Positions 1 through 64,000 of a stretch of 64,000 nt of DNA are shown here, one piece after another. A program made the translations under genes and the position numbers. A model generated the notes under the pieces. It saw only the letters and a list, made by a program, of their open reading frames with translations. It was not told the DNA's origin and did no database searches. The stretch is from Sphingobium sp. (lineage in GTDB: Bacteria; Pseudomonadota; Alphaproteobacteria; Sphingomonadales; Sphingomonadaceae): positions 1 to 64,000 of the forward strand of contig JALCRK010000009.1 of NCBI GenBank assembly GCA_022652485.1, written 5' to 3'. The stretch's first letter is position 1; each line of letters starts with the position of its first letter.

Positions 1-2
1 AC

Positions 3-749
3 GCCGTCGAACTCGTGCCCCTGACCGGAAGCGGCGACGAGTTCGACGGCGTGGCCACAACGCTCAACCGGATGCTCGACCGCATCGCCGGGCTGATGGA
101 GAACGTACGTCAGGTGTCAAGCGATGTCGCCCACGACCTGCGCACGCCGCTGACACGATTGCAGAACCGTCTCGACGAGGCACTGCGCGAGCACGACGCC
201 GTGTTGCAACGCGAGGCCATCGAGGCTGCTGCCGGGGAAGCAGGTGAGCTGCTGGAGGTCTTTTCCGCCCTGCTGCGGATTGCGGAGGTCGAAGGCTTGG
301 CCGCCCGCTCACACTTCCAGACGGTGGATCTCAGCGCGGTAGTGGCCGATGTGGCAGAGGCGTTCCGACCTTCGATGGAGAGCAGTGGACACCAGCTCGT
401 GGTCAGCATTACCCCTCGCGTGACCCTGCCGGGAGACCGCCGGTTGCTGCAACAGATGCTCACCAACCTCCTCGACAACGCCGTTCAGCACACGCCCCGA
501 GGAACCACTGTGCGCATTGGCCTCGACCTCGCCGATGATCGTATACGCCTGAGTATAACCGACGACGGTCCTGGCGTGGAGGAGCACGATGCCCCCGAGC
601 TGTTCAATCGGTTCGCGCGTGTCGACCGCAGCCGGTCAACACCAGGGCATGGGCTCGGGCTGGCGATGGTCGCGGCCATCGTTGCCGCGCATTCCGGCAA
701 GGCCGCCATCGCGTCCCGCCCGGGCTTCGGCGTCCACATAACGGTTTAA
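3..749 (+). CDS. Sensor histidine kinase, C-terminal part (5' end outside window)
   Basis: This is the cytoplasmic half of a two-component sensor kinase; the reading frame is open to the left edge, so the sensor and membrane segments are missing. The first ~35 visible residues fit the end of a HAMP linker (GDEFDGVATTLNRML). A HisKA dimerisation helix follows with the phospho-acceptor His in SSDVAHDLRTPLTRL. Then comes a HATPase_c domain with an N box (LLDNAVQHT), G1 box (DDGPGV) and G2 box (GHGLGLAMV). The layout resembles TctE/QseC-type kinases that govern metal or organic-acid responses. It converges on the COG4705 membrane protein gene; such kinases are often found beside that family. The cognate regulator is presumably upstream of the window. 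Confidence 0.9.
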   Translation, partial: AVELVPLTGSGDEFDGVATTLNRMLDRIAGLMENVRQVSSDVAHDLRTPLTRLQNRLDEALREHDAVLQREAIEAAAGEAGELLEVFSALLRIAEVEGLAARSHFQTVDLSAVVADVAEAFRPSMESSGHQLVVSITPRVTLPGDRRLLQQMLTNLLDNAVQHTPRGTTVRIGLDLADDRIRLSITDDGPGVEEHDAPELFNRFARVDRSRSTPGHGLGLAMVAAIVAAHSGKAAIASRPGFGVHITV

Positions 750-816
750 CCAAAGCTGCGTGCACCAGCGCGAAGGACTGGCAGCCCGATCAGGCGGCAC
801 TGCCGGGCGGCCCACT

Positions 817-1632
817 CTAATCTGGCGTTTGGCCAGAGCCGTCAGCTTTACCGACCGAACTCCGCTGCGGGACCAGAACGACTAGCAAAATGATCGCCGC
901 AATGAGAACGGCCGAGGCGATCGGGCGGCTGAGTTCAAGACCGCCACTGGCCACCGGCTTGTCAAGAAAATCGCCCACGGTTGCGCCGAGCGGGCGGGTC
1001 AGGATGAAGGCCGCCCAGAACAGCCCCACCGTGCTGATCGCGGTTTGCCAGTAAAGCAGGGCGAGAATGCCCAGCGCTGACCCGAACACGGCGGCGGCGC
1101 CAAGATAGCCAAGCGGGCCATCGGCAATCCAATCGCCCAGCGCCGTGCCCAAGGTCTGCGAAAAGGTGATCGTCACCCAGTAAAACACTTCTGTCCGCGG
1201 CGCATGAATATCGGCAACATCGATCGAGCCCATCGCCCGATACCAAATCCACAGGCTCGCCAGCACCATGGCGAAGAGCAGCAAGGAACCACCCGGATAG
1301 CCTATGCCGATCGAGCGAGTCGCGAAGTCGGCCATCGTGGTGCCCGCTGTCGTGGACGCGATGATCGTCGTCCAATAAAGCAAGGGATGGAAGCTTCGCG
1401 CGCGGATCTGCGCCGTTACCAGCACCACGAGCAGGCTCAGGAAGATCGCGGTTCCTACGAGATAGCCGTTCAGGCCACCTTCGCCGGCCGTAGCGGTCGT
1501 TTCTCCCAGCCAGCTCATGCTAACAGTATCGCCGGCGGTTTCGCCGAAAGTCGTTGCAAGGATCTTGATGGCCCAGAAGCCCAACGTAATCGCTGGCACC
1601 TTGCTAAGGGCAGCAGACTGATTCGTATCCAT
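817..1632 (-). CDS. COG4705-type integral membrane protein with four internal repeats
   Basis: A 271-residue, almost entirely hydrophobic inner-membrane protein with about eight predicted helices. Four repeats are recognisable, each with a Gly/Thr-rich motif ending in Asp: TFGETAGD, TTAGTTMADF, TLGTALGDW and PLGATVGDF, which is the signature I associate with the uncharacterised COG4705 membrane-anchored family. Function is unknown; members sit beside two-component genes, sometimes in metal-resistance regions. I chose the ATG at 1632 rather than the GTG at 1644 because GAGG lies 6-7 bases before it. It faces the kinase tail to tail with a 67-base gap. Confidence 0.75.
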   Translation of the reverse strand: MDTNQSAALSKVPAITLGFWAIKILATTFGETAGDTVSMSWLGETTATAGEGGLNGYLVGTAIFLSLLVVLVTAQIRARSFHPLLYWTTIIASTTAGTTMADFATRSIGIGYPGGSLLLFAMVLASLWIWYRAMGSIDVADIHAPRTEVFYWVTITFSQTLGTALGDWIADGPLGYLGAAAVFGSALGILALLYWQTAISTVGLFWAAFILTRPLGATVGDFLDKPVASGGLELSRPIASAVLIAAIILLVVLVPQRSSVGKADGSGQTPD

Positions 1633-1880
1633 GGCCGTCCTCACATCGCCGAAAAGCTATCCAAACGGGTTCAAGCACTGAACCCGTGGTGAATGTTAGC
1701 TCCCCATCCAGCTGCAGTCATCAAGGGGTGCACTGCTCGATCCTGAAAGGCGTCTGGCGGCTTTCAACGGATTCAGACATTCATTGATCGCATCGGGAAC
1801 GACCGGGTCTGGTCGCGCGCTGCCGGATCCTGCCGATCAATCCTGCAACAAATGTTGACCGGTCAGTGGCGCGGTCACTG

Positions 1881-2462
1881 TCAGCACCACGGTTCCCGAC
1901 GCCCGGTCCATGTGCGAGCCAGCCCCTCACGCACAAGCTGATCCCCAAGTGATTGGCCGCCCCGAACAACGACCCGAAGCTTACGTCCAAATCGGTCTTC
2001 ATCGCGGTTTCCAATCGGCCTGACCTCGAAAGTGCCTTCGTTCAAAAGGTCGCGAAGCCGGTAAGTCGCCTTCATACCAAGCTGATACTCAGAATCGCAC
2101 TTGGGCTCGCTGATCTCGGGGGTGTCGATGTCTGCGATCCTGATCTTCTCACCCTCAAGCCAGAAGGTATCTCCATCAACGACGCAGGTCCGACGTGTAA
2201 CTCCGCAAAGCTCGAAGCGCGGTGAGGCGCTTCCGGCCATCAGCGAAAGTTTAGGCGGGAGTTCTGACGGGGCGGTCGAGGTCAGACCGGACACTGGCCA
2301 ACTCAATGCCAACATCCCGCCAGCGACGACGATCGAGAATGCGCCTAGACCAAACATCCACTCCTTGCGCCGACGCTTGTCGTGCGGCTTCTTCAGTTTG
2401 TCCCGGAAATCGAAGCGAACGACGTTGTCATCCTTTGTGCCTCGACCTTCTTTTCGAGCCAT
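1881..2462 (-). CDS. Membrane-anchored thermonuclease-like (SNase fold) protein
   Basis: A 193-residue protein with a basic cytoplasmic N-terminus (residues 1-34), one transmembrane segment (about 37-58) and a C-terminal staphylococcal-nuclease-like domain. The domain shows VVDGDTFWL, IRIADIDTPE with the calcium-binding Asp positions, and DEDRFGRKLRV containing the conserved Arg. The substrate is presumably nucleic acid outside the inner membrane; proteins of this family are often called thermonuclease or succinoglycan-biosynthesis proteins and are frequent near conjugation genes. The start is the ATG at 2462; a TTG directly before it is less likely. The gene precedes no close partner but lies 60 bases downstream of the lytic transglycosylase on the same strand, so the two may be co-transcribed. 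Confidence 0.85.
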   Translation of the reverse strand: MARKEGRGTKDDNVVRFDFRDKLKKPHDKRRRKEWMFGLGAFSIVVAGGMLALSWPVSGLTSTAPSELPPKLSLMAGSASPRFELCGVTRRTCVVDGDTFWLEGEKIRIADIDTPEISEPKCDSEYQLGMKATYRLRDLLNEGTFEVRPIGNRDEDRFGRKLRVVVRGGQSLGDQLVREGLARTWTGRREPWC

Positions 2463-2522
2463 CAAACTTGGCCTTCCCTACTCAAGCAATCGCTTCTTCA
2501 TTTATCAATAGACGAACGCCTT

Positions 2523-3113
2523 TCATATGCGCGAGCCAATTGCTTGCCATCGTTCGAGCACGCTGCGGACATAGCCGGGCGTCTCGCTGTTTTTGGGAAT
2601 GCCACCAGCTCGCGAAACCGCTCCAGGTCCAGCATTATAGGCAGCGAGGGCGAGATGTATCTGCCCAAACTTGTCCAGCATCTCGCGCAAGTAGCGTGCC
2701 CCGCCATCAATGCTCGCAACAGGATCATGCCGGTTCGTGATGCCGAGGTAGCGAGCCGTGCCTGGCATCAGCTGCGCCAGCCCCGCCGCGCCAGCAGGGC
2801 TGATCGCCATCGGATTGAAGCGCGATTCAGTCCAGATCAACGCCTGCAGCAAGCCAGTGGGTAGGCCATATCGAAGCTCTGCCTCCCGCACATTCGCCAA
2901 ATAGATCACCTCGCGGAACGAGGGCGCGAGCGCCGCCTTGCGCAGACTCAAGTTCATCTCACCGTGTGCCGGAATGGCCGGCTCTACAGCCTCAGGCTCT
3001 ACAGGAGTCGGTCGATGTTCGAATATTGCGAAGGATGGCGCGTCTGCCTGGGCTGAAACCTGCACCGCCGGAACGGTCATCAGGAGCATGCCGATCATTC
3101 CAAATCTGATCAT
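2523..3113 (-). CDS. Lytic transglycosylase (SLT family, VirB1-like)
   Basis: A 196-residue periplasmic muramidase-like enzyme that would cleave peptidoglycan glycan strands to 1,6-anhydro products. From the ATG at 3113 there is a signal peptide (cleavage likely after VSA, residue 21), a short Pro/Glu-rich linker, then the SLT domain with the catalytic Glu at about residue 96 in WTESRFNP, followed by GLAQLMPGTA and LALAAYNAGPGAV. A longer open frame exists upstream but lacks a plausible start and is not protein-like. Size and domain content fit VirB1-type transglycosylases of mobile elements, but no other conjugation gene is visible. A LexA-type box lies about 35-50 bases upstream of the start, so damage induction is inferred. 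Confidence 0.88.
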   Translation of the reverse strand: MIRFGMIGMLLMTVPAVQVSAQADAPSFAIFEHRPTPVEPEAVEPAIPAHGEMNLSLRKAALAPSFREVIYLANVREAELRYGLPTGLLQALIWTESRFNPMAISPAGAAGLAQLMPGTARYLGITNRHDPVASIDGGARYLREMLDKFGQIHLALAAYNAGPGAVSRAGGIPKNSETPGYVRSVLERWQAIGSRI

Positions 3114-3147
3114 CTTCCATCTCGCCGCATTGCTTCGAATCAATATG

Positions 3148-3162
3148 GAACATATGGTGAAC
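3148..3162 (-). promoter_or_regulatory. LexA (SOS) box of alphaproteobacterial type, upstream of the lytic transglycosylase
   Basis: The sequence is GAAC-N7-GAAC on the + strand, which reads GTTC-N7-GTTC on the gene's strand. This direct repeat is the established LexA operator of Alphaproteobacteria. It starts 35 bases before the transglycosylase start codon, within the expected promoter span. The match to both half-sites is exact; binding is inferred. Confidence 0.65.
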
Positions 3163-3169
3163 ATAAAGG

Positions 3170-3181
3170 TGTAGGAAATCG
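3170..3181. promoter_or_regulatory. Repeated motif TGTAGGAAATCG (possible operator)
   Basis: This 12-mer is the exact reverse complement of 6416-6427 in the leader of the S24-type repressor gene, and a one-mismatch copy lies at 3392-3403 before the XRE gene. It sits immediately beyond the LexA box relative to the transglycosylase. It may be a site for one of the island's own regulators. Confidence 0.3.
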
Positions 3182-3372
3182 CGACCGTCGTTCGAGGCCT
3201 GACGACCAAGCAAAAAGCGACATCAGCCGGCGTGTGAGCCGGGAATCGCGCTGCCTTGATCTCTTTGAGCGCCGATCTGGCCGAAGATCGCGCGAACCGG
3301 GCCGGAGTCTGCGCCGAAGCGGTCGGCTTCTGCGCGAATCGCTGAGCCCGACTGATTCGCGCCTTCCTCAAT

Positions 3373-3387
3373 GTTCCTTTTATGTTC
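3373..3387 (+). promoter_or_regulatory. LexA (SOS) box upstream of the XRE regulator gene
   Basis: An exact GTTC-N7-GTTC direct repeat with the spacer CTTTTAT, 72 bases before the XRE start codon at 3460. Together with the box at 3148-3162 it places the divergent transglycosylase and XRE promoters, 346 bases apart, under likely LexA control. The intergenic stretch 3114-3459 holds these boxes and the TTCCTAC motifs and no gene that I can support. Confidence 0.65.
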
Positions 3388-3459
3388 TTTTCGTTTTCCT
3401 ACACCCTTCCTCTTCCGATAGCCGGTGAGTCGATCATTCAAGCCAGAGGAGAAACAGCA

Positions 3460-3948
3460 ATGATCGACATGGGCGTACTTGGTGAAAGCCAGACCCGGCG
3501 CGACCTCGCGCACCTTCTGCACACGGCGGTCGAACGGAGCGGTCGCAACCGCTGCGAAATCGCGCGTGAGGCAGACCTTCATAAAGACGCGCTACGCCGG
3601 ACGCTGTGCGGCGAACGAAGCCCGAGCCTTGGCGAAGCGCTGCGCATCCTCGCCTCATCCGGCATGGCGCCGCACGCTCACCTGCTGCTGTTCTTGGGGG
3701 CCGGCGGCGACCAGGCAACCCGGTGGCTTCAGACCGACATCGCCCAATTCTTCGAGGAACTGGTCGGCGAACTTCCCTCCGCGCTCGAGCGAGTGCTTGG
3801 CAACCAGGTCCATGACGTGAAGCCCCGTTGGGCCAAGGGAACCGCCCACCGGGTGGCGAGGCTGCTCGCTGATCACATCGACGAGCTCGAACGCAAGGAT
3901 GCACTGCTGGGTGAAAGCGGCACGGGGTTCGGAGGGCGTCATGGCTGA
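3460..3948 (+). CDS. XRE-type helix-turn-helix protein
   Basis: A 162-residue DNA-binding protein. Residues 14-62 (TRRDLAHLLHTAV through PSLGEALRILASSG) form an XRE/Cro-like helix-turn-helix with the recognition segment CEIAREADLHKDALRRTL. The C-terminal 90 residues are helical with no family I recognise. The start ATG at 3460 has the strong ribosome site AGAGGAGAAA; the frame is open further upstream but lacks such a site. The stop overlaps the AlpA start by 8 bases, so the two are translationally coupled. Likely a regulator of the surrounding element, and itself preceded by a LexA box. Confidence 0.75.
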   Translation: MIDMGVLGESQTRRDLAHLLHTAVERSGRNRCEIAREADLHKDALRRTLCGERSPSLGEALRILASSGMAPHAHLLLFLGAGGDQATRWLQTDIAQFFEELVGELPSALERVLGNQVHDVKPRWAKGTAHRVARLLADHIDELERKDALLGESGTGFGGRHG

Positions 3949-4156
3949 CACAGAACCATTGCCCTCACCCGAGCAACGCCGGATCACCCGGCTCATCCGG
4001 CTCAAGGAGGTCCAGCATCGCGTCGGCCTCGGCCGATCCACGATCTACCGGTGGATGGCTGAAGGGAAATTCCCCAAGCCCGTGCAGCTTGGCGGGTATG
4101 CCGTCGCTTGGGCGGAGGACGACATTCAGCAATGGATATCGTCGAGACTGGCGTGA
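3941..4156 (+). CDS. AlpA-family (MerR-like) small transcription regulator
   Basis: A 71-residue protein matching the AlpA/phage-excisionase-like helix-turn-helix family: RLKEVQHRVGLGRSTIYRWM is the recognition helix region, followed by the wing motif GKFPKPVQLG and AVAWAEDDIQQWI. Such proteins activate integrase or excision genes of prophages and integrative elements, or regulate element genes. The ATG at 3941 gives the normal family N-terminus and overlaps the XRE stop by 8 bases. No integrase gene is visible in this window, so the target is unknown. Confidence 0.85.
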   Translation: MADTEPLPSPEQRRITRLIRLKEVQHRVGLGRSTIYRWMAEGKFPKPVQLGGYAVAWAEDDIQQWISSRLA

Positions 4157-4252
4157 CCAGGGCGCGTACTGGCTAACTGCCACGGGACTAAACCAGGTCA
4201 AAAATCGTTCAATCGCACCCTCCCTTGCGCAATCGGCAAGCCCTCGTTAATG

Positions 4253-4271
4253 CGTTACCTATTAGGTAACG
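4253..4271. promoter_or_regulatory. Perfect palindrome upstream of the toxin-antitoxin operon (probable autoregulatory operator)
   Basis: CGTTACCTA-T-TAGGTAACG has perfect 9-base arms around a single centre base. It ends 16 bases before the toxin's TTG start. HigA-type antitoxins repress their own operon through such palindromes, so this is the expected operator; the symmetry is seen, the binding is inferred. Confidence 0.65.
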
Positions 4272-4287
4272 AAAATGAGCCATTCTC

Positions 4288-4623
4288 TTGGATATCGATT
4301 TTCGAAAGCGCAAGCTCGAGAAGACCTTCAATGCGCAGGCAGAATTGCTCAAAGCCTATGGGGCACCCATGGCCAAGGCGATCATGAAGCGCATGACGGT
4401 GCTTCGTGCTGCGCGCGACCTGAGTCTGGTGCCGGTTACGCCTCCCGAACGAAGGCATCAGCTGACCGAGGACCGGGACGAGCAGTTTGCAGTCGACTTG
4501 GTCCATCCCAAGCGACTGATTTTTGAAGTGAACCATGATCCAATCCCTCGCAACGAAGACGGGGGAATCGATCTAACCAAGGTGACAGCGATAACGATCA
4601 TCGAAGTGGTCGATTATCACTGA
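4288..4623 (+). CDS. RelE/HigB-like type II toxin
   Basis: A 111-residue protein of the RelE/ParE fold, nearest in look to HigB/killer-protein toxins that cleave mRNA at the ribosome. Supporting signs are the N-terminal DIDFRKRKLEKTF strand-helix, the conserved mid-region around HQLTEDRDEQFAVDL, and the C-terminal strand ITIIEVVDYH, which is typical of this group. The start appears to be TTG at 4288: the frame is closed by a stop at 4276 and no ATG follows early enough. The stop TGA shares one base with the antitoxin ATG. Toxin-first order is characteristic of higBA modules. Confidence 0.85.
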   Translation: MDIDFRKRKLEKTFNAQAELLKAYGAPMAKAIMKRMTVLRAARDLSLVPVTPPERRHQLTEDRDEQFAVDLVHPKRLIFEVNHDPIPRNEDGGIDLTKVTAITIIEVVDYH

Positions 4624-5735
4624 TGGAGAATGCAACGATGGCGACCGCAGCCAATCAGTTCCGACCGGACTATGCCGTTCCACCCGGCTGGATCCTCGAA
4701 GAACGCCTGGAAGTCCATGGCATGTCACAAGCAGAGTTCGCTCGGCGATGCGGGCGCTCGGCCAAGCTCATCAGCGAGATCATTGCCGGCAAGGCACCAC
4801 TCGAGCCGGAAACTGCAATCCAGTTCGAGAAGGTTCTCGGAGTTGACGCCGATCTGTGGCTGTCGATCGAGTCCGGTTACCAGCTCCATCGAGCCCGTGA
4901 GGCTGACGCAGCACGGGCAAAGGACGCTATCGCCTGGTCAAAGACATTCCCCATCAATGACCTGGTAAAGCGCCGCTGTTTCCCAAAGCCCGTCAATCCC
5001 GTCGACGCGGTCTCGAAGCTGCTTGCGTTCTTCGGCGTAGGATCGCTCGACGCTTGGAATAGCCAGTACGGCTTGGCGAAGGTTGCCTATCGGCACTCAC
5101 CGTCGTTCAAGAGCAATGAGGTTGCGCTCGCGACCTGGCTCCGTCTCGGCGAACTCGATGCGGAGCAGCAGGAATGTGCAGATTATAGCGAAACGCAGTT
5201 CAAGCTGGCGTTGAAGCAGATCCGTGCACTCACGCGTGAACCCGTCGAGCAAGCCATTCCCCTTGCGCGCGCGCTCTGCAATGAGGCCGGTGTCGCAGTC
5301 GCTTTGGTGCCGCCGCTTGCAAAGACCGCGCTTAGCGGCGCCGCGAGGTGGATTTCGCCTCGCAAGCCCGTGATCCAGCTCAGTGCGCGCCATAAATCAG
5401 ACGACCATTTGTGGTTCAGCTTCTTTCACGAAGCCGCGCATATCCTGCTCCACAGCAAGAAGAGCGTTTTCGTCGATGATAAATCGCGCGACGGCACTGA
5501 CGAGGAAAAGGAGGCCGATGCATGGGCCTGCAACACCCTCGTTCCGACTACCGCTTGGAGACAGTTCGTCGCAACCGGACCGCGCAGCGAACGGGCAGTA
5601 CTCGACTTCGCTGACAGCCAAGGTATCGCGCCAGGCATCGTCGTCGGCATGCTTCAACACAGCGGCATCTTGCCTTGGACCCATTTGAACGGCCTGAAGA
5701 TCCGCCTCAAGTGGTCAACCGGCGCCGAGGATTGA
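4623..5735 (+). CDS. HigA-type antitoxin fused to an ImmA/IrrE metalloprotease-like domain
   Basis: A 370-residue protein with two parts. Residues 22-82 are a HigA-like helix-turn-helix (PGWILEERLEVHGMSQAEFA, then AKLISEIIAGKAPLEPETA). The C-terminal half carries an ImmA/IrrE zincin domain with HEAAHILLH at 269-277 and a downstream EKEADAWA helix supplying the third ligand. The usual HigA is about 100 residues, so this is a long form. ImmA proteins cleave repressors after DNA damage; in fused antitoxins the domain may stabilise the protein or sense stress. It overlaps the toxin stop by one base and should bind the palindrome at 4253-4271. Confidence 0.85.
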   Translation: MENATMATAANQFRPDYAVPPGWILEERLEVHGMSQAEFARRCGRSAKLISEIIAGKAPLEPETAIQFEKVLGVDADLWLSIESGYQLHRAREADAARAKDAIAWSKTFPINDLVKRRCFPKPVNPVDAVSKLLAFFGVGSLDAWNSQYGLAKVAYRHSPSFKSNEVALATWLRLGELDAEQQECADYSETQFKLALKQIRALTREPVEQAIPLARALCNEAGVAVALVPPLAKTALSGAARWISPRKPVIQLSARHKSDDHLWFSFFHEAAHILLHSKKSVFVDDKSRDGTDEEKEADAWACNTLVPTTAWRQFVATGPRSERAVLDFADSQGIAPGIVVGMLQHSGILPWTHLNGLKIRLKWSTGAED

Positions 5736-5786
5736 GCGGTCGTGCGCCTATTGCGCTCTGACGGGGCAACGCTCGAGGCCGCGGAT

Positions 5787-6410
5787 TCACGCTAGCTGCA
5801 TGCCGATCCAGATGACGCGCCCTACGATCTGTATCGCGTTTCTGATTAGTCCATCCCAGTTGGGATAGTTTGGATTGTCAGTCAGTACGGCGATGCGATT
5901 TCGCGCCGGTTCGAGCGCGATCCTTCGTACCAGCAATCCGGTATCGGCTCGGATGACGTAGAGTCCGTCGCGAGGATTTTCGTTTGCGAGATAGCGCTGA
6001 ATCAGCACCTCATCGCCATCCCGCAAAGTCGGATACATCGCGTCGCCCTCGACCCTGACGATCGAAACTCCCGTCGGCTTCTGACTGAGACTGCGCAGCC
6101 ATGCCTCGTCGACCAGACGGACAGGCCCAAGACTATCGTCAGCATCGGTGGCGCCAAGAACCGGGATCGCGATCGTCGATAGCCCCGCGCTTTCCGGAAC
6201 CTCGTCTCCGCCAAAGACAGCGGCGGGGACGCCAAAATGAACCGACAGCTGCGCGATGTCGCTGTCGTCGAGATGCGCCGGGCTACCTCGCTTGATGAAC
6301 TGTTGGATATAGGCCGCATTCCGGCTCAGCAGGCGCGAGACTGACGAATAAGACTCGCCGCGTTCCTTGATGAGCTCATCGAGCGCGCGGCGAGGATCGA
6401 GCTTGGCCAT
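5787..6410 (-). CDS. S24-superfamily (LexA/CI-like) repressor lacking the Ser-Lys dyad
   Basis: A 207-residue protein with an N-terminal DNA-binding region (residues 5-62; SVSRLLSRNAAYIQQFIKRG) and a C-terminal LexA-like fold. The catalytic serine box reads GDAMYPTL at 122-129, so Ser is replaced by Ala at 124, and the lysine box reads GLLVRRIAL, with Arg at the usual Lys position 162. Self-cleavage is therefore unlikely. It runs convergently to the ImmA-fused antitoxin. Its leader carries a 10-base-spaced direct repeat TTCCTAC that may be its own operator. Function: transcription repressor, targets unknown. Confidence 0.8.
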   Translation of the reverse strand: MAKLDPRRALDELIKERGESYSSVSRLLSRNAAYIQQFIKRGSPAHLDDSDIAQLSVHFGVPAAVFGGDEVPESAGLSTIAIPVLGATDADDSLGPVRLVDEAWLRSLSQKPTGVSIVRVEGDAMYPTLRDGDEVLIQRYLANENPRDGLYVIRADTGLLVRRIALEPARNRIAVLTDNPNYPNWDGLIRNAIQIVGRVIWIGMQLA

Positions 6411-6426
6411 TCCTACGATTTCCTAC
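6410..6426. promoter_or_regulatory. Direct repeat TTCCTAC with one-helical-turn spacing in the repressor leader
   Basis: Two TTCCTAC copies begin at 6410 and 6420, exactly 10 bases apart, immediately before the repressor start codon and overlapping its ribosome site (read as GTAGGAA on the gene strand). Related copies occur at 3170 and 3397. Autoregulation is an inference. Confidence 0.3.
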
Positions 6427-6540
6427 AACATGTTTCGTGATTCAAAGGACCAATCCCATTCGGCGAATCTATTTCCGATTGCTACCCTCACATCGGTTTG
6501 CGGACGTCGGAAGTTTGCAGGGCTCCTGCCGCGAGATTAA

Positions 6541-7632
6541 ATGACGCCGCGCCAAAACTCTATGTTTTCATGGGGGATAGTGTTGGCAGGTCGGAAGTAC
6601 TGGGTTGGTCTGGATACCGGAGTTGCGGAAACAGCAGTGTGCCTTATCGACGAATTCGGTGAAATCCTATTCGAAGGAAAACGAGAAACGCATGCTGGCC
6701 AGATAAAGGATATCCTGCGCCCCTTTGGTGTCGAAGCGGTGCAGCGCATTACCATCGAAGCGGGCGTGGGCACCCACATGGTGCGTGAACTCCAGGCTCA
6801 GGGCTTTCCTGTCTATGTCGCGGAGGTTCGTCGTGCCTCCAAGTTCCTCGCTATCCGGCGGCAGAAGACTGACTCCAACGATGCGCGAGGGCTTGCAGAG
6901 CTCGGCCGCGTCGGACGCACCATCGGGGCAGAGGTCTTCGTAAAGCCACTCGACTGTCAGAACCTGCGCAGCCTCCTCAATGTCCGCAAGAACCTCATTC
7001 AGCAGCGCATGAAGATCGACGCCCTGGTTCAGTCCATCGTCCGTTTGCACGGAGGAAAGCTGAAGACGAGCAGCGGGGTTGGCAGGCTCGCCAGCGGCAT
7101 CGAAGATCAGCTGGAAATTCTGCGGGCGGACGGGCTCGATGTCGATGCCGACGTCCGGCCGCTCATTTCGATCGCGGAAAACCTTCGTTCGCATATTGCA
7201 GGAATGGACAAGCGGCTCCGTGCGGCAGCTCTTGCTCATCCGGTCTGTTCAAACCTCATGACCGTCCCTGGCGTCGGTCCAATCACCGCCTTGTCCTTTT
7301 ACAGCGCCATCGGCGATCCGTCGCGCTTTCAGCGAACCCGCGATGTCGGCCCCTATTTCGGATTGACCCCATCAATCCATCAGTCGGGCGTTCTCGCCCG
7401 GGTCGGCCGGATCAGCAGGTTCGGTAGCAAGCTCACGCGGACTCACCTGGTTTCGGCTGCCACCGTCTTGCTGTGCTCGACAAAGACGGAAAGCGCATTG
7501 CAGGCATGGGGGCTGACACTGAGGAAGAAAGTCGGATTGTCGAAGGCCAGGGTTGCTGTCGCGAGAAAGCTGGCAGTCGTCATGCTTCACATGTGGAAGT
7601 CTGGATCTTCCTTTGATCCGGCGCGCACATGA
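6541..7632 (+). CDS. IS110-family transposase (DEDD)
   Basis: A 363-residue recombinase of the IS110 family. The N-terminal RuvC-like domain shows the DEDD residues: Asp25 in WVGLDTG, Glu73 in ITIEAG, and Asp111/Asp114 in KTDSNDAR. The C-terminal Tnp_20 domain has TVPGVGPITALSF and a candidate catalytic Ser at 282 (IHQSGVLAR). The gene is full length with no frameshift. The enzyme moves its element without terminal inverted repeats, and members of this family use a structured bridge RNA from the non-coding end to pick targets. Only about 130 bases separate it from the repressor gene upstream, but there is a long structured tract downstream, which suggests the IS1111-like arrangement. The element ends could not be fixed. 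Confidence 0.93.
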   Translation: MTPRQNSMFSWGIVLAGRKYWVGLDTGVAETAVCLIDEFGEILFEGKRETHAGQIKDILRPFGVEAVQRITIEAGVGTHMVRELQAQGFPVYVAEVRRASKFLAIRRQKTDSNDARGLAELGRVGRTIGAEVFVKPLDCQNLRSLLNVRKNLIQQRMKIDALVQSIVRLHGGKLKTSSGVGRLASGIEDQLEILRADGLDVDADVRPLISIAENLRSHIAGMDKRLRAAALAHPVCSNLMTVPGVGPITALSFYSAIGDPSRFQRTRDVGPYFGLTPSIHQSGVLARVGRISRFGSKLTRTHLVSAATVLLCSTKTESALQAWGLTLRKKVGLSKARVAVARKLAVVMLHMWKSGSSFDPART

Positions 7633-7639
7633 CAAGTTC

Positions 7640-7860
7640 CTCCTGACGGAGGGGCAGGCCTGGACCCCGCATCGTTTTCTGGGGCTCTCACCCCGGCGTA
7701 GGTAATTGGGCCAGGCCTGCCGATCACAGCCGCCAGACTATCCATTCCAATCGCGTGTTGGACGAGATCGCCTGAGAGTAAGCGGGCCAAGTTGGAACGC
7801 TTCATGAACGGTTTTCTGCGGGCCTTTCGGTCCCTACAAGGCTAGATTTTCTGCTTTTGT
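7640..7860 (+). ncRNA. Structured non-coding tract 3' of the IS110 transposase (candidate bridge RNA)
   Basis: The 3' flank of the transposase contains no gene. It has a perfect 11-base stem, GGCAGGCCTGG at 7653-7663 pairing with CCAGGCCTGCC at 7711-7721, extended by CCC/GGG inside. That stem encloses a smaller hairpin (GGGG at 7681-7684 with CCCC at 7691-7694). IS110/IS1111 elements encode a bridge RNA in such a flank. The boundaries given are approximate and transcription is not shown. Confidence 0.35.
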
Positions 7861-7872
7861 TCACGGTGCAAA

Positions 7873-7894
7873 AATGGCGGAAATCCGCCATTTC
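7873..7894. terminator. Bidirectional terminator-like hairpin
   Basis: AAATGGCGG pairs with CCGCCATTT around an AAAT loop, giving a perfect 9-base stem flanked by A and T tracts. It would work in either direction. It lies between the IS tract and the chromosomal Lrp/ald region. Confidence 0.5.
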
Positions 7895-7902
7895 TTGAAG
7901 AT

Positions 7903-7927
7903 TCGAGTCCCAGCAAAAGACTCGAAC
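7903..7927. repeat. Inverted repeat resembling a tRNA T-arm (possible attachment-site scar)
   Basis: TTCGAGTC at 7903-7910 pairs with GACTCGAA at 7920-7927 across a 9-base loop. Both arms look like tRNA T-loops (GGTTCGAGTC), but no complete tRNA can be folded here. A 10-base direct repeat TGCGGGCCTT occurs nearby at 7817-7826 and 7959-7968. The stretch 7928-8119 contains no gene that I can support. Confidence 0.3.
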
Positions 7928-8119
7928 CTCTAAACCACACCGAAATGCGGGCTTTTGTGCGGGCCTTCGCAAAAACCACATCGTCTATGTTGCTGTTATA
8001 ACACAGAAACTATTATCCGATGCGAGTCCTCTTCTGGCACCATTTTTTCTTCGCCTTCAGGCGCCGGGCGCCCGTTCGGCTTTAGGGATCCTATCGGGTT
8101 CGAAGGTGCGCCATAGCGG

Positions 8120-8581
8120 TTATATTTGCCGAAGCGCGTAGCCGCGCCAGCGCTTGATATGGCGCAGCACAAAGCTGGTATGCATCGACGAAACCCCCGG
8201 CAGCTCGGCCAGATAGCGGCGGTGGATATCCTCGAAATCCGCGAGATCGCGTGCCGCCACCCGCAGCCTGTAGTCCGCCTCGCCTGACACGAGCTGGCAT
8301 TCGAGGATGGCGTCATATTGCAGCACCGCAGCCTCGAACCGCTCCATGCAGGCGCGGCTCTGGTTATCGAGTGTGATGTCGATCAGCGCATGAACGCCTA
8401 TTCCCGCTCTCGCCGGATCGATCCGCGCGCCATAGCCCGCGATCGTACCGCTTTCCTCCAGGGCGCGCTGGCGACGGTGGCAGGCGGAGCTGGAAAGGCC
8501 GACAGCCTCGCCCAGCTCCGCGATCGAACGGCTGGAGTCGCGCTGAAGCTCGGATAATATTCTTACATCTATCGCATCCAC
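8120..8581 (-). CDS. Lrp/AsnC-family regulator, probably of alanine dehydrogenase (AldR-like)
   Basis: A 153-residue feast/famine regulator. Residues 1-60 are the AsnC helix-turn-helix (MDAIDVRILSELQRDSSRSI, then VGLSSSACHRRQRALEESG); residues 65-145 are the RAM ligand-binding domain with ALIDITLDN, LVSGEADYRLRV and LPGVSSMHTSFVL. It probably senses alanine and controls the divergent alanine dehydrogenase gene, an arrangement common in Alphaproteobacteria. The start is GTG at 8581. A clear palindrome at 8587-8620, between the two genes, is the likely binding site. Confidence 0.93.
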   Translation of the reverse strand: MDAIDVRILSELQRDSSRSIAELGEAVGLSSSACHRRQRALEESGTIAGYGARIDPARAGIGVHALIDITLDNQSRACMERFEAAVLQYDAILECQLVSGEADYRLRVAARDLADFEDIHRRYLAELPGVSSMHTSFVLRHIKRWRGYALRQI

Positions 8582-8586
8582 GGCAA

Positions 8587-8620
8587 AATATCCCGAATAT
8601 CACTATTATTTCGGGATATT
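8587..8620. promoter_or_regulatory. Palindromic operator between the Lrp-type regulator and ald
   Basis: AATATCCCGAA and TTCGGGATATT form a perfect 11-base inverted repeat with a 12-base AT-rich spacer. It starts 6 bases before the regulator start and lies 93 bases before ald. Position and symmetry fit an Lrp-family operator used for activation of ald and autorepression. Confidence 0.6.
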
Positions 8621-8712
8621 ATTGCATAAACGCAGTGCCGTCCACCGATATCCGGGAGCCTTTTGCGCCGTCATTCGATTATTATTCGCCTGTTCAAAGG
8701 GAGATTAAGGTC

Positions 8713-9825
8713 ATGCACGTCGGCACAGTCAGGGAAATCAAGAACCATGAATATCGCGTCGGGCTAACGCCGGAGAGCGTGGAAGAGCTGGTGGCGCATG
8801 GTCATGCCGTTCTGGTCGAGACCGGAGCCGGCCTCGGTATTGGCGCATCGGACGACGCCTATCGCGCTGCGGGCGCGAAGATTTCCTCCGACGCGGCGGA
8901 CGTGTTCGCCCGCGCGGAGATGATCGTGAAGGTCAAGGAACCGCAGGCGGTGGAGCGCGCCATGCTGCGCGAGGGGCAGATCCTCTACACCTATCTGCAC
9001 CTTGCGCCGGACCCGGAGCAAACCAGGGATCTCGTCGCATCCGGCGCGGTCTGCATTGCCTATGAGACCGTTACGGACGCGCATGGCGGCCTGCCCCTTC
9101 TCAAGCCGATGAGCCAGGTGGCGGGGCGCATGTCGATTCAGGCCGGCGCGACGGCGCTGCAAAAGGAACATGGCGGGCGCGGCGTGCTGCTGGGCGGTGT
9201 GCCGGGGGTTCTGCCCGCCAATGTCGCGATCATCGGCGGCGGCGTTGTTGGCTTCAACGCGGCGCAGATGGCGGTGGGCATGGGCGCGAACGTCACGATC
9301 CTCGATCGCAGCGCCGAAGTGCTGGAGCGGCTGTCCAACCATTTCGAGAATCGTGCCCAGACGCGCTTCTCCAGCAAGGCGAACATCGCGGACTGTATTG
9401 CCCATGCCGATCTCGTGATTGGCGCGGTGCTGATCCCCGGCGCAGCGGCGCCCAAGCTGGTGACGCGCGAAATGCTCCGCCTGATGACGCCGGGGTCGGT
9501 GCTGGTCGACGTCGCGATCGATCAGGGCGGCTGCTTCGAGACCAGCCACGCCACGACCCATGCCGAGCCGACCTATGCGGTCGATGGCATCGTGCATTAT
9601 TGCGTTGCCAACATGCCCGGCGCAGTGGCGCGAACCTCCACTTACGCGCTCAACAACGTCACCCTGCCCCATGCGCTCCATATCGCCGATCTGGGGTGGA
9701 AGGAGGCGCTGCGGCGCGATGCGCATCTGCGCGCGGGTCTGAACGTGAGCGGCGGCAAGGTGACGTATAAAGCCGTCGCGCACGATCTGGGCTATGATTT
9801 CACGCCCGCCGAGCAGCTTCTCTGA
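8713..9825 (+). CDS. ald: Alanine dehydrogenase
   Basis: A 370-residue enzyme that reversibly deaminates L-alanine to pyruvate with NAD+. The N-terminal domain shows REIKNHEYRVGLTPESV, the substrate lysine in VKVKEPQ and the catalytic His in LYTYLHLAPD. The Rossmann domain has IIGGGVVGFNAAQMAVGMGA. The length equals the family norm (about 371) when the ATG at 8713 is used, which is preceded by GGGAGATTAAGG; an upstream extension to 8635 is not family-like. Its 3' end overlaps the aminotransferase gene by 26 bases, tail to tail. It would supply pyruvate and ammonia from alanine under control of the adjacent Lrp-type regulator. Confidence 0.96.
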   Translation: MHVGTVREIKNHEYRVGLTPESVEELVAHGHAVLVETGAGLGIGASDDAYRAAGAKISSDAADVFARAEMIVKVKEPQAVERAMLREGQILYTYLHLAPDPEQTRDLVASGAVCIAYETVTDAHGGLPLLKPMSQVAGRMSIQAGATALQKEHGGRGVLLGGVPGVLPANVAIIGGGVVGFNAAQMAVGMGANVTILDRSAEVLERLSNHFENRAQTRFSSKANIADCIAHADLVIGAVLIPGAAAPKLVTREMLRLMTPGSVLVDVAIDQGGCFETSHATTHAEPTYAVDGIVHYCVANMPGAVARTSTYALNNVTLPHALHIADLGWKEALRRDAHLRAGLNVSGGKVTYKAVAHDLGYDFTPAEQLL

Positions 9826-10945
9826 ACCAGGGCGTCATGCGCTTCAGCGCTTCGGCAACGAGTTCGGTCGACACCGCGAAGCTGAAGCGCATGAAACGGC
9901 GCCCTTCCTCGGGATCGAAGTCTATGCCGGGCGCGGCGGCAACGCCTGTCTCGCGCAGCAGCCTTTCACAGAAGGCGAGGCTGTCGTCGGTCAGGTGGCC
10001 AATGTCCGCATAGATATAGAACGCGCCATCGGGAGGCGCGATGCGCCGCAACCCGAGCGCGGGCAAGGCATCCAGCAGCATCGCACGGTTACGGCGATAG
10101 GTCTCGACATGCCCTTCCAGCTCGTCGCGACAATCGAACGCGACCAGCGCGGCGTGCTGGGCGAGCGAGGGCGGCGTCAGGAAAAGATTGCCCATGCGCG
10201 CGCGGGCGGCGTCGATATAGCCTTCCGGCACCACCAGCCAGCCCAGTCGCCAGCCCGCCATGCTGAAATATTTGGAAAAGCTGTTGACGATGAAGGCGTC
10301 GTCCGTCTTTTCCAGCATCGAGACGGCGCGGCCTTCATAAGTGAGGCCGTGATAGATCTCGTCTGACAGAAGGGCGATGCCCCGCTCCTCGCAGACACGC
10401 GCAATGGCCGCCATTTCCGCGTCGCTGATGATCGTGCCGGTCGGGTTGGCGGGACTTGAAACCAGCACGCCATCGGGCGCGGGATCAAGCGCCTCGATAG
10501 CGGCGGAGGTCAGCTGATAGCGCTCCGCCTCGCCGCAGGGCAGCTCGACCGGAACCAGATGCATCGCCTTCAGCGTGTTGCGATAGGCGACATAGCCCGG
10601 CCGCGCGATGGCGATGCGGGCTCCGGGCGCAAACCGGCTCGAAAGCGCCAGCACCAGCGCGGGCGACGCGCCGCAGGTGAGGAATATCCGCTCCGGATCC
10701 ACCACCACCCCATAGGTTTCACGATAATGCCGCGCGATGCGCTCCTTGAGCGGCTGGCTTTCCCAATAGCCCATGCCGTCATGATCGAGCACATGGTGCG
10801 CCTCGGCGATGGCGCGGGCGGGTGCGCCGGTCGAGGGCTGACCGAACTCCATATGGATGATCGACGCCCCTTCCGCCTTCATGCGATGCGCGAGGCGGCT
10901 GATGGCGATGGCGTGGAACGGATCGATCCTGGGCGGCAGCGTCAT
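9800..10945 (-). CDS. PLP-dependent class I/II aminotransferase
   Basis: A 381-residue fold-type I aminotransferase. It shows IHMEFGQPSTGAP near the N-terminus, TCGASPAL for phosphate binding, SPANPTGT with the conserved Asn, LSDEIYHGLTY with the Asp-Tyr pair, SFSKYFSMAGWRLGW with the PLP lysine, and a C-terminal FMRFSFAVS holding the substrate Arg. The substrate cannot be fixed; it resembles aspartate or alanine aminotransferase-like enzymes. The ATG at 10945 begins one base after the TGA of the enoyl-CoA hydratase, indicating an operon with coupling, and its tail overlaps ald by 26 bases. Confidence 0.92.
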   Translation of the reverse strand: MTLPPRIDPFHAIAISRLAHRMKAEGASIIHMEFGQPSTGAPARAIAEAHHVLDHDGMGYWESQPLKERIARHYRETYGVVVDPERIFLTCGASPALVLALSSRFAPGARIAIARPGYVAYRNTLKAMHLVPVELPCGEAERYQLTSAAIEALDPAPDGVLVSSPANPTGTIISDAEMAAIARVCEERGIALLSDEIYHGLTYEGRAVSMLEKTDDAFIVNSFSKYFSMAGWRLGWLVVPEGYIDAARARMGNLFLTPPSLAQHAALVAFDCRDELEGHVETYRRNRAMLLDALPALGLRRIAPPDGAFYIYADIGHLTDDSLAFCERLLRETGVAAAPGIDFDPEEGRRFMRFSFAVSTELVAEALKRMTPWFREAARRA

Positions 10946-10946
10946 G

Positions 10947-11678
10947 TCAGGCCTTCGCGAGCCTGGCGGAGCGGGAGGCAAAACCGGCACTGCCGAACAT
11001 GGCGTCGAACAGCGCGTCCATTTCCCCATCGCTGTCGGCGTCGACGAGACTCAGCGTTGTCTTGAGGGCGCGAACGCTTGCGGGGTCGTTGGCGGCCATC
11101 TGCTCCGCCAGCGCACGCGCCTGCTGTGCGGGCGTGGCCGAAATAGCGTCAACCAGCCCATGATCGGCAGCCTCCTCGGCACCGATAGCTTGTGCGGAAA
11201 ACAGCAGCCGCGCCGCCTGCGCACGCCCCACCGCGCCGACCAGCCTGCGGATGTCCTGCACCGGATAGCTGATGCCGAGCTTGGCGGGCGGCACGCCGAA
11301 CTGGGCTTCGGGCCCCGCGATCCGCATATCGCAGGCGAGCGCGAGCGCCACGCCCGCGCCAAAGCACGCGCCTTCGATCACCGCGACCACCGGCACCGGC
11401 AGCTCGGCAATCCCGTCGAGCGCAGCGCGCATGGCGAGGCGGAACTCCTCACGCGCGGGTATATCGGTCGCCAGACCCACGATTTCCTTGAGATCGGAGC
11501 CGGAACAGAAGGCCCGCGGGGCAGTCGAGGAGAGGATGATCGCCGCGCAGTCAGACTGCCGGAGGTCATCCGCCAGCGACGCCAGCGCCTGCCAGTCGGC
11601 CAGCCCGAGCGCGTTGCGCGTTTCGGGCCGGTCGAGCCATATCGTCACAACGTCGTCTTCACGGGTGGAGGAAATCAT
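10947..11678 (-). CDS. Enoyl-CoA hydratase/isomerase family protein
   Basis: A 243-residue crotonase-fold protein. Evidence includes VTIWLDRPETRNALG, the oxyanion-hole segment AFCSGSDLKEI, and the second glycine loop GACFGAGVALALACDMRIA followed by FGVPPAKLGI. Both Glu positions typical of true hydratases are hard to place, with Pro/Ala in FGVPPAKLG where a catalytic Glu is often seen, so the reaction may be an isomerisation or other crotonase chemistry. I chose the ATG at 11678, which has GGAG seven bases upstream, over an ATG at 11699. It is followed by the aminotransferase after one base and preceded by the chromate transporter with a 27-base gap. Confidence 0.88.
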   Translation of the reverse strand: MISSTREDDVVTIWLDRPETRNALGLADWQALASLADDLRQSDCAAIILSSTAPRAFCSGSDLKEIVGLATDIPAREEFRLAMRAALDGIAELPVPVVAVIEGACFGAGVALALACDMRIAGPEAQFGVPPAKLGISYPVQDIRRLVGAVGRAQAARLLFSAQAIGAEEAADHGLVDAISATPAQQARALAEQMAANDPASVRALKTTLSLVDADSDGEMDALFDAMFGSAGFASRSARLAKA

Positions 11679-11705
11679 GCGTTCTCCAATGCGGTCCATC
11701 GCGGT

Positions 11706-13010
11706 TCACATATGCAACCATGCGCGCAGGAGCAAGGCCGCCAGGCCGCACAGCCCCAGGATCGTCACGATGCCCATCCGCGCCCAGAACAGCAGCGCAA
11801 AGGCCAGCGCAGAAAGGGCCAGCGCCTGCACATTCAACATGTGAATATCGGGAACGGCGACGCTCAGGGGGCCGAGGCGCGCATTCCCCACCTCCCAGAA
11901 CAGGACATGCAGCGCGAACCACAGGGCGACGTTCGCCACCACGCCGACCACTGCGGCGGTAAGCGCCGAGAGCGCGCCTTGCAAGCGCTGCGCATGTTCG
12001 AGCCGCTCGATCCAGGGCGCGAGCGCGAAAATCCAGAGGAAGCAGGGAACGAACGTCACCCACGTCGTAACCAGCGCGCCCAGCATTCCCGCCACCAGCG
12101 GCGAGAAGGGTTCCGGCATACGAAAGGCAGCCAGGAATCCGACGAACTGCGTCACCATGATGAGGGGGCCGGGCGTGGTCTCGGCCAGGCCCAGCCCGTC
12201 CGCCATTTCGCCGGGCTTCAGCCACTGATAGGTCTGCACCGCCTCCTGCGCCATATAGGCCAGCACCGCATAGGCGCCACCAAAGGTCACCACTGCGAGG
12301 CGCGAGAAGAAGGCGGCAATATCCATCAGCACATGGTGCGGGCCGAGCAACAGCGCGATCAAAACGAACGGCAGCGCCCACGCGGCGGCGAGCGCGACAA
12401 CCACAGCCCGAACGGGTGTGCGCGATGCTGCTTCATCCTGCGCGGGTGGAACGTCCTTGAGTTTCAGCCACTGAGGGCGCCTGGCAGCCGCCAGCGCGCC
12501 GATCACGCCCGCGCCCAGCACGACGAGTGGAAAGGGTGCATTGAACAGGGTGAGCGCGAGGAAAGAGGCGATGCTCAGGCCGAGTTTGAAGCGCGTGTTG
12601 AGCGCCCTTCCGCCGATGCGCAGCAGCGCCTGCACCACCAGCGCCAGTACCGCCGCCTTGATACCGAGAAACAGCACCGGAAACCAGCGCACGTTCGCGG
12701 CCAGCGCATAGACCATCGAAAGAAGCAGCATCACCAGCGCGCCAGGCAGCACGAACAACCCGCCCGCAGCCAGGCCGCCCCGCACCCCGTGCAGCCGCCA
12801 GCCGACCCAGGTTGCGAGCTGCTGCGCCTCCGGGCCGGGCAGCAGATGGCAGAAATTGAGCGCGCGCAGGAACTGCTCCTCGCCGATCCACTGGCGCTCG
12901 TGCACCAGCTCCTTGTGCATCAGCGCGATCTGCCCCGCCGGTCCGCCGAAACTGACGAGGCCGATCCGGCCAAACAGCCGCACCAGCTCCTGAAATGACG
13001 GCTTGTCCAT
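11706..13010 (-). CDS. chrA: Chromate efflux transporter, two-domain ChrA
   Basis: A 434-residue inner-membrane protein with two homologous CHR halves. The first has GLVSFGGPAGQIALMHKELV and FCHLLPGPEAQQLATWVGW; the second has VTFGGAYAVLAYMAQEAV and GLAETTPGPLIMVTQFVGF. These GG and PGP motifs define the long-chain ChrA family, which exports chromate using the proton gradient and confers resistance. The ATG at 13010 follows GAGG by 8 bases. It heads a likely three-gene operon with the hydratase and aminotransferase, which have no evident metabolic link to chromate. Confidence 0.92.
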   Translation of the reverse strand: MDKPSFQELVRLFGRIGLVSFGGPAGQIALMHKELVHERQWIGEEQFLRALNFCHLLPGPEAQQLATWVGWRLHGVRGGLAAGGLFVLPGALVMLLLSMVYALAANVRWFPVLFLGIKAAVLALVVQALLRIGGRALNTRFKLGLSIASFLALTLFNAPFPLVVLGAGVIGALAAARRPQWLKLKDVPPAQDEAASRTPVRAVVVALAAAWALPFVLIALLLGPHHVLMDIAAFFSRLAVVTFGGAYAVLAYMAQEAVQTYQWLKPGEMADGLGLAETTPGPLIMVTQFVGFLAAFRMPEPFSPLVAGMLGALVTTWVTFVPCFLWIFALAPWIERLEHAQRLQGALSALTAAVVGVVANVALWFALHVLFWEVGNARLGPLSVAVPDIHMLNVQALALSALAFALLFWARMGIVTILGLCGLAALLLRAWLHM

Positions 13011-13095
13011 ACGCTTCCACCTCGATTGCTGGAGGAGGAAGTGCATGATTTCCGGCGGAGATCAAATCAATTCGGCGCGCCGATTCTCAAAAGAA

Positions 13096-13126
13096 AATCC
13101 CCCTCGGGCGAGACCCGAAGGGGATT
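13096..13126 (-). terminator. Rho-independent terminator of the rplK-rplA operon
   Basis: Read on the minus strand, AATCCCCTTCGGG pairs with CCCGAGGGGGATT (one mismatch) and is followed by TTTTCTTTT. It lies 47 bases beyond the rplA stop codon. Confidence 0.8.
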
Positions 13127-13172
13127 GATCATTCGCAAAGGGCAGAACCGCCCTTTCGCAATTCCGGCACTA

Positions 13173-13874
13173 TCAGATGACGCCGTTCACGGCGGCGACA
13201 TCCACCTTCACGCCCGGGCCCATCGAGGAGCTAAGCGCGATCTTGCGGACATATTTGCCCTTGGAGCCCGAGGGCTTCGCCTTGACGATGGCATCGACGA
13301 ACGCATCGAAATTCTTGCGCAGGTCGCCTTCCGAGAAGCTCGCCTTGCCGAGACCGGCGTGGATGATACCCGCCTTTTCGACGCGGAACTCGATCTGGCC
13401 GCCCTTTGCCGCCTTAACGGCTTCGCCGACATTCGGGGTCACGGTGCCGAGCTTCGGATTCGGCATCAGACCCTTGGGGCCGAGCACCTTGCCGAGACGG
13501 CCGACGAGGCCCATCATGTCCGGCGTCGCGATGACGCGCTGGAAGTCGATATTGCCGTTCTGGATGCTCTCCAGCAGGTCTTCCGCGCCCACGACATCGG
13601 CACCGGCGGCGGTCGCCGCCTCGGCCTTGTCGCCGCGCGCGAACACCGCGACGCGCACATCCTTGCCCGTACCGGCGGGAAGCGTGACGACGCCGCGCAC
13701 CATCTGATCGGCATGGCGCGGATCGACACCGAGGTTCATCGCGATCTCGACGGTCTCGTCGAACTTCGCGGTCGCGTTGCTCTTGATGAGCGCGATCGCC
13801 TCATCGACGCCGTGCAGCTTGTCGCGGTCGATTGCCGAAGCGAGAGCCTTCGCCTTCTTGGTCAGCTTTGCCAT
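13173..13874 (-). CDS. rplA: 50S ribosomal protein L1
   Basis: A 233-residue ribosomal protein that forms the L1 stalk and, in many bacteria, represses its own operon by binding the mRNA leader. The family sequence is clear: [38 protein letters not shown], and [21 protein letters not shown] with the classical L1 signature. It starts three bases after the rplK stop. Unlike in many bacteria, rplJ and rplL do not follow; the operon ends in a terminator and chrA comes next. Confidence 0.98.
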
Positions 13875-13877
13875 GTC

Positions 13878-14309
13878 TTAGCCCTCCACCACGGTGAGGC
13901 CCATCGCGATAGCGGAGCCTTCGATGATCTTCGTTGCCGCCTCGATGTCATTGGCATTGAGGTCCGCCATCTTCGCCTGCGCGATCTCCGCGAGCTGGGC
14001 GCGGGTGATCTTTCCGGCGGAAACCTTGCCGGGCTCCTTCGAGCCGGACTTGAGGTTCACGGCCTTCTTGATCAGGTAGGTGGCCGGCGGCTGCTTGGTG
14101 ATGAAGGAGAAGCTGCGATCGGCATAGACGGTGATGATGGTCGGCAGCGGAGTGCCCTTGTCCATCTTCTCGGTCGCCGCGTTGAACGCCTTGCAGAATT
14201 CCATGATGTTGACGCCGCGCTGACCCAGAGCCGGGCCGATCGGCGGCGAAGGATTTGCGGCGCCCGCGGGCACCTGGAGCTTGATATAGCCCGTAATCTT
14301 CTTTGCCAT
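13878..14309 (-). CDS. rplK: 50S ribosomal protein L11
   Basis: A 143-residue protein of the GTPase-associated centre. The N-terminal domain has [20 protein letters not shown] and [17 protein letters not shown]; the C-terminal RNA-binding domain has [17 protein letters not shown] and ends with an [12 protein letters not shown] motif. Length matches the family. It leads the rplK-rplA pair and lies 210 bases downstream of nusG, a gap filled by a repeat element. Confidence 0.98.
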
Positions 14310-14435
14310 GTTTCACTCACTCTATAGATGGGCCGCGCCACGTTGCCGCGGTCTGGCCCGGTTCAAGTTTAGCGGTGTTTGCGGAGTGCCTTTCGGCGCT
14401 CCTCCCGCGCTATTCCATCCCGAGGGATGGGTTGT

Positions 14436-14512
14436 GTTCCTGCGAAGGCAGGAACCCAGGAGCCGCTCGCGCCGCGCCCGGAACCCTGGGCTCCTGCCTG
14501 CGCAGGAGCACG
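14436..14512. repeat. Palindromic intergenic repeat between nusG and rplK
   Basis: Two hairpins face each other: CCTGCGAAGGCAGG near 14439-14452, and GCTCCTGC/GCAGGAGC with a 4-base loop near 14490-14509. The outer sequences CCCAGGAGC and its inverted counterpart are also complementary. It is a REP-like element different in sequence from the CGTCATCCCGG family elsewhere in the window. Confidence 0.6.
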
Positions 14513-14519
14513 GGGAAAT

Positions 14520-15056
14520 TCACTTTACCAGCTCGACATCCTCGAACGCCAGCTCCAGCGGCGTGGCGCGGCCGAAGATGGAGATGGAAACCTTGACGCG
14601 ATTCTTGTCGAAATCGAGCTCCTCGACCGTGCCGGTGAAGCTGGCGAAGTTGCCACTCGTGACCTTCACCTGATCGCCGATCTCGTAATTGACGGTAATC
14701 TTGTTCTTCGGCGCGGCGGCGGCCTCTTCCTTCGTGTTGAGGATGCGCGCGGCCTCGGCCTCGGTGATCGCCTGCGGCTTGCCGGACGAGCCGAGGAAGC
14801 CGGTAACCTTCGGTGTATTCTTGACGAGGTGATACACGTCGTCATTCATGCCGAGCTTCGCCAGCACATAGCCGGGAAAGAACTTGCGCTCGGACTGCAC
14901 CTTCTTGCCGCGGCGCACTTCCGTCACGGTCTCGGTCGGCACCTCGACGGCTTCGACCAGCTGGGACAGACCCAGACGCTCCGCCTCGGCGAGGATCGAT
15001 TCGCGAACCTTGTTCTCGAAGCCCGAATAGGCATGAATGATGTACCAGCGCGCCAT
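14520..15056 (-). CDS. nusG: Transcription termination/antitermination factor NusG
   Basis: A 178-residue elongation factor that bridges RNA polymerase to Rho or the ribosome. The NGN domain starts [20 protein letters not shown], contains [16 protein letters not shown] and [12 protein letters not shown], and the C-terminal KOW domain has [20 protein letters not shown]. It follows secE by 63 bases in the standard tRNA-Trp/secE/nusG order. The secE-nusG gap holds short imperfect tandem repeats of AGCCCTG-type units. Confidence 0.98.
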
Positions 15057-15119
15057 AACTTTATCGTTCCACCCGTTCGTTTCGCCGTTCAGCCCTGTTC
15101 ACTCAGCCCTGCTCACTAC

Positions 15120-15326
15120 TCAACCCTGCCCACCGGCCAGCTGCAGCAGCATCGTGACCACCCAGCCGAAGAAGCTGTCGATCCCGAAGAAGAACAGGCC
15201 GAGAACGGAAGTCATGATAAGCACCATCACCGTCGTCATCATCGTCTCGCGCCTCGTGGGCCAGACGATTTTCTTCGCTTCAACCTTCACCTGGTTGATG
15301 AATTCGCCGGGGCTGGTTTTCGCCAC
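15120..15326 (-). CDS. secE: Preprotein translocase subunit SecE
   Basis: A 68-residue single-span subunit of the SecYEG channel. It has the amphipathic segment EFINQVKVEAKKIVWPTRRE with the conserved VWPTR motif followed by one transmembrane helix (about 30-58). Short single-span SecE is the common form outside Enterobacteria. It lies between tRNA-Trp and nusG on the same strand. Confidence 0.97.
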   Translation of the reverse strand: MAKTSPGEFINQVKVEAKKIVWPTRRETMMTTVMVLIMTSVLGLFFFGIDSFFGWVVTMLLQLAGGQG

Positions 15327-15459
15327 GCTTGCTCCGCCTGTTCCAAATAAACACCAAATTGCGGAGTAAACGCCTCCCTCCGGCCCCTCAGGCCCGGATG
15401 AAAGCCGCTACCCCGCGACGTCCTTCGCCCATAGCCATACGCTCCGAAAAGCGCAAGTT

Positions 15460-15535
15460 TGGCAGGAGTGGAGGGACTCGAACCCCCGGCATTCGGTTTT
15501 GGAGACCGACGCTCTACCAGCTGAGCTACACTCCT
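15460..15535 (-). tRNA. tRNA-Trp (anticodon CCA)
   Basis: A complete 76-base cloverleaf on the minus strand. The acceptor AGGAGTG pairs with CACTCCT; the D-arm contains GTAGCTCAGCTGGTAGAGC; the anticodon stem TCGGT/ACCGA encloses CTCCAAA with anticodon CCA; the T-arm is GGGGGTTCGAGTCCC. The discriminator G is followed by an encoded CCA end. It precedes secE, the usual alphaproteobacterial location. Confidence 0.97.
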
Positions 15536-15636
15536 GCACCACGGCGTGCGAAGGCGCGTCCTTAGCCGCGCGCTTTCTCAAGTGCAACCGGAAATACCCC
15601 TTGGAAGGGCGGCCATGCTCTGCCACGGTGGGGCAG

Positions 15637-16353
15637 ATGGTTCTCGATCCGCTATTGCTGCTGCGCGCCTATGCCATTGGCGTGTTTCCGATGTCGGATG
15701 ATCGCGAGGCCGACGAGATCTATTGGGTGGAACCCAAGACCCGCGCGATTCTGCCGCTAAACGGCTTTCACCTGTCACGATCGCTCGGCAAAGTATTGAA
15801 ATCAGATCGTTTTCGCGTCAGCGTGAACGCCGATTTCGCGCAGGTCGTGCGCCTCTGCGCCGAATCCGCATCTGACCGGCCGACGACCTGGATCAGCCAT
15901 GACATCGAGGACAGCTACACGCAGCTCCATCGTCTTGGCTTCGCGCACTCGGTAGAATGCTGGGAGGGCGATACGCTTGTCGGAGGGCTCTACGGCGTGT
16001 CGCTGGGCCGTGCCTTTTTCGGCGAAAGCATGGTCTCGCGCCGCACCGATGCCTCCAAAGTAGCGCTGGCCTGGCTGGTGGCGCGGATGAAGCTGGGGGG
16101 AATGGAGCTGCTCGATTGCCAGTTCATGACCAGCCATCTGCAATCGCTCGGCGCGATCGAGATCAGCCAGCGCCGTTACCGCGCGCTGTTGGATGCCGCG
16201 CTTTCAGGCGTTTCGCTGGTGGACGAATCGGCGCTGTTGTCTGCCGGGCCAGCGGCGGCATTGGCATTCGCGCCGGACCTGTCCGCCGCCTTGACCGTGT
16301 CCGGGCCGGTCTCGGGCCAGACCATCGCACAGCTCTTGACCCAGACATCATAG
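15637..16353 (+). CDS. aat: Leucyl/phenylalanyl-tRNA-protein transferase
   Basis: A 238-residue N-degron enzyme that transfers Leu or Phe from tRNA to N-terminal Arg or Lys, marking proteins for ClpS/ClpAP. Motifs: LLRAYAIGVFPMSDD, EIYWVEPKTRAILPL, SVECWEGDTLVGGLYGVSLG, FFGESMVSRRTDASKVALAWL and LLDCQFMTSHLQSLGA. The ATG at 15637 gives the normal N-terminus; upstream frame runs through the tRNA gene and is not coding. The last 178 bases overlap the convergent DUF2155 gene. A second N-degron transferase (Bpt) is encoded at 21468. Confidence 0.96.
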   Translation: MVLDPLLLLRAYAIGVFPMSDDREADEIYWVEPKTRAILPLNGFHLSRSLGKVLKSDRFRVSVNADFAQVVRLCAESASDRPTTWISHDIEDSYTQLHRLGFAHSVECWEGDTLVGGLYGVSLGRAFFGESMVSRRTDASKVALAWLVARMKLGGMELLDCQFMTSHLQSLGAIEISQRRYRALLDAALSGVSLVDESALLSAGPAAALAFAPDLSAALTVSGPVSGQTIAQLLTQTS

Positions 16354-16808
16354 ACCGGGTGCTGCACCACATTCCGCTCGGGCCGCTCCTTGAACAGCCA
16401 GCCGGAGAATACGCGCCGCCATTCCTCCTTGCGCGGGGTGCGGACATCGAGCTGAACGAAGGCGCCGACTTCCTTCTCGCCCTCCCACGGCGCTGTCGCC
16501 TCGCAGGCGCGCAGGCGCACGATGGCGTCTCCCACGCGGAACGCCTGCCCCGGCTTCATCTGTAGATCGCGCGTCAGGCCGTTACGCTTGTTGAGGAGGC
16601 CGATCACCGCGACGCGCTGATTCATCGGCGTTATGCCCGCCATATTGCCCAGCGCCTCGACCGAGAGCGGGCTGCCGTCGGCCGCCACCGGCTTGGAGGC
16701 ATTGCCCTGGGGCAACTGGTTCGCGCCATCGCCGCAACCGGCAAGCCCGGCGAGCAGCAGCGTCAGAGGAACCGCGGCGCGACGCAGGATCAAGCCTCCG
16801 GCGTCCAT
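16176..16808 (-). CDS. DUF2155 lipoprotein
   Basis: A 210-residue secreted lipoprotein of unknown function. The N-terminus has a type II signal with lipobox LAGC near residue 25. A DUF2155 (COG4765) domain follows: VAVIGLLNKRNGLTRDLQMK, VRLRACEATAPWE, EVGAFVQLDV, WRRVFSGWLFKERP and HPVYDVWVKSC. After about residue 165 the sequence is Ala/Ser/Asn-rich; this tail is encoded opposite the last 178 bases of aat. Its start overlaps the NDUFA12 gene stop by 19 bases, so the two form an operon. The pairing with an NDUFA12-like gene is common in Alphaproteobacteria. Confidence 0.88.
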   Translation of the reverse strand: MDAGGLILRRAAVPLTLLLAGLAGCGDGANQLPQGNASKPVAADGSPLSVEALGNMAGITPMNQRVAVIGLLNKRNGLTRDLQMKPGQAFRVGDAIVRLRACEATAPWEGEKEVGAFVQLDVRTPRKEEWRRVFSGWLFKERPERNVVQHPVYDVWVKSCAMVWPETGPDTVKAADRSGANANAAAGPADNSADSSTSETPESAASNSAR

Positions 16809-17185
16809 GCCTCATAATCTCCGGTAGCGGCGGCGCGCGCCCCACCCTTGTCGATGGAGCCACGCGGCATATAGGCGTTGGGCGTTCCAGTCTGGTTCGG
16901 GACATAGTCCTTTTCCCAGATGCGCGGCGGAGGAAGGAAGCTCTCCGGCGCGCCCTCAATGCTGTGATGCAGCCAGCCATGCCACTCGGCGGGCACCCGG
17001 CTGGCGTCGTTGGGGCCGTTGTAGATCACCCAGCGGCGCGGATTGCCATCGAGCCCCTTGCCGCCTTCATAATAGACGTTGCCCATATGGTCCTCGCCGA
17101 CCTTCTTGCCCTTGAGGGCCGAAAAGAGCGCGGTGCCGATGGTGGCGCCTTCCCACCAGGTGAAGATGTTCTTGAGCAGTCCCAT
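16790..17185 (-). CDS. NDUFA12 (B17.2)-like NADH:ubiquinone oxidoreductase subunit
   Basis: A 131-residue accessory subunit of complex I, a feature shared by Alphaproteobacteria and mitochondria. The start MGLLKNIFTWWEGATIGTAL, the motif KVGEDHMGNVYYE, PRRWVIYNGPNDASRVPAEW, WLHHS, and WEKDYVPNQTGT are diagnostic. The ATG at 17185 is chosen because upstream codons are not family-like. The Nuo operon itself is not in the window. It is followed, with a 19-base overlap, by the DUF2155 gene. Confidence 0.95.
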   Translation of the reverse strand: MGLLKNIFTWWEGATIGTALFSALKGKKVGEDHMGNVYYEGGKGLDGNPRRWVIYNGPNDASRVPAEWHGWLHHSIEGAPESFLPPPRIWEKDYVPNQTGTPNAYMPRGSIDKGGARAAATGDYEAWTPEA

Positions 17186-17250
17186 GCTGCGCGGATTAGG
17201 CCGAGCGAAGCTGCTTGGCAAGAGCGGAGAACGGTACTCGCAAGCAGTCC

Positions 17251-17373
17251 CGTCATCCCGGAAGCTGATTTTCTCCAAATCCATCAGGATTTGGCCAGAA
17301 AACCAAGCTATCCGGGATCCAGGGCGAGGCGCCGTACCTGGAAGCGGGATCCCGGATCAGGTCCGGGATGACG
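17251..17373. repeat. Palindromic intergenic repeat (CGTCATCCCGG family)
   Basis: CGTCATCCCGG at 17251-17261 and its exact inverse CCGGGATGACG at 17363-17373 bound a 123-base unit containing ATCCGGGATCCAG and GGATCCCGGATCAGG. The same termini occur at 42728-42891 and, with one base changed, at 61843-61929. It lies between the NDUFA12 and DUF192 genes. Confidence 0.75.
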
Positions 17374-17384
17374 AAGAAAAGCGA

Positions 17385-17951
17385 TCAGGCCGGGCAGAAA
17401 TTATCCATCTCCGCGCTCGGTTCCGGTTCGGCCTCGCTGGCGCACGTCCCCCAATTGACGCTATCGCCCTCCGCGATGCCGAGCCGCGCGGCATCGCCTC
17501 CTCGCAGCTCCAGCACGCCCGCGACAGGCTGCTCGGCGAACAGGGGCGTGCGGTCGTTGGGCTTGGCGCCGGCAACGAGATGCACCACCGTGCCATCCAT
17601 CGCGATGAAGAGGAGATCGAGCGGCGTCGGCGTATCCTTCATCCAGAAATTCGGCATCCGCGCCGGTATCATCGGGAAGAGCATACCGTCGCCGGGTCCA
17701 AGGTCCGTGCGATGCATCAGGCCTTCCTCCTGCTCTTGCCTGCCGAGCGCAATCTCGATCGAGAGTTTGACAGGCGGCCCGCCATTCGCGCGGGTGATCA
17801 CCACCGGCACCTTGGGCAGATGCTGGCCGGAGCTGGCAACGGCATCGCCTTTCGCATCCGGACCGGATGCATTTGCACCCGAATCTTGTGCTGCCGGAGA
17901 GCAGGCCGCAAGCAAAGCGCTGGCGACAAGCGCAACAAAAGACGGTCTCAT
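17385..17951 (-). CDS. DUF192 lipoprotein
   Basis: A 188-residue secreted protein. A lipoprotein signal (LLAAC near residue 17) and an Ala/Gly/Ser-rich linker precede a DUF192 domain (COG1430): LSIEIALGRQEQEEGLMHR, GDGMLFPM, FWMKDTPTPLDLLFIAMDG and VLELRGGDAARLGI. The conserved LMHR and FWMK(N/D)T motifs are present. Function of the family is unknown. It follows recX with no gap (its ATG directly abuts the recX stop), so the two are co-transcribed. Confidence 0.93.
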   Translation of the reverse strand: MRPSFVALVASALLAACSPAAQDSGANASGPDAKGDAVASSGQHLPKVPVVITRANGGPPVKLSIEIALGRQEQEEGLMHRTDLGPGDGMLFPMIPARMPNFWMKDTPTPLDLLFIAMDGTVVHLVAGAKPNDRTPLFAEQPVAGVLELRGGDAARLGIAEGDSVNWGTCASEAEPEPSAEMDNFCPA

Positions 17952-18503
17952 TCAGTCGCTCCGTTCGGGAAAATCGCCGGGGTCGGAATGCACCCAGGCG
18001 CGCGCGGTTCCCATATCATGACCCGCGCGCAGGAAAAGCGCCAACTGCTTCTCGCGCCGGGCGGGATCGGCCTTCTCGGCGGCATAGGGGCCGATGCGTC
18101 TGCGCCGCGCCAGCACGTCCGCAGCCTCCCATCGCCCTTCCCGCGCCTCGTCCAACGCAGGTTCGCGGTCCCCCTCCGCAACGCCATCAGCCGCCAGCGC
18201 CCCCCGTATCCGCGCCGCGCCCAGGCCACGCCGTTGCATCGAGGCGCCCTTCATGCGCGCATAGGATGCGTCGTCGAGGTAGCCCAGCTCCGCGAAACGC
18301 GTGGCCAATGCCTCCGGATCAGCCTCCGCCTCCCCTGCCCAGCCGCGCTCGCGGATCTTCCGATCGAGATAGCGCACCAGACGCGCTCCGCTGGTGGCAA
18401 ACCGGCTGACATAGGCCAGCGCCAGCTCCCGCAAGGCCGCCTCGTCGAGGGCGGGCCGCTTGTTTTGAACGCCATATCGTGCCATGCGCCATTTTTGTGC
18501 CAC
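17952..18503 (-). CDS. recX: RecX-family regulatory protein
   Basis: A 183-residue, helix-rich, basic protein similar to RecX, which modulates RecA filaments. Typical three-helix repeats are visible: LRELALAYVSRFATSGARLV, FAELGYLDDASYARMKGASM followed by RRGLGAARIRGAL, and a divergent C-terminal repeat with DPARREKQLALFLRAGHD. The start may be the GTG at 18503 or the ATG at 18485; neither has a strong ribosome site. recA is not adjacent. It is followed immediately by the DUF192 gene. Confidence 0.85.
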   Translation of the reverse strand: MAQKWRMARYGVQNKRPALDEAALRELALAYVSRFATSGARLVRYLDRKIRERGWAGEAEADPEALATRFAELGYLDDASYARMKGASMQRRGLGAARIRGALAADGVAEGDREPALDEAREGRWEAADVLARRRRIGPYAAEKADPARREKQLALFLRAGHDMGTARAWVHSDPGDFPERSD

Positions 18504-18584
18504 ACTCGCGTCCGAATTTGAACTTGAGTTATGCGCTAGAGACGTAAACCATAGGAAAGGCGCTACAAGCCTTCAGGTCGCGTA

Positions 18585-20381
18585 ATGAAGGGACTGATTT
18601 TGGCCGGGATCGAAACCACAGACAGTGCAGTAATGACCAGGCCGGAAAAGGCCGCAGGCAGTCTGCGCCCGCTTCCGACGCACGACGCCCTGCCGCGCCG
18701 CTTTTCCGATTTCGCAACGATGGGCGAGGCGCTCGATTATGCCGCCTCGGGCACCCGCGGGTTCAATTTCCACGATGCGCGGGGCAACCTTGCCCGCCCC
18801 TATCCCTATAGCGAGCTGCGCGCCGACGCGCTTGCCTGCGCCTATCGCCTGATCGCTCACGGCATCAAGCCGGAGGACCGGATCGCGCTGGTCGCGGAGA
18901 CAGGCGTCGAGTTCGCGCAGATGTTCTTCGGCGTTATCTATGCGGGTGCATGGCCGGTGCCGCTGCCCCTCCCCACCAGCTTTGGCGGCAAGGAAAGCTA
19001 TATCGACCAGCTCTCCGTCCAGCTTTCGAGCTGCGATCCCAAGATCCTGTTCTTCCCCGCCGAACTTGCCGAGATGGCGGGCGAGGCCGCGCGGCTGAAC
19101 AAGGTCGAGGGGCTGGCGTTCGAGGATTTCATCGCGCGTGAAGCCGTCCCCTGCCGCCTGCCGCAGGCGCATACCGACGAGATCGCCTATCTTCAGTACA
19201 GCAGCGGCTCCACGCGCTTCCCGCATGGCGTCGCGGTGACGCACAAGGCGCTGCTGTCGAACCTTTCCGCCCATAGCCACGGCATGGAACTTCAGGACAG
19301 CGACCGCTGCATCAGCTGGCTGCCCTGGTATCATGACATGGGTCTTGTCGGCTGCTTCCTCTCGCCGGTCGCCAATCAGGTGTCGACCGACTATATGAAG
19401 ACCGAGGATTTTGCGCGCCGTCCGCTCGCATGGCTCGATCTCATCAGCCGCAACGAGGGCACGACGATCAGCTATTCGCCCACCTTCGGCTATGACATCT
19501 GCGCGCGCCGCATGTCGAGCCAGACAAAGGCGTCGGATCGGTTCGACCTCTCACGCTGGCGGCTTGCGGGCAATGGCGCGGACATGATCCGCCCGGACGT
19601 GATGCAGAGCTTCGTCGATGCATTCGCCGATGCCGGGTTCAAACCGTCCGCCTTCCTGCCGAGCTATGGCCTTGCCGAGGCGACGCTTGCCGTCACGATC
19701 ATGCCTCCGGGTGAAGGCATCATGGTCGAGCTGGTGGAGGAAACGGATCTTTCCGGCGGGGACGCCGCCGAGGGCCGTCCGCAGCGCTATCGCGCCATCG
19801 TCAACTGCGGCAAGCCGGTGAAGGACATGGTGGTCGAAATCCGCGACGAGGATGGCTCGCTGCTCGGCGAAGGGCAGATCGGCAAGGTATGGACCACCGG
19901 ACCATCCCTCATGGTCGGCTATTTCCGCGACGACGAGGCGACTGCCGCCTGCATGGTGGACGGCTGGCTCGACACCGGCGACATGGGATATATGTCCAGC
20001 GGCTATCTCTATATCGTCGGCCGCGCCAAGGACATGATCATCATCAACGGCAAGAACCACTGGCCGCAGGATATCGAATGGGCGGTGGAGCAGCTCCCCG
20101 GCTTCAAGCAGGGCGACATCGCCGCCTTCGCGATCACCACGCCCAATGGCGAGGAGGCGCCGGCAGTGCTCGTCCATTGCCGTACCTCGGACGATACCGA
20201 ACGCGCCAGGCTGCGCGACCAGATCCGCGACCGGGTTCGCGCCATCACCGGCATGAACTGCGTGGTGGAACTCGTACCGCCGCGTACCCTGCCGCGCACC
20301 TCATCGGGCAAATTGAGCCGCTCCAAGGCGCGCAAGCTCTATCTTGAGGGCGAAATCGTACCTTACGCCATCGCGGCATAA
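18585..20381 (+). CDS. Fatty acyl-AMP ligase, candidate acyl donor enzyme for sphingolipid ACP
   Basis: A 598-residue ANL-superfamily enzyme that adenylates a fatty acid and passes it to an acyl carrier protein or CoA. Motifs: AYLQYSSGSTRFPHGV (P-loop), WLPWYHDMGLVGCFLSPV, SYSPTFGYDICARR, PSYGLAEATLAVT, WLDTGDMGYM, IIINGKNHWPQDIEWAVE, and the C-terminal catalytic Lys in LPRTSSGKLSRSKARKLY. WYHDMGL and NHWPQDIE are typical of the FAAL group. In the Caulobacter pathway an acyl-ACP synthetase loads the sphingolipid ACP; this gene is the only candidate in the window, 33 kb from the ACP. The start may be 18585 or 18633. Confidence 0.88.
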   Translation: MKGLILAGIETTDSAVMTRPEKAAGSLRPLPTHDALPRRFSDFATMGEALDYAASGTRGFNFHDARGNLARPYPYSELRADALACAYRLIAHGIKPEDRIALVAETGVEFAQMFFGVIYAGAWPVPLPLPTSFGGKESYIDQLSVQLSSCDPKILFFPAELAEMAGEAARLNKVEGLAFEDFIAREAVPCRLPQAHTDEIAYLQYSSGSTRFPHGVAVTHKALLSNLSAHSHGMELQDSDRCISWLPWYHDMGLVGCFLSPVANQVSTDYMKTEDFARRPLAWLDLISRNEGTTISYSPTFGYDICARRMSSQTKASDRFDLSRWRLAGNGADMIRPDVMQSFVDAFADAGFKPSAFLPSYGLAEATLAVTIMPPGEGIMVELVEETDLSGGDAAEGRPQRYRAIVNCGKPVKDMVVEIRDEDGSLLGEGQIGKVWTTGPSLMVGYFRDDEATAACMVDGWLDTGDMGYMSSGYLYIVGRAKDMIIINGKNHWPQDIEWAVEQLPGFKQGDIAAFAITTPNGEEAPAVLVHCRTSDDTERARLRDQIRDRVRAITGMNCVVELVPPRTLPRTSSGKLSRSKARKLYLEGEIVPYAIAA

Positions 20382-20411
20382 CAGGCAGTTAGGCGAACAT
20401 ATTTTTCAGCT

Positions 20412-20432
20412 CGCGGTTCCTGGTGAACCGCG
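20412..20432. repeat. Hairpin downstream of the acyl-AMP ligase
   Basis: CGCGGTTC and GAACCGCG form a perfect 8-base stem with a 5-base loop, 31 bases after the stop. No T tract follows, so factor-independent termination is doubtful. The rest of 20433-20654 shows no gene. Confidence 0.4.
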
Positions 20433-20654
20433 CGGGAACGGCGTGCGTTCCGCCCGGTCGACAGGCCAAACCATGCCATAACGCCCCTGTTCCCAATTTG
20501 AACCACTCCCGCCGCTTCGGTTGGCCGCAAAGATCGCCCGCGTCATGGAACTTCCCGGCGCAGCGGGATTTACGACTGTGATGACCGTGCGGAGACCATC
20601 ACCGCTCGCCGCATGTCTCTCACCTTGCACCGCAACTGAACAGGGACAGGAACC

Positions 20655-21413
20655 ATGCGCGTCTTTATCCGATTAGCGACCTCACTCGCTCTTGCCACCG
20701 CCTCACTCGGGGCCGCCCACGCCTCGACCTATGTGTTCGATTTTCAGGGCACTGATAACAGCACCACCTTGGGGACGACGGGCAATGCCCGCCTGGCCTC
20801 GGCGACGAGCGGGTCAACCACGCTCGATCTTCGCGCGACGGCGTGGAATTTCTCAGGCGGCTCCACGCAGGCGAGCTATCTCGGCAATTACCCGCTCGGG
20901 CTGGGCGCCAAGAACGGCGCGACCGACGAACATTTCGTCGACAGCTACGGCTCGACCGATTTCCTCCTGCTTCAGTTCAGCCGCCCTGTCACGCTGAGCA
21001 GCGCGATCTTCAACGCCTATGGCAGCCCCAATTTTCAACAGAGCCTGAAGGATACGGATGCGAATATTCTCGTTGGCCAGCCGGGGATGCTCTGGACCGC
21101 CAATCCGTTCAGCAATGGCGCATCGCAGGCGTCCGTGCTGGGCATGTTCCCGACATCTTTCTCCTCCTATGTCACCAGCAATTCCGGCAACCCGCGCCTG
21201 CTTAACTCGGGCAACCTGAGGAGCACCTCGTGGATCATCGAGGCGGGCGGCGCAGACAATCTGATCGACGGGTTCAAGATCGGACAGGTCACCGCGAGCG
21301 CGGTGCCGGAGCCGGGCACCTGGGCGCTGATGATTCTGGGCTTCGGCGCAGTTGGTGCGGCGACGCGTTCGCGCCGCAAGGCGCGGGCTCCACGGGGCAG
21401 CCTCGCTTTTTGA
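20655..21413 (+). CDS. PEPxxWA-CTERM sorted exported protein
   Basis: A 252-residue exported protein. It has a Sec signal peptide (cleavage after AHA, about residue 23), a Ser/Thr/Gly-rich beta-type body without a family I know, and a C-terminal sorting signal: PEPGTWALMILGFGAVG followed by a basic tail (RSRRKARAP). This PEP-CTERM variant is processed by an exosortase and is common in exopolysaccharide-producing sphingomonads. The ribosome site GGGACAGGAA precedes the ATG. No exosortase gene is in the window. Confidence 0.9.
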   Translation: MRVFIRLATSLALATASLGAAHASTYVFDFQGTDNSTTLGTTGNARLASATSGSTTLDLRATAWNFSGGSTQASYLGNYPLGLGAKNGATDEHFVDSYGSTDFLLLQFSRPVTLSSAIFNAYGSPNFQQSLKDTDANILVGQPGMLWTANPFSNGASQASVLGMFPTSFSSYVTSNSGNPRLLNSGNLRSTSWIIEAGGADNLIDGFKIGQVTASAVPEPGTWALMILGFGAVGAATRSRRKARAPRGSLAF

Positions 21414-21467
21414 TTTCCGGCACTCCGGTGGTTCCGTCTGGAACGACCGGAGGCCAAGGGTCAGAAC

Positions 21468-22310
21468 CTATTTCCGGAACAGGGCCGCGAGTTCGCGCGG
21501 TTCGATGGGCGCCGCACCATTTTCCGCCACAGGCCTCGCTGCGCGGGAGGCAACAGCTTGCCCGCGCAGTGCATCCGCTTCCTCGAAGCGCACCCAGCCG
21601 CTCGGCCCGAGCCGCTCCAGCGGCTGATATTTGACCTTGTACTGCATCCGCCGCGAGCCCTCGACCCAGTAGCCGAGATAGACATAGGGCAGGCCGGATT
21701 TCGCCGCGCGCAGGATATGATCCATGATGATGAAGTTGCCCATGCCTGGGCGCACATCCGGGTCGGGCTCGAAGAAGCTGTAGATCATAGAGAGGCCATC
21801 GCCCTGCTTGTCGGTCAGGCAGGCGCCGACGAGCTTGCCGGGTGAGCCGTCACGCGTCGGTTCGCGATATTCGATGATGTAGCTGTCGACCGGCGAGTGC
21901 TCGACCATGTCGGCATAGTCGATCTCGTCCATCTCGGTCATCCCGCCGCCGGGATGCCGCGTGTGCAGATAGCGCCGGAGCAGCGCATATTGCTCCTCGG
22001 TCGACCACGGCTTGCAGACATTGACGACAAGGTCGCTGTTGCGCTTCAGCAGCTTGCGCTGGCTGGCATTGGGCGCAAACTCGTCGGCGACGACGCGCAC
22101 GGACACACAGGCCGCGCAATCCGCACAGCTCGGGCGGTAAGCGACGTTCTGGCTGCGCCGAAACCCGATCCGGCCCAGCGCATCGTTCAGCTCATTGGCG
22201 TTGTCGCCCGAAAGCTCTGTGAAGACCTTACGTTCGCTCTTCCCCGCCAGATAGGGGCAGGGGCTGGGGCTGGTAACGAAAAAACGGGGGAAACGAAACG
22301 GCGCGGTCAA
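21468..22310 (-). CDS. bpt: Aspartate/glutamate leucyltransferase (Bpt, ATE family)
   Basis: A 280-residue N-degron enzyme that adds Leu from tRNA to N-terminal Asp or Glu. Diagnostic segments are [70 protein letters not shown] and [18 protein letters not shown]. Cys residues near 19 and in CADCAAC match the family. The length is slightly above average because of a C-terminal extension. It functions in the same degradation pathway as Aat at 15637 but is a separate transcription unit. Confidence 0.95.
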
Positions 22311-22461
22311 CGTCTTCTCACCCTCTCATCATGAATGCGACACATGGCATTTGACTATGCCATTGCCCCTATAATGCCCAGCATCCCTCGCCATTAAAAG
22401 GGGGTTTACCACAAAAAGATTTAGGAAGCGTTTTCAGGCCTTTCGGGCGCCATACCCGCCT

Positions 22462-23769
22462 TCACCCGCGGCTGCCGCGCGGCCCCTTGCGCGTGCCGGA
22501 AATGGTCAGCCGGTCAAAGCTGTACCCGGCATCCGCCAAGGCCTGCTCCAGCGCCATTGCCGCAGCGGGATCCTTGATCTCATATTCGATCTCGGTCGTA
22601 GTGCTCTTGGCGGAGGGTACGCCGAAGATGCGCTGGTGCGCCACCTCGATGATATTGGCATCGAAGCGGGTAAAGATCCCCGCCACCTCCATCAATGCGC
22701 CCGCCTTGTCCGGCAGCACGACCGACAGCCGCCCGATCTTGCCCGAGCGGGCAAGGTTGCGCAGAATCACGTTGGCGAGGAAGCGCGGATCGATATTGCC
22801 GCCGGAGAGGACGATGCCGATGGTGCGCCCGGCAAACTCGGGGCGCGGGTTGCCATCCTTGGTCGGCAGCAAGGTCGCCAGCGCAGCCGCCCCCGCGCCC
22901 TCGACCACGGTCTTCTCGATATCGAGCAACAGCGAGATCGCGCTCTCGATGATCGATTCGTTGACGACGCGCATCTCGTCGACGAGCTGGAGCACGAATT
23001 GCGAGCTGAGCTGCCCCGGAAACTTGACCGCGATGCCCTCGGCCAGCGTATCGCCGCCACCCTCGATCTGCTTCCCAGTCTTGAGACTGTAGAGCGCGGG
23101 ATAGCGGTTGGACTGCACGCCGATGACCTTGATCCCCGGTTTCAGCGCCTTCGCCGCGACCGTGCAGCCCGAGATCAGGCCGCCGCCGCCGACAGGCACC
23201 ACCAGCGTATCGATCTCCGGCGCGTCCTCCAGAATTTCGAGCGCCACCGTGCCCTGCCCCGCGATCACATCCGGGTCGTCGAACGGATGGACATAAGTGA
23301 GGCCGCGCTCCTTTTCGAGCACCCGGCTATAGGCGTTGGCCTCGTCGAAATTATCGCCGTGCAGCACCACGGTCGCGCCATGCCCCTGCGTCTGCGCGAC
23401 CTTCACTGTTGGTGTGGAGGTGGGCATCACGATCGTCACCGGCAGGCCGAGCCGCGCGCCATGATAGGCGAGTCCCTGCGCATGATTCCCCGCCGAAGCG
23501 GCAATGACGCCCCGCGCTTTCGCTTCATCCGACAGCAGAAGCAGCCGGTTCAGCGCCCCACGCTCCTTGTAGGCGGCGGTGAACTGGAGGTTCTCGAACT
23601 TGAGATAGACCTTCGCGCCGACGATCTGCGAGAGCGTCTTGCTGAGCAGCGTGGGCGTGCGGACGATGGAGGGCCGAATCCGGTCATGGGCGGCACGCAC
23701 GTCTTCAATCGTCACGGGCAGGCTCGCCGCCGCCGCTTCGACTTCCCGTGTGTCCATTTCCTGCGCCAT
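22462..23769 (-). CDS. ilvA: Threonine ammonia-lyase (biosynthetic/catabolic type with ACT domain)
   Basis: A 435-residue PLP enzyme converting threonine to 2-oxobutanoate and ammonia, the first step to isoleucine. The PLP lysine is Lys68 in LQFTAAYKERGA; SAGNHAQGLAYHG, VPVGGGGLISG and LSGGNIDP are family motifs. A single C-terminal ACT domain (from about residue 345, RLSVVLPDKAGALMEVAG) suggests allosteric control, in the length class of the shorter IlvA/TdcB-like enzymes. GGGGAG precedes the ATG at 23769. It is divergent from the dehydrogenase gene at 23863. Confidence 0.94.
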   Translation of the reverse strand: MAQEMDTREVEAAAASLPVTIEDVRAAHDRIRPSIVRTPTLLSKTLSQIVGAKVYLKFENLQFTAAYKERGALNRLLLLSDEAKARGVIAASAGNHAQGLAYHGARLGLPVTIVMPTSTPTVKVAQTQGHGATVVLHGDNFDEANAYSRVLEKERGLTYVHPFDDPDVIAGQGTVALEILEDAPEIDTLVVPVGGGGLISGCTVAAKALKPGIKVIGVQSNRYPALYSLKTGKQIEGGGDTLAEGIAVKFPGQLSSQFVLQLVDEMRVVNESIIESAISLLLDIEKTVVEGAGAAALATLLPTKDGNPRPEFAGRTIGIVLSGGNIDPRFLANVILRNLARSGKIGRLSVVLPDKAGALMEVAGIFTRFDANIIEVAHQRIFGVPSAKSTTTEIEYEIKDPAAAMALEQALADAGYSFDRLTISGTRKGPRGSRG

Positions 23770-23862
23770 GATACTCCCCGTCTCCCTGAATTGCGGTCGT
23801 CCGATCCCGGTCCGTGCGAAACAGCCCTAGGCGCGGACGCCCGGAATGTCTATGCAGCGGCT

Positions 23863-24732
23863 ATGGCGAAGATAGCGTTTATAGGCCTCGGTGTCATGGG
23901 CGGACCGATGGCGGGACATCTGGCACGGGCGGGGCATCAGCTCACGGTCTTCAACCGCACCATGAGCAAGGCGTCGGCCTGGGTGGAGGCGCATGGCGGC
24001 ACGCTGGCGGTGACGCCCGCGCAGGCGGCGGACGAGGCAGAGGTCGTTATCAGCTGTGTCGGCAATGACCAGGATCTTGCGTCCGTGACGCTGGGTCAGG
24101 ACGGCGCCTTCCGCACCATGACGAAGGGCGCATTGTTTATCGATCACACGACCGTTTCGGCGCGGATTGCGCGACAGCTGTTCGAGGAAGGGGAAAGCCG
24201 GGGTCTTCACTGTGTCGACGCGCCGGTCTCCGGCGGGCAATCGGGCGCGGAGAACGGCGTGCTTTCCGTCATGTGCGGCGGCACCGAACCTGCGGTGGCG
24301 GCGGCGCGGCTGGTGATGCAGAGCTATGCCGCGCGGGTGGTGCATGTGGGCGGCGCGGGCGCGGGGCAGACCACCAAGATGGTCAACCAGATCTGCATCG
24401 CGGGCGTGTTGCAGGGGCTTTCGGAAGGGCTGCGTTTCGCACAGGCGGCGGAGCTTGATCTCGACAAGGTGTTCGAGGCGATATCGGGCGGCGCGGCGCA
24501 GAGCTGGCAGATGGTCAACCGCTGGGGCAGCATGGCACAGGACTCGTTCGATTTCGGTTTTGCGGTGGACTGGATGCGCAAGGATCTCGGCCTGGCGATC
24601 GAGGAGGCGCGGGCCAATGGCGCGACCCTCCCCGTGACCGCGCTCGTCGATCAGTTTTATGCCGAGGTGCAGGCGCTTGGCGGTGGCCGGCAGGACACCA
24701 GCTCTCTGGTCCGCAGGCTCGCCAAAAAGTGA
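23863..24732 (+). CDS. NAD(P)-dependent beta-hydroxyacid dehydrogenase (3-hydroxyisobutyrate dehydrogenase family)
   Basis: A 289-residue oxidoreductase. The Rossmann motif GLGVMGGPMAGHLARAGH, the substrate motif DAPVSGGQSGAENG, the catalytic Lys in GAGAGQTTKMVNQ, and the C-terminal DFGFAVDWMRKDLGLA are all present. The family oxidises 3-hydroxyisobutyrate, tartronate semialdehyde or related acids; the substrate cannot be told. The ATG at 23863 gives the standard N-terminus; a much longer open frame upstream is antisense to ilvA and not coding. Its stop overlaps the GTG of the amidohydrolase by 4 bases. Confidence 0.93.
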   Translation: MAKIAFIGLGVMGGPMAGHLARAGHQLTVFNRTMSKASAWVEAHGGTLAVTPAQAADEAEVVISCVGNDQDLASVTLGQDGAFRTMTKGALFIDHTTVSARIARQLFEEGESRGLHCVDAPVSGGQSGAENGVLSVMCGGTEPAVAAARLVMQSYAARVVHVGGAGAGQTTKMVNQICIAGVLQGLSEGLRFAQAAELDLDKVFEAISGGAAQSWQMVNRWGSMAQDSFDFGFAVDWMRKDLGLAIEEARANGATLPVTALVDQFYAEVQALGGGRQDTSSLVRRLAKK

Positions 24733-26183
24733 GCCCCCTCCGCTGGGTGCGTGCGCTGACCGGCGCGGCGCTGATGCTGGGATTGGCGGCGGCGCCTTCC
24801 TCGTTCGCGCGCAAAAGGCCGGCGGAGGTTCCTCCGGCAACATCCGGGCTGATCGACAATGTCAACGGCATCGCACCCGCGAAAAACGGCGGCGTCGAGC
24901 GCTTTTCCGGATTGCTGATTTCAGGCGACGGGCGCGTCGAGCGCAGGCTGGGCGTGGGCGAGCCGCGCCCGGAACGCCTGCTCTTTCGCCTGGATGCGAA
25001 GGGCCAGACCCTGATCCCGTCCTTCATCGCCCCCCATGTCAGGCTCATGGCCGCGGGGATCGCGTTGATGACGCTCGATCTTTCCGAAACGCGCTCGCTC
25101 GCGGACGCGCAGGCGAAGATCGCCGATTATGCCCGCGCCAATACGGGCAGGAAATGGATATTGGGGCAAGGCTGGGACGCGGCACGCTGGTCTGGCACAA
25201 GCGCCGTCCCCGCGCGCCTGCCTTTCGCTTCCGATCTCGATGCCGCCAGCCCATCCACCCCCACCTTCCTCGTCAGCGCGGATGGCGAACTGGGATGGGC
25301 CAACAGTGTAGCATTTAAACTGGCAGGAATTTCCCCGGATCGTGCCATCGCCTCCCCAATGGCCGGCGACGCAATGCAGAAGGTCGCACGTGTCGCCCCC
25401 GCCCCGCTCCCCAAGGACCGCGACATCGCGTTCGACAAGGTGCAGCGCCGCTATATCGCGCTCGGTTATTCCACCGTGACCGACATGGGCACGACCATCG
25501 ACGACTGGCAGTCGTATCGCCGTGCGGGGGACAGGGGCGCGCTGCGGCTGAGGATCATCGGCTATGCCGAGGGGCTGGGCCATATGCTTACCATAGCCGG
25601 TCCGGCACCGACGCCGTGGCTTTATGACGAGCATCTCAAACTCAACGGCGTCCATTTCACGCTGGATGGCACGTTGGCATCCGGCACGGCCTGGATGAAG
25701 GGATCGCCTTCGCCCGGCCCGCGCATCGAGGGCACGCGCCTGCGCAACCAGATGAGCCGTGCCGCGATGGATGGTTTCCAGCTCGTCCTTTCCGCGCATG
25801 GCGACGCCGCCGTGGTCGAGGGGCAGATGGCGTTCGCCGAAGTCGCGCAGACCTATGGGGCGGGCCTGCGCTCGCGGCTGGAAACAGGCGCAACCATAGG
25901 GAGTGACGCCACCCTGCCCTTGCCCCCGTTTCAGGCACTCGCCCAGATCATTAAAACGTCCCCGGATCGTGGCTTCGCGACCGCCCTCGCCGCGCTGACC
26001 ACACGCCCGGGCTTCGATGCATTCGCCGAAGCGCGGATCGGTGCGCTGGAGGAGGGGCAATGGGCCGATTTCCTGCTGATCGACCGGGATATCAGCGTGC
26101 AATCACCAGATGATATCGCGGAGACGCGCATTGCCGAACAATGGATCGCAGGCAAGCGGGCCTGGCGACGGGACGATCCATAG
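24729..26183 (+). CDS. Amidohydrolase-family protein, degenerate (YtcJ-like)
   Basis: A 484-residue exported protein with a signal peptide (cleavage near SSFA). Sequence landmarks of the YtcJ-type amidohydrolase group remain: GQTLIPSFIAPHVRLM in place of the usual GFIDAHxH, KWILGQGWD, LGYSTVTDMGTT, HFTLDGTLASGTAWM and LSAHGDAAVVEG. The first metal motif has lost one of its two His residues, and the segment normally holding RIEHAQ is missing between residues of VEGQMAFAE and SRLETGATIGSDA. It is shorter than the usual ~550 residues. It may be a pseudoenzyme. It overlaps the upstream dehydrogenase by 4 bases. Confidence 0.75.
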   Translation: MSPLRWVRALTGAALMLGLAAAPSSFARKRPAEVPPATSGLIDNVNGIAPAKNGGVERFSGLLISGDGRVERRLGVGEPRPERLLFRLDAKGQTLIPSFIAPHVRLMAAGIALMTLDLSETRSLADAQAKIADYARANTGRKWILGQGWDAARWSGTSAVPARLPFASDLDAASPSTPTFLVSADGELGWANSVAFKLAGISPDRAIASPMAGDAMQKVARVAPAPLPKDRDIAFDKVQRRYIALGYSTVTDMGTTIDDWQSYRRAGDRGALRLRIIGYAEGLGHMLTIAGPAPTPWLYDEHLKLNGVHFTLDGTLASGTAWMKGSPSPGPRIEGTRLRNQMSRAAMDGFQLVLSAHGDAAVVEGQMAFAEVAQTYGAGLRSRLETGATIGSDATLPLPPFQALAQIIKTSPDRGFATALAALTTRPGFDAFAEARIGALEEGQWADFLLIDRDISVQSPDDIAETRIAEQWIAGKRAWRRDDP

Positions 26184-26251
26184 CCTCACTCCCGATGTTT
26201 GTGGTGTCGGATCGCATTTACCGAATCCCCCCTGTTCGGCCCGAAACCTTT

Positions 26252-26291
26252 AGAGCGCGCTGCGTCAAATCTGACGCAGGACGCGCGCTCT
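26252..26291. terminator. Terminator-like hairpin after the amidohydrolase
   Basis: AGAGCGCGC pairs with GCGCGCTCT, and inside it TGCGTCA pairs with TGACGCA, followed on the + strand by TATATTTTT. It can end the amidohydrolase transcript and perhaps also that of the convergent kinase. Confidence 0.65.
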
Positions 26292-26305
26292 ATATTTTTG
26301 GTGTC

Positions 26306-26351
26306 GCATCGTTTTTTGCGCAAAACCGGTTCCCACTTTTGCGCACGATGC
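26306..26351. repeat. Palindromic repeat beside the HWE kinase stop
   Basis: GCATCGT/ACGATGC outer arms and GCGCAAAA/TTTTGCGC inner arms bracket CCGGTTCCCA. The core CAAAACCGGTTCCCACTTTTG resembles a short repeat frequent in rhizobial and sphingomonad intergenic regions. Confidence 0.5.
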
Positions 26352-26352
26352 T

Positions 26353-27399
26353 TTAGTTGGCCGCCAGGGATTTCAAAGGTGCGGTCAGCGAGCAGACCAA
26401 TCCCTCCGGCGCGAAGTCCATCTGCACCTTGCCTCGAAACTCGGCCGCCAGTGCGCGCTCGATCAGCCGTGAGCCGAACCCCCGCGCCACGGGCGCCTGC
26501 GCAGGCGGCCCACCCTGCTCGCGCCACTCGAATCTCAGCATTGGGATATCGCCCGACTTCCCGATCGACCAACTGATCGCGACGGTTCCGTTGACCGACG
26601 AAAGCGAGCCATATTTCATCGCGTTCGTGGCTAGCTCATGGATGGCCAACGCCAGCGAGAGTGCCTTGCTGGCGGCGAGATCGATCGGAGGCCCAGAGAC
26701 GATAAAGCGTGTCTCCGCGCCCTCGTCCTGATAGGCCGCGAGCGCCCCTTCGACGACCATTGCCATGTCCGCGCCGTTCCAGGCCGATTTTGTCAGGATG
26801 GCCTGCGCCTTGCTCAGCGCACTGAGGCGATTGACGAACAATTCCGACGCCTTTTCCAATGTGGCGGGCGGGCGCAGTGTCTGGTGGGCGATGGCGGACA
26901 CCACCGTCAATATGTTCTTCACGCGATGATCGAGCTCGGCCGCAAGAAGTTCGCGCTGCTGCTCTGCCCGGCGCTGATCGGTGATATCGCGCGTAATGGC
27001 GAGCACGAAACGGATGTCGTCATGCTCGCCCTGAAGACGGATGGGCGTCAGCTTGACGTCCCAGTGCTTTTGGGCGCCCCGAAGATCGGGAGCCACTCCC
27101 TGAAAATGCCCCGTCCTGCCCGCGCAGGCCTCCGCCAGTGCCGCCGCAGCCGCCTGCTCCTGGCTGTCGGACCACCGCTTGAGCCAGTTGCGCCCTTTGA
27201 GCTGTTCCGCGCTATCCGCCGAAAGGAGCCTTACGCCTCCATCGTTGATATATTGAATGATGCCGGAGGGATCGAGAACCTTGATGCAGTCCACCGAAGA
27301 GTCGAGCATACTCCGGAGGAAGGTGCTCGCCCCCAGCTGATCGAACACATGCTCCTGCGGGGCACGATTGTCTGCCGTCAGGAAACAGTCACTTTCCAA
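26353..27399 (-). CDS. PAS-domain sensor histidine kinase of the HWE type
   Basis: A 348-residue soluble kinase. Residues 25-143 form a PAS domain (MLDSSVDCIKVLDPSGIIQY, then the PAC end FVLAITRDITDQRRAEQQR). The HWE dimerisation motif ELDHRVKNILTVVSAI puts the phospho-His at 158, and the catalytic domain shows LALAIHELATNAMKYGSLS and the tripeptide-like FEWREQGGPP. HWE kinases in Alphaproteobacteria often feed the PhyR/EcfG general stress pathway; no phyR or nepR is present here. The start appears to be TTG at 27399 with GGGG upstream. Confidence 0.88.
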   Translation of the reverse strand: MESDCFLTADNRAPQEHVFDQLGASTFLRSMLDSSVDCIKVLDPSGIIQYINDGGVRLLSADSAEQLKGRNWLKRWSDSQEQAAAAALAEACAGRTGHFQGVAPDLRGAQKHWDVKLTPIRLQGEHDDIRFVLAITRDITDQRRAEQQRELLAAELDHRVKNILTVVSAIAHQTLRPPATLEKASELFVNRLSALSKAQAILTKSAWNGADMAMVVEGALAAYQDEGAETRFIVSGPPIDLAASKALSLALAIHELATNAMKYGSLSSVNGTVAISWSIGKSGDIPMLRFEWREQGGPPAQAPVARGFGSRLIERALAAEFRGKVQMDFAPEGLVCSLTAPLKSLAAN

Positions 27400-27638
27400 A
27401 TGCGTGCCCCTCGGCCCCGGACCAGACGAACCGGTCGGCGCGGCACAAGGCGGATGTCCATCCTCGTGACAGATCGCAGTTTCCGCTCACATCGTCGATT
27501 TTCGATAAAGGACGAAAAAATTTCCCCAAGGGGCATCCTGCAGGGAAAGCGCGCCATATCCTTGGGTTAAATACGGTCGCATCCATGTCTCCTGGCAGCA
27601 ATGGAAAGGCTCCAACTGAACCTCGCACTACCGCACAG

Positions 27639-27664
27639 GGAACCTGCCTACCACAACATTTGTT
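27639..27664 (+). promoter_or_regulatory. EcfG-like general-stress promoter before the Crp/Fnr gene
   Basis: GGAAC-N17-TGTT at 27639-27664 differs from the alphaproteobacterial general-stress consensus GGAAC-N16/17-CGTT at one base and lies 32 bases before the start codon. Confidence 0.4.
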
Positions 27665-27695
27665 AAATATACAGAGCAGAACATAGGATAAGGTA

Positions 27696-28526
27696 ATGCC
27701 ATCGCTTGTACGATATCCGGACCGCGGCGACCCAATACTTCCTGAATTCGTGCCCAACGGAGACCGCACCATCGACCGCAATCAGATTTCCGAGATGATT
27801 ATTGCCAAACTATCTCGACGCAATTCCCTCGATGCAGAGGATCATTTGGCAATCCGGGGGCTCAGTATGGACTTTCGCCATCATTTCGCATCCAGCTATC
27901 TGGTGCGGGAAGGCCAGCCTCCCAGCCGCTGCGCCTTTCTGGTCGAGGGATACGCCTACCGCCAGAAGCTGACGATAGACGGCCATCGCACGATCTGTTC
28001 GCTGGAAGTTCCAGGCGATTTCGTCGATCTCCAGAACATCTACCTGCGGGAATCGGATCACGATGTTCTGGCGCTTACAGACGTTATTTCCGTGGATATT
28101 CCGGTCGCGGAGATGCGCGTGCTAGCCGAAACCGCGCCTGCGGTCGGTCGGGCCATGTGGGTCGACGGCCTGATCGAGGGGGCCATCTTCCGGGAATGGC
28201 TGCTCAACATCGGCCGCCGCAATGCACGCAGCAGGGTCGCACATATCCTGTGCGAATTCTCGACCCGGTTGCAGGCGGCTGGCCTTGCGCCCGAGCTGAC
28301 CGCGGACCTGCCGATGACGCAGGAGCAACTGGGAGACGCCCTCGGCCTTACTTCGGTGCATGTGAACCGTATCCTGCGGACGATGGAAGCCGAAGGGCTG
28401 GTGACGCGTGGCAAAAGGCAGATCACCATCACCGATTGGCAGGGCATCCGCCGCGTCGCCACCTTCAACCCGCGTTACCTGCACCTCCATCAGGAACAGC
28501 CGGGCAAAGTCGTGAAAAATCGGTGA
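27696..28526 (+). CDS. Crp/Fnr-family transcription regulator
   Basis: A 276-residue regulator. A cyclic-nucleotide-binding fold spans about residues 50-160 (YLVREGQPPSRCAFLVEGYA, LEVPGDFVDLQNIYL); a winged helix follows at 190-260 with LPMTQEQLGDALGLTSVHVN and RILRTMEAEGLV. No FNR-type cysteine cluster is seen, so it is not an oxygen-sensing iron-sulfur protein. Similar proteins abound in sphingomonads with unknown ligands. The start may be 27696 or an internal ATG at 27798. It is preceded by an EcfG-like promoter and followed by the DUF6894 gene. Confidence 0.88.
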   Translation: MPSLVRYPDRGDPILPEFVPNGDRTIDRNQISEMIIAKLSRRNSLDAEDHLAIRGLSMDFRHHFASSYLVREGQPPSRCAFLVEGYAYRQKLTIDGHRTICSLEVPGDFVDLQNIYLRESDHDVLALTDVISVDIPVAEMRVLAETAPAVGRAMWVDGLIEGAIFREWLLNIGRRNARSRVAHILCEFSTRLQAAGLAPELTADLPMTQEQLGDALGLTSVHVNRILRTMEAEGLVTRGKRQITITDWQGIRRVATFNPRYLHLHQEQPGKVVKNR

Positions 28527-28531
28527 ACTAT

Positions 28532-28557
28532 CGAACCATATGGCGTGACGCCGCGTT
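28532..28557 (+). promoter_or_regulatory. EcfG-like general-stress promoter before the DUF6894 gene
   Basis: CGAAC-N17-CGTT matches GGAAC-N17-CGTT with one change. It starts 5 bases after the Crp/Fnr stop and ends 36 bases before the DUF6894 start, a normal promoter distance. Confidence 0.45.
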
Positions 28558-28593
28558 AAAGGCATCCCGGAGGCCCAAAACAGTGTCGAGATC

Positions 28594-28872
28594 ATGATGA
28601 TGCCACGATATTTCTTCGATCTCGCCAACCATAATAATGATGTGGATGATACCGGGTCAGAGCTTTCCCACGCTGCGGCGGCGCGGATCGAGGCGGTCGT
28701 ATTTGCCGGGCAATATCTCAGCAACAATCCCGAGGCCGTGTGGGACGGCAGCCAGTTTTCGGTGCGGGTCCGAAACGAGAGCGATGAGCTTCTCTTCATT
28801 GTCGATGTCACCGTGAGGGACATGAAGAAGGAGCAGGTCGCTCCCGATCTTCATCGCGAACCGCTGCCGTGA
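28594..28872 (+). CDS. DUF6894 small protein
   Basis: A 92-residue protein whose core, MPRYFFDLANHNNDVDDTG, ELSHAAAARIEAVVFAG and the C-terminal FSVRVRNESDELLFIVDVTV, is the DUF6894 pattern common and multicopy in rhizobia and sphingomonads. Function is unknown; several members are induced in general stress. It may begin at the third of three nearly adjacent ATG codons (28600, MPRYFF). A stress-type promoter motif lies just upstream. Confidence 0.8.
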   Translation: MMMPRYFFDLANHNNDVDDTGSELSHAAAARIEAVVFAGQYLSNNPEAVWDGSQFSVRVRNESDELLFIVDVTVRDMKKEQVAPDLHREPLP

Positions 28873-29001
28873 TCGGCAAGGCAAATGCCTTCTCTCTGCC
28901 GCAGCCTGAAGGTGACGGCGCAAGGTGATGGCGGTCCGGCCATCGCCCGCAGATCTATCGACATAGCGAACGACAGCCAGCGGGGATATGTGCGCCCCGG
29001 A

Positions 29002-29481
29002 TCAGGCCGCCGTGGTCTGGACTTTCGCGTGGCTTCCTTCATCCTCTGCATGGATCTTGCCGCCCAAGAGCATATTGAGCCTGCCCTTGAGGCTCAGGTC
29101 CGTCTCCCACAGTTCCGCTTCATCGATATCCAACCGGATCAGCGCCAGATTGGGATCGGTCTTGCCGCCCGGAAACCACGCCTCGACCTGCCTGTTCCAG
29201 AGCTTGTCGATCTTCGCGGGATCATTGTCCATCGCCACGCTGCCGGCCAGACACGCAAAGAAATCCTGCCCCTTGGATACGAACTGCCCCATCGCCGCTC
29301 CTCCGCCCACCAGCCGGTTGTCCTTGCCGACGAAGAACCAGATCCGGTCCGTCTCGTCCTTGTCGAGCTGCGCCGTCAGCGGGACGGCATGGCCGTGGCC
29401 AACAAGGCCCAGCATCATGAAGGGGCCACCTTCCAGTTTCTTCCAGAGATGTTCGGCGAGTTTGCTGGCAGTCTTCATCAT
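29002..29481 (-). CDS. PNPOx-like FMN-binding split-barrel protein (general stress protein 26 family)
   Basis: A protein of 158-159 residues of the pyridoxamine-5'-phosphate-oxidase-like fold. Landmarks: KLEGGPFMMLGLVGHGHAVP, DRIWFFVGKDNRLV, DFFACLAGSVAMDNDPAKID, LWNRQVEAWFPGGKTDPNLA and LIRLDIDEAELWE. This is the COG3871 general stress protein group, probably a flavin binder of unknown reaction. AGGAGG lies just before two successive ATG codons (29481 and 29478). The first overlaps the stop of a possible small lipoprotein gene upstream (ATGA). Confidence 0.88.
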   Translation of the reverse strand: MMKTASKLAEHLWKKLEGGPFMMLGLVGHGHAVPLTAQLDKDETDRIWFFVGKDNRLVGGGAAMGQFVSKGQDFFACLAGSVAMDNDPAKIDKLWNRQVEAWFPGGKTDPNLALIRLDIDEAELWETDLSLKGRLNMLLGGKIHAEDEGSHAKVQTTAA

Positions 29482-29870
29482 AACCTCCTGATAGGACAGA
29501 GGGGTAACGAGCGAATGCCGGGATCGTTGCATTCCTGCGCGCGGCGCGCGGCATCCCAATTGGGGAGGCGGGCGCAGCCCTGACTCTGGCTGATGCCGAT
29601 CGAGGCGGGTTCGCTGGTGCCGCGAATGCCACGGCAGCAAGCAGTGATTCGCGGTGTGGCGGTCTCGCAGGGACCGTTTTTTCGTTCCGGACCAGGGTCG
29701 CAGGCAGCAAGCAACGCAAGGGTGGCGAGAAAAAAGCCGGATTTGCACGGTGCGGCTTTCCAGTAGAATCGGCGCGAGCTTCGCTCACCGGCTCTGTTTC
29801 CGCAGCCCTTCTGACCATTTTTCCGATTTCCGGATCGACCAACGCGCCCGGTTTTGATAGTTTGCACCAT
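29478..29870 (-). CDS. Possible small lipoprotein, start uncertain
   Basis: A frame of 130 codons whose first ~47 residues are basic and unconvincing, but which then reads SGFFLATLALLAACDPGPE, a clear lipoprotein signal with lipobox LLAAC. A Cys-rich segment follows (CETATPRITACCRGIRGTS, GISQSQGCARLPNWDAARRA). No ordinary start codon lies directly before the signal segment, so either a long N-terminus is used or the start has been damaged. The stop TGA overlaps the PNPOx ATG. I do not recognise a family. The alternative is that 29482-29871 is non-coding. Confidence 0.35.
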   Translation of the reverse strand: MVQTIKTGRVGRSGNRKNGQKGCGNRAGERSSRRFYWKAAPCKSGFFLATLALLAACDPGPERKNGPCETATPRITACCRGIRGTSEPASIGISQSQGCARLPNWDAARRAQECNDPGIRSLPLCPIRRL

Positions 29871-29871
29871 A

Positions 29872-30339
29872 ATGAACGAACGTATCAGCCAGTTGAGTGA
29901 TGCTCAGCGGACATGCCTCCGGCTTGTCGCACTGAATCTGAGCTCCAAGGAAATCGCGCAACAGACAAAGCTTTCTCCTCAGACTGTTGACCAATATCTC
30001 TCGAAAGCGGCGGCTTTGCTGGGCGCTTCCAATCGTCGGGAGGCCGCGCGCCTCCTCCTGGAATGGGAAGATCCGGCGTTCAACAAATCTGAATTCAAAC
30101 CAAACCGGCTTGCTTCCGCCGAAAATTCCCCCAGCATGACCGAACAAGTCAACGTGGACGGGGGACAGCATGGCGGCGCCTTTTGGCTCGCCAGGCAACT
30201 CCCTCCCCTAGGAGGAAAGCGCCATGACCTAGAACCGACGGAAGTTCTTTACGCGATACTGCGCGTCTCACTGTTTACGATGGGGGCGGCCGGGGCAATC
30301 ATAGCGGTAGTAATCTGGCTTAATCGTCTGGCGCTCTAG
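29872..30339 (+). CDS. LuxR-type HTH protein with a C-terminal membrane helix
   Basis: A 155-residue protein. Residues 6-62 form a GerE/LuxR helix-turn-helix (LSDAQRTCLRLVALNLSSKE, IAQQTKLSPQTVDQYLSKA, ALLGASNRREAARLL). A variable linker leads to a single transmembrane helix near the C-terminus (VSLFTMGAAGAIIAVVIWL). This layout, DNA-binding head with membrane tail and no receiver domain, recurs in sphingomonads; the function is unknown. The frame extends upstream to a TTG at 29854 but the ATG at 29872 is the natural start. Confidence 0.8.
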   Translation: MNERISQLSDAQRTCLRLVALNLSSKEIAQQTKLSPQTVDQYLSKAAALLGASNRREAARLLLEWEDPAFNKSEFKPNRLASAENSPSMTEQVNVDGGQHGGAFWLARQLPPLGGKRHDLEPTEVLYAILRVSLFTMGAAGAIIAVVIWLNRLAL

Positions 30340-30407
30340 CACACGCATCATTTCTGGAAAAACAAACGCAATCGAGTGCGCCGGTGTCCGGCGCCAAAGG
30401 AGGTCGT

Positions 30408-30788
30408 ATGTCTAAGGAATTTCGAGCAGCCCGTGCGGCGAACACTTCCCTGAAGTTGAGCGATGCCCGCTTTCTGCAACTCACGGCGCAGGTAAGACAG
30501 GTTTATGAGAGAATTGATGGCGCGCTGGCGCAAGCCCTGCGCCTCAACGCCGACATGATCGAGACGGCGCAGGAAATCGGCCTGGAACCCGAGGTCGGCC
30601 AGAAACTGTTTGTCGATCTCACCGAATGTGTGGGGACGATGATGCAGTCGCGTGAAAAGATGGTTGCGGCCCATACCCGCAGCACCGGCATCCGGATGCG
30701 CACCAGCCAGGCCGCGCGGGCCGATGGCTGCTGGCCGGGCGGTATCACCAACGAGCCGGTTGTTACCCATCTGCGTACCGTCGCCTGA
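30408..30788 (+). CDS. Hypothetical helical protein
   Basis: A 126-residue protein with no recognised domain. It is largely alpha-helical (FLQLTAQVRQVYERIDGALA, LFVDLTECVGTMMQSREKM) with a Trp-Pro-Gly near the C-terminus. The ribosome site AAAGGAGGTCGT directly before the ATG at 30408 is near perfect, which strongly supports expression. It lies between the LuxR-like gene and a membrane protein gene on the same strand. Its length and helix pattern suggest an oligomerising accessory protein; no function can be assigned. Confidence 0.7.
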   Translation: MSKEFRAARAANTSLKLSDARFLQLTAQVRQVYERIDGALAQALRLNADMIETAQEIGLEPEVGQKLFVDLTECVGTMMQSREKMVAAHTRSTGIRMRTSQAARADGCWPGGITNEPVVTHLRTVA

Positions 30789-30848
30789 GCCTGAACCCGA
30801 GCCTGAACACGGCTTGACCCGCAAACCCATTCATGGTCGAGTTGAGCC

Positions 30849-31289
30849 GTGACAGTCTTTCTCGCTTATCTGGTCGCCCTCCTCATTACCTGCCTGTATC
30901 TTTACTGGTACGGAGGGCGAACAGGCCTTTGGAGCGGCGCTGTATTGCTGAGCATGGCGCTGATCTCGGCCGCACTGGCCCTGACGGAGCACAATTATGT
31001 GGTATTGCAACCCCGCATGTTGCTCTGCGACACCGTTTCGCTGGCGCTGAAGTTTGCCATAGCGCTTAAAAGCAGGCGGCGTTGGCCCATCTGGGTCGCG
31101 GCATTCCAGCTCAATACGGTTCTGGCGTCCAGCGCGATCATGCTGGCACCGGCGTTCCGAAACGATTTTTACTACGCGATGGCGACGATCTGGGCGGTTC
31201 CCACGCTTGTTGTCATGGTTGTCGGTACGAAACTGGACCGGCGCTACGACACCAAATGGGGCCACGCTGGCCACGCCACCGCGTCCTAA
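30849..31289 (+). CDS. Small integral membrane protein of unknown function
   Basis: A 146-residue protein with about four transmembrane helices (VFLAYLVALLITCLYLYW, SGAVLLSMALISAALAL, a central helix after LALKFAIAL, and MATIWAVPTLVVMVVG). No family is recognised. It starts with GTG, 60 bases after the previous gene, and reads as part of the same directional group 29872-31818. The cytosolic C-terminus is short and basic. Confidence 0.6.
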   Translation: MTVFLAYLVALLITCLYLYWYGGRTGLWSGAVLLSMALISAALALTEHNYVVLQPRMLLCDTVSLALKFAIALKSRRRWPIWVAAFQLNTVLASSAIMLAPAFRNDFYYAMATIWAVPTLVVMVVGTKLDRRYDTKWGHAGHATAS

Positions 31290-31318
31290 CACACACGATA
31301 TTGAAGACGTTCATCGCG

Positions 31319-31341
31319 TTTCCGCCACCGCGTGGTGGAAA
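31319..31341. promoter_or_regulatory. Inverted repeat upstream of the MarR-like gene
   Basis: TTTCCGCCAC and GTGGTGGAAA form a 10-base inverted repeat with one mismatch and a 3-base centre, ending 24 bases before the MarR start. MarR regulators bind such palindromes in their own promoters, so autoregulation is plausible. Confidence 0.45.
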
Positions 31342-31365
31342 GGAGCGACATCGAGGAGTTGAGCT

Positions 31366-31818
31366 GTGCCTACCGAACAATATGCCGAGGAAAATCTGAT
31401 CCGGATGGCTGATTACACGGCCAATGTGGATCGTCTTGCCAATGTTGCCCGGAGCATTCTGGATGAGGTCGACAAGCGCAGCGCCTTTTTCGACAATGGC
31501 CTGTTCGGCGATCCCGTCTGGTATATTCTGCTGGATCTTTATATCCATGCGGCAGAACGACGCACAGTGTCTGTCAGCAGCCTGTGCGTTGCGGCCCGGG
31601 TCCCCGCGACAACCGCTCTCAGGTGGATCAACAACCTGACCAACAGGGGCCTGCTGGAACGGTTTAGCGATCCCTCCGATCGCCGCCGGGCGCATATCCG
31701 CCTCAGCCGCGCGGCCCACGAACAGATGTCGGCCTATCTCGCTATGATCGAGAGTGATCGGGGTCTTCGGGAGCCGGCAAAGGCGCTTTTCCGCCAGCCA
31801 CCTCTATCGCCAGGCTGA
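31366..31818 (+). CDS. MarR-like winged-helix regulator
   Basis: A 150-residue protein. Residues 45-125 carry a winged helix: DPVWYILLDLYIHAAERRTV, SVSSLCVAARVPATTALRWI, NNLTNRGLLERFSDPSDRRR and AHIRLSRAAHEQMSAYL, which matches the MarR/DUF-like single-domain regulators of sphingomonads. The start is GTG with GAGGAG upstream. Its last 77 bases overlap the opposing small gene at 31742-31939. The palindrome at 31319-31341 is the likely operator. Confidence 0.82.
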   Translation: MPTEQYAEENLIRMADYTANVDRLANVARSILDEVDKRSAFFDNGLFGDPVWYILLDLYIHAAERRTVSVSSLCVAARVPATTALRWINNLTNRGLLERFSDPSDRRRAHIRLSRAAHEQMSAYLAMIESDRGLREPAKALFRQPPLSPG

Positions 31819-31939
31819 GATAACAGGCGGCGTTGGGATCCTCTGCATCGAGGATTTCGAGCGCCCGGTGCATATAGGCCAGGGCAGCGTCCATCCTCGT
31901 ACCTTCAGCATCCTGCTCGTGGTTCGGCGAGTTTTTCAT
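31742..31939 (-). CDS. Small conserved-looking protein of unknown function
   Basis: A 65-residue acidic protein with a clear helical core, MDAALAYMHRALEILDAEDP then NAACYLSLAIEVAGG, which resembles short proteins encoded in many sphingomonad genomes. Translation may begin at the ATG of the core (residue 16). The final 77 bases overlap the end of the MarR gene on the opposite strand. No function can be assigned. Confidence 0.5.
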   Translation of the reverse strand: MKNSPNHEQDAEGTRMDAALAYMHRALEILDAEDPNAACYLSLAIEVAGGKAPLPAPEDPDHSRS

Positions 31940-32020
31940 TGGTATTTTCTACTCCGCTGATGAGATCAGTGTATCACTCCCGCGAACAGCAACAACAGCC
32001 ATTCGCTCGAAAATGGATAA

Positions 32021-34324
32021 ATGGTTGCTAAAAGCGCCGCCCTTTGGCTAGGGGGAGGAGCGCAAGCGGGGAGAATAGCCATCAGCACCACCAAAATACT
32101 TGGTATGGGCGCCTTGATTCTGTGCCCCATCACCAGCGTGCAGGCGCGCCCGGCCGACGAGATCATCGTGACGGGCGAGAAGTTCGCGCGTCCACTCCAG
32201 GCGACGACGTCGAGCGTCACGCTAGTTCAGTCATCGGACATCACCACGCGCGGCCTGACCCGGTTACAGGATATTATCGGGCGTACCGCGAATATATCCC
32301 CCGCAAACGGCCCTGCCGGATTCAGCATTCGCGGGATCACAAATTCCGGGGTGTCGGGCGCCGGTGAGGCGGACACCGCCGTCATCTATATCGACAACAC
32401 GCCCCTGGCCTGGACCTATCTTCAGGCCGCCCCTACCCGGCTGTGGGACATTGCCAGCGTGGAAATCTGGCGCGGTCCGCAATCGACCTTGCGCGGGCTC
32501 AATTCGCTCGCGGGGGCAATCATGATCCAAAGCACGGATCCCGATCTCCATGACTGGGATGTGCGTAGCCGCGTATCACATAGCGATGAACCCGCAAAAG
32601 GATTCGCGATCGCGGGCGGCGGCCCCATCCAGAGCGATCAGCTGGCCGTGCGCGTCGCGCTGGAGACGCAAAGCCGGGACGGTTTTATCCACAACCTCAC
32701 GCGTCACACGCACGAAGACCGCGAAGAGAGCACGACCGCTCGCCTGAAGCTGTTGTGGACGCCTGCCGCCCTGTCCGGCTTTTCGCTGAAGCTCGGTTAC
32801 AACCGTTTTCGCCGCGAGGGCGGATTTTACCGTGTATATGCACGCACCGACAGCGCCAACTTCCTGCACCATCCCATCGCCACCGACAACGTGCCCAATA
32901 CCACCGATCTCGATTTCGACAGCATCAGTGCACAGGGCCGTTATGACGTGACGCCGGAACTGTCGCTCATCAATGAGACCAGCTGGAGCCGCGCCAGGGA
33001 GCGCAGCTCGTTCGATGGCGATTACGGCCCCACCAACGCGGCCTACAGCCGTCAGGCGCGGAATTACCGGACGTGGACGCAGGAGTTGCGGCTTCAGATC
33101 GACACGGCATCGCTCAAGGGTGTGGCGGGTCTTTTTTATTATGACCGCAATCTCGCGTCGGCCACGCAAAGCCGCACCAACGTGCCGACGCCCGTCTCTA
33201 CCATCGCTGCCTTGCTAAGTGCCCAGCATGTTCCTCAGGCGAACGCCATCGCCTCAGCCTATGGCGCCGCCCTCCCGGTCGTCACGGTCGATTTCGACGG
33301 CGCTTTCCCGACGCACGTGAAGAGCTATGCGGCCTTTGCCGACCTGCGGTACGGGCTGACGGAGAGGCTGTGGTTGCTGGGCGGGTTCCGCTACAATCGC
33401 GAGAGTACGCGTAATCAGGTCATCCAGACGAGCCAGTTCGCCGGCACTTTTCCCAATCCGCTCGCGTTCGGCCCGCTCGCGCCCGCCATCGCCCAGATCA
33501 ATCTCGCGGTGGGATCGTTCGTCCAGCAGGCCAACGCCGCCGCACCAGCCGGCAAACGGAATTTTTCGGCCTTCCTTCCCAAGTTCGGTCTGCAGATGAA
33601 CTGGAGCGACGATCTCGCGACATCGGCAGTGGTGCAGCGGGGCTACCGCTCGGGCGGCCTTTCGACCAATATCGCCCGGGCCCAATCCGTATCCTATGAT
33701 CCCGAATATATCTGGAATTATGAACTATCGCTCCGTTCCCTCCTGCTGGGAGGCAAGCTGCGGCTCAACGCGAACGCCTTTCTCACCGACTGGCGGAATC
33801 AGCAGGTTTCGGTCAATTTCGGCCTCAACTCCTTCGACATAAACACCGTGAATGCGGCACGCTCACGGCTGTATGGCTTTGAGGTGGAGGCGGTGGAACA
33901 GCTGTCCGACGAATGGTCGCTTTACGCGAGTATCGGGCATACCCATACTCGGTTCAGCCGCTTCACCCTGCCCCTGACAGGAACCGCCGCCAACCTCAAA
34001 GGTACGGAATTTGCCCATGCACCCCACTGGACCCTGTCTGGTGGCGCGGACTTCCAGCTGCACAACAACCTGTTCGGTTCGCTGAACGCGAGCTATTCCA
34101 GCCGGAGCTTTGCCGCTGTCGGCCCCAGCCAGTATCTCTACCGTGTCGTTCCCCACACCATCGTCAACGGCAGGATTGGTTATCGCACGGAGCGCTGGAG
34201 CGTTGCGGTGGAAGTACAGAACCTTCTGGACAAGGTGTACGCGGTCTATAAATCCCCCACGGAGAGCAGGGCCGTGCTGAACGCACCCCGCACATTCGGC
34301 GCGGAATTTTCCGTTCATTTCTAA
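32021..34324 (+). CDS. TonB-dependent outer-membrane receptor
   Basis: A 767-residue receptor. A signal segment (about residues 20-43, ending SVQA) is followed by ADEIIVTGEKF, the usual entry to the plug. The plug shows LTRLQDIIGRTANISPANGP, FSIRGITNSGVSGAGEADTA, VEIWRGPQSTLRGLNSLAGA. The remainder is a beta-barrel with repeated aromatic-ended strands, finishing in RTFGAEFSVHF with the terminal Phe required for assembly. It resembles the sphingomonad receptors for siderophores or plant and aromatic compounds, but the substrate is unknown; no adjacent transporter or FecIR pair is present. Confidence 0.95.
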   Translation: MVAKSAALWLGGGAQAGRIAISTTKILGMGALILCPITSVQARPADEIIVTGEKFARPLQATTSSVTLVQSSDITTRGLTRLQDIIGRTANISPANGPAGFSIRGITNSGVSGAGEADTAVIYIDNTPLAWTYLQAAPTRLWDIASVEIWRGPQSTLRGLNSLAGAIMIQSTDPDLHDWDVRSRVSHSDEPAKGFAIAGGGPIQSDQLAVRVALETQSRDGFIHNLTRHTHEDREESTTARLKLLWTPAALSGFSLKLGYNRFRREGGFYRVYARTDSANFLHHPIATDNVPNTTDLDFDSISAQGRYDVTPELSLINETSWSRARERSSFDGDYGPTNAAYSRQARNYRTWTQELRLQIDTASLKGVAGLFYYDRNLASATQSRTNVPTPVSTIAALLSAQHVPQANAIASAYGAALPVVTVDFDGAFPTHVKSYAAFADLRYGLTERLWLLGGFRYNRESTRNQVIQTSQFAGTFPNPLAFGPLAPAIAQINLAVGSFVQQANAAAPAGKRNFSAFLPKFGLQMNWSDDLATSAVVQRGYRSGGLSTNIARAQSVSYDPEYIWNYELSLRSLLLGGKLRLNANAFLTDWRNQQVSVNFGLNSFDINTVNAARSRLYGFEVEAVEQLSDEWSLYASIGHTHTRFSRFTLPLTGTAANLKGTEFAHAPHWTLSGGADFQLHNNLFGSLNASYSSRSFAAVGPSQYLYRVVPHTIVNGRIGYRTERWSVAVEVQNLLDKVYAVYKSPTESRAVLNAPRTFGAEFSVHF

Positions 34325-34369
34325 TGCCAATGGAGAGCGGCGCGAGCGGCGTTCGCAGCGGCCTCCCCG

Positions 34370-36430
34370 TCAGGATGCGGCGAGTTGGGCCGCAGCGCGC
34401 TTGAAGGCCTGCTCGATCGTGTCCTTGAGCAGCGCCTGACTGAACGGCTTGTTCAATTTGATGATCTTTTCCTCGAACCCCGGAGGCAACTCGCCATAGC
34501 CCGTCGCGAGAACGATAGGCAGGCCGGGCCGGGTCTCGGTGATCCGCTCCACCAATTGCACTCCGGTCATGCCCGGCATCGCCTGATCGGTAATCAGCAG
34601 ATCGATGTCCGGGAACTGGTCCATCAGCTCCAGCGCCTCGGCGCCGGAAGATGCCTCCAGCACGGTGTGGCCAAGGTCTTCCAGCAGCGCGGAGGTGTTG
34701 AGGAGGATAAGGCCGTCGTCATCGACCGCGAGAACCTTGAGGCTCCCCACCCCAGATCCATCGGCGCTGTCACGGACCCAGGGAGACGAGCTTTCCACTG
34801 GCGTTTCCTCCTCTGCTGCGGGAAGCCATAAGGTAGCCCGCGTCCCCTTGTGCTGAGCGCTGTTCAATGTGAATGTCCCCTCCAGCTGCCGTGCAAGACC
34901 GTGGATCATGGAAAGCCCGAGACCGGTCCCCTTCCCCACTCCCTTGGTGGTGAAGAACGGCTCGGTCGCGCGCTCCAGCGTTTCCGGGTCCATGCCGTGC
35001 CCCGTATCCACGACCGAAAGCCCGATATAAACCCCGGGCTGGACGCCGCTGATTTCCCGGTCGGGCAGATCGCGCCGTTCGGTAACGATCTGGATAGTGC
35101 CCCCTCCCGGCATGGCATCGCGGGCATTGACGGCCAGGTTGACCAGCGCCATTTCCAGCTGGTTCGTATCCGCCAGAACGGGAGGCATCTCGGCGGGAAA
35201 GCGCAATTCAAGCGGCCAGCTCGGACCAACGGTACGCTGGATCAGCTCCGCGATATTGCGCACCAGCTCCTCCACGTCGAGGCGTTCCGGGCTGAGATCC
35301 TGCCGCCGCGCGAAGGCCAGCATCCGCTGGGTGAGAGCCGCACCGCGCTCTGTCCCCTGCAGGGCGTTGTCGATCAGGCGATGCAGGGCGGGATCATCCG
35401 GCACCCGGCGCCGCAGCAAAGTGAGGCTGCTCATGATCGCCATCAGGAGATTGTTGAAATCATGGGCGACGCCCCCGGTGAGCTGGCCGATCGCCTCAAG
35501 CTTCTGCGATTGCCGGAGCGCATCCTGCGCCCGTGTCAGCTCCGCCGTGCGTTCGATGACACGGGTTTCGAGCGTTTCATTCATTCGGCGCAGGCGTTCC
35601 TCGTTCTCCCGCAACACATGCTCCATCTTACGCCGGGGAGAGATGTCGTTGAACAGCACCGCCACCTGCCTTCCGGCGGGGTCTCCGGTCTTGAAGGCAT
35701 AGACGTCATACCAAATGTCACCCATTGCCTCGGCATGTTCCTCGAAACGGTGATGCCCGCCATTTTCGGCCACTTTTGCATAGATATCGAACCATTTCTG
35801 CTCGTGCTCAGGCACCATTCCCCTGATGGACCGTCCTACAGCGCTCGCGAGGCCGGTCTGCCTTTCAAAGGCGGGATTGGTTTCCAGAAAGACGTAATCC
35901 ACGGGGTTTCCGTCCGGACCGTACACCATGTCGATGATGCAGAAGCCGGCGTCGATCGAATTGAACAGCGAGCGGTATTTTTCGGCGCCGCGCTGGAGTT
36001 CCTCGAGACGCGAGCGTGCCTCATATTGCCGCCTGCGGCCGCGCAGGGCCGACTGGGCAAGGCTGATGAGGGTTGTGGGGTGAAACGGGCGCTCCAGAAA
36101 ATTTACGTTGCCGAGCACGTCGAGAAAGCGCTGCGCCGCAGGATTTCGTTCGATCCCGCCGCCCTTCCGGGTCAGCAATATGAAGGGAAAGTCCGACCAC
36201 TCCTGCTGTGCGTCCAGCCATGCTGCCAGCGGATGAAGGTCGGCCGAGTGGAGGCTCTCCTCCGTGAGCAGGGCGCACCCCGCCCCCCGCGCGACAGCCG
36301 CCTGCAGATCGTTCATGGTGCCGCAGATTCCGGTCAAAAAGCCAGCCTCGCGCAACATGGCATCCGCAAACTGCGCGTCGCGACCATGCGGAGCCAAGAT
36401 CAGCACCCTCTCGGACAGATGCGGGATCAC
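34370..36430 (-). CDS. Hybrid sensor histidine kinase, partner of the KaiC-like ATPase
   Basis: A 686-residue soluble protein. Residues 5-130 look like a degenerate receiver (RVLILAPHGRDAQFADAMLR) lacking an obvious phospho-Asp. A PAS domain spans about 150-268. A HisKA domain has the phospho-His at 323 (GQLTGGVAHDFNNLLMAI), followed by a HATPase domain ([40 protein letters not shown]). A C-terminal receiver has VLAVDDDGLILLN and LLITDQAMPGMTG with the phospho-Asp. Its ATG overlaps the KaiC-like gene stop by four bases, so the two are translationally coupled and presumably work together. Confidence 0.92.
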   Translation of the reverse strand: MIPHLSERVLILAPHGRDAQFADAMLREAGFLTGICGTMNDLQAAVARGAGCALLTEESLHSADLHPLAAWLDAQQEWSDFPFILLTRKGGGIERNPAAQRFLDVLGNVNFLERPFHPTTLISLAQSALRGRRRQYEARSRLEELQRGAEKYRSLFNSIDAGFCIIDMVYGPDGNPVDYVFLETNPAFERQTGLASAVGRSIRGMVPEHEQKWFDIYAKVAENGGHHRFEEHAEAMGDIWYDVYAFKTGDPAGRQVAVLFNDISPRRKMEHVLRENEERLRRMNETLETRVIERTAELTRAQDALRQSQKLEAIGQLTGGVAHDFNNLLMAIMSSLTLLRRRVPDDPALHRLIDNALQGTERGAALTQRMLAFARRQDLSPERLDVEELVRNIAELIQRTVGPSWPLELRFPAEMPPVLADTNQLEMALVNLAVNARDAMPGGGTIQIVTERRDLPDREISGVQPGVYIGLSVVDTGHGMDPETLERATEPFFTTKGVGKGTGLGLSMIHGLARQLEGTFTLNSAQHKGTRATLWLPAAEEETPVESSSPWVRDSADGSGVGSLKVLAVDDDGLILLNTSALLEDLGHTVLEASSGAEALELMDQFPDIDLLITDQAMPGMTGVQLVERITETRPGLPIVLATGYGELPPGFEEKIIKLNKPFSQALLKDTIEQAFKRAAAQLAAS

Positions 36431-37914
36431 GGGATATCTTCAAGCAGCGCGGGAATATCTCCAACGAATGTCGGCACGCCCCGGAGCACGCCCTGAAACC
36501 CGACGAGCGGCGGTCCTAGCCGGATCCCGTATCTGCCGATGCGGAATTCCCGAATGGTATCCTCATGCATCCCCGTTCTTTTCTTGATGATCGATATCGC
36601 GCGGCGCACGCGCCCTGATGCCTCGAAATACCGCAGCAGGACAACAGTGTCGGCCAGATAGGTCACATCGACCGGCGACTTCATGTCTCCCACCAGACCA
36701 TGCTGCGCCACCGTCAAAAAGGTGGTCACGCCCTGCCGGTTCAGATATTGCAGCAGCTCGTGCATGTGCAGGATGAGCGCGTTTTCTTCCGGCATCGAGG
36801 CCTGGTAGCCGTTGAGGCTGTCGATAATGATGGTGCGCACGCCGTGATGCTCAACACACTGGCGCACCCTCTCGGAAAACTCTCCGGGAGACAGTTCCGC
36901 GGCGTCGACCTGTTCGACGATAAGGTTGCCGCTGTCGACCATCGCCCGCATGTCGATGCCCAGCCCCAGCGCGCGGGAAAACAGCAGGCCGATCTCCTCG
37001 TCGAAGATGAACATCGCCGCCTTCTCGTCGCGCTGGATCGCCGCCGACACGAAGCTCAGCCCCAGCAGGGATTTTCCCGTGCCGGCCGGCCCCAGGATCA
37101 GCACGCTCGAACCCCGCTCCACCCCGCCACCGAGGAGCGCGTCAAGCTCTCGCGAATCGCTTTTGACGATGTCTCGGGACATATGAATTCTGTGCTCAGC
37201 GGAAACCAGCCGGGGAAATACGCGCACACCGCCCGTTTCTATCACGAAGTCATGAAATCCTCCCCGGAAGCGCCGACCTCGATATTTGACCACGCGCATT
37301 CGCCTGCGGTCGGGGCCGTATCCGGGCGAAAGCTCCTCCAGCCGGATGACGGCATGAGCCACGCTGTGAACGGTCTTGTCGGCTACGTCGGCGGTCAGGT
37401 CGTCAAGCATCAGCACGGTCGTTCCCCGATGCGCGAAGAAATGCTTGAGCGCGAGAATCTGGCGGCGATAGCGGAGGGAGCTCTGCGCAAGAAGGCGTAT
37501 CTCGGAAAGGCTGTCCAGCACGATCCTGTCCGGTTTCAGCTCCTCGAAAGCCTGGAATATCCGCTGGGTCGTCTCGCCGAGTTCCAGATCGGAGGAATAA
37601 AGAAGACTTTGCTGCTGTTCCTCATCGAGAAGGCTATCCGGCGGCACGAGCTCGAAAACCGTCACTCCGCCAAGATCCCAGCCGTGCGACGCGGCGCTAT
37701 TCCGCATCTCGGCCTCTGTTTCGGACAGCGTGATGTAAAGGCAGCGTTCGCCCGCAGCCGCGCCAGTCATCAGAAATTGTGTGGCAAGAGTGGTCTTCCC
37801 CGTACCGGGGCTTCCCTCCAAAAGAAACAGACGACCCCGCGCGAAGCCTCCTGCAAGAACATCATCCAAACCCCTGACGCCCGTGAGCGCCGCGTCCTGC
37901 CGATCCTCTGTCAC
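36427..37914 (-). CDS. KaiC-like double-domain RecA ATPase
   Basis: A 495-residue protein with two RecA/KaiC domains. The N-terminal Walker A is GSPGTGKT (34-41) with Walker B IVLDSLSEI; the second is GPAGTGKS (275-282) with IIIDSLNGY and the catalytic pair DEE at 305-307. At the position of the KaiC autophosphorylation pair (Ser431-Thr432) my by-eye alignment finds Thr418-Tyr419 in VTYLADTVVLL. The C-terminal RRAISIIKKRTGMHEDTIRE matches KaiC. No kaiA or kaiB is present. The start is GTG. It is coupled to the hybrid kinase gene by a 4-base overlap, an arrangement seen for non-cyanobacterial KaiC homologues tied to stress signalling. Confidence 0.93.
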   Translation of the reverse strand: MTEDRQDAALTGVRGLDDVLAGGFARGRLFLLEGSPGTGKTTLATQFLMTGAAAGERCLYITLSETEAEMRNSAASHGWDLGGVTVFELVPPDSLLDEEQQQSLLYSSDLELGETTQRIFQAFEELKPDRIVLDSLSEIRLLAQSSLRYRRQILALKHFFAHRGTTVLMLDDLTADVADKTVHSVAHAVIRLEELSPGYGPDRRRMRVVKYRGRRFRGGFHDFVIETGGVRVFPRLVSAEHRIHMSRDIVKSDSRELDALLGGGVERGSSVLILGPAGTGKSLLGLSFVSAAIQRDEKAAMFIFDEEIGLLFSRALGLGIDMRAMVDSGNLIVEQVDAAELSPGEFSERVRQCVEHHGVRTIIIDSLNGYQASMPEENALILHMHELLQYLNRQGVTTFLTVAQHGLVGDMKSPVDVTYLADTVVLLRYFEASGRVRRAISIIKKRTGMHEDTIREFRIGRYGIRLGPPLVGFQGVLRGVPTFVGDIPALLEDIP

Positions 37915-38131
37915 AAACCGCTTATTATCCTCTTGCTATGCCCTCGGCTGAAACGAGAGACGATCCCTTGGGCGAAGATAACCACCGCAAGCCACTCCGA
38001 ATCGGAACGAGCAACGGGGGGAATGGTTCCGCGACCTTGGAGGAGGCGTTAGGCGGCACACCGCCGCATCCACGCGCACACCCGTCTCCCTCCGTTCTCG
38101 ACGACACCGGCCAAAAGGCGCCGCGAACAAA

Positions 38132-38154
38132 AAAGGGCGCCAGAGGCGCCCTTT
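38132..38154 (-). terminator. Rho-independent terminator of carD
   Basis: On the minus strand AAAGGGCGCC pairs with GGCGCCCTTT across a 3-base loop, followed by TTTTTTGTTC. It lies 24 bases after the carD stop. The rest of 37915-38131 shows no gene. Confidence 0.85.
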
Positions 38155-38177
38155 GTCCGGTCTATACCGAAGGCCGC

Positions 38178-38708
38178 TTACTCGGCCTTGTCGCGCACAT
38201 ATTTGGGTGCGGCCTCGTTGAGGATATCGAGGATCTTTTTCAGCGCGGCGCGCTCGTCCGTCTCCTCCATCGCGGCGAGTTCGCGCGCGAGCCTGCTGGA
38301 CGCGGCCTCGAAAATCTGGCGCTCGGAATAGCTCTGCTCCGGCTGGTCATCCGGGCGGAACAGATCCCGCGTCACCTCCGCAATCGACACCAGATCACCC
38401 GAATTGATCTTGGCTTCATATTCCTGCGCCCGGCGCGACCACATGGTGCGCTTGACCTTGGGCTTGCCCTTCAGCGTATCCAGCGCCTCGCTCAGCGTCT
38501 TGTTCGACGACAGCTTGCGCATACCGACGCTCTCGGCCTTGTTCGTCGGAACGCGAAGCGTCATCCGCTCCTTCTCGAAGCGCAGCACATAGAGTTCAAG
38601 CTCCATGCCGGCGATCTGCTGGCTTTGCAGCTCGATCACCCGGCCAACGCCGTGCTTGGGGTATACGACATAATCGCCGACATCAAAGGACAGGGCTTTT
38701 GCAGCCAT
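38178..38708 (-). CDS. carD: CarD/CdnL-family transcription regulator
   Basis: A 176-residue RNA-polymerase-binding factor that stabilises open promoter complexes, chiefly for rRNA and growth genes. The N-terminal RNAP-interaction domain shows FDVGDYVVYPKHGVGRVIEL and LYVLRFEKERMTLRVPTNKA; the C-terminal helical domain has TMWSRRAQEYEAKINSGDL and ELAAMEETDERAALKKILDI. The ATG at 38708 with GGAAAGG upstream gives the known N-terminus. It sits beside fdxA, the S4 protein and the helicase, a conserved alphaproteobacterial neighbourhood. Confidence 0.95.
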   Translation of the reverse strand: MAAKALSFDVGDYVVYPKHGVGRVIELQSQQIAGMELELYVLRFEKERMTLRVPTNKAESVGMRKLSSNKTLSEALDTLKGKPKVKRTMWSRRAQEYEAKINSGDLVSIAEVTRDLFRPDDQPEQSYSERQIFEAASSRLARELAAMEETDERAALKKILDILNEAAPKYVRDKAE

Positions 38709-38947
38709 TGGGGACCTTTCCATAATCTCAAGAGAAGCGTCAGGACGCATGGATGCACCAGAGCATGAGAGCTTCCGATGCGGCGCGCGCGGACGCATGG
38801 GGCATTACGAATCTACTCCTGACGGGACGCGACTTTCCCGCCTCGATCCCTTCTTTAACAGATTCGTAACAAAATTACCAGCCCGGCCCCGATGATGCAT
38901 CGGAAAGGCCGGGACATGCCCCCGGATTACAGCGGAATACGAAAGGT

Positions 38948-39286
38948 CTAGCTTCCCGAACCGGGCTCCGCCGAGAAATATTTCTCGAACTTGCCTTCTT
39001 CGCCCTTGTGCGCGTCGGCATCGGCGGGAGCGTCACCCTTGCTGGTGATGTTCGGCCATTCGGCGGAATATTTGGTGTTGAGCTCAAGCCACTGCTCCAG
39101 ACCGTTCTCGGTATCGGGCAGGATCGCCTCGGCGGGGCATTCCGGCTCGCACACACCGCAGTCGATGCACTCGTTGGGATTGATGACCAGCATGTTCTCG
39201 CCCTCGTAGAAGCAATCCACCGGGCATACCTCGACACAGTCCATATATTTGCAACGGATGCAGGCGTCGGTCACGACATAGGTCAT
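38948..39286 (-). CDS. fdxA: Ferredoxin FdxA, 7Fe type
   Basis: A 112-residue electron carrier with one [3Fe-4S] and one [4Fe-4S] cluster. The ligand motifs are [17 protein letters not shown] near residue 9 and [12 protein letters not shown] near residue 40, and the C-terminal extension with [19 protein letters not shown] is typical of FdxA. It is the second gene of the conserved helicase-S4-fdxA-carD group, all on the minus strand. Confidence 0.96.
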
Positions 39287-39374
39287 TGGTTAGTCTTCCC
39301 TGTTACTGCGCCCTCGGAGCGCAGGAGCACACTGATTTCCGTCCTGCTATTCCGGCCCCGCCGCCGCGTCAATA

Positions 39375-39644
39375 TCAACTTTCCGGATTGTGGCCCAGCG
39401 CCAGCTCTTCGTAGCAGGCCATCGCTTCGGGTGCCGGGCCGCGGCGTGCCGGCAAGGCAAGGATGCGGACCACGCGGATGCGGTCTCCCTGCGCCAGAGT
39501 GACGAGATCCCCCACGCGGGCCGGGCTGTGGGCACGGTCTATGCGCCGCCCGTTGAGGCGCATGATGCCCTGTTCGGCCATCGCCTGCGCCTGGCTGCGG
39601 TTGCGGGCGAGACGCGCGAACCAGAGGAACTTGTCGATCCGCAT
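39375..39644 (-). CDS. S4-domain RNA-binding protein (HslR/Hsp15-like)
   Basis: An 89-residue protein with an S4 RNA-binding fold: MRIDKFLWFARLARNRSQAQ, then GIMRLNGRRIDRAHSPARVG and DLVTLAQGDRIRVVRIL. Hsp15-like proteins bind the free 50S subunit with a stalled nascent chain. The ATG at 39644 is preferred because it gives the family N-terminus, although an extension to 39695 is open. It follows the helicase gene by 65 bases on the same strand and is likely co-transcribed. Confidence 0.9.
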   Translation of the reverse strand: MRIDKFLWFARLARNRSQAQAMAEQGIMRLNGRRIDRAHSPARVGDLVTLAQGDRIRVVRILALPARRGPAPEAMACYEELALGHNPES

Positions 39645-39709
39645 GGAAGGCCCGTGCTGGGGAGGAGGCGCGGAGGGAAGCGGGGCAGCGGCCAAACGCG
39701 GCGGCTCCG

Positions 39710-42655
39710 TTATTCTTCGCGCCCGAGCAGGGCGGCGAGGCCCGCGAAGGCGCCGCCACCCGCAGGGCGTGCGGGCTCGGTAATCCTGGCAGTGCCGCGA
39801 TCCGGCTTATGCTGCGGGCGAGGACCGCGAGGGCCGGCATTCGCGCCGGGAGCACCGCCGGGATGGCGGGAGCGAGGTGCTTTCCCCTGCCTGCCGCCCT
39901 CGGTACGCTCCTGCCGGTCGCGCGGCTTGTGCCGACCGCGAAACACCCAGTTCGCACCGGACGCGACGAGCGCCTCGGGCACCGAGTCGGGCGTGGGCTG
40001 GGGATCGGCGGCGGGTATCTCCGTCGGTTCGGCGGCGGGGAATTCCTCCGGGACAGGCGGAGGAGCCGGGTCGTCGGGCAGCGGCGGGGTTTCCGCCGGA
40101 GTCTCGCCCGGCTGGTCTTCGGAGGGGGGAATCGGGGGGAGTTCGTTGGGATTGTCGTTGAGAACTACGACGGCCTCGGCCACCGATCCAACAAGCTCCT
40201 GTCCAACAGGCTCCGATCCAACAGCGGCTTCGGATGGACGCGGGGTGATCGCGCGGAAACCCGCGCCGCGCATGATGTGGTTGAACAGCGGTTCCGACAG
40301 GCCCAGCGACACGATGAACGGAGACGTCGCATCATAGCGCTCGTTCTTCGCGATCGCCTCATGCCCGCCGCGCGCGATGCGCTCGATCATATCGATGCGG
40401 ATCTGCGTTTCGCCAAAGCTGCGATACCCGGCGCGCGCCGCGCCCATCAGCTCCTCGCGCGCCTTGAGGGTGAGAACGACCGCGCCCGCAGGAGGCGAGG
40501 GCAGCATCGGCTTGGTGCGGTGAATGGCCATAAGGGCCAAACGCCACAAGGCCGCGCCCGGTTTCAGCAGCGCATGATGAAAAATATCCAGCACGCCGAT
40601 GGTGAAGCCCGCCTTGCGCACAATCTGGCGCTGTTCCTTGTCGAGCCGGTTCAACGCGTCATCGAGATCATGCCGCGCCATGATGCCGCCGCTGTCCGCG
40701 AGCTGGATCAGCAGCGCGCGCACGACCGCAGGCGTCTCCGCGAGGGTCGAGAGTTCCAGTATCTTCAGCAGCGGCGCAAGATGGCGCTCCTGCTGCGCCT
40801 TCATCCACGCCTGAAGGCGCGCCGTTACCCGGTTGGCGACATCCTGCCCCAGCGCGAGCACGGCCTTGTCGAGCCGCACCTCGGGGTGGAGCAGCGACGG
40901 CCCGGCGTGGAGGCTGGCTACCATTTCCTCGCGCCAGCTAAGGGAGGGCATGTCGCCGGGCGCGGCAACCAGCGCAAATTCGCCATCCGGTGCGGCGATC
41001 AGTTCTTCGGCCTTCACGGTCAACATCTTTCCCAAGCGCCGCTCCGCAGCGGCCAGCAGCAATTTCCTGTCCCCGCCCCGCGCCTGCGGATCGACACGAA
41101 AGCGGAATCCATGAAGGCTTCCTAGCGGTTCGCCATCGACATGCACAGACCCATCCGCATCAATATCGACCGGCAGATGTTCGTTTTTGCGTCCAATATC
41201 GCGCAAAAGCACCGATGTCCGCCGATCGACGAACCTTTGGGTGAGCGCGGCGTGGAGCGCATCAGAGAGTTTTTCCTCCAGCGCGCGGGTGCGCTCGGCC
41301 ATTTCGGCGGGATGCTCCAGCCAGTCCTGCCGGTGGGCGATATAGGCCCAGGTGCGCGCCGCCGCGATGCGCCCCGAGAGCGTATCGACATCGCCCTGCA
41401 CATTGTCCAGCCGGGCGACATTCTGGGCAAACCAGTCCTGCGGGATATGGCCGTTGCCCTCGCTCAAGAAGCGCCACAGCCGGGCCACGGTCGCGCGATG
41501 ATGCTCCGGCCCCAGCTTCTGGAAATCGGGCAGGCCGCAGACATCCCACAGGCGGCGGACCTGCGCGGTGGAACGCACCCGCGCCCGCACATCGGCCTCG
41601 TCCGCCATCGCCTTCAAGACGGCAAGATCGACAACCTCCGGCGCGGCGCGCAGGCCGGGCCGATCCGGGCGCGCCTCCAGCGCGGCGATCAGGCCATCGA
41701 TCCCGGTATCGAGCGGCGGCGTGCCGTCGCGCCAGTAGAGCTGCTCCACCGGGGGGAAGCGATGCTCCTCGATCGCCGTGATTTCCTCGGGACGGAACGC
41801 GCCCTCCCCTTCCTCGCCCCCAAGCGAGCCGAAGGTGCCGTCGCGCTGGTGCCGCCCGGCGCGCCCCGCGATCTGCGCCATTTCGGAGATGGTCAGGCGG
41901 CGGGTGCGATGGCCATCGAACTTGCGGAGCGAAGCGAAGGCGACATGATGGACATCGAGGTTGAGTCCCATGCCAATGGCGTCCGTGGCGACGAGATAAT
42001 CGACCTCGCCTTCCATGAACATGCGCACCTGCGCGTTGCGGGTGGAGGGAGACAGCGCGCCCATCACCACTGCCGCGCCACCACGCAGCCGCCGCAGCAT
42101 TTCCGCCACGGCATAGACCTCCTCCGCCGAGAAGGCGACGATGGCGGAGCGCTTGGGCAGACGCGAGAGCTTCTTCGCGCCGGCATAGGACAGGGTCGAG
42201 AAGCGCGGGCGGGAGATGATCTCCGCTTCCGGCAGCAGCGAACGGACGATGCCCGAGAGCGCCGCCGAGCCGAGGATCATCGTCTCCTCCCGCCCGCGCG
42301 CACGCAGCAGGCGGTCGGTGAAGATATGACCGCGTTCCGGGTCCGTCCCCAGCTGCGCCTCATCGACCGCGACGAAGGCGAACTCCCGCTCCTGCGAGAG
42401 AGGCATCGATTCGGCGGTGCAGAGATACCAGCGCGCCTGTGGCGGCTCGATCTTTTCCTCGCCGGTGATGAGCGCCACCTCCGCCGCGCCCTTGATCGCC
42501 ACCACGCGATCATAGACCTCACGCGCGAGCAGCCGCAGCGGGAAGCCCATCATGCCGCTCGAATGAGCGCAGAGCCGCTCGACTGCAAGATGGGTCTTGC
42601 CGGTGTTGGTGGGACCGAGCACCGCCGTCAGGCTGGCGCGGGAATATTGGGTCAT
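39710..42655 (-). CDS. SUV3-like ATP-dependent RNA helicase
   Basis: A 981-residue superfamily 2 helicase. Walker A is VLGPTNTGKTHLAVERL; the DEAQ box is VAVDEAQLGTDPERGHI; later motifs include FSAEEVYAVAEMLRRL, YLVATDAIGMGLNLDVHHVA and QIAGRAGRHQRDG. This matches the mitochondrial SUV3-related family universal in Alphaproteobacteria, probably acting in RNA turnover. The C-terminal ~170 residues are Pro/Glu-rich, then basic and disordered (GGRQGKAPRSRHPGG). The ATG at 42655 is chosen; codons upstream are not family-like. Confidence 0.93.
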   Translation of the reverse strand: MTQYSRASLTAVLGPTNTGKTHLAVERLCAHSSGMMGFPLRLLAREVYDRVVAIKGAAEVALITGEEKIEPPQARWYLCTAESMPLSQEREFAFVAVDEAQLGTDPERGHIFTDRLLRARGREETMILGSAALSGIVRSLLPEAEIISRPRFSTLSYAGAKKLSRLPKRSAIVAFSAEEVYAVAEMLRRLRGGAAVVMGALSPSTRNAQVRMFMEGEVDYLVATDAIGMGLNLDVHHVAFASLRKFDGHRTRRLTISEMAQIAGRAGRHQRDGTFGSLGGEEGEGAFRPEEITAIEEHRFPPVEQLYWRDGTPPLDTGIDGLIAALEARPDRPGLRAAPEVVDLAVLKAMADEADVRARVRSTAQVRRLWDVCGLPDFQKLGPEHHRATVARLWRFLSEGNGHIPQDWFAQNVARLDNVQGDVDTLSGRIAAARTWAYIAHRQDWLEHPAEMAERTRALEEKLSDALHAALTQRFVDRRTSVLLRDIGRKNEHLPVDIDADGSVHVDGEPLGSLHGFRFRVDPQARGGDRKLLLAAAERRLGKMLTVKAEELIAAPDGEFALVAAPGDMPSLSWREEMVASLHAGPSLLHPEVRLDKAVLALGQDVANRVTARLQAWMKAQQERHLAPLLKILELSTLAETPAVVRALLIQLADSGGIMARHDLDDALNRLDKEQRQIVRKAGFTIGVLDIFHHALLKPGAALWRLALMAIHRTKPMLPSPPAGAVVLTLKAREELMGAARAGYRSFGETQIRIDMIERIARGGHEAIAKNERYDATSPFIVSLGLSEPLFNHIMRGAGFRAITPRPSEAAVGSEPVGQELVGSVAEAVVVLNDNPNELPPIPPSEDQPGETPAETPPLPDDPAPPPVPEEFPAAEPTEIPAADPQPTPDSVPEALVASGANWVFRGRHKPRDRQERTEGGRQGKAPRSRHPGGAPGANAGPRGPRPQHKPDRGTARITEPARPAGGGAFAGLAALLGREE

Positions 42656-42727
42656 GCCCCTATGTCGACGATCCGGATGGCGGGCGCAAGGGTGGATGCA
42701 GGTAAGGATTGCCGCGATGCATTTGAC

Positions 42728-42891
42728 CGTCATCCCGGACTTAGTATTGCCCGGAAAAGCGAGAGCTTTTTCGCGGCAATGCTTGATCCGGGATCCAGCT
42801 TACCCCACCGAGCCCTGTTCACTGGATCCCGGATAACGCGATTTTCTGGCCAATCCTTGCGGATTGGAAAAAATCGGTTTCCGGGATGACG
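42728..42891. repeat. Large palindromic intergenic repeat (CGTCATCCCGG family)
   Basis: Exact inverted termini CGTCATCCCGG (42728-42738) and CCGGGATGACG (42881-42891) bound a 164-base unit. Nested inside is a second inverted pair, ATCCGGGATCCAG and CTGGATCCCGGAT. The intergenic stretch 42656-43018 holds only this repeat. Confidence 0.8.
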
Positions 42892-43018
42892 ATGCGGGAT
42901 GCGCTTGTCGCCGCGGACGCACAGTCTGCCCCGAAAAGGCGCGGAAATCCGTCGCTTTAAATTGACATTAACTATTTGACGCCAGAGAAGAGGTTCGGAA
43001 TTTGCGCGGAAACGGGCC

Positions 43019-44638
43019 GTGCAAGGGTTGAGAGCGGGGAAATCCGGCTTGTTTGCGAACGATGAACTGGATGTGACACAGGCGGGCGCAGGCGTGGCCG
43101 CGCTGCCGTTGCGTCCCTCTCCTCTCGGCGGCACGCGGGGTTTCGGCAGGGCCGCTCCTGCGGTCGCCGCCCCGCAGCACTGGCGCGCGCGCGTCCAGTA
43201 TTGGGCGGAGGACATCAATCTCGTTCCCGATCTAGGGGCAGACATCGGCTCGCGCACATGGTGGCGCGGTGCGGCAACCTGCGCCGCGCTGTGCTTCGTC
43301 ACCTTCAAGCTCGCCCCGCAGCTCACCCCCCTGCCCAGCCTCTCCGGCCCGGTGATGACCGGCGCCCAGTATGAGGAAGTCCGCTCGCAGATGGTCACCC
43401 CGCTCGCCTATGGCGCCAACAGCGGGCGGCATATGGGGCCAACGGACCTCGTCTCCCCGCTGGCGTCGACGCCCGAGCGGCCGATGGTGCAGATGTTCTC
43501 CGCCATCGGCGAAAGCGGCGGGCTGTCTCACGCGCTGAAGCGCGCAGGCGTCTCCAGCGCGGACAGCGCGGAGGCGATGCGGGCGCTCGCAGGGATAGTC
43601 GGGCCGAACGCGCTCGCCGCCGGGACGCGCCTCGACATCACGCTGGGGCGGCGGCCCAACCCGAAGGCGGCGCGGCCGCTCGATATCCTCTCGTTCCGTG
43701 CGCGGCTCGATCTCGCCGTGGAGCTGCGACGCGAGAACGGCGCGCTGGTGGTGCATCGCACGCCGATCGCCATCGATGACACGCCGCTGCGCATCCGGGG
43801 CGTGGTGAGCGACAGCCTCTATCAGGCGGCCCGCGCGGCGGGCGCGACGCCCGCCACCATCCAGACCTATCTCCGCGTCATCGCCCAGCAGATGTCGCTG
43901 GAGAATATCGGCGTGGGCGACCGCTTCGACATCATCGTTTCGCACCGCAAGGCATCGGATGGCCTCTCCGAAACCGGCACCCTGCTTTATGGCGGTTTGC
44001 AGCTCGCCAGCGGGCGCAAGCTCGACATGCTGAAATGGGCCTATCAGGGCCGCGAGCAATGGTTCGAGGCGTCCGGCGTCGGCAAGAAGCGCGACGGCCT
44101 CGCCAAGCCCGTCGAACTGGCACGCATCTCTTCCGGCTTCGGAATGCGTTTCCACCCGGTCCTCGGCTATTCGCGGATGCATCAGGGCGTCGATTTCGCC
44201 GCGCCGACCGGCACTCCGATCTATGCCGTGACGGATGGCGTGGTGCGCTATGCCGGCTGGCATGGCGGGCATGGCAATTTCGTGAAGCTGCAGCACAGCG
44301 GCGGCATGGGCACCGGCTATGGCCATATGAGCCGCATCGCGGTGCGCTCCGGCGAGCGGGTGCGGAGGGGCGAGGTGATCGGCTATGTCGGCTCGACCGG
44401 CCTCTCGACCGGCCCGCACCTGCATTATGAAGTCTATCGGAACGGCGAGACGGTGAACCCGCTGTCGGTGAAGTTCCAGCAGCAGGCGCTGCTTTCCGGG
44501 CGCGAGCTGGCGGCGTTCCGCGCGCGGCTGAATGCGCTCAAGTCCGAAGCGCGCGGGTCCGATGTCGCGGTCGTGCCTGCCGATACGGTCAGGGCCGAGG
44601 AAAGCCGCAAGCGCAGCGTGAAGGTGGCGACGCGCTGA
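43019..44638 (+). CDS. M23-family peptidoglycan endopeptidase with N-terminal membrane anchor
   Basis: A 539-residue protein. A cytosolic N-terminus and one membrane helix (about residues 80-102) lead to a periplasmic region with a LysM/OapA-like middle part (residues 160-340). The C-terminal LytM domain has the zinc ligands in MHQGVDFAAP (near 388) and HLHYEVYRNG (near 467), plus TGYGHMSRI near 436, so it appears catalytically active. It resembles MepM/DipM-type enzymes that cleave peptide crosslinks during growth or division. The start is GTG at 43019. Confidence 0.92.
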   Translation: MQGLRAGKSGLFANDELDVTQAGAGVAALPLRPSPLGGTRGFGRAAPAVAAPQHWRARVQYWAEDINLVPDLGADIGSRTWWRGAATCAALCFVTFKLAPQLTPLPSLSGPVMTGAQYEEVRSQMVTPLAYGANSGRHMGPTDLVSPLASTPERPMVQMFSAIGESGGLSHALKRAGVSSADSAEAMRALAGIVGPNALAAGTRLDITLGRRPNPKAARPLDILSFRARLDLAVELRRENGALVVHRTPIAIDDTPLRIRGVVSDSLYQAARAAGATPATIQTYLRVIAQQMSLENIGVGDRFDIIVSHRKASDGLSETGTLLYGGLQLASGRKLDMLKWAYQGREQWFEASGVGKKRDGLAKPVELARISSGFGMRFHPVLGYSRMHQGVDFAAPTGTPIYAVTDGVVRYAGWHGGHGNFVKLQHSGGMGTGYGHMSRIAVRSGERVRRGEVIGYVGSTGLSTGPHLHYEVYRNGETVNPLSVKFQQQALLSGRELAAFRARLNALKSEARGSDVAVVPADTVRAEESRKRSVKVATR

Positions 44639-44689
44639 GGCTCCGCCCCTAAGCCGCTACACGCAATCCATCCATCCAGGCTGGCAGTT

Positions 44690-44728
44690 GAGAAGCGGGA
44701 TCCCGGATCAGGTCCGGGATGACGAAGG
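44690..44728. repeat. Half copy of the CGTCATCCCGG-family repeat
   Basis: The segment GGGATCCCGGATCAGG followed by TCCGGGATGACGAAGG is identical to the right half of the repeat at 17251-17373. The left half is absent. It lies between the M23 peptidase gene and hemB. Confidence 0.65.
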
Positions 44729-44780
44729 TTTGCAGTTTCTTTCGCTTGTCCCGCAGTCCGCCTGACCGTAAAAGCCGCGC

Positions 44781-45773
44781 ATGACCAATGCATCCTACCC
44801 CGCGCTGCGCATGCGCCGTACCCGTGCCACCGCCTGGAGCCGCGCACTATTCGCTGAGCACCGCCTCCACCCTTCCGACCTCATCTGGCCGCTGTTCGTT
44901 ACCGAAGGGAGCGGCGTCGAGGATCCGATCGCCTCGCTTCCCGGCGTATCGCGCTGGTCGGTCGATCTCATGGTGGAGCTGGCCAGGCAAGCGCGCGATG
45001 CGGGCATTCCCTGCCTTGCCCTGTTCCCGAACACCCAGCGCGAGCGCCGCTCGGACGACGGCAAGGAGGCGCTCAATCCCGATAACCTGATGTGCCGCGC
45101 CATCCGCGCCATCAAGGATAAGATGCCGGAGATCGGCATCCTCACCGATGTCGCGCTCGATCCCTATACCAGCCACGGACAGGATGGGCTGGTGGACGAC
45201 CGGGGCCGCATATTGAACGACGAGACGATCGAAGTGCTCGTCGGGCAGTCGCTCAATCAGGCGGCGGCGGGGGCGGACATCATCGCACCCTCGGATATGA
45301 TGGACGGGCGCGTGGGCGTGATCCGCGCGGCACTGGAGGATGCGGGGCATCAGGATATCCAGATCATGGCCTATTCCGCCAAATACGCCTCCGCTTTCTA
45401 TGGCCCGTTCCGCGATGCGGTCGGCTCGCGCGGGCTGCTGAAAGGTGACAAGAAGACCTATCAGATGGACCCGGCGAACGCCGAGGAGGCATTGCGCGAG
45501 GTGGCGCTCGATCTGGCCGAGGGCGCGGACAGCGTGATGGTGAAGCCCGGCCTCCCCTATCTCGACATTGTGCGCGCGGTGAAGGAACGGTTCGAGGTGC
45601 CGGTGTTCGCCTATCAGGTGAGCGGCGAATATGCGATGATCGAGGCGGCGGCGGCCGCAGGCGTCGGAGACCGTGACGGGCTGGTGATGGAGACGCTGCT
45701 GGCGTTCAAGCGCGCGGGCTGCTCAGGGATCCTGACCTATCACGCGCTCCATGCGGCGCGGCTGTTGGGGTAG
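44781..45773 (+). CDS. hemB: Porphobilinogen synthase (5-aminolevulinate dehydratase)
   Basis: A 330-residue enzyme condensing two 5-aminolevulinate molecules to porphobilinogen in haem synthesis. Schiff-base lysines lie in IMAYSAKYASAFYGPF and DSVMVKPGLPYLD. The metal-binding loop reads DVALDPYTSHGQDG, with Asp/Ala in place of the zinc cysteines, so it is the magnesium-dependent type. Length and start match the family. It is a separate transcription unit following a repeat remnant. Confidence 0.97.
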   Translation: MTNASYPALRMRRTRATAWSRALFAEHRLHPSDLIWPLFVTEGSGVEDPIASLPGVSRWSVDLMVELARQARDAGIPCLALFPNTQRERRSDDGKEALNPDNLMCRAIRAIKDKMPEIGILTDVALDPYTSHGQDGLVDDRGRILNDETIEVLVGQSLNQAAAGADIIAPSDMMDGRVGVIRAALEDAGHQDIQIMAYSAKYASAFYGPFRDAVGSRGLLKGDKKTYQMDPANAEEALREVALDLAEGADSVMVKPGLPYLDIVRAVKERFEVPVFAYQVSGEYAMIEAAAAAGVGDRDGLVMETLLAFKRAGCSGILTYHALHAARLLG

Positions 45774-45837
45774 GATGTGACGGGAGGGTGCGATAGCGTA
45801 CTGTCCGGACGCGACAACAAAGCCGCCTATCTTTCAC

Positions 45838-45949
45838 CGTCACCCTGAACTTGTTTCAGGGTCCATTTCTCCAGATTGAACAAGGCATTGTGGTGCAAGA
45901 TGGATGCTGACCCGTCAGGGCGGCGAAGCCAAACAAGTTCAGCATGACG
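45838..45949. repeat. Palindromic intergenic repeat of a second type
   Basis: CGTCACCCTGAACTTG (45838-45853) and CAAGTTCAGCATGACG (45934-45949) are inverted with 14 of 16 bases matching. The unit also has the inner pair CCCTGAAC.../GTTTCAGGG. It differs in core but shares the outer CGTCA/TGACG ends with the other repeats. Confidence 0.7.
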
Positions 45950-46009
45950 AAATAACAACCTCCGCTCCCCACACCTTATCTGACGCCTCTCAAGGCTCCA
46001 TCTGACGCC

Positions 46010-46543
46010 TCAAGGCTCCTTAAGTACCGCTTTCAGCGCATCCACCCGGTCGTTCTGCTCATCGACCGTGGCGAGGGCGGCGTCGCGTGCGGCGCGGATC
46101 TCGGTCGCGCCGCCCTGCACCTCTCCGGCAGCCAGTGCCTTCAGGCGCTCGGCATAGAGCGTATCGAGGCTGGCGAGAGCATAGACGCTGTCATAGCGGG
46201 CCTCGTCGAGCTTCGAGAGATCGACATGCGCCGCGACCCATGCCTCACTCGATACCGTAGCCCTCGCCGCCGCGCGGATATGATCCGCAGCCTCCGGATA
46301 GAGCGCATCGAACGCGCCCTTGCCCTTATCCGCCTGCGCAGAGAGGTCGGCGAGGCGCTTCGTCAGATCCGGATCGGTGGGCGCTGTCTGCGCGACGGGC
46401 TCGGGCCTATCCGCCACCTCGCCGCCGACGCGGGCGGATTCGGCCGGGCGCTTCGCCAGCGACGGATAGCCGCGCCCGTCCTGCCCCATGCCGGTGCAGG
46501 CGGAGAGGAAGAGGGCGAAGGCGGTAAAGAGGCGCTTGTGCAT
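46010..46543 (-). CDS. Hypothetical lipoprotein
   Basis: A 177-residue exported lipoprotein: MHKRLFTAFALFLSACTGMG has a type II signal with lipobox LSAC. The mature part is helical and charged (LTKRLADLSAQADKGKGAFD, SLDTLYAERLKALAAGEVQG, TVDEQNDRVDALKAVLKEP), suggesting a coiled-coil periplasmic protein. No family is recognised. The ATG at 46543 has GGGAGA just before it; a start at 46555 is also possible. It is divergent from the AEC transporter gene. Confidence 0.78.
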   Translation of the reverse strand: MHKRLFTAFALFLSACTGMGQDGRGYPSLAKRPAESARVGGEVADRPEPVAQTAPTDPDLTKRLADLSAQADKGKGAFDALYPEAADHIRAAARATVSSEAWVAAHVDLSKLDEARYDSVYALASLDTLYAERLKALAAGEVQGGATEIRAARDAALATVDEQNDRVDALKAVLKEP

Positions 46544-46633
46544 GATCTCCCGCATTTAGGGTGCGGAATGGCCGCGCGCAAGCGGCGGCGGCTTTTCATT
46601 GGCGCAGGCGACAAATGCGCATAAAGGGAGCCG

Positions 46634-47572
46634 ATGCTCTCCACCCTCGCCACCATCGCGCCGGTGTTCCTGATGATCGCGGCGGGGTATTTCGCCCGCA
46701 AGCTCGATATCATGCCGGAGGGGTCTGGCGCGCTGCTGACCCGCGTCGTCACCTGGATCGCGCTCCCGGCGCTGATGTTCCACATCATCGCCACGACCGA
46801 CTGGAGCGCCCTCTGGAATACCCGCTTCGTCATCGCCAATCTGGCAAGCGCGGTGATCATCTTCATGGCCGGCATGGGCATCGGGCGGCTGCGCGGGCTG
46901 CCGATCGCGGATATCGCGGTGGACGGCCTCAACGCCAGCTATTCCAACGTGGCCTATGTCGGCCTGCCGCTGTTCCTGCTGGCGCTGGGGCCGACGAGCA
47001 CGCCTTATGTCATCATCGCCGCGACGGTGATGCTGATGCTGCTGTTCACCGCCGCCGTCGTCGCGATCGAGCTGGGCCATCACCGGGATCAGGGCATCGG
47101 CCATGCGCTGGGCAAGGCCTTGACGGGCGTGGTGAAGAACCCCGTGCTCGCTTCATCCGCGATCGGCTTCGCCTGGTGGCTTACGGGGTGGACATTGCCC
47201 GACGTGCCGGAGCGGTTCACCCAGCTGCTGGGCGCCGCCTCCAGCCCCACCGCGCTGGTCGCCATCGGGCTGTTCATGGCCGAACGGCCGCTCGGCGAGG
47301 CGATGAGCAACCGTTTCGTGCTGATGCTGACCTGCGCCAAGCTGATCCTCCACCCGCTGATAACGGCGGTGATCGCTTATGGGATACTGGGCTTGAGCGG
47401 CTTGCCCGCCATCATGGCGGTGGTCATCGCGGCTCTGCCCACCGGGACGGGGCCGTTCATGGTCGCAGGCTTTTATGCGCGCGACGGCAAGGTGACATCG
47501 GGCACGATACTCGCGACCACCCTGCTGTCCGTCATCACCCTGTCCGTGCTGCTCGCGGTTTTGCCGCGCTGA
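46634..47572 (+). CDS. AEC-family permease (auxin efflux carrier type)
   Basis: A 312-residue inner-membrane protein with about ten helices in two halves, with the inverted-repeat pattern of the AEC family. Landmarks are TIAPVFLMIAAGYFARKL at the start, LNASYSNVAYVGLPLFL, SPTALVAIGLFMAERPLG and IAALPTGTGPFMVAGFYARD. Bacterial members export or import organic acids such as malonate or malate; the substrate cannot be told. It is a single gene before the rplU operon. Confidence 0.92.
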   Translation: MLSTLATIAPVFLMIAAGYFARKLDIMPEGSGALLTRVVTWIALPALMFHIIATTDWSALWNTRFVIANLASAVIIFMAGMGIGRLRGLPIADIAVDGLNASYSNVAYVGLPLFLLALGPTSTPYVIIAATVMLMLLFTAAVVAIELGHHRDQGIGHALGKALTGVVKNPVLASSAIGFAWWLTGWTLPDVPERFTQLLGAASSPTALVAIGLFMAERPLGEAMSNRFVLMLTCAKLILHPLITAVIAYGILGLSGLPAIMAVVIAALPTGTGPFMVAGFYARDGKVTSGTILATTLLSVITLSVLLAVLPR

Positions 47573-47726
47573 GAGGCGGCGCGGGCTGGCGCCATCTTCA
47601 AACCGGAAGCGCCCGAATCCGGTTGACAGCCAGGGGCCGATCCATTAACGGCCCTCACTCCGCGCAGGCATCGGGGGCACGCCTCTTTTGCCTGTGACAA
47701 GCATTTTTGAATGAAGAGATAAAGCC

Positions 47727-48089
47727 ATGTTCGCTGTTGTGCGCACAGGCGGCAAGCAATATCGCGTCGCCGCCGGAGACAAGATCGTCGTCGAGAAGCT
47801 GGCGGGTGACGCCGGTGATACCATCACGCTGGACGATGTCCTGCTGGCCGGGGAAGGTTCCGACCTCAAGGACACCAAGGGCCTGACCGTCTCGGCAGAG
47901 ATCGTCGCGCAGGCGAAGGGCGAGAAGGTCATCGTCTTCAAGAAGCGCCGCCGCCACAATTATCGCCGCCGCAACGGCCACCGCCAGAACCACACGATCC
48001 TGAAGATCGTGGCGATCGGCGGAGACAAGCCGAAGAAGGCCGCCGCCAAGAAGGCGGAAGCCCCCGCAGACCAGGCCGCCGAAGCCTGA
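47727..48089 (+). CDS. rplU: 50S ribosomal protein L21
   Basis: A 120-residue ribosomal protein. The start [20 protein letters not shown], the middle [12 protein letters not shown] and the signature [20 protein letters not shown] are diagnostic. A Lys/Ala-rich C-terminal tail ([19 protein letters not shown]) extends beyond the E. coli length, common in Alphaproteobacteria. It is followed by rpmA after 33 bases, the usual pair ahead of obgE. Confidence 0.98.
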
Positions 48090-48122
48090 ACGCGCGCAAC
48101 TGAATTCAAGGAGTCTTGAGAA

Positions 48123-48392
48123 ATGGCACATAAGAAAGCTGGCGGTTCGTCGCGCAACGGTCGCGATTCAGAGTCGAAGCGCCTTGGCGTCAAGAAGTTC
48201 GGCGGTCAGCACGTGATCGGCGGCAACATCATCATCCGTCAGCGCGGCACCCGCGTCTATGCCGGTCGCAATGTCGGCATGGGCAAGGACCACACGCTGT
48301 TCGCACTGACCGAGGGCCGCGTCGTGTTCCATGACGGCAAGCTTGGCCGCAAATATGTGTCCGTGGACATGATGGCGGAAGCCGCCGAATAA
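48123..48392 (+). CDS. rpmA: 50S ribosomal protein L27
   Basis: An 89-residue ribosomal protein near the peptidyl-transferase centre. [40 protein letters not shown] and [20 protein letters not shown] are the family signature. AAGGAGTCTTGAGAA precedes the ATG. There is no Firmicutes-style N-terminal extension. Confidence 0.98.
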
Positions 48393-48394
48393 CA

Positions 48395-48423
48395 GGACGA
48401 TCTTTTTCGCCGGATCGTCCTTT
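48395..48423 (+). terminator. Terminator-like hairpin after rpmA
   Basis: GGACGATC at 48395-48402 and GATCGTCC at 48413-48420 form a perfect 8-base stem with a 10-base loop, followed by TTT, three bases after the rpmA stop. Confidence 0.65.
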
Positions 48424-48645
48424 GAGGGATGCTCCGGCAAGGATCGATTCGCACCAGAATCGTCACAAGCGGGGCGCCCGGACAGGGTCTGCCCCGTTTT
48501 TGTTTTTCCAGCCTGACGCGCCCGGGAACATCCGCTCGCCTCATGCGCTGCACAGCCGGAAACAAGACGGGCCAGTTTGTCCTATAATGTCGTCAAACTG
48601 TCACCATATTTCCCGATTGAGCGGGCATACGAGAGGACCACACCG

Positions 48646-49218
48646 ATGTTTTCAAGAACAGAGCGCCTGCTGCTGCGCCCGGGCTGGACCGAAGACGCGT
48701 CGGCCCTCGCCCGGACGATCGCCGACCCCGCCATCGCCCGCAACCTGACACGGTTGCCCTGGCCTTATGGCGTGGCCGATGCGCAGCGTTATATCGCCGA
48801 GCAGCAGGAGCAGGAATTCCCCGATTTCCTGATCTTCAAGCGCACGCGCGGCGCGCCCCAGCTGATCGGCGGATGCGGCATCTCGACCAGCGAGGACGGC
48901 GCACCGGAACTCGGCTACTGGATCGCGCGGCATTATTGGGGGCTGGGCTTCGCCACCGAGGCCGCCGCCGCCGTCATGCGGATCGCGCGGGCAACCGGGC
49001 TGCGGCGGATCAGGGCCAGCCACTTCCGGGACAACCCCGCCTCGGCCGGCGTGCTGCACAAGCTCGGCTTCCGCTCCACCGGCAAGGTCGAGACGCGGCA
49101 TAGCCCTGCGCGCGGCGGAGCAGCGGAGTGCGTGCTGTTCGAGGATGATGGCATCGCCCCCATGCGGAGCGACCTGTCGCTGGATCTCTACCGCGATCTC
49201 GCGCCGGTCGCGGCCTGA
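48646..49218 (+). CDS. GNAT-family N-acetyltransferase (RimJ/RimL type)
   Basis: A 190-residue acetyltransferase. It shows TERLLLRPGWTEDASALART, LIGGCGISTSEDGAPELGYW, and the acetyl-CoA loop region HYWGLGFATEAAAAVMRIAR, followed by RASHFRDNPASAGVLHKLGF. This is the acetyltransferase_3 type that modifies N-termini or small molecules; the substrate is unknown. The ATG at 48646 with GAGAGGACC upstream is the family start. It lies between rpmA and a pseudogene ahead of obgE. Confidence 0.9.
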   Translation: MFSRTERLLLRPGWTEDASALARTIADPAIARNLTRLPWPYGVADAQRYIAEQQEQEFPDFLIFKRTRGAPQLIGGCGISTSEDGAPELGYWIARHYWGLGFATEAAAAVMRIARATGLRRIRASHFRDNPASAGVLHKLGFRSTGKVETRHSPARGGAAECVLFEDDGIAPMRSDLSLDLYRDLAPVAA

Positions 49219-49234
49219 GGCGGCAGAGCCAGGA

Positions 49235-49612
49235 AATTGCGCGGGCGGCGGGCCTTATGGGCATAATGGCTGGTTCGACAGGCTGGAGGACGTGATCGAC
49301 TTCTATGCCACGCGCGATGTGAAGCCGACCTGCACCAGCGTCATGCTCAGCTCCTCGGCGGCAGTCGCGGCGGGATGCTGGCCGGGCGCGGAGTTCGCCG
49401 ACCAGATGAACACCGACGAGCTGGGCAACCTGCCGCTCAACAGGTGGGAAAAGCAGAATATCGCCACCTTTCTGGGAACCCTCACCGATGGATATCAACC
49501 CGGCGCCATCCCCGAACCCGCCACCTGGGCACTGATGATTCTCGGCTTCGGCGGGATTGGCGCGCGGATACGGCGTCGCCGCGCGCACAAAGCTGCCCTC
49601 GCCACGGCCTGA
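49235..49612 (+). pseudogene. C-terminal remnant of a di-haem cytochrome c peroxidase/MauG-like protein with PEP-CTERM signal
   Basis: The translated fragment (about 125 residues) begins inside a conserved segment: GGPYGHNGWFDRLEDVIDFY, then ATRDVKPTC, MNTDELGNLPLNRWEKQNIA and FLGTLTDGYQP. This is the typical end of MauG/cytochrome-c-peroxidase-like proteins, where GPYMHNG precedes a terminal helix. It ends with an intact sorting signal, PEPATWALMILGFGGIG and a basic tail RIRRRRAH. Nothing upstream encodes a signal peptide or the CXXCH haem motifs: the GNAT gene ends at 49218. The front about two thirds are therefore deleted. Confidence 0.72.
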
Positions 49613-51866
<2,254 letters not shown>

Positions 51867-51867
<1 letters not shown>

Positions 51868-52769
51868 TGCGTGTTGTGGCCGTCACCGGCGCGACGGGGT
51901 TTGTCGGCGGCGAGACGCTGGATCAGTTGCTGGACGCGGGCTTCGCCGTGCGGGCGCTGGCGCGGCGCGCACAGCCGGAACGCGCGGGCGTGACATGGGT
52001 CGCGGGCGCGCTGGATGACCCTGCGGCGCTGGATGATCTGGTGCGCGGCGCGGACGTGGTGCTGCATATCGCGGGGGTGGTGAACGCGCCTGATCGCGCC
52101 GGGTTCGAGGCAGGGAACGGCCAAGGCACCGCCCACGTCATCGCCGCGATGGGGCAGGCGGGCGTGAAACGCCTCGTCCATGTCTCCTCCTTTGCGGCGC
52201 GCAATCCGCAACTGTCCGATTATTGCTGGTCCAAGCATCTCGCCGAGGAGAAGGTGCGCGCCTCTGGCCTCGACTGGACGATATTGCGGCCTCCCGCCGT
52301 CTATGGCCCCAGGGATACGGAGTTCATCGAGGTGATGAAGGTCGCGCGACATGGCCTGATGCCGGTGCCGCCCACGGGCCGCGCCTCGCTCATCCATGTG
52401 CGGGATCTGGCGCGGGTGCTCGTCAGCCTGTGCGGCGAGGCGGGCGCTGCCTATGCCGGCCAGACATGGGAGGTGGACGACGGCGCCCCAAATGGCCTCT
52501 CGCATATCGAGCTGGCCGCCGCCTTCGGGCGGGCATTGAACCGCCGCGTGATCCCCCTCCCCCTGCCCCAAGGCCTGCTGATGCTGTTCGCGCGGGGAGA
52601 CCGGCTGGTGCGCGGGCCGCGCGCCAAGCTCACGAAGGACCGCGTGCGCTATATGTGCCACCCCGATTGGGTGATCGACCCGGCGAAGCGGCCACCGGCA
52701 AACTTCTGGCAACCCCGCATATCCGCCGATGAAGGGCTGGCGGAGGTCGCCGCCTCACTCGTAAATTAA
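51867..52769 (+). CDS. NAD(P)-dependent epimerase/dehydratase family protein, CerR-like (sphingolipid ketone reductase candidate)
   Basis: A 300-residue extended short-chain dehydrogenase. The Rossmann motif is VTGATGFVGGETLDQLL (7-23); the catalytic pair is Tyr119-x3-Lys123 in DYCWSKHLAEEK. Other marks are VLHIAGVVNAP, LRPPAVYGPRD and LIHVRDLARVLV. In Caulobacter an epimerase-like reductase, CerR, sits beside spt and reduces the keto group made by serine palmitoyltransferase, after N-acylation. Position next to ACP and spt supports the same role here. The ATG overlaps the proB stop (TAATG). It converges with the DUF5706 gene with a 4-base overlap. Confidence 0.82.
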
Positions 52770-53299
52770 AGACGCAGGCCGGTTATCAGCTCCAACACCA
52801 GGAGCACGAAGCTGCCCACCAATCCGGTCAGAAATGCCCGGTATGCATAGCCAAGAAAGCGATATTTCTTGCGCGCCAGAACCTGTCCGTTCTGATAAAT
52901 ATCCCGCAGCATCATGCGGTAGGCGTCTTCATCGCATTGGAGCCGACCGAGTACCTCGTCCGAGAAGTTTTCTTCGCTCAGCTGAGAATAGACACCAAAA
53001 AACAGCAGATTGTCGCCGGGGCCGAGAGCGCCTTTCGCTTTGCTCACTCTCGGCAGCACACATATGATCGCGCAAATCGCAGCCAGAAACGCTCCCGTCG
53101 CCAGAACGGCAATAGGGAGCAGCATCGTGCCAGCATGGATCTGCCCTACGGAGAGGGTAAAAATCACAAATGAGGCGCCGATTATCATATTGGCCTTCTG
53201 ATCCGCCATCTGACTGAGAGTCAGATTGCCTTGCATCGTCGTCCGCAATACATAGATCGCGTTGGGGATGAACTCCGAAGGCTTATTCAGATTATTCAT
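52766..53299 (-). CDS. DUF5706 membrane protein (PycTM/Pycsar-effector-like fold)
   Basis: A 177-residue protein with the DUF5706 pattern: LTLSQMADQKANMIIGASFV starts the first membrane helix, a second helix follows after about 25 residues (AVLATGAFLAAICAIICVL), then DNLLFFGVYSQLSEENF, MMLRDIYQNGQVLARKKYRF and a third helix near the end. The same fold is the effector of Pycsar defence, which disrupts membranes on cyclic nucleotide binding. No cyclase is nearby, and the gene lies inside the sphingolipid cluster, so a membrane-lipid-related role is a fair alternative. I chose the ATG at 53299 (AGGG upstream) over 53335. Confidence 0.72.
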   Translation of the reverse strand: MNNLNKPSEFIPNAIYVLRTTMQGNLTLSQMADQKANMIIGASFVIFTLSVGQIHAGTMLLPIAVLATGAFLAAICAIICVLPRVSKAKGALGPGDNLLFFGVYSQLSEENFSDEVLGRLQCDEDAYRMMLRDIYQNGQVLARKKYRFLGYAYRAFLTGLVGSFVLLVLELITGLRL

Positions 53300-53451
53300 T
53301 ATGTTACGCCCTATTATTGGCTGATCATCAATCATGCCATTATCAGTTTTTGTTCCGATCAAGCCCACTTCCCGCCATATTCGCTTGCCAAAGAACGTCA
53401 AGCGCGGGCATGACCCCGTCACATACACTTCCACGGGAAAAAGACAGTTCG

Positions 53452-53694
53452 ATGACTGACCGCAACGACATTCAGGATCGCGTTCTTGAGCAGATTGCTC
53501 CGTTCAACAAAAAAGGGGTGGAGCTTTCCGACGCCACCACCTTCGCGGGCGATCTGGAGTGGGACAGCCTGACCGTGATGGATTTCGTCGCCGCGATCGA
53601 GGATGAATTCGACATCATCATCAGCATGAACATGCAGGCCGAGATCGAAACGATCGGCCAGTTGATCGACGCCGTGGCGAAGTTGATCGGCTGA
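53452..53694 (+). CDS. Acyl carrier protein dedicated to sphingolipid synthesis (AcpR-like)
   Basis: An 80-residue acyl carrier protein. The phosphopantetheine Ser is Ser39 in GDLEWDSLTVMDFV, and the fold ends DAVAKLIG. It differs from the fatty-acid-synthesis ACP (no fab genes nearby) and lies 11 bases before spt, so it likely carries the acyl chain used by serine palmitoyltransferase. In Caulobacter the equivalent ACP is required for ceramide synthesis. The ATG at 53452 follows GGGAAAAAGAC. It is the first gene of the spt operon. Confidence 0.9.
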   Translation: MTDRNDIQDRVLEQIAPFNKKGVELSDATTFAGDLEWDSLTVMDFVAAIEDEFDIIISMNMQAEIETIGQLIDAVAKLIG

Positions 53695-53705
53695 GGGGCG
53701 CACGC

Positions 53706-54929
53706 ATGACCGACCTGTTTTCCAAATTCGATCCGCTGATCGAGATGCGCGCCAACCTGCTCTCCAGCGGAGTCACCGACCCGTTCGGCCTCGTGATGGA
53801 GAAGGTGATCTCGCCCACCGTCGCGCTGTGCAACGGGCGCGAAACGATCCTGCTCGGCACGTACAACTATATGGGCATGACGTTCGACCCGGACGTGATC
53901 CAGGCGGGGAAGGACGCGCTCGACCAGTTCGGCTCCGGCACCACCGGCAGCCGCGTCCTCAATGGCACCTATGCCGGGCACAAGGCGGTCGAGGAGGCAT
54001 TGAAGGACTTCTACGGGATGGACCATGCGATGGTCTTTTCCACCGGCTATCAGGCCAATCTCGGCATCATCAGCACGATCGCGGGCAAGGGCGACTATAT
54101 CGTGCTCGATATCGACAGCCACGCCAGCATCTGGGACGGCTGCAAGATGGGCGATGCCGAAGTCGTGCCGTTCAAGCACAACGACATCGACGCGATGGAA
54201 AAGCGCCTGAAGCGCATTCCCGAGGGCGCGGGCAAGCTGGTGGTGCTGGAAGGCGTCTATTCGATGCTGGGCGACATCGCGCCGCTGAAAGAGATGATCG
54301 CGGTCGCCAAGGCGCATGGCGCGATGGTTCTGGTGGACGAGGCGCACTCTATGGGCTTCATCGGCCCCAACGGGCGCGGCGTGGCCGAAGAACAGGGCGT
54401 GCTGGACGAGGTCGATTTCGTGATCGGCACCTTCTCGAAATCGGTCGGCACGGTGGGCGGCTTCTGCGTCTCCAACCATCCCAAGTTCGAGATCATGCGG
54501 CTGGTGTGCCGCCCCTATGTCTTCACCGCCTCGCTCCCGCCGAGTGTGGTCGCCACCGCCACCACCTCGATCCGCAAGCTGATGCACGCCAGCAACAAGC
54601 GCGCACATCTGTGGGAGAACAGCAAGACGCTGCACAAGGGCCTGCGCGACGCGGGCTTCCAGCTCGGCACCACAGAACCGCAGAGCGCCATCATCTCCGT
54701 CATCATGCCGGATCTGGAGCGCGGCGCGGCGATGTGGGAGGCGCTGCTGCACGAGGGGCTGTATGTGAACCTCGCGCGCCCGCCCGCAACGCCCGCCGGG
54801 ATGACACTGCTGCGCTGCTCGCTCTGTGCCGAGCATAGCGCGGAACAGGTGCAGACGATCATCGGCATGTTCACCCGCGCCGGCAAGGCCACCGGGATTA
54901 TCGGCCAGGAACACACTCTTAGCGCGTAA
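53706..54929 (+). CDS. spt: Serine palmitoyltransferase
   Basis: A 407-residue PLP enzyme condensing serine with a long acyl thioester to 3-ketosphinganine, the first step of sphingolipid synthesis. Active-site residues: His139 (DSHASIWDG, stacks on PLP), Asp211 (VDEAHSMGFIG), Lys245 (GTFSKSVGTVGGF, PLP lysine) and Arg in ARPPATPAG near 370. The sequence resembles the soluble homodimeric Sphingomonas paucimobilis enzyme. It starts 11 bases after the ACP gene. Together these two genes anchor the assignment of this cluster and of the organism. Confidence 0.97.
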   Translation: MTDLFSKFDPLIEMRANLLSSGVTDPFGLVMEKVISPTVALCNGRETILLGTYNYMGMTFDPDVIQAGKDALDQFGSGTTGSRVLNGTYAGHKAVEEALKDFYGMDHAMVFSTGYQANLGIISTIAGKGDYIVLDIDSHASIWDGCKMGDAEVVPFKHNDIDAMEKRLKRIPEGAGKLVVLEGVYSMLGDIAPLKEMIAVAKAHGAMVLVDEAHSMGFIGPNGRGVAEEQGVLDEVDFVIGTFSKSVGTVGGFCVSNHPKFEIMRLVCRPYVFTASLPPSVVATATTSIRKLMHASNKRAHLWENSKTLHKGLRDAGFQLGTTEPQSAIISVIMPDLERGAAMWEALLHEGLYVNLARPPATPAGMTLLRCSLCAEHSAEQVQTIIGMFTRAGKATGIIGQEHTLSA

Positions 54930-54982
54930 AACCGGGAAATCTGCGGCTTCCCTTGCGTGGGCAGATGGTATAGCCTCGGCAC

Positions 54983-57001
54983 ATGAACGACTATTCTGGC
55001 GGGATTGCAGAGGAGAGTACGCCCTGGAAAGAGCGCGTCGATCGCCTCTTGCCGATACTCATCGGCGTTTCCCTCGCCATGACTATCGGCGCCCTGCTCT
55101 ATTTCGCGGGAACCGCCGCGCGGGAGCAGGAACAGGCGCTGATCCAGCAGCAGCGCAGCTACGAGATCGTGTCGCTGGCGCATCAGCTCGACGCCTCCGT
55201 CGCGAAGGCGGAGTCCTCGCTCGCCCGCTACGTCATCAGCATGGACAAGGATATTGGCCGCCAATATCAGGACGAGTGGGACCATGCGGCCACCGAGCTG
55301 GCGACGCTGCGGCGGGTGACGCTCAACGATCGCGTCGAGGCCGCGCTGGTCGATCAGCTCGATGTCGCCTTTCAGGAACGCGGGGCCGCGCTTAGCGACA
55401 TCGCGCTGCGCACGACCTATGACCAGAAGGAAACCTCGCTCGGTAAATTCTACCTCGCGAGCAAGGCGCAGAGCCTCAGGCGCATGAACGCGCTGCTCGA
55501 TCAGGTGATCGAGGAAGAGAACACCCGGCTCGATGAGCGCAATGTCGATGTGGTGCGCGCGGGAGACAGCGTGCAGCAGGTGACGACAACATATCGCCTC
55601 GTCGGGCTGGTGCTGATGGTCGCGCTGCTGCTGATGCTATGGGTCGCGCGGGCGACGATGAAGGAGCGGCGGCAGGAGCAGAGGCTGATCGACGAGGAAT
55701 ATCAGCGGGCACTGGCGCTGGAGGCCGCCGTCGCCGCGCGCACAGAGGAACTGCGCCACGCCTATGCCAAGCTGCAACGCGAATCCGAGGATCGGGCCAA
55801 GGCGGAGGAAAGCCTGCGCCAGATGCAGAAGATGGAAGCCGTGGGCCAGCTTACGGGCGGCATTGCCCATGATTTCAATAATATGCTGGCCGTTGTTGTG
55901 GGTGGATTGGAGCTTGCGCGACGGCGCGTAGCCGACGAACCGGAGGCGGTGCGCCATCTGGACAATGCGCTGGAGGGGGCCGAGCGGGCCGCCGCCCTCA
56001 CCCGCCGCCTGCTCGCTTTCGCGCGCGCCGAGCCGCATATGCCCGAGGCGCAATCGCCGGACGGGGTCGTCACCGGCATGGTCGATCTCGTCGATCGTGC
56101 GATCGGCGACCAGATCAAGGTGGAGCTGGATCTCGATTGCGGCGACTGGCCGGTGTTCGTCGACCGGCATCAGCTCGAGAACGCGCTGCTCAACCTCGCG
56201 GTCAACGCGCGCGACGCGATGGACGGCAAGGGCACGCTGCTGTTCCGTACGCGCCAGACCCGCCTGCGCGGCAACGAGATCGGCGAGTGTACGCCGGGCG
56301 AATATATCTGCCTCTCCGTGATCGATACCGGCTGCGGCATGACGGACGAGGTGCGCGCGCGGGTGTTCGAGCCGTTCTTCACCACCAAGGCGCATGGCAA
56401 GGGCACCGGGCTGGGCCTCAGCCAGGTGTTCGGCGTCGTGCGGCAATGCGGCGGCGAGATCGAGATTCTTTCCACCCCCGGCGAGGGCACCGAGGTTCAG
56501 CTCTATCTGCCGCGCCATATTCAGGCCGGAAAGCCGGAAGGAGCGGCCCCCTCCCCGGCTGCGACGGATAGCGCCAGCCCGGCCCTTTCCGGCTCCGGCC
56601 AGACCCCACTCAGGATATTGGTGGTGGAGGATGATCCGCGCGTGCTGGCGCAGACGCGTTCCGCCATCGTGGAGCTGGGCCACATGGCGATCTGCTGCGA
56701 TCATCCCTCGCGGGCGGTCGCGATGCTGGACGAGAATCCGGGCATCGACATTATTCTGAGCGACGTGCTGATGCCGGACATGACGGGGCCGGAGATGATC
56801 GCGGCGTTGCCGCCGCATTATCGCTCCATCCCGGTGATGTTCGTGACCGGCTATGCGGGCGATGTGCAGGACAGCCGCATGTTCGAGGGGCATTTCCTGC
56901 TGCGCAAGCCCTACACCCTCGCCGCGCTGGAAAAAACGATAGCGCAGGCGGCCGTCAGCCGATTGCCCGGCTTGCAATCAGACGTGGCACCAGCAGGATA
57001 G
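54983..57001 (+). CDS. Membrane-bound hybrid sensor histidine kinase
   Basis: A 672-residue protein. Two transmembrane helices (about 23-43 and 205-224) enclose a helical periplasmic sensor of CHASE3-like type. A coiled coil leads to HisKA with phospho-His296 ([20 protein letters not shown]), a HATPase domain ([49 protein letters not shown]) and a C-terminal receiver with VVEDDPRVL and [13 protein letters not shown]. Its position directly after spt suggests it senses or controls envelope or sphingolipid state, which is inference. Its last 47 bases overlap the convergent nucleotidyltransferase-like gene. Confidence 0.92.
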
Positions 57002-57866
57002 CCGCGACCAGCGGGTGCCGCCGCTGCCACGGTCGCAGGACGATGCGGGTTCCGGCATGGCGATTGATCTTCCACGCGAGATACTCGATCCCGCCCGCGA
57101 AGGTGAAGCTCGCCTTGATGAGACGCAGGACGCTCAAGGTCTTGCCGCGCCGTCGCAGCTGCTGCCAGCGAAGGGTCGCGGCGTTCGCCTCCGCACGGCT
57201 GACGGCGGCAGCAGAACCGATCCGTCCGTCCGCTATCGCGGCATCAAACAGGGCCGCATAATAATCCGGCGCGCTCTCGACGATGGAGCCGGAGCGCCCT
57301 TTGCGTTCGGCGCGCAACTCGCAGGTGTAGGTCATGGCAAAGCCCGCCTCGAACACGCCGCGCGCGCCTGCCCGCTCCGCAGGCGACACACCCGGCAAGG
57401 CGAGCGCGAGCAGGGTCGACCCAGCCTCGGCGACAGATGCGACGACATTCCGCCTTGCAGCTTCATCCGCCACCCATGCCAGCCGCGAAGGCTGCGCGAA
57501 GCGTGCCCAGACAGAGACATTGTCCGCCTTATCGCTGCACAGCCGGGCGAAATCATCTTGAGACAGCACCGCATATTTGGCACTCAGGCCATTCAAAGCA
57601 AATGGAAAAACATTAGGCGGGATCAGGCGGTTGGCGGAAGCCAGCCAGCTCTTGCCATAGGCGGCGCGATAGTCTGACACGATGAGGTAGAAATCGAGCA
57701 TCAGCCCATCCAGCTGGCTCTCGCGCAGGCAGGAGCCGTAGAACAGCACGGCGCGCGCGGCGGCGGGATGGAGCGCGGCGATGGCCGCCGCCATCTCCGC
57801 AACGCGTGGATCGACAGGCTGGGCAAGCTCGGCGCCGACCAGCGCCGCGACGGCGGAACCGCTCAC
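56955..57866 (-). CDS. Nucleotidyltransferase-like protein of the sphingolipid locus
   Basis: A 303-residue protein without a firm family match. Residues 40-70 read AVLFYGSCLRESQLDGLMLD then FYLIVSDY, which looks like the GS-x(n)-DxD pattern of nucleotidyltransferases such as Tam41-type cytidylyltransferases. The C-terminus has a hydrophobic segment ([18 protein letters not shown]). It lies in an operon with the lipid kinase: the kinase's stop and this gene's ATG overlap by 4 bases. In Caulobacter, genes for ceramide phosphoglycerate formation flank spt, and this protein plausibly belongs to that head-group step. It overlaps the hybrid kinase end by 47 bases. Confidence 0.6.
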   Translation of the reverse strand: MSGSAVAALVGAELAQPVDPRVAEMAAAIAALHPAAARAVLFYGSCLRESQLDGLMLDFYLIVSDYRAAYGKSWLASANRLIPPNVFPFALNGLSAKYAVLSQDDFARLCSDKADNVSVWARFAQPSRLAWVADEAARRNVVASVAEAGSTLLALALPGVSPAERAGARGVFEAGFAMTYTCELRAERKGRSGSIVESAPDYYAALFDAAIADGRIGSAAAVSRAEANAATLRWQQLRRRGKTLSVLRLIKASFTFAGGIEYLAWKINRHAGTRIVLRPWQRRHPLVAAILLVPRLIASRAIG

Positions 57867-58840
57867 GCCGCGAGACGCAGGAACGGCACCGGCGGGGTCG
57901 ATGTCAGTACGATCGGCCGCCCCTCATCGGCGTGGAAGATCTCGCCGTCCAGAATGACGCTGCTGTTCTCGCCCTCGATGCGGATTTCGTCGCCATGTTC
58001 GAGGTGGATGCCATCCATCTTCTGCCGCCCGAAACGCCCGAGCGCGCTTGCGAAAACCATGCGCAGCATCGCCCCGGCGCTATGATCGACCGCGAGCAGC
58101 TTCAGCCTGCCGCCGACATCGGCACCCCCGGCGGGGCGCGCACCCAGCAGCAGCTTCTCGAGCGTGGTGACGATCAGCACCGCATAGCGCCCGACCATCT
58201 GGCCCTTGCGGATGAAGGAGATGGAAACGGGCCGCGCGGCGGGCGGCATATATTTCCCCTTGATGCCGAAGAAGACACCGGCCAGCACCGCAAGCGCGGT
58301 GAGAAAATGCGAGATGCCGTTGGAAAGACCGAGCGGATAGATGCGGTTGCGGCAATAGAGGATGGAATCGGCCAAGCCTGCCCCACCGAGGAACATGCCG
58401 AGCACCGGGCGGCTCGTCGGCCCGCCATCGGACAGCGCGATCAGCTCGCGCGCCACGACATGCCCCTGTACCCCCTCCCGCGCGATCGCGACAATCTGCT
58501 CGAGCGCCTTGATCGGATCGCCCCTGATGCCGAGATCAAGCGCGATGAGGTTGGTCTTGCCATTGGGCAGCACCGCGACCGGCGGCGGGCTGGCGCCCTC
58601 GAAATAATGCCCCTGATACAGCTCGGTCAGGGCGGTCTGCACGGTGCCGTCGCCGCCGTTGATGACGAGGACCGCCGGCTTCACATGCGCGATCATCTGC
58701 ATCGCGCGGCCGATCTGCTCGACGCACTCCACCTCATAGTGGAAAATGTCCTGATTGCCCGCGCAATAGCTGCGAACGCGCGGAAGCAACTGGCGGTTGC
58801 CGGTCGACTTCGGGTTCGAGAGGAGCGCGACGAGAACCAT
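57863..58840 (-). CDS. Diacylglycerol/ceramide kinase-family lipid kinase (CpgB-like candidate)
   Basis: A 325-residue lipid kinase. The nucleotide motif is INGGDGTVQTALTELYQ (60-76); VAVLPNGKTNLIALDLGIRG is the PNGT-like motif, here PNGKTN, and GMFLGGAGLADSIL follows. The C-terminal domain ends HLEHGDEIRIEGENSSVILD then GEIF. In Caulobacter the ceramide kinase CpgB phosphorylates ceramide as the first step to ceramide phosphoglycerate; this gene's place between the spt and lptFG genes makes it a good candidate for the same function. The ATG at 58840 is 4 bases from the DUF2141 stop, and its stop overlaps the next gene by 4 bases. Confidence 0.82.
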   Translation of the reverse strand: MVLVALLSNPKSTGNRQLLPRVRSYCAGNQDIFHYEVECVEQIGRAMQMIAHVKPAVLVINGGDGTVQTALTELYQGHYFEGASPPPVAVLPNGKTNLIALDLGIRGDPIKALEQIVAIAREGVQGHVVARELIALSDGGPTSRPVLGMFLGGAGLADSILYCRNRIYPLGLSNGISHFLTALAVLAGVFFGIKGKYMPPAARPVSISFIRKGQMVGRYAVLIVTTLEKLLLGARPAGGADVGGRLKLLAVDHSAGAMLRMVFASALGRFGRQKMDGIHLEHGDEIRIEGENSSVILDGEIFHADEGRPIVLTSTPPVPFLRLAA

Positions 58841-58844
58841 GATC

Positions 58845-59366
58845 CTACATATACTGGAGCGAAATGGCGATGATGACCGGCGTATTGCCGACCGCGACCG
58901 CGGCCTTGTCCACCGAGGGCTTGCCGAGGTTGAAAATGCTGACCTTGGGATTATTCGAGAATCCACCGCCGTCGCGACTCAGATCGGTCTTGCCGTTGCC
59001 GTTGACATCATGACGCACGGCGACGCCATAGCGGCCCGAGGCGGGCAGCGGCATACAGAAGCGCATCTTGCCGTTTACCGGACGCGCCGGCGCCTCGATC
59101 CGGTTGATCCAGGCGCCCTTCTCCAGCCAGGCAGTGCGGGTGGCGGGATAGGACTGAAGCCGGATGATGCCCGTCGACGCCTCGAACCCGGAAACCTCGA
59201 CAATGATCGAAGGACCGGCATCGGCGGCGCAGCGCGCCATGTCGTTATCGATCACCTGACGCTGGGCATAAGCAAGAACGGGGGACGCGACGGAGCCGCC
59301 AATCACGAGCGCCGCAGCAACGGCACAGAGCGCCGCCTTGCGAAACACACCCGAAATTTTCGACAT
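58845..59366 (-). CDS. DUF2141 exported protein
   Basis: A 173-residue exported protein. A signal peptide runs to about residue 32 (ALVIGGSVASPVLAYAQ). The DUF2141 pattern (COG4704) is visible: IIVEVSGFEASTGIIRLQSY, LPASGRYGVAVRHDVNGNGK and FSNNPKVSIFNLGKPSVDKA. The family is a small beta-barrel of unknown function in the cell envelope. GAGGAGAAA eight bases before the ATG at 59366 fixes the start. It is the first gene of the operon with the lipid kinase and nucleotidyltransferase-like gene, divergent from lptF. Confidence 0.9.
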   Translation of the reverse strand: MSKISGVFRKAALCAVAAALVIGGSVASPVLAYAQRQVIDNDMARCAADAGPSIIVEVSGFEASTGIIRLQSYPATRTAWLEKGAWINRIEAPARPVNGKMRFCMPLPASGRYGVAVRHDVNGNGKTDLSRDGGGFSNNPKVSIFNLGKPSVDKAAVAVGNTPVIIAISLQYM

Positions 59367-59499
59367 GACCAAGTTTCTCCTCGAAGCTATAGCCCGCTCA
59401 GGATAGAACGTCCCGCGCGAGCTGGCCCTGTTCGCCCTGATGTTGATATGGAAGGCATTTGCGGCCAAAAAATGGTGACGGGACGACGATAAGTTGAAA

Positions 59500-60705
59500 A
59501 TGTTCAATTCCACCGATCGCTACATCGCGCGCCTGATCGCGGTGCCGCTGACGAGTACGCTGGTCATCGCGGCGATGCTGCTCGTGCTGGACAAGATGCT
59601 GCGCCTGTTCGATTTCGTGGCGGCGCAAGGCGGCCCGGTGAGCGTGGTGTGGCGGATGCTGGCCAATATGCTGCCCGAATATCTCTCGCTCGGCATCCCC
59701 ATCGGCCTGATGCTCGGCATTCTGCTCGCGCTGCGGCGGCTCGCGCTGTCATCCGAGCTGGACGTGCTGCGCGGCGTCGGCATGTCTCCCGCCCGTCTGA
59801 TGCGTGTGCCATATATGTATGCCGCGGCGCTGGCGCTGGTGAACCTCGCCATCGTCGGCTTCATCCAGCCCTATTCGCGCTATGCCTATGAAGGCCTGTC
59901 CTACGAGCTGCGTTCCGGCGCGCTCGGGGCATCGATCAAGATCGGCGAGTTCGCCAACCTCGGCAAGGGCATGACGCTGCGCATCGAGGAAAGCCACGAC
60001 ACCGGGCGCGACCTGCGCGGCATATTCGTCCGGATCGAGCAGAAGCCGGGCCAGTCGCTCGCCGTTACCGCCGCGCGCGGCACCTTCATGGCCACCGACG
60101 ACCCGGACACGATCATCCTGCGCCTGACCGATGGCGTGCTCGTGCAGCGCTCGGCGAAGCTCGCCAGCCCGCGAATCCTGAGCTTTTCGGGCCACGACCT
60201 GCCGATCGCGCTGCCCAAGATCGAGAATTTCCGCAGCCGCGGCAATGCCGACCGCGAGCTGACCCTGCCGGAGCTGGTGCGGGTGGGCGTCGCCGACACT
60301 ACCCAGCCCAAGACCCGCAGCGAGGTGCTGGCGAACATGAATTTCCGGCTGGCCGAGGTGGCGATGATGTTCCTGCTGCCACTCGCCGCGCTGGCCTTCG
60401 CGATCCCGCCCAAGCGATCCACTTCGGCGCTAGGCGTGTTCCTCTCGATCGTGTTCATCGTCACCTATCACAAGATCAACCAATATGCCGAGGCGCTGGG
60501 CTCCAGCGGCCGGGTCAGCCCGTTTCTGGCGCTATGGGTGCCTTTCGTGCTGTTCTCGGCGTTGATCCTCTGGATGTATCATGTCGCCGCGCACCGGCCG
60601 GGCGGCCAGCCGATCGGCGCACTCGAAGCGGTGTTCGCCAAGATATCCAAATGGATGGGCAAGTGGCTGCGGCTGGGTCGCAGAAAATTGCGGCACGCCC
60701 TGTAG
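59500..60705 (+). CDS. lptF: LptF, permease of the envelope glycolipid exporter
   Basis: A 401-residue LptF/LptG-family protein. Three N-terminal helices (FNSTDRYIARLIAVPLTSTL; the segment with GIPIGLMLGILLALRRL) are followed by a periplasmic beta-jellyroll (SIKIGEFANLGKGMTLRIEE) and three C-terminal helices (AFAIPPKRSTSALGVFL). With LptG and the ATPase LptB it lifts glycolipid from the inner membrane to the Lpt bridge. The start is the ATG at 59500; a TTG two codons before is also in frame. lptG follows after 18 bases. Confidence 0.94.
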   Translation: MFNSTDRYIARLIAVPLTSTLVIAAMLLVLDKMLRLFDFVAAQGGPVSVVWRMLANMLPEYLSLGIPIGLMLGILLALRRLALSSELDVLRGVGMSPARLMRVPYMYAAALALVNLAIVGFIQPYSRYAYEGLSYELRSGALGASIKIGEFANLGKGMTLRIEESHDTGRDLRGIFVRIEQKPGQSLAVTAARGTFMATDDPDTIILRLTDGVLVQRSAKLASPRILSFSGHDLPIALPKIENFRSRGNADRELTLPELVRVGVADTTQPKTRSEVLANMNFRLAEVAMMFLLPLAALAFAIPPKRSTSALGVFLSIVFIVTYHKINQYAEALGSSGRVSPFLALWVPFVLFSALILWMYHVAAHRPGGQPIGALEAVFAKISKWMGKWLRLGRRKLRHAL

Positions 60706-60723
60706 GCCGGAGAGGACAGACCC

Positions 60724-61824
60724 ATGCAGCTCCAGTTCTTTCCCTCGCGCCGCCTCGCCATCTATATGGCGCGGACGTTTCTCATCCGCTGCTTCGCGGT
60801 GCTGGCGATGCTCGTCATCGTGCTGATGACGCTCGATCTGCTGGGCGAGAGCGGCGACATCCTTGCCGTGCCGGGCAATGGCGAGGCGCAGCTGTGGCAT
60901 TATGTATCGTTACGCCTGCCGCAGATCGTCGCCACATTCCTGCCCTTTTCGGTCCTCCTCGGCACCCTCATCACGCTCGCGACGATGAACCAGCATAGCG
61001 AGATCGTCTCGATGAAGGCGGCGGGCCTCTCCGCGCACCAGATTCTCGCGCCGATGATCGCGGCGGCGATGGGCATCGCGCTGCTGAGCTTCGCCTTCAA
61101 CGAGCGCATCGTCACCCACGCCAGCGCCGCGCTGTCGGCCTGGAAGGCGGTGGGATACGGCGAGATCCCCCGCGACACCGGCCTCAAGACCAATGTGTGG
61201 GTGCGCGAGGGCAACAACCTCGTCACCGCCGGAATCGTCGGCGGGCGCGGCAATGGCGTGGTGCTGCGGCAGGTGGAGATATTCCACCGGCTCGACAATC
61301 ACCTGATCGACATCGTGCGCGCGCCGAAGGGGCATTATGATCCCGCCGCCAAGGCCTGGGTGCTGGAGGATGCAAAGCTGTTCGACGTGAACAGCGGCAC
61401 CAGCCGGGCGCTTGGCACGATCCTTAACGGCAAGGGCATTCGTCCCGATCAGTTCACGCTCGCCAAGGTGGACGCAGACGGGCTGGATTTCTTAGCGCTG
61501 CGGCAAGCGATACAGGATCTGCGCGATGCGGGGCGGCCCACGGCCTCGCTGGAGGCGGACCTGTGGCACAAGATCGCCCGGCCCTTGTCGGCGCTGCTGA
61601 TGCCGCTGCTCGGATCGGTGGCGGCCTTTGGCCTCGCGCGCTCGGGCCAGTTGTTCATCCGCGCGGTGATCGGCATGACGCTGGGCTTCACCTATTTCGT
61701 CGCCGACAATTTCGCGCTGGCGATGGGCAATCTCGGCGCCTACCCGCCGATGCTCGCGGCCTGGGCGCCGTTCCTGCTGTTCCTGATGCTGGGCGAAGCG
61801 GTGTTGATACGGACGGAGGAGTGA
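60724..61824 (+). CDS. lptG: LptG, permease of the envelope glycolipid exporter
   Basis: A 366-residue LptG homologue. RLAIYMARTFLIRCFAVLAM and VLMTLDLLGESGDIL form the first helix region; LRLPQIVATFLPFSVLLGTL, TMNQHSEIVSMKAAGLSAHQ and LIRAVIGMTLGFTYFVADNF are family motifs. It pairs with LptF. Sphingomonads are known for glycosphingolipids in place of LPS, so in this organism the Lpt machine may carry glycosphingolipid; the genes lie beside the sphingolipid cluster. Confidence 0.94.
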   Translation: MQLQFFPSRRLAIYMARTFLIRCFAVLAMLVIVLMTLDLLGESGDILAVPGNGEAQLWHYVSLRLPQIVATFLPFSVLLGTLITLATMNQHSEIVSMKAAGLSAHQILAPMIAAAMGIALLSFAFNERIVTHASAALSAWKAVGYGEIPRDTGLKTNVWVREGNNLVTAGIVGGRGNGVVLRQVEIFHRLDNHLIDIVRAPKGHYDPAAKAWVLEDAKLFDVNSGTSRALGTILNGKGIRPDQFTLAKVDADGLDFLALRQAIQDLRDAGRPTASLEADLWHKIARPLSALLMPLLGSVAAFGLARSGQLFIRAVIGMTLGFTYFVADNFALAMGNLGAYPPMLAAWAPFLLFLMLGEAVLIRTEE

Positions 61825-61842
61825 TGGGCGTCTTTTCCTGAC

Positions 61843-61929
61843 CGTCACCCCGGACTTGATCCGGGATCCCGCTAAATTCATTAACAAGAGAAGCGAAAAG
61901 CGGGATCCCGGGTCAAGCCCGGGATGACG
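61843..61929. repeat. Palindromic intergenic repeat (CGTCATCCCGG family)
   Basis: CGTCACCCCGG (61843-61853) and CCGGGATGACG (61919-61929) bound an 87-base unit. Inside are GATCCGGGATCCCGC and its inverted partner GCGGGATCCCGGGTC. It lies between lptG and the convergent desaturase gene. Confidence 0.75.
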
Positions 61930-61938
61930 ATTGGGAAG

Positions 61939-62997
61939 CTACCGCCTCACCATCGTACTGCGCGCGATCTTGCCGAGGAGCGGTATCATGCCGCCGTAAT
62001 TCGCGCCATCATAGGTCGAGCCCGCGCCGAGGTGCGCCACGATCCGGCGGTGCGCCTCGTCCAGCGCATGATAGGGCAGGCTCGGCAGCAGGTGATGCAG
62101 CGCATGATAGCGAAGTCCCACCGGCGCCCAGAGCGGCGCGATCCAGCCCGGCGGCGGCACGTTCACCGAGTCGAGATATTGCGCCGTCACCGTCATGGCC
62201 GCGCCGTCATTCTCCCACAGGTGCGCGACGAGGGTGCGGAGCTGGTTGAGCACGGCCGTCACGGAAAACACCGCGAGCGCTATAACCAGCGGCCGCCAGC
62301 CGATGAATTGCGTCAGGCCAAGCATCGCGATCGCCCACAGGCTCGCGCCCAGTTCCTGCCAGAAGACCATGCGGGCAAAAGCGCCTTCGGGCGGGCGGCG
62401 GCGGAAGGCAGGGTTGATCGAGAGCGCCGAAAAGCGCTCCCACACATGGCGGCGCAGCGGCGGGACAAGCGCACCCAGCGGCACCAGCACGGCGCTGCGG
62501 AACAACAGCGCCACCGGCGCCAGCGCCGCCACGATCACAAACACGGGCAGCGACCACGGCTTCATCAGGGCAAGCGGCAGATATTCCGGATCCTCCGCCG
62601 TGCCATAGCGGGTGCGAGCGTGGTGCAGCGTATGGACGCCCTCGTACATGAAGCTGGGGGTCAGCATCGGAATGCCGACGAACAGGTTCCACGCGAACCG
62701 GAAACCGGGCAGCGCGTTGCGGTGAATATGCGTCAGTTCATGGATGAACAGCAGCGCGCGATAGAGCGCCAGCGCGGCAAGCACGCCCAGTCCCGCCATA
62801 CTCAGCGGATCGTGGCTCAGGATCGCGCCCGCGAGCGCCCCATAGCCGACCAGCGCGGAGACAAAGCAGTCAGGCCAATAGATCGCCGCCCGCGCGGTGG
62901 AGAGATCCTTGGTCAGATCCACCGCCGCGCGCAGCATGGCCGTATCGTCTGGGATGGCGGATTTGCGCGCCGCTTCGATCTTTGTCTGTGCCGTCAT
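61939..62997 (-). CDS. Membrane fatty-acid desaturase/hydroxylase-family protein
   Basis: A 352-residue integral membrane di-iron enzyme. Three His boxes are seen: HELTHIH (86-92), HTLHH (122-126) and HALHHLLPSLPYH with HRR near residue 300. Hydrophobic segments lie between. The family inserts double bonds or hydroxyls into acyl or sphingoid chains. Its position between lptG and the ceramide synthase candidate suggests an acyl or sphingoid-chain modification in the sphingolipid, an inference. The ATG at 62997 is preferred; a longer frame to 63033 exists. Confidence 0.88.
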   Translation of the reverse strand: MTAQTKIEAARKSAIPDDTAMLRAAVDLTKDLSTARAAIYWPDCFVSALVGYGALAGAILSHDPLSMAGLGVLAALALYRALLFIHELTHIHRNALPGFRFAWNLFVGIPMLTPSFMYEGVHTLHHARTRYGTAEDPEYLPLALMKPWSLPVFVIVAALAPVALLFRSAVLVPLGALVPPLRRHVWERFSALSINPAFRRRPPEGAFARMVFWQELGASLWAIAMLGLTQFIGWRPLVIALAVFSVTAVLNQLRTLVAHLWENDGAAMTVTAQYLDSVNVPPPGWIAPLWAPVGLRYHALHHLLPSLPYHALDEAHRRIVAHLGAGSTYDGANYGGMIPLLGKIARSTMVRR

Positions 62998-63130
62998 GAC
63001 GCCATTCCTACAGTCCAAATATGCGCGGATCATGGCAGCAAAGTGACATAATCATTGTCCGCGCCGCACGTCCGCCCTAACAAGACCGGCGCATCTTTCC
63101 CTGTCACCGATCAAACATAAGGCAAACGCA

Positions 63131-64000
63131 GTGGCTGCATCCGACCTAGTGATCTCTCCCGTCTCCGGCAAGGCCGACTTGAAAGCGTTCGTCGATTTCG
63201 CGTGGGAAGCGTACAGGCAAGATCCCGCCTGGGTGCCGCCGCTGAAGGACGAGGTGATGGGAATGCTGACCCCCGGCAAGAACCCGTTTTTCGGGCACGC
63301 CGAGGCGCAATATTTTCTGGCGAGGCGCGATGGAAAGATCACCGGGCGCATTTCCGCGCATATCGACAGGCTCGCGCTCACCATGCCGCCGGAGCAGGGC
63401 ATGGGGCCGGGCACCGGCTTCTGGGGCATGTTCGATGCACTGGATGGAGCAAGCGCTGCGGCGCTGATCGCGGCGGCGGAGGGCTGGCTGCGCGACAAGG
63501 GGATGACCCGCGCGCTCGGCCCGATCTCCCTCTCGATCTGGGAGGAGCCGGGCCTGCTGACGCAGGGGCATGACCATCCGCCAACGGTGATGATGGGCCA
63601 CCACCTGCCCCAATATCAGCCGTGGATCGAGGCCGCAGGCTATGCCTCCGCGAAAACGCTGCGCACCTATGAGCTGGACATCACGCATGAATTTCCTCCG
63701 CTCATTCAGCGCATCATCCAGTCGGGCGAGAAAAACGAGCGTATCCGCATCCGCAAGGTGGACAAGAGCCAGTTCGACAAGGAAGCGGCGATCATCCTCC
63801 ACATCCTGAACGACGCATGGGGCGACAACTGGGGTTTCGTGCCGATCACCGACGCCGAGGTCGCGTTTACGGGCAAGAAGCTGAAGCCCATCGTGTTCGA
63901 GGATCTGATCCGCGTGGCGGAGCTGGATGGCGAGCCGGTCGCCTTCATGATGACCCTGCCGGATCTCAACGAGGCGCTGACGCCGCTCAATGGCTCGCTG
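63131..64000 (+). CDS. GNAT-superfamily acyltransferase, candidate bacterial ceramide synthase (3' end outside window)
   Basis: The frame opens at GTG 63131 and runs off the right edge (290 codons seen). It has AWEAYRQDPAWVPPLKDEV, FFGHAEAQYFLARRDGKITG, RISAHIDRLALT, RALGPISLSIWEEPG, TVMMGHHLPQYQPWIEAAGY, LNDAWGDNWGFVPITDAEV and MTLPDLNEALTPLNG. This is the long GNAT-like family to which the Caulobacter bacterial ceramide synthase belongs, as I recall it; the sequence family is widespread, so the specific role rests on the location beside spt, ACP and the reductase. It would N-acylate the sphingoid base or 3-ketosphinganine. It is divergent from the desaturase. Confidence 0.72.
   Translation, partial: MAASDLVISPVSGKADLKAFVDFAWEAYRQDPAWVPPLKDEVMGMLTPGKNPFFGHAEAQYFLARRDGKITGRISAHIDRLALTMPPEQGMGPGTGFWGMFDALDGASAAALIAAAEGWLRDKGMTRALGPISLSIWEEPGLLTQGHDHPPTVMMGHHLPQYQPWIEAAGYASAKTLRTYELDITHEFPPLIQRIIQSGEKNERIRIRKVDKSQFDKEAAIILHILNDAWGDNWGFVPITDAEVAFTGKKLKPIVFEDLIRVAELDGEPVAFMMTLPDLNEALTPLNGSL

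Follow-up and report, generated by a model that had tools for sequence, protein, structure and literature searches.

A candidate sphingolipid synthesis and export locus in a Sphingobium genome, with a PycTM-family protein gene beside acpR and spt

The gene cluster at 51867..64000 of the stretch of Sphingobium DNA analysed here (the window, 64,000 nt in length, whose positions serve as coordinates throughout) raises the question of whether it encodes a complete sphingolipid pathway of the Caulobacter type and what the additional genes lying among the pathway genes contribute to it. Based upon the observations described below, we consider it probable that a Sphingobium-like bacterium, in whose genome LpxC was not found, makes and exports sphingolipids by means of this locus, and that a PycTM-family protein is a conserved divergent partner of acpR-spt.

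Layout of the locus

The features of the locus are summarized in Table 1. Open frames exist for all of the genes named in an earlier note on this DNA, and its gene list was correct for these genes, although the PycTM gene between cerR and acpR had been overlooked. The description of the cluster as a Caulobacter-type ceramide and head-group locus with transporters is likewise borne out by the protein families, the motifs and the recurrence of the gene neighbourhood in other alphaproteobacteria, but its completeness is not: the term "near-complete" was too strong, because the AasR homolog lies 33 kb away and a CpgA-like gene is present on a separate contig.

Table 1. Features of the Sphingobium sphingolipid locus and the evidence for their assignment
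Feature	Position in window	Strand	Evidence or remarks
cerR-like NAD(P)-binding reductase/epimerase	51867..52769	+	PF13460 and PF01370 above cut-off; TGATGFVG, YxxxK
PycTM-family membrane protein, 177 aa	52766..53299	-	PF18967; PADLOC PycTM; conserved motifs; spt linkage
Divergent intergenic region PycTM/acpR	53300..53451	.	152 bp
acpR-like acyl carrier protein	53452..53694	+	PF00550 above cut-off; 11 bp ahead of spt
Serine palmitoyltransferase Spt	53706..54929	+	NF047603; PDB 2x8u
CHASE3-like hybrid histidine kinase with receiver domain	54983..57001	+	PF02518, PF00512 and PF00072 above cut-off
CpgC-like protein, predicted Tam41-like fold	56955..57866	-	Foldseek; invariant residues
CpgB-like lipid (putative ceramide) kinase	57863..58840	-	PF00781; GGDGT
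DUF2141 protein	58845..59366	-	PF09912, 69.7 bits; signal-peptide-like start; frame open to 59513
lptF	59494..60705	+	PF03739, 209 bits
lptG	60724..61824	+	PF03739, 246 bits
Fatty-acid desaturase/hydroxylase-type protein	61939..63033	-	PF00487, 85.8 bits; three histidine boxes
CerS-like N-acyltransferase	63131..64000	+	Continues past window edge, to contig position 64288 (L009)
AasR-like acyl-ACP synthetase	18663..20354 (extent of match)	+	Outside the locus coordinates; PF00501, 180 bits

The gene arrangement of the locus is not a matter of chance. The order from acpR to cerS is kept in five of 80 named loci (L056, L057, L058, L131, and L135), four of which also contain cerR, L135 being the one where it was not found; most of the remaining named loci, which are largely from Novosphingobium, keep acpR-spt alone, several of the 80 being truncated. 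In the region CC_1168-CC_1152 of Caulobacter crescentus, as described in parts of PMC11324152, a cerR-acpR-spt core is similarly found with CpgC and CpgB homologs after spt, and lptF/lptG and cerS are also located nearby. In contrast to this region, the AasR and CpgA-like genes of Sphingobium sit apart, the locus includes a hybrid histidine kinase, a desaturase-type gene and genes for DUF2141 and PycTM proteins, LpxC was not found in Sphingobium, and one adjacent LptFG pair is present with no second set. Family, motif, and position are the grounds on which orthology to the Caulobacter proteins is presumed. Additionally, whereas the sphingolipid genes of Sphingomonadales were called scattered in a passage of PMC11324152 that drew upon two genomes, several genera of this order were found here to have clustered genes.

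Candidate genes for ceramide and its head group

The serine palmitoyltransferase with a dedicated acyl carrier protein, as recognized in the earlier note, is well founded. Spt passes the cut-off of the NCBIfam equivalog NF047603 (812.7 bits versus 670) and it matches solved serine palmitoyltransferases (PDB 2x8u, E 7.6e-207), and the acpR gene directly ahead of spt has its own family match (Table 1). For the CerR-like reductase, its Pfam domains, its position and the TGATGFVG and YxxxK motifs, which are largely conserved across 18 aligned rows, agree with this name, but no curated sphingolipid family names the reductase, its best NCBIfam match being HpnA, a hopanoid epimerase, far under the cut-off. 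Similarly, the gene at the window edge that had been assigned to the GNAT superfamily is conserved near spt as a candidate acyltransferase, but its GNAT match is sub-threshold (14.4 bits versus 20.7), no Pfam match above cut-off was found for it, and no curated family names it as a sphingolipid enzyme. Among 13 genomes of other families, a cerR-like gene is present near spt in 12 and a CerS-like gene in 10. The AasR-like gene, which encodes an AMP-binding enzyme domain and is located about 33 kb upstream of the locus, shows 47% identity (E 1.7e-159) to the gene preceding cerR in genome G029, and its name was assigned from the position of this homolog. By analogy with Caulobacter, AasR and AcpR would provide the acyl-ACP that Spt would condense with serine, and CerS and CerR would complete the ceramide, the roles and their order being carried over from that organism.

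The putative kinase matches PF00781 with 55.8 bits (cut-off 23.6), and its GGDGT motif is conserved in 16 rows; no PDB match was found for it, and its best NCBIfam match, far under the cut-off, is MamU. Its DAGK domain, GGDGT motif, and place beside spt are in keeping with a lipid kinase of the ceramide type, although no curated sphingolipid family names it as such. The kinase gene overlaps by 4 bp with the CpgC-like gene, whose product had been described as nucleotidyltransferase-like. In a Foldseek search with an AlphaFold2 model of this protein (pLDDT 74, pTM 0.74), the top four matches were all Tam41 chains (E 7.3e-4 to 3.5e-3), just one match in the search having E < 0.001. The predicted Tam41-like fold, with TM-scores of about 0.4, would agree with this description; neither Pfam (including PF09139, Tam41_Mmp37) nor NCBIfam gave a match above cut-off for the window protein. 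The PF09139 cut-off of 24 was passed by one of 16 members of the CpgC-like family (L053, 27.6 bits). YGS, D, and PPN residues are invariant in the 16 rows. When the CpgC-like alignment was used as a profile against PDB sequences, Tam41 was not among the matches, the best of which was a nucleotidyltransferase domain with E 0.88. The resemblance to Tam41, the mitochondrial CDP-DAG synthase (described in part in PMC7018664), consists of the predicted nucleotidyltransferase fold and of a basic C-terminal stretch of the CpgC-like family that may form an amphipathic helix like the one reported for Tam41. Unlike Tam41, the CpgC-like protein is bacterial and its presumed lipid substrate is ceramide-1-phosphate, a step already suggested for CC_1161 in a portion of PMC11324152.

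In the scheme that these observations suggest, the kinase would yield ceramide-1-phosphate, which the CpgC homolog with its predicted Tam41-like fold probably converts, using CTP, into CDP-ceramide so that a head group can be attached. The idea that CpgC makes CDP-ceramide is not new: according to section 13 of PMC11324152, CC_1161 has a CDP-DAG-synthase InterPro domain, and a nucleotide-activated ceramide is already suggested there, and the Tam41-like predicted fold supports this published suggestion of nucleotide activation of ceramide-1-phosphate. The term CDP-ceramide was not found in the literature searched. The candidate for CpgA, to which the second phosphoglycerate is ascribed, is a CpgA-like gene (contig C40, positions 24086-25111) that shows 45% identity to the gene following the kinase in G029, and both of them encode a CDP-alcohol phosphatidyltransferase domain, G029 having a second such gene. 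This domain is also reported for CC_1159 in the part of PMC11324152 dealing with that gene. CpgA-like genes were searched for in genomes G125 and G010 and were not found.

The PycTM-family protein beside acpR and spt

The protein encoded between cerR and acpR matches PF18967 (E 2.9e-24, 85.9 bits versus a cut-off of 27.2) and also the PADLOC PycTM model (E 2.1e-13); its start was set by alignment, the frame remaining open to 53434. The family is present above cut-off in 55 of 197 genomes of the order, and in 45 of these 55, covering 15 of 19 genera, the gene is located divergently upstream of spt. As it is absent above cut-off from the other 142 genomes and is not found at the locus in L056-L058, the nearest named relatives, it is dispensable for the pathway. 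The counts on PycTM from the named loci and from the genomes are not independent, because L073, L119, and L135 are included in both sets (as G298, G328, and G172, respectively). In a tree of PycTM proteins, which is uncertain because of several long branches, mostly genus-wise groups were observed; the window protein grouped with L146 from the same genus, and the three unlinked proteins that were included were not set apart. With a model of the protein (pLDDT 77, pTM 0.59) no PDB match was obtained at E ≤ 0.001, and the PycTM alignment, used as a profile against PDB sequences, retrieved nothing beyond weak matches to ribosomal protein S20 (best E 0.15).

It is possible, if doubtful, that PycTM plays no part in sphingolipid metabolism and is a passenger, kept where it is through common synteny or because a divergent promoter is shared. 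The many relatives that lack it would fit such an explanation, and so would the distribution of CTTGACAAG: within the 300 bp ahead of acpR it occurs in 37 of the 50 loci that have PycTM (including a few duplicates; 47 distinct sequences) versus three of 54 loci without PycTM, so that promoter sharing could by itself hold PycTM and acpR together. Against it, PycTM stays by acpR-spt in at least two upstream contexts, its far-side neighbour differing between two seven-locus sets, one of which contains the window, and relatives that are 32-49% identical to the window protein retain 23 invariant residues. An unbiased clustering of the named loci by neighbours was discarded because it was dominated by shadow frames arising from GC-rich DNA; the clustering that gave the two sets contains such frames as well and served solely to show which loci have flanking DNA in common. 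As a control site specific for PycTM, CTTGACAAG was not upheld and it is a lead only, because no exact copy is present in the window intergenic region and relatives without PycTM carry sites similar to those of the window.

In the anti-phage systems called Pycsar, after which the PycTM family is named, the effector is activated by cUMP or cCMP and its gene adjoins that of the pyrimidine cyclase. These systems have two components, the cyclase and a PycTM-type effector, as outlined in a part of PMC11224242, and the window protein shares with them the PycTM domain family. In contrast to them, it is encoded beside acpR-spt with no class III cyclase nearby. It is unlikely that this protein is a genuine effector, of the Pycsar type or of another form of abortive infection, which uses or guards the sphingolipid pathway so that an attack by phage on synthesis leads to membrane damage. 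In favour of it, the protein is well above the PF18967 cut-off and matches the PADLOC model, a class III cyclase is encoded somewhere in 54 of the 55 carrier genomes, and among 10 genomes with an unlinked PycTM two (G192 and G212) have such a cyclase within 2 kb (at 0.5 and 1.7 kb, respectively), which are likely Pycsar pairs in the same order. However, in none of the 45 genomes with an spt-linked PycTM does the contig of this gene carry a class III cyclase up to 20 kb away from it, a test that is limited because several contigs end less than 20 kb from PycTM (e.g., that of G334, 12.7 kb), and the gene occupies a single fixed genomic place over 15 genera, unlike a mobile defence gene. In the window genome (G000), the single PF00211 match is on a different contig. 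Membership of the window protein in a Pycsar system was rejected because no cyclase partner turned up in these searches.

PycTM is therefore probably linked to sphingolipids rather than to Pycsar, and most likely its place would be in the inner membrane, where it would take part in sphingolipid synthesis as a partner or regulate it, and it would not be a defence effector triggered by cyclic nucleotides. Eukaryotic serine palmitoyltransferase is controlled by small membrane proteins, and we tentatively suggest, by analogy, that Sphingomonadales may have recruited PycTM as a functional bacterial counterpart of these, which would assist AcpR-Spt in the inner membrane or regulate it. If this link is real, defence-system models such as PADLOC PycTM label as a phage-defence effector a gene that is in fact linked to sphingolipids, and a membrane protein may regulate the step that commits bacteria to sphingolipid synthesis; no report of such a regulator or of a PycTM-sphingolipid link was found in the literature searched.

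LptF, LptG, and the accessory genes

The lptF and lptG genes named earlier are confirmed by PF03739 matches above cut-off in both (Table 1), and they form the only adjacent pair found in this genome. No match to LpxC (PF03331) was found in the window genome, whose draft assembly has 62 contigs and a listed completeness of 100%, or in any of the 12 genomes examined, the controls (E. coli, Caulobacter, Synechococcus, and Bacteroides) being positive; LPS is therefore probably not made. In common with the LPS transporter LptB2FGC-A-DE, there are proteins of the LptF and LptG families and an LptD, which is encoded elsewhere in the genome. In contrast to it, LpxC was not found and the lptF-lptG pair lies inside a sphingolipid locus.

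The route of sphingolipids from the inner to the outer membrane is described as not known in section 4 of PMC11324152. LptF/G genes were counted over 144 genomes, grouped by the presence of LpxC and Spt. Genomes with LpxC but without Spt have two LptF/G genes in 107 of 112 cases and four or more in one, whereas seven of the eight genomes with both LpxC and Spt have four or five. In at least three of these seven (G105, G106, and G132), one or more LptF/G genes are near spt and others are beside lptD. The number is two or three in 13 of the 14 genomes with Spt and no LpxC; among the 10 with neither, five have no LptF/G and the other five retain LptFG. LptD is present as a single copy in 21 of 22 genomes with Spt, its absences being not fully reliable because the profile misses seven of 112 genomes with LpxC. 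Because neither LptFG nor LptD was found in G055, which has Spt and no LpxC, Spt can exist without them.

These gene counts support export of sphingolipids by LptFG, in which LptF-LptG would extract the finished lipid from the inner membrane and pass it by a shared Lpt bridge to LptD. It is unlikely that the pair continues to transport LPS or a different glycolipid and lies among the sphingolipid genes incidentally: LptD, the LPS translocon, is present and five genomes lacking both LpxC and Spt retain LptFG, but LpxC was not found in the window genome, and both the higher LptF/G counts with LpxC and Spt than with LpxC alone and the genes near spt in G105, G106, and G132 argue against it. The gene counts make the transport question directly testable in terms of one LptF/G set for each outer-membrane lipid, with LptD in common.

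Lastly, the accessory genes include the hybrid histidine kinase, whose CHASE3 match is under the cut-off and whose gene also follows spt in several genera of sphingomonads. The DUF2141 and desaturase assignments made previously were both sustained by Pfam matches above cut-off (Table 1). The three histidine boxes of the desaturase-type protein are conserved in eight rows, and it probably hydroxylates or desaturates the lipid; the DUF2141 gene also adjoins the kinase gene in L042 and L044.

The clustered locus and its Caulobacter-type core

The window covers positions 1-64000 of contig C9. Its genome (3.06 Mb, 62 contigs) has its closest named spt loci in Sphingobium sp. DEHP117 (Spt 97% identity) and Sphingobium fluviale (Spt 95% identity), on which basis we assign it to the Sphingomonadales (Alphaproteobacteria). 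From position 51867, the gene order is cerR (+), a PycTM-family gene (-), acpR (+), spt (+), a hybrid histidine kinase (+), a CpgC-like gene (-), a lipid kinase (-), DUF2141 (-), lptF (+), lptG (+), a desaturase-type gene (-) and a CerS-like gene (+), which runs past the window edge and is completed outside it. The Spt protein scores over the NCBIfam equivalog cut-off and also matches solved Spt structures, and the glycine-rich nucleotide motif and YxxxK of CerR, the GGDGT motif of the kinase and the three histidine boxes of the desaturase-type protein are largely conserved among relatives. The DUF2141, kinase and CpgC-like genes, separated by gaps of 4 and -4 bp, are packed as an operon would be. 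The reactions that we assign to all of the locus enzymes are putative.

Coordinates of features in the window and on other contigs of the same genome
Feature	Contig	Position	Strand	Family or domain
AasR-like AMP-binding enzyme	window	18663-20354		AMP-binding family
Small frame	window	49145-49612	+	
PycTM gene	window	52766..53299	-	PF18967
CpgC-like gene	window	56955..57866	-	
CpgA-like gene	C40			CDP-alcohol phosphatidyltransferase domain
Third LptF/LptG-type gene	C30	4725-5762		LptF/LptG

The window proteins were searched for in approximately 20 kb around spt (35 kb for the genome G140) in 13 genomes from other families of the same class. Near spt, cerR and acpR were each found in 12 of the 13, the CpgC-like gene in 11, and the kinase, cerS, and lptF or lptG in 10 each; DUF2141 was seen in two (L042 and L044), a desaturase-type gene in one, and the histidine kinase and PycTM in none. 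In these loci spt is followed by the CpgC-like gene and then by the kinase, the same succession as spt, CC_1161 (CpgC) and CC_1160 (CpgB), which are described as consecutive in C. crescentus (PMC11324152); in the window a histidine kinase sits between spt and the CpgC-like gene. The shared position after spt supports the orthology of the CpgC-like gene and the kinase to CC_1161 and CC_1160. The earlier note had described a near-complete Caulobacter-type locus, and the presence of its core genes near spt in most of the 13 genomes supports this type; one gene, PycTM, had been missed. The core genes are present, but the AasR-like enzyme and the CpgA-like gene lie away from the locus, which is thus a core and not the complete pathway.

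The locus thus represents a known pathway in a clustered form found in sphingomonads. Five of 80 named loci (L056, L057, L058, L131, and L135) have all genes from the histidine kinase to cerS, and most of the others, largely Novosphingobium, have kept acpR-spt alone. More clustered loci are found in the genera g136, g143, and g142, with partial clustering in g1, g2, and g149. As clustered loci occur in several genera, the statement that sphingolipid genes are scattered in Sphingomonadales, which was judged from two genomes (PMC11324152), is not valid for the whole order.

In another family (G061), a desaturase-type gene (L055:8976), 36% identical to that of the window, has spt on one side and the CpgC-like gene on the other, and this placement supports a sphingolipid-modifying role for the predicted desaturase. 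The small frame at 49145-49612 ends in PEPATWALMILGFGGIGARIRRRR followed by a short tail, which resembles a PEP-CTERM sorting signal.

A PycTM gene linked to acpR-spt

The surprising part of the locus is its PycTM partner. In the Pycsar system of anti-phage defence, PycTM serves as the membrane effector. The protein, of 177 residues and encoded between cerR and acpR, scores 85.9 bits against PF18967 (cut-off 27.2) and also matches PycTM in PADLOC. Among 197 genomes drawn from the order, the family was present over the cut-off in 55, as a single copy in 54 of them, and Spt was located in all 55. PycTM lies upstream of and divergent from spt in 45 of these carriers (15 of 19 genera), and in 42 of the 45 the PycTM domain match is 550-730 bp from spt, leaving room for acpR and a promoter. 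The ten carriers without this divergent linkage are G265, G305, G239, G285, G323, G296, G192, G309, G212, and G187. PycTM was also found in 23 of the 80 named loci; some of the loci without it have little upstream sequence, and some of the named loci come from genomes that are also in the survey.

In a comparison of 16 larger regions, acpR, spt, and PycTM stay together although the far-side neighbour of PycTM varies: cerR occupies this place in the window and six regions, another conserved stretch does so in seven, and L184, L188, and L196 belong to neither set. These differing neighbours argue that PycTM is tied to acpR-spt proper rather than to a bigger block. Relatives at 32-49% identity to the window protein mostly retain SQMADxKA, NxLFFG, and DxYQNGxVL, among other motifs, and 23 residues are invariant; the protein is predicted to be helical (pLDDT 77), and no PDB match to the model was found. 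We infer a role for PycTM in the sphingolipid locus; counting against its being needed, the family is below the cut-off or absent in 142 of the 197 genomes, and L056-L058 are without PycTM at the locus. Literature searches on Pycsar with sphingolipid, DUF5706, and PycTM with Pycsar found no report of a link between PycTM and sphingolipid genes.

Class III cyclases (PF00211) were searched for within 20 kb on the contig of PycTM. None was found in the 45 spt-linked genomes, where several contigs end before 20 kb and the nearest cyclase lies at a distance of 28.7 kb. By contrast, a cyclase is present in this range in two of the ten unlinked genomes, which provides an internal positive control. 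In these two, L161 (G192) and G212:C20, PycTM stands beside the cyclase at 0.5 and 1.7 kb, respectively, and they are probable Pycsar pairs.

Among relatives, 37 of 50 PycTM-bearing loci have the sequence CTTGACAAG in the 300 bp before acpR vs. 3 of 54 loci that lack PycTM, and the window bears a variant. As CTTGACAAG includes a TTGACA box and reads nearly identically on either strand, it may function in divergent promoters that overlap.

The CpgC-like protein and Tam41

No Pfam or NCBIfam family matched the CpgC-like protein over its cut-off. The four best PDB matches of its predicted structure (pLDDT 74, pTM 0.74) are all Tam41 chains (E 7.3e-4 to 3.5e-3, TM ~0.4). The Pfam Tam41 cut-off is passed by one of 16 family members (L053, 27.6 vs. 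24 bits), and a profile search of PDB sequences with the family did not find Tam41. Tam41 uses CTP and phosphatidic acid to form CDP-diacylglycerol, and a basic amphipathic helix at its C-terminus attaches it to the membrane (PMC7018664); the CpgC-like family also has a conserved basic C-terminal stretch. Based upon this likeness and the adjoining kinase, CTP-dependent activation of ceramide-1-phosphate would be the likely step of this protein. A nucleotide-activated ceramide has already been proposed for CC_1161 (PMC11324152), and PMC12275187 and PMC13228409 term the CpgC mechanism unidentified.

LptF/LptG gene numbers, LpxC and Spt

LpxC catalyses the committed step of lipid A synthesis. It was found neither in the window genome nor in 11 further genomes that have spt loci, the E. 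coli, Caulobacter, Synechococcus, and Bacteroides controls being positive. The only adjacent lptF-lptG pair of the window genome is that of the sphingolipid locus. The third LptF/LptG-type gene, on C30, is single, weaker (130 bits) and without a partner, and it may be a paralog or stem from contamination, the listed value of which for this genome is 4.38%.

The movement of sphingolipids by LptF2/LptG2 is a hypothesis already in print (PMC11324152), of which the LptF/G gene count is a test. In 144 genomes of the class, Spt was called at E <= 1e-100 in 22 (G140, G031, G139, and G029 among them), and 12 more with matches of ~1e-60 to 1e-70 only were scored as Spt-less. Genomes with LpxC alone (n = 112) have two LptF/G genes in 107 cases, one in 4 and four in 1; those with both LpxC and Spt (n = 8) have four or five in 7 and two in 1; those with Spt alone (n = 14) have two in 12, three in the window genome and none in 1; and those with neither (n = 10) have none in 5, two in 4 and three in 1. 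Fisher tests, in which shared ancestry is ignored, gave p = 1.1e-9 for at least four LptF/G genes when LpxC genomes were compared; in the LpxC-less genomes, LptF/G retention gave p = 0.05.

LptD is single in all eight genomes with LpxC and Spt and in 13 of the 14 that have Spt but no LpxC. LptD is also missing from all six genomes without LptFG (five lacking LpxC and Spt, and G055), but its profile misses 7 of the 112 LpxC genomes too. In each of G105, G106, and G132, spt has at least one LptF/G gene nearby, and others adjoin lptD. These data are most simply read as one LptFG pair for each outer-membrane lipid, with LptD in common; LptFG would then have a role in sphingolipid export, a question that the counts render testable. 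G055, where Spt is present and LpxC, LptFG, and LptD gave no match, possibly has sphingolipids without an Lpt bridge. LpxC is absent in 14 of the 22 Spt genomes vs. 10 of the 122 others, a strong association, and the 14 span ten families.
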